Below, piece after piece: positions 1 to 25,026 of a DNA stretch of 25,026 nt. Source of the DNA: a virus. The stretch covers positions 1-25,026 of the IMG/VR virus record IMGVR_UViG_3300033153_004143; one strand, 5' to 3'. Under the pieces are notes generated by a model. It saw nothing but the letters and a program-made list of their open reading frames with translations. It was not told the DNA's origin and searched no databases. The stretch's first letter is position 1. Each line of letters opens with the position of its first letter. The position numbers and the translations under genes were made by a program.

Positions 1-12
1 CATTTGGGCCGA

Positions 13-447
13 CTAGTCAGAATAAGCAGATGTAGTTTCGTTATAGTATCTTATTTTAAGATAGCTGGTAGGAGCACGAGCTGCGTCATTACCTGCGGTG
101 TATTCACTATCAACTTCAATATCTTCAGTAGTTATAACAGCATAAGTACCATCTTTAGCTGTAGCTCTATAAAACTTTACTTGATTATATAATATCTTGG
201 TGATTATAGTTCCTTCCTCGTGTGCATTATCAAGAGCGTCTATATTAACTGTGTTAGCCCCTGATACACTAGATATTTTTCTAATCTCTGCCCCATCAGT
301 TTTAGGAGTTCCGACAATAATATAGTCGTTAGCATCTAGTCCCTCATTGTTATAAACAGTCAAAGACGTAGCACTAGAGACAGCACGTTGTTTCATTTGA
401 GCTTTCTCTTGGTCTTCTATCTCTGGTAGTTCTGCTTTTAATAACAT
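13..447 (-). CDS. Putative virion or tail-associated protein, 144 aa
   Basis: No family is firmly recognised. The protein is beta-rich in appearance, and its C-terminal part (YLKIRYYNETTSAYSD) resembles the last strand of fibronectin-III-like modules found in phage tail and fibre proteins. It lies 14 bases downstream of a fibre-like gene in the late operon, which fits a virion role. No Shine-Dalgarno sequence precedes the ATG; the upstream stretch is only A and T rich. The gene ends in TAG, and another ATG lies 9 bases further on at positions 1-3, so the next leftward gene probably starts exactly at the window edge. The function is an inference from position and composition. Confidence 0.6.
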   Translation of the reverse strand: MLLKAELPEIEDQEKAQMKQRAVSSATSLTVYNNEGLDANDYIIVGTPKTDGAEIRKISSVSGANTVNIDALDNAHEEGTIITKILYNQVKFYRATAKDGTYAVITTEDIEVDSEYTAGNDAARAPTSYLKIRYYNETTSAYSD

Positions 448-461
448 ATTAATTATTTAGT

Positions 462-1139
462 TTATGTATGTGCTGGTTCCAACCAACCTACAATGGCTAA
501 TCTTGCTTCACTGATAGCAGCAGCATCAGCATCTAAAACTTCATATTCTAATACTTGGCTAGAATCTAATTCACACCAAAACTGAATGTGTAATCTTAAA
601 GCAGCAGTATGAATACGATAAACACTTACATCTGGGTCACCAGCGTCGGAACTTGACCCATTTGGTCTAAGACCCACAAGAGAACCAACAGTATCATCTT
701 TTATTTGGATTTTTACAAGAGCCGCCACTGCTGTACTACCTACAATCGATGTTAAATCCCAATCAGTCCAAGTGACTTCATCACCATCTTTATTAATATC
801 CCACGATGTGACATCAAGCCTTGATACAAAATTATTTAATACTCCACCAGTTGCTCCCCAACCAGTTTCAGCTATCTTAGTTGGGCCAACAGCATCATCA
901 GCTAACCCAGCTGTTGGTATCTGTCCACTATTTATTATTCCCCCTTCTGCATCACTTGAATGGTCATGGGCAGCATCACTCCAAACTAAATCCCAATCCA
1001 ATTTCTTGGAGTCAGTACCATCATGGTCGTGGCCTATTGTTATACTGGTTATTTCATTTTCCAAAGTTTGCAGTTCATCACGAATAGCTGATGAAGCTAA
1101 TGCTGAACTGTCTGCTGGATTTGTGATATTTCTAGTCAT
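462..1139 (-). CDS. Putative tail fibre or appendage protein, 225 aa
   Basis: The N-terminal third carries two His-Asp clusters (GHDHDGTDSKKL and HDHSSDAEGG), followed by a segment of the type SGQIPTAGLADDAVGPTKI. Such metal-binding-like HxH turns and repeated short strands are common in phage fibre shafts and fibre-associated proteins. The remaining 130 residues look beta-rich and contain no motif I know. The start overlaps the upstream gene by 8 bases. The gene sits at the promoter-distal end of the glycan module, so virion genes flank that module on both sides. The assignment as a fibre is an inference from composition. Confidence 0.55.
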   Translation of the reverse strand: MTRNITNPADSSALASSAIRDELQTLENEITSITIGHDHDGTDSKKLDWDLVWSDAAHDHSSDAEGGIINSGQIPTAGLADDAVGPTKIAETGWGATGGVLNNFVSRLDVTSWDINKDGDEVTWTDWDLTSIVGSTAVAALVKIQIKDDTVGSLVGLRPNGSSSDAGDPDVSVYRIHTAALRLHIQFWCELDSSQVLEYEVLDADAAAISEARLAIVGWLEPAHT

Positions 1140-1404
1140 TTCTAATTTTCTCCTTATTTACACTTGCTCTTGGATAATCATTTGTTTGTACATCTCCGTC
1201 GCTGGAGTACCATATGTCCCATTTTATTCCTGTCTCGTCCCATTTTGTTATGCCATCATCCCAGTATCTTATTTCTACATCCTGCTCTATTGATGTTGCT
1301 TTGGTTGTATCAAATCTGACTGAGCTACCTATATTTGAAGCCCTACTTGTATTTTTACCTACCATACCGCTAGACTTGTTTTCATCAATCGTTACTCGTG
1401 GCAT
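1132..1404 (-). CDS. Small unknown late protein, 90 aa
   Basis: No family is recognised. The protein is hydrophilic, with a Trp-rich middle (RYWDDGITKWDETGIKWDIWYSSDGD) suggesting a compact beta structure. It overlaps the glycosyltransferase gene upstream by 13 bases and the fibre-like gene downstream by 8 bases, so it is translated as part of the same chain. No good Shine-Dalgarno sequence precedes the ATG, which fits translational coupling. A minor virion protein is the most likely role by context only. Confidence 0.6.
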   Translation of the reverse strand: MPRVTIDENKSSGMVGKNTSRASNIGSSVRFDTTKATSIEQDVEIRYWDDGITKWDETGIKWDIWYSSDGDVQTNDYPRASVNKEKIRND

Positions 1405-2282
1405 ATAACTTTATCAGTTTCTTCTAACATTTTGTTAAGGCTGTAATTGCTACTAATGAAATCTCTGTATTCTTTTGGGTTTAAATCTCCTAAAAACATC
1501 TCTACTGCTTCGCTAGGTGTATCAAATACATAATCTCCCCAAATATCTCGTGCCCCATAGAAGTTGTGTACTATTGGTTTTAACCCCTTACACATTGCTT
1601 CAGATGTTACATAAGAAAATGCCTCTTTCTTACTTGTTAATAAATGATAGGATTTATCCTCATACCACTTATCTATATCCTCGACATACTTCTCAATCGT
1701 TACTGGTAAACCCTCACAGAGTTGCTCAAAATATTTCTTGTACCATGTCTCCATATCTTCATCTCCTAACATGTGGAGCGACCAACCTTTATCTTTTTTA
1801 AGCAATTCTCTAAGGATTATTACTGCTAAATCTGGATTTTTACCGTGCCATCTTTTTGAAACCCATGCTATCTTCTTATTCCTTGGGTTAGGATTAAAGC
1901 TAAACTTATTAACATCAACGCCACAAGGAATATGGTAGGTTTTGCAACTAATATCTCCAAGTTCATTTAATACTTTATCTTTAATGTGCTTTGCTACAAA
2001 TATTATATCATCTACTTTATTCCAGTTAACACTCTCATGGTGTCCAACCCAAGCGTCTATATCTATTATCCTTGTAACGATTCTACAATTATGTTCAAAG
2101 TCTTCTCTACTAAATGTCTGGAGGTTATTATCAACTGTTTCAAAATATGCCACATCAGCCCACCTAACCCAGTCTGGCTCATAATATGGCTGTGCCTTTA
2201 CTTCATGACCAAGGCTCTTCCAATGGTCTATCATTGGCTGGCTGAACTTGAATATATATGGGTCAAACACGCATATCTTCAT
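1392..2282 (-). CDS. GT4-like (GT-B fold) glycosyltransferase, 296 aa
   Basis: Proteins of this type transfer a sugar from a nucleotide sugar to a growing glycan or a protein, with retention of configuration. The C-terminal half has the typical GT4 donor-site features: a HIPCGVDVNKF segment near residues 117-127, comparable to the usual IPNGVD, and an E-x7-E pair at E220 and E228 within KKEAFSYVTSEAMCKG. The N-terminal Rossmann-like domain is short, so the protein is smaller than the 350-400 residues usual for GT4. It starts with a 4-base overlap of the zinc-ribbon gene. It is the last enzyme of the glycan module. The family is fairly certain; donor and acceptor cannot be read from the sequence. 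Confidence 0.85.
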   Translation of the reverse strand: MKICVFDPYIFKFSQPMIDHWKSLGHEVKAQPYYEPDWVRWADVAYFETVDNNLQTFSREDFEHNCRIVTRIIDIDAWVGHHESVNWNKVDDIIFVAKHIKDKVLNELGDISCKTYHIPCGVDVNKFSFNPNPRNKKIAWVSKRWHGKNPDLAVIILRELLKKDKGWSLHMLGDEDMETWYKKYFEQLCEGLPVTIEKYVEDIDKWYEDKSYHLLTSKKEAFSYVTSEAMCKGLKPIVHNFYGARDIWGDYVFDTPSEAVEMFLGDLNPKEYRDFISSNYSLNKMLEETDKVICHE

Positions 2283-2488
2283 TTTGGCATTTTAGGAACT
2301 CTCATTCTTAATTTATATTCCCAGTTTTTATCTGAATGATTAACGCTTTCGCTAATATTAGTTTTGTTACCACACCTAACACATTTATCATATCCTATCT
2401 GTTTTGAACCAATCCCTTTACCAACATTATAGGTTAAAAACTCATGCTTCGTTTCTTTGCCACATTTGCTACAAAATTGTTTTTTCAT
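2279..2488 (-). CDS. Small zinc-ribbon protein, 69 aa
   Basis: Two CxxC pairs, CSKC near the N terminus (residues 6-9) and CVRC near residues 36-39, predict a single zinc ribbon. The C-terminal tail is basic (RMRVPKMPK). Nothing indicates an enzyme. The gene lies 2 bases after the deacetylase-like gene and overlaps the GT4 gene by 4 bases, so it is co-translated with glycan enzymes. A role in nucleic-acid binding or as a structural partner of a neighbour are both possible; no specific function can be assigned. Confidence 0.7.
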   Translation of the reverse strand: MKKQFCSKCGKETKHEFLTYNVGKGIGSKQIGYDKCVRCGNKTNISESVNHSDKNWEYKLRMRVPKMPK

Positions 2489-2490
2489 AA

Positions 2491-3063
2491 TTATTTATAC
2501 TTGTTGTTTATATACTTTAATACTTCATCTAGGCATTCTGTATCCTCTGGGTCGTGGTCATGGAAATACATTGTATTAAACTCATCAAATCTTTTATGAC
2601 CTTCTGGGAAATCCATAGAATCCTTCCCTTCAACTATATGGTCTTTATAATACCATTTCATCGGTAGGTTCTCGTTGCTAATCTTTATCCCTAGATTATC
2701 ACATGCTTTTTTTGTCGTTGCATCAGTATGATTCCAAGGTGGATAGAATACTTCTGGTCTTTTGCCGAACAGCACATTAAACCATAGACAACAAGCTGAT
2801 AACTCTGCAAAGGATGTTTCAAAGTCTAGCAGACCGTATTTAACGTGTCTCCAGCCGTGAAGTTGAATATCATAGTTATCTTCCTCTAATAGATACTTGA
2901 CTATATCCTCTTTAGGCCTCCATTGTTCATTGTGAAAGAACTGGATATTGACAGTATGAGTAATGTCATACTTTAGAAATGGCTCGTGAATCTCTTTATA
3001 CTTTTTTAGGTCGTGGCGAAAGTCGAAATCGTCATGCCTAATTACTACATTTTTATCCATCAA
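2491..3063 (-). CDS. Polysaccharide-deacetylase-like (NodB/CE4-type) protein, 190 aa
   Basis: CE4 enzymes remove acetyl groups from N-acetylated sugars with a metal held by Asp-His-His. The matching motifs are all visible in order: RHDDFD (residues 9-14) for the TFDDG motif, HGWRH (H69, H73) for the H-x3-H metal ligands, YPPWN (107-111) for the RxPxW-type groove, and FHDHD (167-171) near the C terminus for the last His motif. The second Asp of motif 1 and both His are present, so activity is plausible. At 190 residues it is a minimal version. It overlaps the GT2 gene upstream by 11 bases. Its substrate may be the glycan built by its neighbours; this is inference. Confidence 0.78.
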   Translation of the reverse strand: MMDKNVVIRHDDFDFRHDLKKYKEIHEPFLKYDITHTVNIQFFHNEQWRPKEDIVKYLLEEDNYDIQLHGWRHVKYGLLDFETSFAELSACCLWFNVLFGKRPEVFYPPWNHTDATTKKACDNLGIKISNENLPMKWYYKDHIVEGKDSMDFPEGHKRFDEFNTMYFHDHDPEDTECLDEVLKYINNKYK

Positions 3064-3811
3064 TTAACTCCTCCCACTTCTTATATCTTTCTTCTTCAGA
3101 AGAATCATTAGAAAACTTTCTCATGTGATATACATGTGGTACCTGTTCTACCTCATTAGCAATATGAACTGCTTTGTATGGTTTTCTTGGTCGATGTATC
3201 TCGCTGGTCTCTAATTGCTTGCAGAGACAGGCTCCTGTTCCCCAATGTCCCCCAGCAACAGAATAAATAAAATTAGAAAAACTCAATCTAGCATATCTTC
3301 TCAGTGGCTCCATATTCCATAGGGCAAAAGAGGGACTAATCCATGAATAATTTATTTTGCCATTATTGTCACAAAAGAAATCGCCTATCGTTGCTCCTAC
3401 TGAATAAATATTTTCTGAGTCTTTATTAAACTCCTCCAAATATTGCTCTATACTTCCCTCTTCAGTAATTCTTATATCACTATCCATTGTTAACATTAAA
3501 TCAGTCTTAACATGAGGTAATACTCTATCAAGAGTAAAGCCATGACCCATATGATTCTTGAACAACAATAACTGAGTATTGGGAAGATTTTTTAATTTCT
3601 CTACATCAAGGTCTTTTCTCTCTTTAGCATTATGAGCATCCCTATTGTACGCAGAGTTATAAACCTCATGGCCACTTTCATCTAGTGTCCCATCATCAGC
3701 TAGAATAACCTTAATATCAGGATAATACTTATGAAAATTAACTACCGCACCTCTTGCTAAACGACAAGCCATCCAATTACAAATTACGCAGGTTATATCA
3801 CTTTTGTCCAT
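3053..3811 (-). CDS. GT2-like (GT-A fold) glycosyltransferase, 252 aa, CNWM type
   Basis: The GT-A nucleotide-binding half is visible: the N terminus DITCVICNWMACRLARGAV, an ADDG turn (residues 38-41), and the metal-binding DSD (110-112) after the hydrophobic strand TDLMLTM. The C-terminal part contains VAGGHWGTGACL, which may be part of the acceptor site. The N terminus closely resembles that of the gene at 5965-6600 (shared CNWM and a following AV-x2-F), so the two are probably paralogues from a duplication within the module. It overlaps the methyltransferase gene upstream by 14 bases. The family is likely; the sugar transferred is unknown. Confidence 0.78.
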   Translation of the reverse strand: MDKSDITCVICNWMACRLARGAVVNFHKYYPDIKVILADDGTLDESGHEVYNSAYNRDAHNAKERKDLDVEKLKNLPNTQLLLFKNHMGHGFTLDRVLPHVKTDLMLTMDSDIRITEEGSIEQYLEEFNKDSENIYSVGATIGDFFCDNNGKINYSWISPSFALWNMEPLRRYARLSFSNFIYSVAGGHWGTGACLCKQLETSEIHRPRKPYKAVHIANEVEQVPHVYHMRKFSNDSSEEERYKKWEELIDG

Positions 3812-4361
3812 GTACTGCTATCATTGAATGTTTATTTCCCTCGTAAGCGAAGGATATATCTAAAATCTTGTATTTTCCCATTATCTCTAATATTGGCTTT
3901 CTATGTGATTTACAACACTCACCTCCACTACACAAGTTTGTTCCATGGCCACCTTGTCCGAAACCCTGCCCATCTTGGTAACCTGGGTAAACTATTAAAG
4001 CTCTGCCATCTGGTTTAAGCATTCTATAAATCTCATCTGCCATTTCCTGAGTATAATCTAGAAACTCATATACTCCTATCATATAGATACCATCAAACCT
4101 ATCACTTGGTATTTCTGGACACTCCTGTATATCAGCTGTATAGGTTGGGTTTAAGTTGGAATCTTTCTCTAGTGTTTCAAACTTGCAAAGTCTTTCGACA
4201 TTATTAAACAGACTGCTATAATCCCAAAATATGTGCGTTCCTATCTCTAAAATCCTATCCCCACTTTTAAAGGTTCTAGCGAACTCTGGCATTTTCTTTC
4301 TGTTAAGAAATTCTCTACCAGGCGTAATAGTCTTACTAAAATTGTGATAATAATCCATCAT
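3798..4361 (-). CDS. Class I SAM-dependent methyltransferase, 187 aa
   Basis: The Rossmann-type methyltransferase pattern is clear: motif I GDRILEIGTH (34-43), a post-I acidic strand around FETLEKD, motif IV-like DRFDGIYMIGVYEFL, and the helix-strand EIYRMLKPDGRALIVYPG typical of Methyltransf_11 proteins. A loop GQGFGQGGHG followed by CSGGECC is unusual and may bind a metal or the substrate. It starts inside the preceding methyltransferase gene (26-base overlap). In this context it may O-methylate a sugar, but a protein or small-molecule acceptor cannot be excluded. Confidence 0.8.
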   Translation of the reverse strand: MMDYYHNFSKTITPGREFLNRKKMPEFARTFKSGDRILEIGTHIFWDYSSLFNNVERLCKFETLEKDSNLNPTYTADIQECPEIPSDRFDGIYMIGVYEFLDYTQEMADEIYRMLKPDGRALIVYPGYQDGQGFGQGGHGTNLCSGGECCKSHRKPILEIMGKYKILDISFAYEGNKHSMIAVHGQK

Positions 4362-4902
4362 ACTTTACTACTTGGCTCAAGCCTTTATTTTCTATTAATC
4401 TATCTTTATCGAAACTTTCGTCTATTGCCCTTTTCACTTCATCTAGGTTATTGTAATCGTGGAAGATGAAATGTCCGCTTACATATGTTTTCCACCTATC
4501 TATCTCTTTCTTAGTATGTTCATATTCATGACTTGAATCTATATTGACTAAATCTACTCTTCCTGGTGGTTCGAACTTTAACGAATCATCTATTAATATT
4601 TCCAAGTTTTTGATTTGGTACCTTTCTTTTATATCACTCAATTTTTTGATATATTCATCATCTGTACCCATTTTCTCGTGGAAGTTCCCGTGTCTAAAAC
4701 TATTTTCTCTTACATCTAATGATATAACCTTTGATGATGGGCTTGCTAATGACAGGATAAATGCTGAAAACCCTGTACCAGTTCCAAAATCTACTATCAA
4801 TCCATCTTTTACCTTAGAAGCATACTTGACAAGCAATTCTCTATCACCTGCTGATATGTTAGATGATAACTGTTCTTTGAATAATTCTTCTATCTTGCCC
4901 AT
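4336..4902 (-). CDS. Class I SAM-dependent methyltransferase (Methyltransf_24-like), 188 aa
   Basis: Motif I is GLIVDFGTGTGFSAF (34-48), followed by the acidic strand KVISLDVREN. The stretch DLVNIDSSHEYEHTKKEID then WKTYVSGHFIFHDY matches the pattern of Methyltransf_24 enzymes, in which the D-x-x-H-x-Y region and the later HDY coordinate a metal for O-methylation. Relatives often act on sugars or on rhamnosyl and cephalosporin-type acceptors. It overlaps the kinase-methyltransferase fusion by 13 bases, making three methyltransferase domains in a row. The fold is secure; sugar O-methylation is an inference from family and context. Confidence 0.82.
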   Translation of the reverse strand: MGKIEELFKEQLSSNISAGDRELLVKYASKVKDGLIVDFGTGTGFSAFILSLASPSSKVISLDVRENSFRHGNFHEKMGTDDEYIKKLSDIKERYQIKNLEILIDDSLKFEPPGRVDLVNIDSSHEYEHTKKEIDRWKTYVSGHFIFHDYNNLDEVKRAIDESFDKDRLIENKGLSQVVKYDGLLSQF

Positions 4903-5984
4903 ATCACTGGCCTATTGAATAAATCTTTTGTTTCCCCGACTTCATTAACCTCTTCAAAATTTCTCTTAATCTCTTTAATAATTTTTTCATCATCATCTCT
5001 ACAATTACCTTCATATATTAATAAATCTTTAACAAACTTCTTTACGAAACTCGGATAACCTATATGCATACCCATAGATAGGAACAATACTATATCGAAT
5101 TTATCAATCCCCACCATATCTGATATTGTCTTATGGGTAGCTTTTTTCAGGTCAACTCCATAGTAATCTATATTGAAATAACCTAGGAAGTTAGATAATT
5201 TTCTGGCAGTATCTGCTCGTTCTGGTAGTTCTAAACCAACAACTCTTTTTGCCCCTTGTTCTTCAGCATAATTGCAGAACGCTCCAGCAGAACAACCAAT
5301 ATCTAATACTGTTTTGCCCTCGAAATCTATCTTATCGAGACCTAATGCTTTTATACGGTGCTCGTTATCTCGTCTACCTTTTAACTCTATCTCTGGAAAC
5401 TCTTGGTAGCTTCCTGGAGGGTGCCAGTTACATACTCCATCAACTTCTTTTCTCAATACATCTTCATAATCATCTTTGAATCTAAAGCTTTGGAAATCAA
5501 TCCATTTACCATCCATTTCATTTTTCACTCTCCAATCGTGGTAATATATCTTAATACGATTTTCAGTGGCTATAGTTTCAATTTTACTCATAATCTCTTT
5601 AGATGGTTCAGCATGCTGTTGTATTTCATTCTCCTCTCCAAACTTTCCAAGATAATCGGTAACGTGTGCCCAATAGTCATTTACTCTTATTATCCCATAT
5701 ACCCTTGGTGCCAAATCATTTATCCAGTAAATGTTCTGTATTTTCGTTGCCTCAAGTAGTAGTGAACCATTTTCATTACTAGGTCCCCACCAAGCCTTTT
5801 CTATATCATCAGACTTTTCTCTCATTACCTTTAGACAAATTTTATCCCTGTCAAAATCGTTCTTTATCTGTCTCAACCCTTTGGTATAAATAAACGAATG
5901 GACACCATTACCATGAATATGTAGATTATGCCTTTTTATCTGGTCTGGCTCTTCTAACCTAATCTTATACTGGCGAATGTTCAT
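4890..5984 (-). CDS. Kinase-like domain fused to a SAM-dependent methyltransferase, 364 aa
   Basis: The N-terminal half (about 1-175) looks like a degenerate protein-kinase-like fold: a strand ICLKVMR offering K52, a helix with E78, a segment WINDLAPRVYGI, a hinge-like HVTDYLG, then YYHDWRVKN (D150, N155) and WIDFQSF (D163) in the places of the catalytic HxD...N and DFG motifs. The C-terminal half (about 210-364) is a class I methyltransferase with motif I GKTVLDIGCSAGAF (223-236) and acidic GLE about 20 residues later. Kinase-methyltransferase proteins such as WbdD of E. coli O9 cap polymannose O-antigen with methyl phosphate; the domain order there is reversed. The methyltransferase call is strong, the kinase call moderate, the capping role speculative. 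It overlaps the upstream GT2 by 20 bases. Confidence 0.75.
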   Translation of the reverse strand: MNIRQYKIRLEEPDQIKRHNLHIHGNGVHSFIYTKGLRQIKNDFDRDKICLKVMREKSDDIEKAWWGPSNENGSLLLEATKIQNIYWINDLAPRVYGIIRVNDYWAHVTDYLGKFGEENEIQQHAEPSKEIMSKIETIATENRIKIYYHDWRVKNEMDGKWIDFQSFRFKDDYEDVLRKEVDGVCNWHPPGSYQEFPEIELKGRRDNEHRIKALGLDKIDFEGKTVLDIGCSAGAFCNYAEEQGAKRVVGLELPERADTARKLSNFLGYFNIDYYGVDLKKATHKTISDMVGIDKFDIVLFLSMGMHIGYPSFVKKFVKDLLIYEGNCRDDDEKIIKEIKRNFEEVNEVGETKDLFNRPVIWAR

Positions 5985-6600
5985 AGTAATAATTTATTGG
6001 GAACTCTTTAATTGAATATCCTCTCGTTCTTAGCTCGTGTACATATCCTGTCCCAGCTTCTAACCCAGTTCCAGAAGGAACTTTATCATTGTACGGGTGG
6101 AAATATATTATTTCCCCATCATCAGTATATTGGATAGACTTGAAACTTAGTTTGAACTTTCTTGCTAAGTCTGCTCTATACAAAACTGCGTGGTTAGATA
6201 TCTTAGGAAAATCACTATGTTGTGTCTTACCTAATCCTACCGCTGATACCATTTCTTCTGGTATCATTTTCTCTAAAAAACCGCCTTTTTTAAATATTAT
6301 GTCCGAATCAAATAGGAAAAACCACTTAGTATTTATATGTTTCACTCCCTCGTTTATTGCCCCACCATGACTAAGATGTTCTCCACAATCTACGAATTCT
6401 CCTAAGTCTTCCAACTTAGAAGTATCCAAATCAATATCGGACGGCCTACTAGAAAAATATCCTCCAGCTATAGAATTGTTAGGACCATCATTAACTATGA
6501 TTAAAGGTACGTCGCTATAAAATTGCCTAAAACTGTTAACAGCATTTTTTGTACGTTCAGCAGTCATCCAATTACACACCATCGCTGTTATGTCATTCAT
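5965..6600 (-). CDS. GT2-like (GT-A fold) glycosyltransferase, 211 aa, CNWM type
   Basis: The N terminus DITAMVCNWMTAERTKNAV is followed by a strand ending in IIVNDGP (34-40) and the metal-binding DSD (98-100) after KWFFLF. A further acidic segment YTDDGEIIYFHPYND may contribute to the active site. It is a short GT-A domain with no membrane segment, so a cytoplasmic enzyme. It shares its N-terminal pattern with the protein at 3053-3811 and is probably its paralogue. It overlaps the upstream GT2 gene by 8 bases. Sugar donor and acceptor are unknown. Confidence 0.78.
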   Translation of the reverse strand: MNDITAMVCNWMTAERTKNAVNSFRQFYSDVPLIIVNDGPNNSIAGGYFSSRPSDIDLDTSKLEDLGEFVDCGEHLSHGGAINEGVKHINTKWFFLFDSDIIFKKGGFLEKMIPEEMVSAVGLGKTQHSDFPKISNHAVLYRADLARKFKLSFKSIQYTDDGEIIYFHPYNDKVPSGTGLEAGTGYVHELRTRGYSIKEFPINYYYEHSPV

Positions 6601-7345
6601 ATCCCTTTACCTTGTCTGGACTGGGAGGGATATGTGAAACCTCATTATGACCATGGTCTTCTGGCCTGCACTCCTTTGGATAACCCCACGGGTCTGTTTC
6701 ATTATTTCCAAATAAGTGATGACATTTCACATTTCTCGCCCAACCTACTTTATATCCTCTTTCTCTTATCTTTTCTGATATATACAACTCTTCATGTCCT
6801 CTTTTTTGTCTAAACTCTTCGCTATCTATTTCTTCTAAATTGTCTCTCCAACCACCTATATCTTTAACTAATTTAGTATCCATTATCCTGCAATAACCAG
6901 GAACGTGTCCATACTCAACAATATCGTCTTTCTCCCCCTCGAATATATTTCCTGAACCTATAAGTATTTGTGGTCTTAATGCTATAGCCTTGTATTCTTT
7001 ATTTTTGTCCATTAAATCTACTAGTCTGCCTAACCACGCTTTCTCTGGCAAGATATCGTTATCAGTAGAAACGTGGTACTTTGTTTTAACATAATCTAGT
7101 CCTACATTCTTAGCATATTCTAGCCCATAGTTTTTCTCTAATAGCATTAGCAAGTCTAGCTTTTTGTTTGAATACATATCCCATAGTAGTTCTTTTGTTT
7201 CTTTATCACTACCATTATCAATAACTATAAGTCTATGTGGCCAGCCAGTATTATTTTGTATAGCTTCAATACTTCGTCTAGTAAAATCTGGGCGGTTCCA
7301 GGTAATCATACTTATGTCAACTGGTCTAATCTTCTTTTTGCTCAT
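6593..7345 (-). CDS. Family 2 glycosyltransferase, 250 aa
   Basis: A typical GT2 sequence: DISMITWNRPDFTRRSIEAI at the start, the nucleotide-binding VIDNGSDKET (41-50), the segment NYGLEYAKNVGLDYV, and DND (95-97) as the DxD metal site. The region GHEELYISEKIRERGYKVGW matches the ED-x-D/L-x-R acceptor-base region of GT2 enzymes. No transmembrane segment is present. The start overlaps the dehydrogenase-like gene by 20 bases. This is the most canonical glycosyltransferase of the module together with the one at 8045-8800. Confidence 0.88.
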   Translation of the reverse strand: MSKKKIRPVDISMITWNRPDFTRRSIEAIQNNTGWPHRLIVIDNGSDKETKELLWDMYSNKKLDLLMLLEKNYGLEYAKNVGLDYVKTKYHVSTDNDILPEKAWLGRLVDLMDKNKEYKAIALRPQILIGSGNIFEGEKDDIVEYGHVPGYCRIMDTKLVKDIGGWRDNLEEIDSEEFRQKRGHEELYISEKIRERGYKVGWARNVKCHHLFGNNETDPWGYPKECRPEDHGHNEVSHIPPSPDKVKGYE

Positions 7346-8045
7346 AATCTTCTAATATTTTTAAATACTTATGTGGCATACTTTTACTTAACATATCTCT
7401 ATTAGGTATCAGGCAATGCCCACCTATTTCTTTGCTTTCTGGTGGGTCCAAAATGTATCTCTTGAACTGCGGTAACCCTAACTTAGAATACAGGATGTTG
7501 TAATCTATGTCGTATTTCTGATTATAGTTATATGGCATTCCTAACTTCTCTGACCATTCCCCCTCCATCTCTGCCCAAGCTATATTCCATAGATACTTTG
7601 TGGTACTTCTCAACTTTAGATATTCAGTAAATCTCGAGTCTGCCAACGATATTACTCTCATGTCAGCTTCTCTAAAAAATTTTTCTGCTAGAGCTAACGA
7701 CAGTTTATCTTTACAACCCAACCATCTTCTCCACTCTTTCATAGATGTTTCTAGGTTTGGATGTTTCCCTTCAATCGGAGAATGAATAACATTTTTCCCT
7801 ATCTTTCTGCAGGTACCAATATCAGTTGTAGAATGTACAATAGTTATCGTCGGACTATATTCATTTATATACTCTTTAGTAATTTCAACAAACTTGTCAG
7901 AGTATGGATAACAAATATTCAATACATCTATATCTTCATCAATTTCTATCTGTTCAATATCTCTTTGAAACACCTCGTGATAATCAGATAAATATTCTGC
8001 TAATGCTGACCCAATTTCTCCCGTGCCAATAATTAATGTTTTCAT
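7326..8045 (-). CDS. Short UDP-sugar-dehydrogenase-like NAD-binding protein, 239 aa
   Basis: The N terminus has a dinucleotide-binding Rossmann motif GTGEIG (7-12). Near the C terminus the segment GGHCLIP (208-214, C211) resembles the GGHCIPVD/GGSCFPKD motif that holds the catalytic Cys of UDP-glucose and UDP-ManNAc 6-dehydrogenases, which oxidise a nucleotide sugar to its uronic acid. Those enzymes have about 400-430 residues in two Rossmann domains and a helix; this one is little more than half that, so the C-terminal UDP-binding domain appears to be missing. A prephenate-dehydrogenase-like or 6-phosphogluconate-dehydrogenase-like oxidoreductase is the alternative. It shares a 1-base overlap with the GT2 gene upstream. 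NAD binding is likely; the reaction is uncertain. Confidence 0.65.
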   Translation of the reverse strand: MKTLIIGTGEIGSALAEYLSDYHEVFQRDIEQIEIDEDIDVLNICYPYSDKFVEITKEYINEYSPTITIVHSTTDIGTCRKIGKNVIHSPIEGKHPNLETSMKEWRRWLGCKDKLSLALAEKFFREADMRVISLADSRFTEYLKLRSTTKYLWNIAWAEMEGEWSEKLGMPYNYNQKYDIDYNILYSKLGLPQFKRYILDPPESKEIGGHCLIPNRDMLSKSMPHKYLKILEDYEQKED

Positions 8046-8800
8046 CAGTCTTTATCTTTAAACTCCTCTTCACTACTTCGAGGATATACTTTATATAATG
8101 CTGTCTTTAATGGTTTGCTATGGTGCTTCCTAGTTAGGTAGTAGAATTGACAGTAGTCATCGCCCCACGGGTTACCAAGTGATATTCCTATTATCAACTC
8201 GTTATCTTGGAATGCCTCTGGGTAATCTTCTCTTTTCATTGGTATACCAGAATTAGCTGCAAATTGATAAGGACTTTGCTCTTCTGGTATCCACATATCT
8301 TTGTCTTCTAGCAATTCTCTTTTAAAGATGAACATTCCAGTTCCGATATTACCATTAGGAAACCACTCATGCCCAATCTTTTCTTTTTTTGGGCTGAAAG
8401 GTTCGGATGGCTTTATATGGGTATCCTCTGGATGACAAATTAGATGTCTAGCATTAAAAACTGAATAATCTGGGTAACTCTTTATTGCTTCATCAAAAGA
8501 TTTTAAATAATTAGTAAGGTACTCATCATCACTATCCATCCAACATATCCATTCTCCTTCTGCCTCTCGCATCCCTCTATTCCTAGATATAGCACGCTGT
8601 TTCGTTTCTTCGTTTGTAATAATTTTTATTCTTGATTCGTGCTTTGCTAGAGACTTGAGAACATTTGGAGTTTCATCGTCGCTATAGTCATCAACAACAA
8701 TTAACTCCCAATCTTCAAAATGTTGGTTTATAACACTGTTTATCGCCCTAGCTACTCTTACTGGGCGATTCTTAACTGGTAAAATAATACTGAATTTCAC
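8045..8800 (-). CDS. Family 2 glycosyltransferase, 251 aa
   Basis: Canonical GT2 domain: FSIILPVKNRPVRVARAINS at the start, QHFEDWELIVVDDYSDDET (26-44) for nucleotide binding, the AISRNRGMREAEGEWICWMDSDD segment ending in the metal site D89-D92, and a later EDYPEAFQDNELI region that can supply the catalytic base. It is the first enzyme of the glycan module and joins directly (1-base overlap, TAATG type) to a virion-like gene upstream, which couples its expression to structural genes. Family assignment is secure; sugar and acceptor are not known. Confidence 0.9.
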   Translation of the reverse strand: MKFSIILPVKNRPVRVARAINSVINQHFEDWELIVVDDYSDDETPNVLKSLAKHESRIKIITNEETKQRAISRNRGMREAEGEWICWMDSDDEYLTNYLKSFDEAIKSYPDYSVFNARHLICHPEDTHIKPSEPFSPKKEKIGHEWFPNGNIGTGMFIFKRELLEDKDMWIPEEQSPYQFAANSGIPMKREDYPEAFQDNELIIGISLGNPWGDDYCQFYYLTRKHHSKPLKTALYKVYPRSSEEEFKDKD

Positions 8801-9192
8801 TATGCTAATCTTATTTTTACTGTGGCCGTATCTCCAGAAGCGTTTGTAATATAAATGTCATTTACTTCTATATGAGGTGTATCCATCACACTTTCATTTG
8901 CGTCTAGTGATATTGGGTCATTATCATCTTCATTGAATCTGATTGTGATATCTGTATCAGTTCTAACTTCTGTAAAGTAGGCCTTATCTATATTGTTAAA
9001 CACATTACCACTCGTCTTATAACTATCTGAATCGGTATTTAAACTATACTTAGAAGTTCCAGTTGGTATTGAAAACTCAGCAGAATCATATTTCTTACCA
9101 CCAATTTGGACAACTGCCATAGCTCCTTGTCTGCCATCAGTGTTTTTACTAGTCTTTCCTAATATCCTGCTTAGATAGTCAATTTCAAACAT
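8800..9192 (-). CDS. Small virion-like protein, 130 aa
   Basis: No family is recognised. The protein is rich in Asp, Ser and Thr with short alternating strands (TDITIRFNEDD, IEVNDIYITNASGDTATVKIRLA), the look of a small beta-sandwich, often found in phage head or head-tail joining proteins. It is flanked by another such protein and by the first glycosyltransferase, with 1-base overlaps on both sides. A structural role is inferred from composition and position. Confidence 0.6.
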   Translation of the reverse strand: MFEIDYLSRILGKTSKNTDGRQGAMAVVQIGGKKYDSAEFSIPTGTSKYSLNTDSDSYKTSGNVFNNIDKAYFTEVRTDTDITIRFNEDDNDPISLDANESVMDTPHIEVNDIYITNASGDTATVKIRLA

Positions 9193-9524
9193 TATTCAAA
9201 AGTATAATTTACTATAATTAGGTAATTGCTTCCAGCTGCTGTAGTAGCGTCCATTGATAATACTTCGTCTGCAGCACCATCTATTGAAATCGCCCCAATC
9301 TTATAATGATTCTTGTTAGCTGCCATATAAAACTTAGCAACAGTATTATTAGAAGTAGCAAATTTTAGTGTCACGGCACCAGAAGTAGCTTCGCTTACAC
9401 AAAAGACATCCTTAACACTAACATATTTTCCAGTAGGTGGGGTGATAAGCGTTTCATCAGAAGCTGGGCTGTCAAACTCAACAGTATGACTATCATCGAA
9501 GTGGTGTTTTGGTGTAATTCTCAT
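9192..9524 (-). CDS. Small virion-like protein, 110 aa
   Basis: Unknown family. The sequence has repeated short strands, ending in SNYLIIVNYTFE, and a central GAVTLKFATSNNTVAKFYM. It looks like a beta-sandwich protein of a phage particle. A clear Shine-Dalgarno sequence (AAAGGA) precedes the ATG, and a strong hairpin lies just upstream (9541-9571), so translation of the long overlapping chain restarts here. The functional call is based on context only. Confidence 0.6.
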   Translation of the reverse strand: MRITPKHHFDDSHTVEFDSPASDETLITPPTGKYVSVKDVFCVSEATSGAVTLKFATSNNTVAKFYMAANKNHYKIGAISIDGAADEVLSMDATTAAGSNYLIIVNYTFE

Positions 9525-9540
9525 TTATTCCTTTCTAGTT

Positions 9541-9571
9541 GGAGTAGGGGGCAGCACTCCCCCTACACTCC
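9541..9571 (-). promoter_or_regulatory. GC-rich hairpin between two late genes
   Basis: On the leftward transcript GGAG and TAGGGGG pair with CCCCCTA and CTCC around a 7-base loop (9552-9558), with a 2-base bulge (TG on the leftward transcript) between the two stem parts. It is one of the strongest hairpins in the window and lies between the stop at 9580 and the start at 9524. No run of U follows, so it is not a classic intrinsic terminator. It may block exonucleases, slow polymerase, or mark an RNA processing point that separates the highly expressed head genes from the glycan genes. Confidence 0.6.
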
Positions 9572-9579
9572 GTTTAAAC

Positions 9580-10395
9580 CTATGGTGCTGTAGTTGTTGA
9601 TGTAGATGTTGAAGAAGTTGACGAACTAGTAGAACTAGTTGAAGTCGAACTTGTTGAAGATGAGGTTGAACTGGTTGAAGAAGAAGTAGAAGAGGTAGAA
9701 GAAGAAGTTGAGCTAGTTGAAGTGGATGTACTTGTTGACCAAGTATGATTCACACCCTCATTTAGTCCCCATTCATCATAAATATACGCAAAAATGTATG
9801 GTGTAGAACCATCTGGTGTATCATCAGGAGTTACATAATTCTTTTCTATATCTACTTCGTGCTCTACTACTGTTGGTTCAGAAGTATTTAGTGATACATT
9901 AGCTGCGTCGTCGTAGTATGTTATTTCCCTAACGGTTGTTTGGTTAGGATATAACCTATGAAACAAACCCAGCTTGTCAGTAGCACCAATCGAAAAAGTA
10001 GCAGCTGCTCCATCCTGTTTTGGGATAGAAATTAAGGTTACTGTTTTAAAAACCTTAGTACCCTCAACAGCTGTGGAACCATTCTCAGCAAAAGTAAATG
10101 TATCAGTAATAGTCTTATTCTCTACATTAGTTCCAGTGATAGTAATATCACAAGCGGACACATCTGCAGTTGTTCCACCAGGAGTAACTTTAAGTACCCT
10201 TGGGTGGTCTGGGTCAGTGATTGAAGTCGAAACTGCAGTTACAGCAGAACTAGAACCAGTGATTGCAGCATGAATAGCAGTTGCTGATGCAGCTGCCACT
10301 TCAGGAACCTTTGTAAAGCCAGCACTAATCTTCAATAGTGATTTCAAATTTGAAGCGTTGTCTACTCCCCAAATCCATCTATTAAAATTTTTCAT
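9580..10395 (-). CDS. Virion-like protein with Ser/Thr-only C-terminal tail, 271 aa
   Basis: Residues 1 to about 215 form a domain with many short strands and Thr/Val-rich segments (for example GTNVENKTITDTFTF), followed by an aromatic-rich linker ending in NHTW. The last 52 residues (9583-9738) consist almost only of Ser and Thr in SSTS-like units. The first domain recalls head-fibre or capsid-associated proteins; no exact family is recognised. It follows the capsid gene and precedes the glycan genes. A disordered Ser/Thr tail is a natural acceptor for O-glycans, so this protein may be a target of the neighbouring glycosyltransferases; that is inference. No Shine-Dalgarno sequence is evident. 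Confidence 0.65.
   Translation of the reverse strand: MKNFNRWIWGVDNASNLKSLLKISAGFTKVPEVAAASATAIHAAITGSSSAVTAVSTSITDPDHPRVLKVTPGGTTADVSACDITITGTNVENKTITDTFTFAENGSTAVEGTKVFKTVTLISIPKQDGAAATFSIGATDKLGLFHRLYPNQTTVREITYYDDAANVSLNTSEPTVVEHEVDIEKNYVTPDDTPDGSTPYIFAYIYDEWGLNEGVNHTWSTSTSTSTSSTSSSTSSTSSSTSSTSSSTSSTSTSSTSSSTSSTSTSTTTAP
9583..9738 (-). repeat. Imperfect tandem repeat encoding Ser/Thr tail
   Basis: The DNA consists of degenerate 9-15 base units (GTTGAA, GAAGAA and AGTAGAA variants on the plus strand) that read as Ser and Thr codons in the leftward frame. Ser codons vary between copies, so the amino-acid pattern is kept while the DNA is not a perfect repeat. Length variation by slippage is to be expected. 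Confidence 0.85.
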
Positions 10396-10437
10396 TCTAT
10401 GTATTTAAGTATTGTACCTTCGTTGCAGTGTTGCCCT

Positions 10438-10511
10438 TGGTGTTAGGGAAGGATGGGCAATCCTTTCGAGCCAAACAAACTTTCATTTGTAGTAGAGGCT
10501 CTATCCCTAAC
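10438..10511 (-). ncRNA. Structured tRNA-sized element ending in CCA, downstream of the capsid gene
   Basis: On the leftward transcript a 7-bp stem joins the ends (GTTAGGG with CCCTAAC; the eighth pair A-T also fits), followed by an unpaired A and CCA. The 3' hairpin directly beside this stem is AAGGA/TCCTT with a 7-base loop, the geometry of a T arm. A central hairpin ACAAA/TTTGT has loop TGAAAG, enclosed by GAGCC/GGCTC. The total of 74 bases is a tRNA length. Against a real tRNA: there is no normal D arm, the T-loop lacks TTC, and the central loop has 6 bases. It may be a degenerate tRNA, a tRNA-like element, or simply a structured spacer. The pairings are seen in the sequence; their role is unknown. 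Confidence 0.45.
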
Positions 10512-10529
10512 CTAAATTGTTAAGTGAGA

Positions 10530-11441
10530 TTAGGCGTTATCGCCAGTAGAACCGTAGAAGCCTCTCCAGTCGGTCCAGCCAACTGAAAATCTCATTCGAG
10601 ATTTGTATAGAGCTTCTCCAGTGTCTTGAGCAGTGTCTTGTTCGAATGTAGGTTTAATTCTCCATAGGTATAGTAACCCGTTTTTAGAAGAATCCATCAT
10701 GAACCACGCTGTGTTAGAAGTTAAGTAATCCAAAACAACTATGTCAAACATTCCCTTAAAGACATTAGTATCATTGTTAGCAGTTCCAACTCTACCAGAA
10801 GATTTCATAAGTATCATTGCCTCTTTTTCAAGGGCAGGAGGTACTACAATCTTATCTGGTTGAACTAAAACTTTCTGACCTTTGTCATCTAGGGTAGCTC
10901 TCATAGTTACCTTAGCAGCCTCAATAGAGTCTTCGTCTAAATCGGCAGTAACGTAGTTGTCTTGTACAGCTCCACCATCAGCTCTTGGATGAGAATCACT
11001 ACATAAAGCGACAGCATCACCAGCAGTAAAAGCAGCGTTTCCACCACCACCACTAGTAAAGGCGTAATTGAAAACATCAGCAGCAACTGTTTCCTGAGTT
11101 CGTCTAGCAGAAGTAGCTAGAGAGCCAGGAACTTTGCCAATAATGTTATATTGGTCGTCTTCATATAGTTCTTCTGTTACTTTGACAGCTTTCTTCCAAG
11201 ATTTGTGTGACAAGGTTGTATCATAACCTTGTGTAGGGTCTTCATATGGATAGGTACCACCTTCTGAAACTTCTTCATAAATTCCGACTTGAGAAACAGA
11301 AGAATATTTCTCGTCTTGTTTATCAGAAGTTTCAATATTGAACACTTGTGTATACTGCTCAGGAAGGTCCTCAAGTCTTTTGAAAAAGACCTTTCGAAAC
11401 CCAGGTTCTAGTATATCTCCGAAACTTGACCTTTTTGCCAT
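10530..11441 (-). CDS. Major capsid protein, Mu gpT-like, 303 aa
   Basis: The protein builds the icosahedral head shell. The sequence pattern is that of Mu gpT-like HK97-fold capsid proteins: an N terminus with FGDILEPGFRKVFFKRLED, a central AFTAGDAVALCSDSHP, then LVQPDKIVVPPALEKEAMILMKS, NVFKGMFDIVVLDYLTSNTAWFMMD and the C-terminal YKSRMRFSVGWTDWRGFYG. At 303 residues it matches the usual size. Scaffold and decoration genes directly precede it. No separate head protease gene is visible here, although Mu-type heads usually have one. Only a weak GGGA precedes the ATG, which is odd for such a highly made protein. Confidence 0.88.
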   Translation of the reverse strand: MAKRSSFGDILEPGFRKVFFKRLEDLPEQYTQVFNIETSDKQDEKYSSVSQVGIYEEVSEGGTYPYEDPTQGYDTTLSHKSWKKAVKVTEELYEDDQYNIIGKVPGSLATSARRTQETVAADVFNYAFTSGGGGNAAFTAGDAVALCSDSHPRADGGAVQDNYVTADLDEDSIEAAKVTMRATLDDKGQKVLVQPDKIVVPPALEKEAMILMKSSGRVGTANNDTNVFKGMFDIVVLDYLTSNTAWFMMDSSKNGLLYLWRIKPTFEQDTAQDTGEALYKSRMRFSVGWTDWRGFYGSTGDNA

Positions 11442-11460
11442 TGTATTTCCCGATTAGTTA

Positions 11461-12003
11461 TTAGTCTTGTGTGTATGGGTCTAATGCCGATTCAGCTATA
11501 CGAAATAGCCCTTCTGACATATCTGACTCATTGTTAGGGTCAACTTCCATAAGTTGAAATGCCCCAACAGTTGTAGAACCACTTTGGTCTTTGATTTGGT
11601 CCTCATCAGTAATATCAAAAAAAGTACCTACTTCAGCTTCAGTCATAGCACCAGCAGCATCGTTATAAAATAACGCATCTTTGCTAACTATAATCTGAGC
11701 CTGAACTTTCATAACAGTCTCATTATCAGAAGCAGCAACATAAGTTTCTACACCAACTCCACCTTCAGTATATGTACCATCTAGTGAGTAGCCAGTGTTA
11801 GTCAAATCGATACCATCTTTGTCAACAAGACCTATAACAATACCCAATACAGCATCACCATCATCAGCAGGAGTGACATAACCACTAGTTAAGTCAACAG
11901 CATCACCAACGGTGATTGTTGCACTGTCATAAATAGTTCTTGTCCAAAATCCTGGTGATTGGTTTCCGCCAGTTAATTGTTCTTTGTATTCAAATCCAGC
12001 CAT
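11461..12003 (-). CDS. Putative capsid decoration or stabilising protein, 180 aa
   Basis: The sequence has the pattern of small beta-barrel proteins made from genes next to phage capsid genes: TITVGDAVDLTSGYVTPADDGDAVLGIVIGL near the N terminus, a middle MKVQAQIIVSKDALF, and VGAFQLMEVDPNNESDMSEGLFRIAES at the end. It lies between scaffold and major capsid genes. A role as a head decoration protein is likely. The ATG has no Shine-Dalgarno sequence; the preceding 25 bases are AT-rich. Confidence 0.72.
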   Translation of the reverse strand: MAGFEYKEQLTGGNQSPGFWTRTIYDSATITVGDAVDLTSGYVTPADDGDAVLGIVIGLVDKDGIDLTNTGYSLDGTYTEGGVGVETYVAASDNETVMKVQAQIIVSKDALFYNDAAGAMTEAEVGTFFDITDEDQIKDQSGSTTVGAFQLMEVDPNNESDMSEGLFRIAESALDPYTQD

Positions 12004-12017
12004 GTTAGTAAATTAGT

Positions 12018-12767
12018 TTAATTGATTATACCTTCTGTATACTCATCATCAGTCAAACCGAGCTTCTCAGCAACCTTTTTTTGGTCATCACTGAGTTCGA
12101 CCTTTTTACTCGGTATATCCCTAGACGAACCAGAAGATATTGAGCCTTCTTTATTTTTTTGAACATCAGCTTGTGCTTTTAGAATTGCATCGTCGTTTCC
12201 AGCTACGATTTTGTAAGAGTTTTCAAGAGCTTGTTTCATAGGAAAACCTTGTGCTCTATAAACTTTTACATGTTCTTCCATAGCTTTCTGCACATCTTCT
12301 TTAGCAGCAGCAGGATTTGCGTCTAAGAAATCGTCGATATCCTTCTCTGTGACGGTATTCTCAAGATAATCGAGTCTTTGTCTTAATACATCAACTGATA
12401 CACCTTCTGCAGTTGTGTCATCTGTTGGCGTACTCTCTTTCTCTTCTGTTTCAGATTCCTTTTTAGAAATCCTCTTTTTCAGTTCAGCAATCTCTGTGCC
12501 TTGCTGGGAAATCTTCTTCTCAGCTTCACTGTAACTTTTGCTCAAGTCATCATTAGATTTGAATTTCCTAAGCGATTCTTTCGCCTTAGTCTTCTCTTCC
12601 TCTGATGGTTCTGAATCAGATTCTTCCTCGGGCTCTTTTTTGGAATCATCTTCTTCACCTTTTTCTTCAACCTTTTCCTCGGGCTCTTCTGAGGGGGTTT
12701 CTTCGGATTTTCCTTCTTCTGAAGTTTCTTTTGAATCTTCTTTTGTAGGGTCCTCTTTCTTAGTCAT
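12018..12767 (-). CDS. Scaffolding protein, 249 aa
   Basis: The first 60 residues are almost only Glu, Ser, Lys, Asp and Pro, strongly acidic and disordered. Residues from about 65 to 130 form heptad-like coiled-coil segments (AEKKISQQGTEIAELKKRIS, DVLRQRLDYLENTV), followed by a helical part and a short C-terminal domain with QKKVAEKLGLTDDEY. This layout and the position just before decoration and capsid genes are typical for phage scaffold proteins, which shape the procapsid and then leave it. A strong Shine-Dalgarno sequence (AAAGGAG) lies 5 bases before the ATG. Confidence rests on composition and synteny. Confidence 0.78.
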   Translation of the reverse strand: MTKKEDPTKEDSKETSEEGKSEETPSEEPEEKVEEKGEEDDSKKEPEEESDSEPSEEEKTKAKESLRKFKSNDDLSKSYSEAEKKISQQGTEIAELKKRISKKESETEEKESTPTDDTTAEGVSVDVLRQRLDYLENTVTEKDIDDFLDANPAAAKEDVQKAMEEHVKVYRAQGFPMKQALENSYKIVAGNDDAILKAQADVQKNKEGSISSGSSRDIPSKKVELSDDQKKVAEKLGLTDDEYTEGIIN

Positions 12768-12821
12768 TTTTCTCCTTTGGGGCCTTGTAAGGTTATCCCA
12801 ATATATTAATTATGAAATACA

Positions 12822-13130
12822 CTATTTTTTATCTTTTCTCTTAACAGCTTTATATTTACTTCTGATTATCCTTTTTATATATAATAACGCACCATATTTA
12901 CCCTTGTTGAAGTATAAATCTTTTAAGATTTCTTCATCGGTTCCCTTAGCCATCATAGTTGCTATACCCGCCCTTATCATACCTTCCTCGATAATTGATT
13001 CAAATCTTTTGAATTCTTCTGAAGTTGCCAAGTCTTTTATTGAATCTTTCTCTACATCACTCATTCCTTTCTCTACTTCAATCAAAAGTTGGTCTTCTTT
13101 TTCCCTAGTTGTTGGTTCGTTATACTTCAT
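12822..13130 (-). CDS. Unknown helical protein, 102 aa
   Basis: Not recognised. The protein is mainly helical and charged, with a basic C terminus (KRIIRSKYKAVKRKDKK). It lies directly after the gene at 13131 with no spacer and before the scaffold gene. Genes in this place often code for small head-assembly or DNA-packaging accessories, but nothing in the sequence proves this. Confidence 0.6.
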   Translation of the reverse strand: MKYNEPTTREKEDQLLIEVEKGMSDVEKDSIKDLATSEEFKRFESIIEEGMIRAGIATMMAKGTDEEILKDLYFNKGKYGALLYIKRIIRSKYKAVKRKDKK

Positions 13131-13448
13131 TTAAAATGGCTTATTTTTTTCTTCTTCTCTTCTTTCTTGTATATCTTCCTCCATATCTCCTCGATATGGT
13201 TTTGACTCTTTATCTCTCAATGCCCTATATTCATCTGCAAGGGCTTGAATTGTATTAACTAATGATTGTGCTAGTGGTTCTTTGCCGTCAAGATATCTCT
13301 TCTTGGCTGAACCAAGTATCTCATTAACAAGCTCCCATTCAGTCTCTCTCTTCCCTCTATCTCTTTCAACTAGCACTGGGTTGTCAGGATTTCCTTTAAC
13401 ATCCTCTGGTTCTTCTTCTTTGGTAATTGTTATTTTAAAATTATCCAT
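13131..13448 (-). CDS. Unknown charged protein, 105 aa
   Basis: Not recognised. The first half is acidic and Pro-rich, the middle is helical (ETEWELVNEILGSAKKRYLDG, AQSLVNTIQALADEYRAL), and the end is a mixed-charge helix rich in Glu, Arg and Lys. It overlaps the portal gene by 8 bases and abuts the next gene. The place suggests a small morphogenesis factor; there is no direct evidence. Confidence 0.6.
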   Translation of the reverse strand: MDNFKITITKEEEPEDVKGNPDNPVLVERDRGKRETEWELVNEILGSAKKRYLDGKEPLAQSLVNTIQALADEYRALRDKESKPYRGDMEEDIQERREEEKNKPF

Positions 13449-15624
13449 TTTCGCTTGGTGCTACGTTTGGTGCTGGGGTAGCAGGAGTATTACCAGGCCC
13501 AGTCATTGCCGCTTGGTTTGGGTTTACAGGACCACCACCGTTCTTTGCTTGCTCTGCCATCTGCATCATCTCCATTTGTTTTTGCTTCTCACCCTGTAGT
13601 ATTTTTACTTCATCATCAATATGTCTAGTAATATTGGCATAAACTTCTGAATCCTCTTGAATATTGCCATAATTTAGACCTGCCTCTAGCAATTCTTGAT
13701 GTTCCTGGATATGTTCTTCTGTTGGTTGTTCGTTTGGTGGTACTTCTTCGTCGTTTAATAGCCCTGTGAATTCTTCCCTAGCTTCCTGAATCTTATCAGC
13801 AATAGATTCTGCTCCAGTCATAACATCATCTGGATTAACTTCGTGTGCTTTCAACCATTTCTTGGTTATATTTTCTGGTGTAATAGTAGGATTCTGGATT
13901 GCTCTGTCATATAGTAAATCCCATCTCTGTTGGTTGTATGCCTTTGATATTGGCATTGACTCTATCTCTACTTCGACATCTAACTTTGCCCTAATAAGCT
14001 CTGGCTCAACATCGAAAAATGAATATCCTGGTATCTCTCTAACAGCCACTCTATCCCTACCATTTTCTTTCTTCCTAATAATCTCCTTGCCATCTAATCT
14101 TATAGAACGGTATTTCTGTTCATATGGTTGGTTATTTACTTCCAAGTATCTTCCCTCATCACGAATTTCCTCCATATATTCCTTACTCAACTCTTCAGGA
14201 GTTATTCTTTCTAACTGAGGTTTTGAATAATACTGTTGGATTGTAGATAGTCTAAGTTTGAATAATCTTGCTAGTTCTTCTTTAACACTATTGAAGTGAT
14301 GTCTGATACGTTTTAACAGTTCTTCTTTCCTTATTCCTTCCGCGGTCGCACTAACATCTGATTTCAATTCCATTCTAGGTTCTATCCCAGTAGCAACAAC
14401 AATATCATCTTTTAATCTGTCTTCTTCTAAATATGCTGATTGTTTGGTATCTGAGTATTCTAGTGGTTTGAATTGGCTTACATCCCCACCTACTTCGATA
14501 TGGCCATGTGGTCTAGGCACTAAATCCTCTTCAGAGATACTTATATTGTCTCCAATTAGAAACATCTTGTGAATAGACATATGAGCATTATCCAATCTCA
14601 TTCTTCTAATAGTATTCAACTCTTCCTGCTGAGATTCTAGTATTTCTGGTAATCCAATGCCATAGAAATAATTTGGTCTTTTAACAAATGTAATCTTAGC
14701 AAATGGAAGTTCCTTGTGGTCATATATGTTTGGTCCATTTCTTAACAGTACATCATTACAAACAATAATTAATTTATCTTCTTCTCTGTTCCAGTACCAT
14801 AGCATTTCTACTTCATCATCATTGATTCCTTTTGGTGCTTTGTAAAATTCATATCTGCTAGTATCACCACCAGAAATGACATATTTAGAATTCTCGTATT
14901 CTTTCCCGTATAGTCTTTGGAAAGTATTTGCTGAGATAATATATCTTCTGATACAATCTCTAGCAGCCTTAGGACCATCAAAATCATCAGCAGCTTCATC
15001 AATGTAGAAATCTCTTATATTTACTGATTCAGCATAGACATCATCAAAATCTGTCTGTTCGTATTCTTTATACTCTTGAATATCCTTGTTCTTATCAAAC
15101 TTAACCAAATCTTTTAGAATTCTTCTCTCACTCTTCCAGTATTCCTGTAAAATCCCAGTGCCAAAGATACAAGCACTCTTTTCAGCTTTCTCATATTCAG
15201 TCTTGAAGTTACCTTTACTCATAGTGTATTCTACTATGTGTTTAACTAAATCTGCTTTGGCGGCATCATCTTCTTCAACTGGCTTGAATAGCGGGCCGAA
15301 TGACTGTTCTGAAGCATCTGACATAACTGACTCAACCAATGAATAAGCCATTGGAACAATAATCTTGCTTCTCCAGTCTCCTTCTTTTCTCTCTGGTTGT
15401 CTGCCCATATATAACTTTTCCCAACTGTCCCAATCATCTTCAAAATTTGTTGGTGCACTTTCTCCACCTAGTCTAAATGACTTCATGTCTGAGTATCGCT
15501 GATAGACTGCCCTTATTACCTTAACCTCTTCCTCAGTGGGAATATAATGGCTCAGAGCATCGTCTTCCTTTTTGTAGGTTTTTAAAACGTCTTGGTATGT
15601 TTTAACCTTTTTGGTTTCACTCAT
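13441..15624 (-). CDS. Portal protein, 727 aa
   Basis: Portal proteins form the dodecameric ring at one head vertex through which DNA enters. The sequence shows the expected layout: an N-terminal helical part with FEDDWDSWEKLYMGRQPERK and IIVPMAYSLVESVMSD, a central wing and stem with YGIGLPEILESQQEELNTIRRMRLDNAHMS, a conserved-looking VVATGIEPRMEL, and a C-terminal helical tail that ends in a Gln/Met-rich and Pro/Asn-rich stretch. At 727 residues it is of the large type seen in P22-like phages. It overlaps terS by 8 bases and precedes scaffold and capsid genes. The Pro-rich last 45 residues are probably disordered. Confidence 0.85.
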   Translation of the reverse strand: MSETKKVKTYQDVLKTYKKEDDALSHYIPTEEEVKVIRAVYQRYSDMKSFRLGGESAPTNFEDDWDSWEKLYMGRQPERKEGDWRSKIIVPMAYSLVESVMSDASEQSFGPLFKPVEEDDAAKADLVKHIVEYTMSKGNFKTEYEKAEKSACIFGTGILQEYWKSERRILKDLVKFDKNKDIQEYKEYEQTDFDDVYAESVNIRDFYIDEAADDFDGPKAARDCIRRYIISANTFQRLYGKEYENSKYVISGGDTSRYEFYKAPKGINDDEVEMLWYWNREEDKLIIVCNDVLLRNGPNIYDHKELPFAKITFVKRPNYFYGIGLPEILESQQEELNTIRRMRLDNAHMSIHKMFLIGDNISISEEDLVPRPHGHIEVGGDVSQFKPLEYSDTKQSAYLEEDRLKDDIVVATGIEPRMELKSDVSATAEGIRKEELLKRIRHHFNSVKEELARLFKLRLSTIQQYYSKPQLERITPEELSKEYMEEIRDEGRYLEVNNQPYEQKYRSIRLDGKEIIRKKENGRDRVAVREIPGYSFFDVEPELIRAKLDVEVEIESMPISKAYNQQRWDLLYDRAIQNPTITPENITKKWLKAHEVNPDDVMTGAESIADKIQEAREEFTGLLNDEEVPPNEQPTEEHIQEHQELLEAGLNYGNIQEDSEVYANITRHIDDEVKILQGEKQKQMEMMQMAEQAKNGGGPVNPNQAAMTGPGNTPATPAPNVAPSENG

Positions 15625-16102
15625 CTTTTTTCTCGTATTCTTTTAATTCTTCTATTTCTTCTTGGACTTCCTCTGAGGTCATTTCCCTAGTCTTTTCCTT
15701 AACTTCTCTCTTCTCAGGAGCATATTCTCCAGTCAACTTAAAATACATATCGAGATAATTTCTTCTCTCGGTTAAGTCAGGAACCTCTTCAAGCCCAACA
15801 GTAGTTCTAGTATGTTTAGTGGCGTTTAACCCGTCTTGCAGTTTTAAATAAGCTATCTCCCTATTGACCCCCATCATCATCGCATATTCTATCGATTTTC
15901 TGATGTGTGGCCTGTTGATATAATCATAGCCCATAACAGTTGCGTTTCTATGGGACTTTGGGTTAAAGGCCGCTTCTATTGCTTTAGTGGCGTCTTTGGT
16001 TTTAATGTATTCTAGGACAAATTTTTCTTGTTTCTTAGTCAACCCCAAGAAAGGATTTTGCTTAGTAGGCTCTAGTTTTTTAGGATTTTTTACAGTACCC
16101 AT
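15617..16102 (-). CDS. terS: Terminase small subunit (Terminase_2-like), 161 aa
   Basis: The small subunit recognises the packaging site and regulates the large subunit. The pattern LTKKQEKFVLEYIKTKDATKAIEAAF followed by NATVMGYDYINRPHIRKSIEYAM is typical of Terminase_2 proteins: a helix-turn-helix-like N-terminal domain of the T-x-x-Q-x-x-F-x-x-x-Y type, then the NPxV-like segment. The C terminus is a charged coiled coil (EEVQEEIEELKEYEKKDE). It starts within the terL stop (TAATG). Usually terS precedes terL; here it follows. The assignment is based on these motifs and synteny. Confidence 0.8.
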   Translation of the reverse strand: MGTVKNPKKLEPTKQNPFLGLTKKQEKFVLEYIKTKDATKAIEAAFNPKSHRNATVMGYDYINRPHIRKSIEYAMMMGVNREIAYLKLQDGLNATKHTRTTVGLEEVPDLTERRNYLDMYFKLTGEYAPEKREVKEKTREMTSEEVQEEIEELKEYEKKDE

Positions 16103-17544
16103 TAGTATCCAGTTAATTTTGATGTTGGTTCTAAAAGTACTTTAGGAACACTATTTTTTGATTGTACTGGTTTCTCAATTACTGCAATGTCTTTTAAGAA
16201 TGCCAGAGCATCGATAATATCATCGTGTCTGGTTTTGGGGTAGTGAGTCAACTGATATTCTAATTCAGCAGTCATTTCATTACTCTTTTTGTGGAATATC
16301 CTGCCAGAGGCATATAATGGTTGTAATCCCCTGATACGTTCATCTTTGCTTCTACGACCAGGTTTAAGTTCTTCTGGTAGCTTGAAGTTACGTCCTTCTT
16401 CCCTGTTTTTAATTCCAAATTCAAAAGATAGCGACTCTTTGAAAACCACTTGTTCTAAACCCCACTTTCGAGGTTGATACTTTTCTAGTACTTGGAATAT
16501 TTCGAAAATTATGTCAGAAGGCAATGCTTTCCGAAATGCTCTCACATCTAGTATATAAATATTTGCGAATTTGTCAAGTCCAACTGTAACTATTGCAGTT
16601 TGGTCATTTTCTTCCTCCTCACTGTAAGCTGGGTCAACCATTGTATACTTAATTAATACACGGTCATCTAGGTCATCTGGAGTATAGTACTTGAACCACT
16701 TTCTCCGAAAGGTAGCGTCTTCTGAGGCAACTGGGTCATTCATATATTGGGAACTATAGATGTATGGACCTTGCTCCACCTTCTGCTCTTCTAAGAACTC
16801 TTTTGATAACACTTCTGGCATAAGCAGTTTCCCTGACTTATCCACAGCCTGTTTAATAAATGTGGAGTAATTTTCCCTTAATTCAGGATTATCTAAAATA
16901 TGACCATATAAATCGTCATAGTCCCACCTAGTACCAATTAAGATAATATCCCCATCTGGTTGCAAGATAGACAACATTGACTTATACCAATTAATAGTTT
17001 TCTCAATCTGGTCTTTAGTCCCAACATTGTTATTAGAAACAGGGTCATCAACAATTATCAAATCATAATGCATCCCTACTTGAGCAACATCAATCCCAGC
17101 TGTAGAAACAGTAGGTTCCTTTAAATGCATCTTTTCCCTAGTATTAACCACTATCTCATCTTGGTTCCACACCCCATCACGCTTATCCTTTGGGTCCAAC
17201 TCACCGAACAGCTCAATAAACTCCTTATTGTACACTATATGGTCCTTGATACTAGATAAGAACCTTTTAGCGTTAGAGAGCTTCTCAGAGGCTATCAAGA
17301 TACGTATGTCAGGGTTTCTAACTATAGAGTGTAAGCTATATCCAATCGTAACGACAGAGGACTTGAAGGACCCTCTAGGCATAAGTATTAGTTTCTTTCT
17401 CTTTTTCACATCTTGAATATATTTGGTTAGTTCCAAATGTGGGTTATCTTCCATTTTGTCATATCCAAGAACTTTTTTGTCAAAGTAATAAAGAGACTTC
17501 AGAGCGAGAGCTTGTTTTTTTCTCTTTATATCCATTACAGTCAT
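16102..17544 (-). CDS. terL: Terminase large subunit, 480 aa
   Basis: The ATPase-nuclease that pumps DNA into the head. The Walker A motif is PRGSFKSS (56-63), Walker B LIIVDD (162-167) and the coupling motif GTRW (204-207). The RNase H-like nuclease has D304 in MVDPAYSE, E364 in GLEQVV and the HDDIIDAL cluster (440-447). Both domains are complete. The first ATG gives 480 residues; a second ATG at Met4 (17533-17535) may be the true start, because a promoter-like TTGACA-17-CATAAT would start RNA at about 17536, leaving no leader. No Shine-Dalgarno sequence precedes either ATG. It is the first gene of the late operon. Confidence 0.95.
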   Translation of the reverse strand: MTVMDIKRKKQALALKSLYYFDKKVLGYDKMEDNPHLELTKYIQDVKKRKKLILMPRGSFKSSVVTIGYSLHSIVRNPDIRILIASEKLSNAKRFLSSIKDHIVYNKEFIELFGELDPKDKRDGVWNQDEIVVNTREKMHLKEPTVSTAGIDVAQVGMHYDLIIVDDPVSNNNVGTKDQIEKTINWYKSMLSILQPDGDIILIGTRWDYDDLYGHILDNPELRENYSTFIKQAVDKSGKLLMPEVLSKEFLEEQKVEQGPYIYSSQYMNDPVASEDATFRRKWFKYYTPDDLDDRVLIKYTMVDPAYSEEEENDQTAIVTVGLDKFANIYILDVRAFRKALPSDIIFEIFQVLEKYQPRKWGLEQVVFKESLSFEFGIKNREEGRNFKLPEELKPGRRSKDERIRGLQPLYASGRIFHKKSNEMTAELEYQLTHYPKTRHDDIIDALAFLKDIAVIEKPVQSKNSVPKVLLEPTSKLTGY

Positions 17545-17571
17545 TATGTATTATAGGTGTTAATTTGTCAA
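17543..17571 (-). promoter_or_regulatory. Candidate promoter of the late operon (terL)
   Basis: On the minus strand TTGACA (17566-17571) is followed after 17 bases by CATAAT (17543-17548), five of six matches to the -10 consensus. RNA would start near 17536, next to the second Met codon of terL. A TATAAT lies at 17550-17555 but is only 10 bases from TTGACA. The -35 element sits inside one of three ATTTGNCAAA palindromes. The match is seen in the sequence; its activity is inferred. Confidence 0.5.
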
Positions 17572-17617
17572 ATAATAGTTAATTTGTCAAAGTCAGATAT
17601 ATGCTGATTTGTCAAAT
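17563..17617. repeat. Three ATTTGTCAAA palindromic repeats upstream of terL
   Basis: Copies lie at 17563-17572, 17582-17591 and 17607-17616. The core TTTG-N-CAAA is a perfect palindrome with a single central base; copies 1 and 3 extend to ATTTG-N-CAAAT. Spacing is 19 and 25 bases. The first copy overlaps the -35 of the candidate terL promoter. They look like operator sites for a dimeric regulator of late transcription, or less likely a packaging signal. Confidence 0.65.
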
Positions 17618-17777
17618 AAGAGTTTGAAATTTATTTTGTGCGCTGGAAGTTGGGAGGGTACCCTAAGACATAGAAACTAACCCCTTTACCCCTTACCCCA
17701 CCATACAATAATGTATATATTTAATAATAACGGGATTTTTTTAACAACTAACAGGTATGAGCTAGCCACTAACTACC

Positions 17778-17806
17778 TTGACAATATATCTAGTCTGTTG
17801 TTTAAT
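17778..17806 (+). promoter_or_regulatory. Candidate rightward sigma70 promoter upstream of structured region
   Basis: TTGACA (17778-17783), 17-base spacer, TTTAAT (17801-17806), one mismatch from consensus overall. RNA would begin near 17813, about 256 bases before the first gene, so the transcript would carry a long structured leader or be a separate small RNA. Confidence 0.5.
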
Positions 17807-17854
17807 TCTTTAGGCTTAACTAAGGGCGGAAGTGTGCCACCATCACGGGGCTGA

Positions 17855-17983
17855 TAACAATACTAGCTTGTAATTGTTACAGGTTAGACGCTGATAATCA
17901 GTGGTTGACTAGCTAGGTGATAACATAAGGGCTTGATATTCTAGGGGCTTAGAATGGCGTATAGGCTCTAGACTTTAACCTGT
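17855..17983 (+). ncRNA. Candidate structured leader or small RNA
   Basis: Downstream of the promoter at 17778 there is a hairpin TAACAAT/ATTGTTA (17855-17861 with 17873-17879). An outer 8-bp pairing ACAGGTTA/TAACCTGT (17879-17886 with 17976-17983) encloses the palindrome CTGATAATCAG (17891-17901) and a hairpin ATTCTA/TAGAAT (17938-17943 with 17950-17955). No coding frame explains these. The pairings are directly visible; whether they form in RNA, or serve as protein sites in DNA, is open. Confidence 0.35.
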
Positions 17984-18011
17984 TAAATGAAATACTGGTC
18001 TATTCTAGCTC

Positions 18012-18040
18012 TTGACTTCTCTATTGCTATCCTGTATACT
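18012..18040 (+). promoter_or_regulatory. Strong rightward promoter for the small early genes
   Basis: TTGACT (18012-18017), 17-base spacer, TATACT (18035-18040); start near 18047, giving a 22-base leader with AAAGGA before the ATG at 18069. An 8-bp inverted repeat ATTGCTAT/ATAGCAAT (18023-18030, 18048-18055) brackets the -10, as an operator would. Confidence 0.75.
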
Positions 18041-18068
18041 ATAGACAATAGCAATTAACAAAAGGATT

Positions 18069-18287
18069 ATGAACAAAACATGGTGGGACAAAAAGATTGA
18101 AGGAGAGTATAACAAAGCTGATTGCCTTGCTGATTTAGTTGACTCGCTCGGCGGTCTATGGGATAGAGCAGATGACGCAAAAGACTTTAAAGCAAAAAGA
18201 TTAATTAAAGAAGTTACATTATGTTTATCTGATTTAATTGAAGACAAAAACATCCCTGACGCAATAGATACAAGTATAGTAAACTAA
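18069..18287 (+). CDS. Unknown small early protein, 72 aa
   Basis: Not recognised. Acidic and probably all helical, with two Trp at positions 5-6 and one in GGLWDRADDAK. A good AAAGGA ribosome-binding site lies 4 bases before the ATG, and a strong promoter is just upstream. First of nine tiny rightward genes; early phage genes of this size often bind host proteins, but no such role is visible in the sequence. Confidence 0.7.
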   Translation: MNKTWWDKKIEGEYNKADCLADLVDSLGGLWDRADDAKDFKAKRLIKEVTLCLSDLIEDKNIPDAIDTSIVN

Positions 18288-18298
18288 TATAAGGAGTT

Positions 18299-18484
18299 AT
18301 GGATAAAAAGATTTATGAATTACTGGACGGGGATAAGGTTATCAAAGTGCTATCAGCTAAAAATACCTTAGAAATAGTTAAAAGAGAAGATTTAGCAACT
18401 AGAGAAAAATGTCACTTAAAACTTAGAGAAATAACTGTTGATGAGTTTAAGAACAAATATGAATATCACGCTATCAGTTACTAA
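18299..18484 (+). CDS. Unknown small early protein, 61 aa
   Basis: Not recognised. It begins MDKKIYELLDGDKVIKVLSA and ends YEYHAISY, with an alternation of strands and helices that suggests a compact alpha-beta fold. AAGGAG precedes the ATG by 3 bases, and the gene follows its neighbour by 11 bases. Confidence 0.65.
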   Translation: MDKKIYELLDGDKVIKVLSAKNTLEIVKREDLATREKCHLKLREITVDEFKNKYEYHAISY

Positions 18485-18666
18485 TATCTTTTGACCTGTT
18501 GCTAGTTAGTAATAGCTAGTAACGGTTAACAGATACTGGTGAATATCTAAATGTTATTTATCGGGTCGTGTTAAAACTTTGGGGGGTGTTGTGACGATAG
18601 GCTAACAATTAAAACAGAGCTTATATCCTACAATATCCCCTCAATAACTATTAACTAACCTTGAGA

Positions 18667-18843
18667 ATGATTAAAACAATTAAACAATTATTGGCTCTAG
18701 CTGTTATCGGGGCTGTTATCGCTCAGTTGTTTTCTGGTGGTGGTCTATTCTACTATCTGGTCGGGCTTGTCCTGTTCTATCTATTAATTAGATTCAAGAG
18801 GGCAAGAGGTACTAATCAATATATTAATAAATGGAGGGTTTAA
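18667..18843 (+). CDS. Small two-helix membrane protein, 58 aa
   Basis: Two hydrophobic segments (about residues 8-22 and 27-42) are separated by SGGG, followed by a basic end (RFKRARGTNQYINKWRV), so both ends are probably on the inside. A TTG six bases upstream in frame is an alternative start; neither start has a Shine-Dalgarno sequence. Function unknown. A second one-helix membrane gene follows after 2 bases, so the pair may act together, for example in the host membrane. Confidence 0.6.
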   Translation: MIKTIKQLLALAVIGAVIAQLFSGGGLFYYLVGLVLFYLLIRFKRARGTNQYINKWRV

Positions 18844-18845
18844 CT

Positions 18846-18965
18846 ATGAATGAAGAGGCAATTTTTCAGTTAATTGACAAATTGTTATGGTTCGGGGCTG
18901 GTCTAGTTTATACAATGATAGTTTTGTGGCTTGTCTGGGCTATTATAGCAAAAAGAAACAGATAA
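18846..18965 (+). CDS. Small one-helix membrane protein, 39 aa
   Basis: MNEEAIFQLIDKLLW is followed by a hydrophobic segment of about 20 residues and a basic end KKRNR-type (AKRNR), a single-pass membrane protein with the C terminus inside. A strong GGAGGG lies 7 bases before the ATG, within the end of the preceding gene. Holin- or antiholin-like layouts are this small, but no lysis gene is nearby. Confidence 0.6.
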   Translation: MNEEAIFQLIDKLLWFGAGLVYTMIVLWLVWAIIAKRNR

Positions 18966-18977
18966 AACAAGCCTGAT

Positions 18978-18986
18978 TGTGGATAA
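18978..18986 (-). promoter_or_regulatory. Perfect DnaA box
   Basis: The minus strand reads TTATCCACA, the consensus 9-mer for DnaA. It lies in the 116-base non-coding gap 18966-19081, 44 bases before two tandem GTTGCCGAGA repeats. Confidence 0.5.
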
Positions 18987-19021
18987 CTTTTGGGGCTGGT
19001 TGGAAACTAACTTAACAAAAC

Positions 19022-19050
19022 TGACCAAAAGTTGCCGAGAGTTGCCGAGA
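19022..19050 (+). repeat. Tandem GTTGCCGAGA repeats, candidate iterons
   Basis: Two perfect head-to-tail 10-mers (19031-19040, 19041-19050) are preceded by TGACCAAAA. The 19-base string from 19022 to 19040 recurs exactly at 20242-20260. The pair lies in a gene-free gap next to a DnaA box. Confidence 0.7.
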
Positions 19051-19081
19051 ATACTAACTAATTAAAAGAGAGAAGTAAATT

Positions 19082-19261
19082 ATGGAAAAATATCATATAA
19101 TATCTAATATAAACATTAAGCATACTATCGAAGCTAACAGTAGAAATGAGGCTCTAGAGATATACCAAGATAGAGTTGAATTGCCTGAATGTTACTGTCC
19201 AGAAAGTTGGGAGTTAGAAAAGATAATTTTAGAGAGAAACGGGAAAATAAAAACAATTTAA
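19082..19261 (+). CDS. Unknown small early protein, 59 aa
   Basis: Not recognised. The sequence MEKYHIISNINIKHTIEANSRNEALEIYQD has the alternating look of a small beta-alpha-beta protein, and CYCPESWELEKI contains two Cys. It starts 32 bases after the GTTGCCGAGA pair. It resembles the next gene in size and layout (an N-terminal strand, then EA-x-EA-like helix), so the two may be distant relatives. Confidence 0.6.
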   Translation: MEKYHIISNINIKHTIEANSRNEALEIYQDRVELPECYCPESWELEKIILERNGKIKTI

Positions 19262-19277
19262 TAAAAGAAAGGAGAAA

Positions 19278-19445
19278 ATGAACTATCAATTTGAAGTAAA
19301 AGCAACAGATAAACACGACGCAGAAGTGGGAGTTATAGAAGCTGACAATTTGAAAGAAGCTAAAGCTGAATTTGCTAGAGTCTACCCCGAAGATGTTGAT
19401 AATGTTGGCTTGATAACAAGTGATAACGGCTACGAAGAAATATAA
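19278..19445 (+). CDS. Unknown small early protein, 55 aa
   Basis: Not recognised. MNYQFEVKATDKHDAEVGVIEADNLKEAKAEFARVYPED is a strand-strand-helix pattern, as in many tiny phage proteins. A strong AAAGGAG lies 5 bases before the ATG. Spacing to the neighbours is 16 and 22 bases. Confidence 0.65.
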   Translation: MNYQFEVKATDKHDAEVGVIEADNLKEAKAEFARVYPEDVDNVGLITSDNGYEEI

Positions 19446-19467
19446 TTTAATAAAAGAGAGGAGAATT

Positions 19468-19686
19468 ATGATAGAAGTTGTAGCAGGATACAAAAACTGG
19501 AAAATTGGGATAGATGATGATATCAACGCTAGATGTTTCGCTGATACTGATGACGGTTTGATAATAGCTAACTGGCACAACGAGAAAAAAGGTTTTTGGT
19601 TAGAATATGAAGGCGAAACAACAGACTACGCTGACAAGTGGTTTAGAAAGTGGCTAAAAAATAAAAACAAAACAGTTTTAAATTAA
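19468..19686 (+). CDS. Unknown small early protein, 72 aa
   Basis: Not recognised. The start at 19468 is chosen because GAGGAG lies just before it; an in-frame ATG at 19420 lies inside the preceding gene. The protein is beta-rich at first (MIEVVAGYKNWKIGIDDDIN) with several Trp, and ends in a basic helix (KWFRKWLKNKNKT). Confidence 0.65.
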   Translation: MIEVVAGYKNWKIGIDDDINARCFADTDDGLIIANWHNEKKGFWLEYEGETTDYADKWFRKWLKNKNKTVLN

Positions 19687-19704
19687 ACTAGAAAGGAGTA
19701 AAAA

Positions 19705-19893
19705 ATGAACAAGGAAACTTATGAGGCCCTTAAAAATGTTATAGAGAAGGTTAAAAAGTTGCTAGGCGATAAATACAACAACAGAAAAAGATTTTCTCAA
19801 GATGAAGTTTGGGAAAAGGCAACGACTACAAGAGATATTTTAAAGCTTGAGAGTTGGATAGATGAGGTGGCGAAAGAATATCAAAATAAATAA
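19705..19893 (+). CDS. Unknown small helical protein, 62 aa
   Basis: Not recognised. The protein is all-helical and Lys-rich (ALKNVIEKVKKLLGDKY, DILKLESWIDEVAKEY). An AAAGGAG ribosome-binding site precedes the ATG. It is followed after 7 bases by another helical protein gene. Confidence 0.6.
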   Translation: MNKETYEALKNVIEKVKKLLGDKYNNRKRFSQDEVWEKATTTRDILKLESWIDEVAKEYQNK

Positions 19894-19900
19894 AAGTAAA

Positions 19901-20101
19901 ATGAAAAGAAAAAATGAAGAGATTAAGAGACTGAACCGAAACGCTGGAGTTGACTTGCTAAAGTTAAGAGAGGCTATTGATAGTCAAGATACTGAAAAGG
20001 CCTATATGTTTTTAGACAACCTACTTGACAATTCTAAAAAGGTTAGAGAAGAGCTGGCTTTTAATGACAGGTTAGAGAAGCTACTAAACGGGGAGGAATA
20101 A
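19901..20101 (+). CDS. Unknown small helical protein, 66 aa
   Basis: Not recognised. The start at 19901 avoids overlap with the gene before; an in-frame ATG at 19862 would add 13 basic residues. The protein is a charged helical bundle or coiled coil (KLREAIDSQDTEKAYMFLDNLLDN). Its stop overlaps the next ATG (TAATG). Confidence 0.6.
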   Translation: MKRKNEEIKRLNRNAGVDLLKLREAIDSQDTEKAYMFLDNLLDNSKKVREELAFNDRLEKLLNGEE

Positions 20102-20244
20102 TGAAACAAGATAGATACTACGATAAAGACTTAGTTGCTAGCAAAATAAACGACTACTGTTTAGATACTTATGGAGTTGTTGCCTCCGAGCTACCAAAAG
20201 AGATAAGGGCTGAAGTTGCCGAGATGTATCGAGAGTCTGTATGA
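20101..20244 (+). CDS. Unknown small protein, 47 aa
   Basis: Not recognised. Start and stop overlap the previous gene by 1 base, with a strong GGGGAGG 6 bases before the ATG. The end of the frame (EVAEM) is encoded by a copy of the GTTGCCGAGA motif at 20215-20224, and its TGA stop belongs to the 19-base repeat at 20242-20260. It is the last gene of the rightward early cluster and faces the end of the leftward trio. Confidence 0.6.
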   Translation: MKQDRYYDKDLVASKINDYCLDTYGVVASELPKEIRAEVAEMYRESV

Positions 20245-20260
20245 CCAAAAGTTGCCGAGA
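20215..20260 (+). repeat. Two more GTTGCCGAGA copies
   Basis: Perfect copies lie at 20215-20224 (in a coding frame) and 20251-20260 (between converging genes). The second is part of an exact 19-base repeat shared with 19022-19040. Weaker relatives (TACCGAAA at 20261, TTACGAGA at 20271) follow directly. Confidence 0.7.
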
Positions 20261-20279
20261 TACCGAAAGTTTACGAGAT

Positions 20280-20501
20280 TTAGTTAACTTCCTTTATTTC
20301 CTTGTAGTTTTTTTCGTCAAGGGCTTTTTTGGCTCTGATGTGGCCTGAGCATACTGGAACTTCTCTCACTGCCCCTCCATAGTACTCTACCAGAAGTTGC
20401 CGAGATTTTTTCTTACTACAGAAATAACACTTGTTTTTATCAATCGGGTTTTTGAGGTTCTTAGCCTCGCCTAGTTGTTCTAACTTCTCTTGATAAGTCA
20501 T
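20280..20501 (-). CDS. Small zinc-finger protein, 73 aa
   Basis: CYFC followed 20-25 residues later by CSGH gives a C-x2-C...C-x2-H zinc site around a strand-turn segment. A function in nucleic-acid binding is possible but not shown. Its ATG lies 41 bases inside the preceding gene in another frame, an unusually long overlap, with only a weak ribosome-binding site. A GTTGCCGAGA copy on the opposite strand lies within it (20396-20405). Confidence 0.6.
   Translation of the reverse strand: MTYQEKLEQLGEAKNLKNPIDKNKCYFCSKKKSRQLLVEYYGGAVREVPVCSGHIRAKKALDEKNYKEIKEVN
20396..20405 (+). repeat. GTTGCCGAGA copy inside a leftward gene
   Basis: Perfect 10-mer in the same plus-strand orientation although the gene here runs leftward. 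Degenerate copies follow at 20541-20549 (TTGCCGAGA) and 20627-20635 (TTACCGAGA). Confidence 0.65.
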
Positions 20502-20655
20502 TACATTCTTTTAATTTTATATGTAGGTCAATAATGTCATTTGCCGAGATTTTGTCGCCTTTTGTTAGCATTGATAGGTTGGTAACGCAAACTTTTCCGT
20601 TCGGTCTTTGAGATACAACGTATTTTTTACCGAGATAATTAATTATTTGAAGCAT
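20461..20655 (-). CDS. Unknown small protein, 64 aa
   Basis: Not recognised. The N-terminal MLQIINYLGKKYVVSQRPNGKVCVTNLSML looks like a short beta hairpin pair, then KGDKISANDIIDLHIKLKE a helix. It overlaps the replication-initiator-like gene by 17 bases and the zinc-finger gene by 41 bases, so the three form one leftward unit. Confidence 0.55.
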   Translation of the reverse strand: MLQIINYLGKKYVVSQRPNGKVCVTNLSMLTKGDKISANDIIDLHIKLKECNDLSREVRTTRRG

Positions 20656-21388
20656 TGATTATCTCCTGTAAAGTTGGATATTTTGCCGTTTCTCTTTTAT
20701 ACCTGTCTTTTCTACTTTCATTTGGGTCTAACTGGTGGAAACGCTTGACTGCCGTGCCTATGTTCCAGCTTAACCCCTCGTTATCAGCCCATTTCTTAAT
20801 CTGGTCTATCGCCTCGCTCGCCTTTTCTACACTACCATCACACAACGAGAGTAAATCTTTGGCGTCTCTAGCGTGGCGACCATAGCTTTCTTTTAGTTTC
20901 TCATAATCGTTTTCATCTAGCTCTCCGTGTATTGCTTCCGCGTATTTTTTTACTATTAATTGGATATTTGTAGGCTTTTTACAAGTTTGGTTGTTATTAT
21001 TTGTGTTTATATTTGGTATAGGTTGCTCATTTTGCTCTACCGATTGCTTATTTTGAGCAATGGTTCTGTTAGTCTGATATTCTGGTAAGGTATACCATTT
21101 TGTCTTATCATATTTTGCTTTGTTAAATTGGCTAGATATTATTATCCCGTCTTTTTCTAATTCTTTTAGCCACCTGTTTATGCTACTTCTGGCCATATAT
21201 GGAAATAACTTGGAAAACGCTTGAGCTGAATTATATGTCCAGTAGTATTGTTTGTCTTTGTGTTTTTTGATATTAGACCTGTTGGCTTTGTTTTTTTCTA
21301 GCCAGTAACGGATATTATAAAGCAAAATAGCCTTGTTTACCCCGTATTTTTTAGCGTCTTTAACTTCGAAAAAGTGAGTTTTAATCAT
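20639..21388 (-). CDS. Winged-helix replication-initiator-like protein, 249 aa
   Basis: The first 105 residues fit the winged-helix domain of phage and plasmid replication proteins: FFEVKDAKKYGVNKAILLYNIRYWLEKN, a middle YYWTYNSAQAFSKLFPYMARSSINRWLKELEKDGII (recognition helix and wing), and the strand TKWYTLPEY. An Asn/Thr-rich linker (about 110-145) leads to a helical C-terminal domain with a DnaD-like flavour (SVEKASEAIDQIKKWADNEGLSWNIGTAVKRF). Such proteins bind origin DNA and load helicase; a repressor is the alternative. It is driven by a promoter at 21484-21512 and lies beside the GTTGCCGAGA array, which it may bind. Confidence 0.65.
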   Translation of the reverse strand: MIKTHFFEVKDAKKYGVNKAILLYNIRYWLEKNKANRSNIKKHKDKQYYWTYNSAQAFSKLFPYMARSSINRWLKELEKDGIIISSQFNKAKYDKTKWYTLPEYQTNRTIAQNKQSVEQNEQPIPNINTNNNNQTCKKPTNIQLIVKKYAEAIHGELDENDYEKLKESYGRHARDAKDLLSLCDGSVEKASEAIDQIKKWADNEGLSWNIGTAVKRFHQLDPNESRKDRYKRETAKYPTLQEIINASNN

Positions 21389-21409
21389 AGTTTTTTATTA
21401 ATAATCTGG

Positions 21410-21467
21410 GTTCTGCCAACACCCGAGCTAGGTAAAACTCTAAAACTAACTGGTTGTCTGGCAGAAC
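21410..21467 (-). promoter_or_regulatory. Long hairpin in the leader of the initiator-like gene
   Basis: GTTCTGCCA (21410-21418) and TGGCAGAAC (21459-21467) are a perfect 9-bp inverted repeat inside the predicted leader of the leftward RNA (start about 21477, ATG at 21388). After a one-base bulge the pairing can extend by three more pairs (ACA with TGT). It may control the level of the initiator-like protein. Confidence 0.5.
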
Positions 21468-21483
21468 TCAAACTATTGATTGT

Positions 21484-21512
21484 ATAATAGCAAATTACTG
21501 ATATATAGTCAA
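21484..21512 (-). promoter_or_regulatory. Leftward sigma70 promoter for the initiator-like gene
   Basis: On the minus strand TTGACT (21507-21512), 17-base spacer, TATTAT (21484-21489). RNA starts near 21477, leaving a leader of about 89 bases that contains the 9-bp inverted repeat. Confidence 0.7.
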
Positions 21513-21528
21513 TGTGGTTAAGTGCTAG

Positions 21529-21537
21529 TTATCCACA
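21529..21537 (+). promoter_or_regulatory. Perfect DnaA box between divergent promoters
   Basis: TTATCCACA matches the DnaA consensus exactly. It lies between the -35 elements of the two divergent promoters (21507-21512 and 21558-21563), so host DnaA could influence both or help open DNA here. Confidence 0.5.
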
Positions 21538-21557
21538 GTTATCGGTGTATAGAGGGC

Positions 21558-21586
21558 TTGACAACTAACTACTGGTGGTGTATACT
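21558..21586 (+). promoter_or_regulatory. Strong rightward promoter for the DNA-metabolism genes
   Basis: TTGACA (21558-21563), 17-base spacer, TATACT (21581-21586). RNA starts near 21593, 17 bases before the ATG at 21610; this leader is A/T only around the start and has no Shine-Dalgarno sequence. The -10 is identical to that of the promoter at 18012-18040. Confidence 0.8.
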
Positions 21587-21609
21587 AAAATCAAATTAAA
21601 AAACTTATT

Positions 21610-21756
21610 ATGACTAAAGTAGATAAACATTGGGTAGAGGAACTGTTAATAAAACAAGACAGGTTATCAAAAGAACTAGACTTACAAGAGAAATCTATGT
21701 TTATTCCAGCAGACGAGTATGGGGAAAGCAAGTCTCTTAGGTGCTGGGAACTATGA
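21610..21756 (+). CDS. Unknown small protein, 48 aa
   Basis: Not recognised. Mostly helical and charged (HWVEELLIKQDRLSKELDLQEK), ending in LRCWEL. It is the first gene after the strong promoter. Its stop overlaps the next start (ATGA). Confidence 0.6.
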   Translation: MTKVDKHWVEELLIKQDRLSKELDLQEKSMFIPADEYGESKSLRCWEL

Positions 21757-22091
21757 AGTGTTGTTTAATATGTGGGGAGTATAAAGACGAGAGTAAGTTT
21801 AATAACAATAAATATTCAAAAGACAATAAGCACAATATCTGCAGAGGGTGCGATACAGTACCAAAACACGCTAATCTAGGAATACCAAGAGCATACTCAA
21901 GACTGATAGTAGCTGTCTTAGCAAGAGCGATAGAGTTACTAAGGAAGAAACCAGAAAAACTGGATATGTTAAAAGAATATATCTGGGTTGATAATAGTTT
22001 CTGGGTAAGGGCGGCCGATGAACTAGACCTGTTAAACACCACCAAATACAAAAGAGAATACAAACAAATAATTAAAAAGTATTATGATTAA
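21753..22091 (+). CDS. Zinc-ribbon protein, 112 aa
   Basis: MKCCLICGEYKDESKFNNNK at the start and ICRGC at residues 28-32 give the CxxC...CxxC ribbon typical of a large group of phage proteins, where it often precedes an HNH nuclease or a DNA-binding part. Here no HNH motif follows; the rest is helical with an RAYSRLIVAVLARAIELLRKK segment. The start at 21753 is chosen over an in-frame ATG at 21741 because it forms a 4-base overlap with the preceding stop. A DNA-binding role is plausible only. Confidence 0.65.
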   Translation: MKCCLICGEYKDESKFNNNKYSKDNKHNICRGCDTVPKHANLGIPRAYSRLIVAVLARAIELLRKKPEKLDMLKEYIWVDNSFWVRAADELDLLNTTKYKREYKQIIKKYYD

Positions 22092-22614
22092 CGAAGCAAT
22101 TGTATCAGGAAACTTAACTAAAGACCCCTACATTGGGGACGGAAAATGGGGGAAGTATGCTTTTTTCACAGTGGCCAGTAATTGGAAGTTTGGCGACAAG
22201 GAAGGTGCTGACTATGTATCGTGTTCAGCTAGCTCACGAGTCGCTGAGAGCCTCTCTAGCTTTAAAAAAGGCGACAATGTTCTGGTAGTAGGTAAAGTGA
22301 AGTCAAAGAAGTCTAAGGATGGCTCAGGAACTGAACTTGAAGTTAAAGCAAATAGTGTTTGGATGTTGCCAGATACTCCTAGCTATCAAGCACCAGCACC
22401 AGCTCAGCCAGCACCAGCTCAGCCAGAGCCACAAACTAAAGCACCCACTCAAGCATCTCAAGCACCACAAACACCCACTCAAGCACCACAAACACCCACT
22501 CAAGCACCAGCAACACCAGTCCAAGATACTAGACCAGCAGAATTACAAGAAACTCCACCAATAGGGGCATATGACGAGGAGAAAGAGGTAAACATTGGCG
22601 ACATACCACTATGA
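22084..22614 (+). CDS. ssb: Single-stranded DNA-binding protein, 176 aa
   Basis: Residues 1-100 are an OB fold of the SSB type: INEAIVSGNLTKDPYIG, the aromatic YAFFTVASNWKF, DYVSCSASSRVAESLSSFKKGDNVLVVGKV and ELEVKANSVWML. The middle (about 101-150) is a Pro/Gln/Ala/Thr-rich disordered linker made from short tandem repeats. The C terminus EEKEVNIGDIPL is an acidic tail ending in DIPL, close to the DDDIPF tip through which bacterial SSB recruits repair and replication proteins. It probably protects phage single strands during replication and recombination. The gene overlaps its neighbours by 8 and 4 bases. Confidence 0.93.
   Translation: MINEAIVSGNLTKDPYIGDGKWGKYAFFTVASNWKFGDKEGADYVSCSASSRVAESLSSFKKGDNVLVVGKVKSKKSKDGSGTELEVKANSVWMLPDTPSYQAPAPAQPAPAQPEPQTKAPTQASQAPQTPTQAPQTPTQAPATPVQDTRPAELQETPPIGAYDEEKEVNIGDIPL
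22395..22500 (+). repeat. Tandem repeats in the ssb linker
   Basis: Two perfect 15-base copies (22395-22409, 22410-22424; starting AGCACCAGC) and two perfect 21-base copies (22459-22479, 22480-22500; starting CAAGCACCAC). They encode the PAPAQ and QAPQTPT units of the linker. Recent slippage or duplication is likely, since the copies are identical at DNA level. Confidence 0.9.
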
Positions 22615-22841
22615 ACAAGAAAGAAAAAAATAAATTCGAACTAAGTAGTTTTGAATACGAAGACGGAGATGTAGATATAAGTTATTGGGCGGAAAACGAT
22701 GGTAAATGGGATATTAATAGCATTAGTATGTCGATGTCAGAAAAGTCCCAGATAGAAACATTAGAAAAATTCATTAAGGACCTGATTAAAGACAAAATTA
22801 CTAAAACTTTAAACATTATAAATGAACAAGAAAGACTATGA
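22611..22841 (+). CDS. Unknown acidic protein, 76 aa
   Basis: Not recognised. A strand-rich first half (FELSSFEYEDGDVDISYWAEND) and a helical second half (QIETLEKFIKDLIKDKITKTLNII). It starts with ATGA overlapping the ssb stop and overlaps the next gene by 20 bases, so it belongs to the ssb-nuclease operon. Confidence 0.65.
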   Translation: MNKKEKNKFELSSFEYEDGDVDISYWAENDGKWDINSISMSMSEKSQIETLEKFIKDLIKDKITKTLNIINEQERL

Positions 22842-23037
22842 GAGAGAAAACGTTACTGGGGTTCTACTTCAGATATACGGGGAACTAAATCGGATTAGGC
22901 TAATACTGGGAGAGGACTCAAAGAGAGGCAAAGAAATAGAAAAATTTGATGCAGAAACAAACCACTACTTTCCATTCTTCGATTCAGAAAAAGCATTTAA
23001 AAAGTATTATAATGAAAACAAACAAAAAAATTCCTAA
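22822..23037 (+). CDS. Unknown protein, 71 aa
   Basis: Not recognised. A helix with VTGVLLQIYGELNRIRLILGED, then an aromatic segment HYFPFFDSEKAFKKYY. It lies between the ssb operon genes and overlaps the nuclease gene by 26 bases. An accessory part of recombination is possible from context only. Confidence 0.6.
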   Translation: MNKKDYERENVTGVLLQIYGELNRIRLILGEDSKRGKEIEKFDAETNHYFPFFDSEKAFKKYYNENKQKNS

Positions 23038-23680
23038 AAGAAGAAATGGTTACTACTACCTAGATAATGGTGACCCAAATGGTAGAGAATATGTATCAGT
23101 AACTACTGTGCTACAAGTTATAGCTAAACCAGCCCTGATGTATTGGGCAGCTAAAACTGCCGCTAAAGCCGCATTGAAAGACCCTTCTATCTCAGAAGAA
23201 GAGGCTTCTAAATCAATTTATGGTGCTAAAAAGAAAGCTGGTATTAGAGGAAGTGATGTCCATAAGTTTGTTGAGACTTACAAAAAAGGTGGGAAGGTAA
23301 CTATTAGAAAAGAGCTTAAACCATACGCAGATGCTTTTGTTTCTTTTCTTGGGCAAACAGACCCGAAGATAAAAGAGAATGAAAAAGAAATATATTCTGA
23401 TAAGTACAAGTATGCTGGTACGTTAGATATAATTATGGAGGACAAACAGGGAAAGGTTTGGATAGTAGATATAAAGACAACTTCTGGAGTATACCCAGAG
23501 TCTGGGCTTCAGCTAGTCGCTTACAAACAAGCCTGTGAAGAAATGGGATACAAAATAGATAAAACAGGTGTATTACTGTTGAAAAACGATGGAACATACT
23601 CCTTCCACGAAACTAACGAAAAACTAGATATATTCCTAGCTACCAAAAAACTATGGGAGTGGTGGAAAGGGGAGAAATGA
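23012..23680 (+). CDS. PD-(D/E)XK nuclease, RecB/Cas4-like exonuclease, 222 aa
   Basis: The active-site motifs are in order: H84 in RGSDVHKFVE, E126 before IYSD, D139 in AGTLDIIME, D153-x-K155 in VWIVDIKTTS, and the Q167-x3-Y171 helix in GLQLVAYKQA. This is the pattern of phage RecB-like exonucleases that process DNA ends for recombination. The start at 23012 is chosen because it overlaps the preceding gene and removes a 22-residue extension read through that gene. Together with SSB it may form a recombination module, although no annealing protein is recognised in the window. Confidence 0.85.
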   Translation: MKTNKKIPKRRNGYYYLDNGDPNGREYVSVTTVLQVIAKPALMYWAAKTAAKAALKDPSISEEEASKSIYGAKKKAGIRGSDVHKFVETYKKGGKVTIRKELKPYADAFVSFLGQTDPKIKENEKEIYSDKYKYAGTLDIIMEDKQGKVWIVDIKTTSGVYPESGLQLVAYKQACEEMGYKIDKTGVLLLKNDGTYSFHETNEKLDIFLATKKLWEWWKGEK

Positions 23681-24006
23681 TAGAACCAAGAATAAAAAAC
23701 TTGCTTAAGAAGTACCCAGAAACTAGAAAGCTAGATAATGCTCTCTGTATGAAGTATTGGCAGAAATATGATGGTTGTAAGAGTGCCTTAGATATAATTA
23801 AAGCTACCAGTAGCGAGAGTATCACTAGGGCTAGACGCAAGGTCCAGAAAGACAATCCTGACTTAATAGATAAAGAAACACAACGACAGCGAGAGTTTAA
23901 GCAGGTTGAGTATCAAGCAAGATACAGACCAGTAAACGAACCTGTTAGAAAAACAAACGATAAGTATATAAAAAAGTTTAAAATAAATGGGTTGATACCC
24001 GAATAA
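23677..24006 (+). CDS. Unknown helical protein, 109 aa
   Basis: Not recognised with confidence. KYPETRKLDNALCMKYWQKYDG, SALDIIKATSSESITRARRKVQKDNPDL and a basic C terminus suggest a helix-turn-helix protein that binds DNA. The segment SSESITRARRKVQ is typical of phage proteins that act in late gene control. The start overlaps the nuclease stop (ATGA). Confidence 0.6.
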   Translation: MIEPRIKNLLKKYPETRKLDNALCMKYWQKYDGCKSALDIIKATSSESITRARRKVQKDNPDLIDKETQRQREFKQVEYQARYRPVNEPVRKTNDKYIKKFKINGLIPE

Positions 24007-24015
24007 AGTAGAATT

Positions 24016-24420
24016 ATGAGTAAAAGGAAAACAGATTGGGAAATTGTAAGGGGATTGGCAAATTTCGTTCTTTCGCTGGGTGAATTCGAGAACGATACAT
24101 ATGAAAAAGGTATTTTACAAGAACGTGGTTCTGATGGTGTAGAACTGCACACCAATGGTAAGTATGTCTGTTGCTCAATCATAACTGGTGGTAGAAGGAC
24201 AATGGAGTTTGATTGCTACGAGAACTTTTTCGAGATTCCAAACCTCAGTGATGAAATCCAGAACTTTTCTGATATCAAATATCCTGATGTAAGAAAAATG
24301 AATAGAGTTTACAGAGCTAAGTTGCAACCAATGGTTGCCAATACCAAAAAGCGATTAAAACAACAAAGGGTTGATAGGATTAAAAATCTAAAAGAAGAAT
24401 TAAAAGACTTGGAGGATTAA
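24016..24420 (+). CDS. Unknown protein, 134 aa
   Basis: Not recognised. The first half is strand-rich (GVELHTNGKYVCCSIITGGRRTMEFDCYENFFEIP), the last 35 residues a basic coiled coil (KKRLKQQRVDRIKNLKEELKDLED). The last bases contain the GGAGG that serves the next gene. Confidence 0.6.
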   Translation: MSKRKTDWEIVRGLANFVLSLGEFENDTYEKGILQERGSDGVELHTNGKYVCCSIITGGRRTMEFDCYENFFEIPNLSDEIQNFSDIKYPDVRKMNRVYRAKLQPMVANTKKRLKQQRVDRIKNLKEELKDLED

Positions 24421-24858
24421 ATGAAAATAGGCGATAGAGTAAAGTATGTGGGTGATAGGTGGGATGATTGCGAACGGAACCCTCTATGGGGTGGAAAACA
24501 CGGAAAGATAGCAGGAACGATAATTAGTGATGCTACAGGCCTTGACTGGAAAGTTGGATGGGACAATGGACGGTACAACAGCTATGACGAAGAAGATTTA
24601 CAATTAATAAAAGATACTATGTACAAAAAAGGTGATGTGTTAGTGGGTGAAAATGGTGAAAAAAGAAAAGTGTTAGGGGTCTGTGGAGATGTTCACTTTT
24701 TGAGCTATACTATTGATTTGGACAAATATGATGAAGGTTACACTAAGCAAGACCTTGATGATTTTGACTTTAAGCTAGAAGGAGATGAAGCCAGTGAAGC
24801 TATCAAGACCCTAGAAAGATTAGGTAAGATTAAGGATGGTAAGATTATAGAGGAGTAA
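24421..24858 (+). CDS. SH3-like domain protein, 145 aa
   Basis: MKIGDRVKYVGDRW...GKHGKIAGTIISD...WKVGWDNGRYNSYDEEDLQLI is the pattern of SH3-like small barrels found in many phage and bacterial proteins. A second part (KKGDVLVGENGEKRKVLGVCG) begins like another such barrel, so it may be a tandem. The end is an acidic helix. Function unknown. GGAGG lies 5 bases before the ATG, in the end of the preceding gene. Confidence 0.6.
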   Translation: MKIGDRVKYVGDRWDDCERNPLWGGKHGKIAGTIISDATGLDWKVGWDNGRYNSYDEEDLQLIKDTMYKKGDVLVGENGEKRKVLGVCGDVHFLSYTIDLDKYDEGYTKQDLDDFDFKLEGDEASEAIKTLERLGKIKDGKIIEE

Positions 24859-24960
24859 ATGAACTACTTACTATTAATATTACTATCAGCTATGGCTCTG
24901 GCACTCTTGTTTTGGATGGGCGTAGTGTTGGTTAAGTTTAGTGATTGGTTTGAAAAATAA
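24859..24960 (+). CDS. Tiny membrane protein, 33 aa
   Basis: NYLLLILLSAMALALLFWMGVVLV is one hydrophobic helix, followed by KFSDWFEK. A GGAG precedes the ATG directly after the upstream stop. Proteins of this size and layout in phages include membrane-targeted inhibitors; nothing more can be said. Confidence 0.6.
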   Translation: MNYLLLILLSAMALALLFWMGVVLVKFSDWFEK

Positions 24961-24988
24961 ATATATAAAGAGATAGTAAAGGAGTAAA

Positions 24989-25026
24989 ATGAAAAAAATG
25001 AATAAACGAAATGAATGTTGGACGTG
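24989..25026 (+). CDS. Start of a gene cut by the window edge
   Basis: AAAGGAG lies 5 bases before the ATG and the frame stays open to the end (MKKMNKRNECW). Only 12 codons are visible, so no product can be proposed. Confidence 0.55.
   Translation, partial: MKKMNKRNECWT

Follow-up and report, generated by a model that had tools for sequence, protein, structure and literature searches.

A glycosyltransferase module in the late gene block of an uncultured phage and its probable link to mucin-like Ser/Thr tails on virion proteins

Evidence for glycosylated virions exists for only a few phage systems, namely mycobacteriophages, whose structural proteins are glycosylated (Freeman et al. 2023, cited in PMC12619734 and PMC10955285). 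In both capsid and tail-tube subunits the C-terminus is the glycosylated part (PMC12619734), and one mycobacteriophage carries two glycosyltransferases (PMC10955285). In Gram-positive bacteria, clusters of the Fap1-type serine-rich-repeat adhesins encode a Ser-rich repeat acceptor beside the transferases; sugars are added singly to the protein before export, the first step being conserved and the later ones variable (PMC5207161). The E. coli O9a chain terminator WbdD is a kinase-methyltransferase that caps the glycan with methyl phosphate (PMC3482155).

The locus described here lies in a 25,026-base IMG/VR fragment, analysed as a whole and called the window below, for which a DNA similarity search against 50,697 phage records gave no near match. 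As in mycobacteriophages, glycosyltransferases are encoded in the phage genome (no sequence comparison underlies this likeness). However, there are five of them in the window, and the modules of its relatives comprise 10–20 genes with a deacetylase, a dehydrogenase and several methyltransferases. Furthermore, the putative acceptors are dedicated mucin-like tails on accessory proteins encoded beside the capsid protein rather than the capsid protein, in which no Ser/Thr tract was found. As in Fap1-type clusters, a Ser/Thr-rich putative acceptor adjoins soluble glycosyltransferases; in the phages, however, the putative acceptors are virion proteins with many unrelated folds and no secretion step is needed. 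Searches with the core GT4, the 430–460-aa enzyme that usually opens the modules of relatives, revealed no kinship to Gtf1/Gtf2 (GtfA/GtfB), a pair that the window also lacks.

Upstream of the module, the window encodes a terminase, a P22/SU10-like portal and a gpT-type capsid protein, identified by Pfam and PHROGs matches. Searches of phage records by tblastn with the products of genes 4890–5984 and 7326–8045, the core GT4 and the product of 9580–10395 found no real homologue, and direct searches of viral contigs with the first two of these proteins gave no relative. Relatives were therefore sought through the major capsid protein (10530–11441; Phage_capsid_4, E 1e-24; phrog_371, major head protein), which served as the anchor and yielded 84 further viral contigs. 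Among these, L011, with 72% capsid identity, shares the window's head genes and carries a related module. A host search with the capsid profile returned only three MAG contigs (‘uncultured bacterium’, Acidimicrobiia and Myxococcales) and no usable host.

The module consists of eleven overlapping genes (1392–8800) on the minus strand, as are all features given here. It opens with a conserved core GT2 glycosyltransferase with a GTG start (8045–8800; PF00535, E 5e-33), homologues of which are carried by 11 relatives at 33–64% identity. This gene is followed by a short relative of nucleotide-sugar dehydrogenases (7326–8045; 64% identity in L011), a second conserved core GT2 (6593–7345; PF00535, E 2e-15) with homologues in most module-bearing relatives, a third GT2 missing in L011 (5965–6600; PF00535, E 2e-6) and a two-domain protein with a kinase-like N-terminal and a SAM methyltransferase C-terminal half (4890–5984). 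Two SAM methyltransferases come next (4336–4902, Methyltransf_24, E 3e-7; 3798–4361, Methyltransf_23 and _11, E 2e-7), then the fourth GT2 (3053–3811; PF00535, E 3e-5), a NodB-type polysaccharide deacetylase (2491–3063; PF01522, Polysacc_deac_1, E 4e-7), a zinc-ribbon protein (2279–2488) and, as the last gene, a GT4 glycosyltransferase (1392–2282; PF00534, E 1e-11; 60% identity in L011). All four GT2 matches are above the curated cut-off. Catalytic motifs are intact: DXD in each of the four GT2s, EX7E in the GT4, HDD and HxxxH in the deacetylase, and GxGxxG and GGHC in the dehydrogenase relative.

A sequence-only reading of the window had listed these eleven ORFs, and their places held, as did the four GT2s, the GT4, the three methyltransferase domains and the deacetylase, supported by Pfam and motifs. 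Its zinc ribbon found only fragment matches, none above the cut-off; a 42% identical homologue lies directly before the GT4 in L011. Its nucleotide-sugar-dehydrogenase-like protein, below the Pfam cut-off when searched alone, held only through a family profile: built from 13 homologous module proteins, it matches UDP-glucose and GDP-mannose dehydrogenases with E down to 2e-27. Like these 6-dehydrogenases, the phage family keeps the NAD-binding Rossmann and central domains with the catalytic Cys region. Unlike them, its members are only about 240–275 aa long and terminate soon past the Cys motif, the profile match ending near residue 300 of the 400–490-aa solved enzymes, and the C-terminal nucleotide-sugar-binding domain is missing across the family.

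The kinase-like domain claimed in the same reading has motif support only. Its signature (K52, D150, N155 and D163 of the 4890–5984 product) is invariant in three homologues; neither a sequence search nor a clear fold match confirmed the kinase half, so that a kinase remains a possibility inferred from sequence alone, with its fold unconfirmed. The methyltransferase half is supported by both Pfam and a fold search. A glycan-pathway protein that joins two such halves recalls WbdD, which appeared among the fold-search matches (4azt). However, the phage protein has the reversed domain order and no coiled coil, and the match to 4azt most likely reflects its methyltransferase half.

Two small conserved late genes precede the module: 9192–9524, with homologues at the same place in L011 (two copies) and L003, and 8800–9192, which is 75% identical in L011 and overlaps the first module gene by one base. 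Homologues of the latter also follow the capsid gene in L022 and L045, both without a detected glycosyltransferase. On the other side lie a small late gene (1132–1404) and a further late gene (462–1139), each with a homologue in L011, and then 13–447. The product of 13–447 corresponds to the N-terminal part of the relatives' SU10-type head-tail adaptor proteins (25–34% identity to the N-termini of proteins of about 400 aa); in one such protein whose N-terminus matches it, SU10_adaptor was detected in the C-terminal part (E 2e-13). An uninterrupted overlapping chain from 9192 to 1132 with a single 2-base gap had been proposed, and recomputation of the junctions upheld it: neighbours overlap by 1–26 bases everywhere except between the deacetylase and the zinc ribbon. 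Beyond this chain, 14 bases separate the genes at the next junction (462/447), and no terminator-like site was found on the module strand. The claim of virion genes on both sides also held, with portal, terminase and capsid genes upstream and head/adaptor genes downstream. Fibre genes, expected on the left flank, were not shown there; this flank is inferred to be the head/adaptor side.

What the earlier reading missed is the probable acceptor. The first gene after that of the major capsid protein (9580–10395) encodes a virion-type beta-domain protein with capsid-adjacent homologues and a mucin-like C-terminal tail. This tail is an uninterrupted tract of 50 Ser/Thr residues (residues 220–269, bases 9589–9738), written in nine different Ser/Thr codons and followed by Ala-Pro. 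A structure model predicts a folded beta domain (residues 1–210) and a disordered tail (211–271), an arrangement that would fit a display protein. A fold search with this model gave only uncharacterised phage proteins and no significant match in the PDB, and thus no named fold. We consider it likely that this product accepts the glycan through its tail, which is an inference from sequence alone, no glycan having been observed. Since the contig stops near base 1, the window shows a single tail.

Homologues of the tailed protein in relatives can be aligned up to their last residues. Those of L011, L003, L028 and L033 end in the same kind of tail, and those of L031, L032, L043, L048 and L005 stop in the alignment just where the tails of the former begin. 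Glycosyltransferases are present in tailed L011, L003 and L028, and the L033 contig is cut off soon after; the five relatives with untailed homologues have none above the cut-off.

The sequence-only reading had proposed a search for this gene set in related phages, and a module was indeed found at the same place in relatives, between the capsid and adaptor genes. L011 keeps the start of the module (GT2, dehydrogenase, GT2, kinase/methyltransferase) and its end (zinc ribbon, GT4); the middle differs, its methyltransferase and deacetylase-like genes being different ones and two of the GT2s being absent. In more distant relatives, modules of up to about 20 genes occupy the same insertion point. 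They usually open with a GT4 of 430–460 aa and the short dehydrogenase, followed by GT2s, methyltransferases and GT4s; DegT aminotransferases also occur in the modules of L019 and L014. Other relatives found through the capsid protein have no glycosyltransferase above the cut-off.

Tails in the relatives are mostly C-terminal and nearly pure Ser/Thr, and they are carried by one to three proteins before the module and up to six after it. The 58 tail-bearing proteins form 10 clusters according to their non-tail parts and are encoded on both flanks of the module, never inside. In other module-bearing relatives, between one and three small proteins from another family carry the tails after the capsid gene, and contigs extending past the module have tails also on larger proteins around an SU10-type adaptor gene. 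The longest tract, in a protein encoded after the module of one relative, spans 763 residues, of which 748 are Ser or Thr. Many tracts draw on all ten codons for Ser and Thr, the two Ser codon families alike, and DNA-level repeats within them are degraded. Such broad codon use points to selection on the residues and not on a DNA repeat. The virion location of the tailed proteins is inferred from gene position and a few PHROG virion matches.

Tails and glycosyltransferases occur together. Among the 52 records with at least 3.7 kb of sequence downstream of the capsid gene, the window included, 18 have both, 34 have neither and none has one alone (Fisher p-value 2e-14). Only the first batch of records was searched for GT4, and two members of the ‘neither’ group, L049 and L008, have a GT2 match under the cut-off. 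Because records with the trait group together on the capsid tree, this p-value overstates independence; the tail requires at least nine changes, and only 2–4 independent pairs are available, all in agreement. In seven relatives tails are present but no glycosyltransferase was detected; all seven are contigs that end 0.9–3.4 kb past the capsid gene.

Genes, motifs, gene order, the co-occurrence of tails and enzymes and the absence of detected membrane segments are shown. On this basis we favour the view that the module O-glycosylates mucin-like Ser/Thr virion tails by a self-contained, soluble, stepwise cytoplasmic assembly line, which is likely. Glycosylation itself, the initiating enzyme, the order of steps, the sugars, the chemistry and the benefit are inferred. 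The acceptors would be the tails on several unrelated virion proteins, in the window that of the 9580–10395 product. A soluble transferase would add the first sugar to Ser/Thr; the likeliest candidate in the window is the conserved GT2 8045–8800, and in most relatives the role may fall to the 430–460-aa GT4 that comes first in the module. The remaining GT2s and the GT4 would lengthen the chain, the truncated dehydrogenase would oxidize a sugar to a uronic acid, and the deacetylase would expose an amine. Finally, the methyltransferases would cap the chain, perhaps with a WbdD-like phosphate and methyl step by the 4890–5984 protein. The predicted product is a bottlebrush-like glycan coat on head-associated proteins and, in relatives, also on adaptor-proximal ones, probably serving in shielding or adhesion. 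The profile of the GT4 of about 440 aa matched no solved chain at E 1e-3, hence no solved protein O-glycosyltransferase, and the GT2 profile matched polypeptide GalNAc-transferases only weakly, ranked behind polysaccharide enzymes.

The first alternative is that the module alters the host surface polysaccharide, blocking superinfection or changing the receptor, like the GtrABC serotype conversion of temperate phages. In its favour, the phage families closest to the first GT2 are annotated in PHROGs as GtrB-like O-antigen conversion, and deacetylases, methyltransferases and dehydrogenases occur in envelope pathways too. However, no convincing membrane segment was found among the 159 module ORFs of eleven phages or the 25 window genes; three hydrophobic stretches passed the threshold, and by eye two of them are methyltransferase nucleotide-binding motifs and one is an N-terminal extension of a called ORF. 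Unlike GtrABC systems, the module thus lacks the flippase GtrA and membrane-anchored transferases, which makes surface glycans that are lipid-linked and flippase-dependent less plausible and favours soluble stepwise glycosylation. The embedding of the overlapping module genes within the late virion block and the exceptionless co-occurrence with virion Ser/Thr tails in the informative records also speak against this alternative, which we regard as unlikely. A multi-step glycan on the particle rather than on the host was the preference of the sequence-only reading; co-occurrence, flanking tails, insertion point and the lack of membrane segments support that direction, and sugars on the tails remain inferred.

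It is also improbable that tails and enzymes, though both virion-related, do not form an enzyme–substrate pair, the tails serving merely as flexible spacers and the enzymes modifying different residues or different virion proteins. Many unrelated viral contigs have long Thr-rich linkers without glycosyltransferases, and the clustering on the capsid tree leaves room for this explanation. Against it, within the homologous family of the 9580–10395 protein a tail is never seen without the module (apart from L033, whose contig stops early), no informative family member has a tail without a glycosyltransferase, and the tails are mostly terminal, nearly pure Ser/Thr, borne by several unrelated proteins and flank the module. 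The weakest alternative, hypermodification of phage DNA, can draw on known phage glycosyltransferases acting on modified bases (Pyle 2024, cited in PMC12619734) and on the weak resemblance of one methyltransferase to a phage DNA methyltransferase profile, but it is very unlikely, given its poor fit to the late-operon position, the many glycosyltransferases per module, the deacetylase and the Ser/Thr tail link, and given that neither a thymidylate-synthase/hydroxymethylase-type gene (PF00303) nor TET_JBP (PF12851; a search in which no positive control gave a signal) was detected in any of 17 records, all of them fragments.

Returning to O-glycosylation of the tails, phage virion glycosylation as such is already known, and the apparent novelty lies in the mucin-type acceptor tags, their placement on both flanks and a pathway of 10–20 genes. 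No description of mucin-like phage tails, of their flanking placement or of a pathway of this size was found in the open-access literature searched, which is weak evidence of novelty. A bolder reading, which could as easily prove wrong as right, would see here the first mucin-type glycoprotein coat of a bacterial virus, with modular Ser/Thr tags on many unrelated virion proteins served by one fast-diversifying pathway of 10–20 genes that gives each lineage its own particle glycan serotype. The analysis suggests a variable glycan coat on some environmental phages, a feature more familiar from large eukaryotic viruses. With an acceptor readable from sequence, the substrates of phage glycosyltransferase clusters can be tested for directly, and the soluble module enzymes could be co-expressed with a short tagged acceptor.

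A blind scan of viral contigs for Thr/Ser codon runs at the DNA level, using a pattern with fixed ACN codons, gave 48 usable contigs. GT2 matches above the cut-off were present in 16 of them, as against 4 of 50 random contigs, which were mostly longer. Many other scan contigs have internal Thr-rich linkers and no glycosyltransferase, and a Ser/Thr run alone therefore does not imply glycosylation. Three of the scan contigs (G096, G099 and G126) proved to be further members of the capsid family, with 3–6 GT2 domains each.

The UDP-sugar dehydrogenases that lack a C-terminal nucleotide-sugar-binding domain form one family of short proteins, comprising the products of 13950-14720 in the viral contig L019, 14127-14894 in the contig L015 and the remaining rows of alignment A2. 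The corresponding gene is placed early in the glycan module and is conserved in most of the relatives. These short enzymes might oxidise sugars already attached to the glycan.

Six proteins bearing mucin-like Ser/Thr tails are encoded after the module in the contig L086 (record G007). One of them, a virion-region product of 967 residues (10642-13545), has a tract in which 748 of the 763 residues are Ser or Thr. The N-terminal part of two other tail-bearing products, L086 13547-15004 and 3057-3983 of the contig L088, was judged by eye to resemble a domain of the LamG/concanavalin type. The two products share a match to PHROG 21223, a family of unknown function, and the L086 product also matches, weakly, a virion structural family. 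Large Ser/Thr tracts were also noted in two phages that lie beyond the window's phage family or on its margin, L145 (record G112, a very large contig of 223,954 bases) and L144 (record G111), which carry one and four GT2 domains, respectively. These may represent a separate, independent use of such tracts.

Matches to the product of window 13-447 are confined to the N-terminal ~140 residues of the relatives' proteins. These counterparts run on into the SU10-type head-tail adaptor domain; the window version is ended by a stop codon, and the adaptor of this phage could consequently be encoded by its own gene beyond the contig end.

In L016 and L087 (record G008), the capsid gene lies ~16 kb from the glycan module and on the opposite strand, an arrangement that none of the other relatives read shares. 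The genome may have been rearranged, or else the contig was wrongly assembled.

The product of window 22084-22614 resembles, on reading, a single-strand-binding protein; its Pro/Gln/Ala/Thr-rich region is encoded by near-perfect 21-base tandem repeats. In L011, the closest relative, the portal gene is present as two ORFs (2862-4718 and 4781-5071), both matching the window portal; a frameshift, a sequencing error or another interruption could each account for the split.
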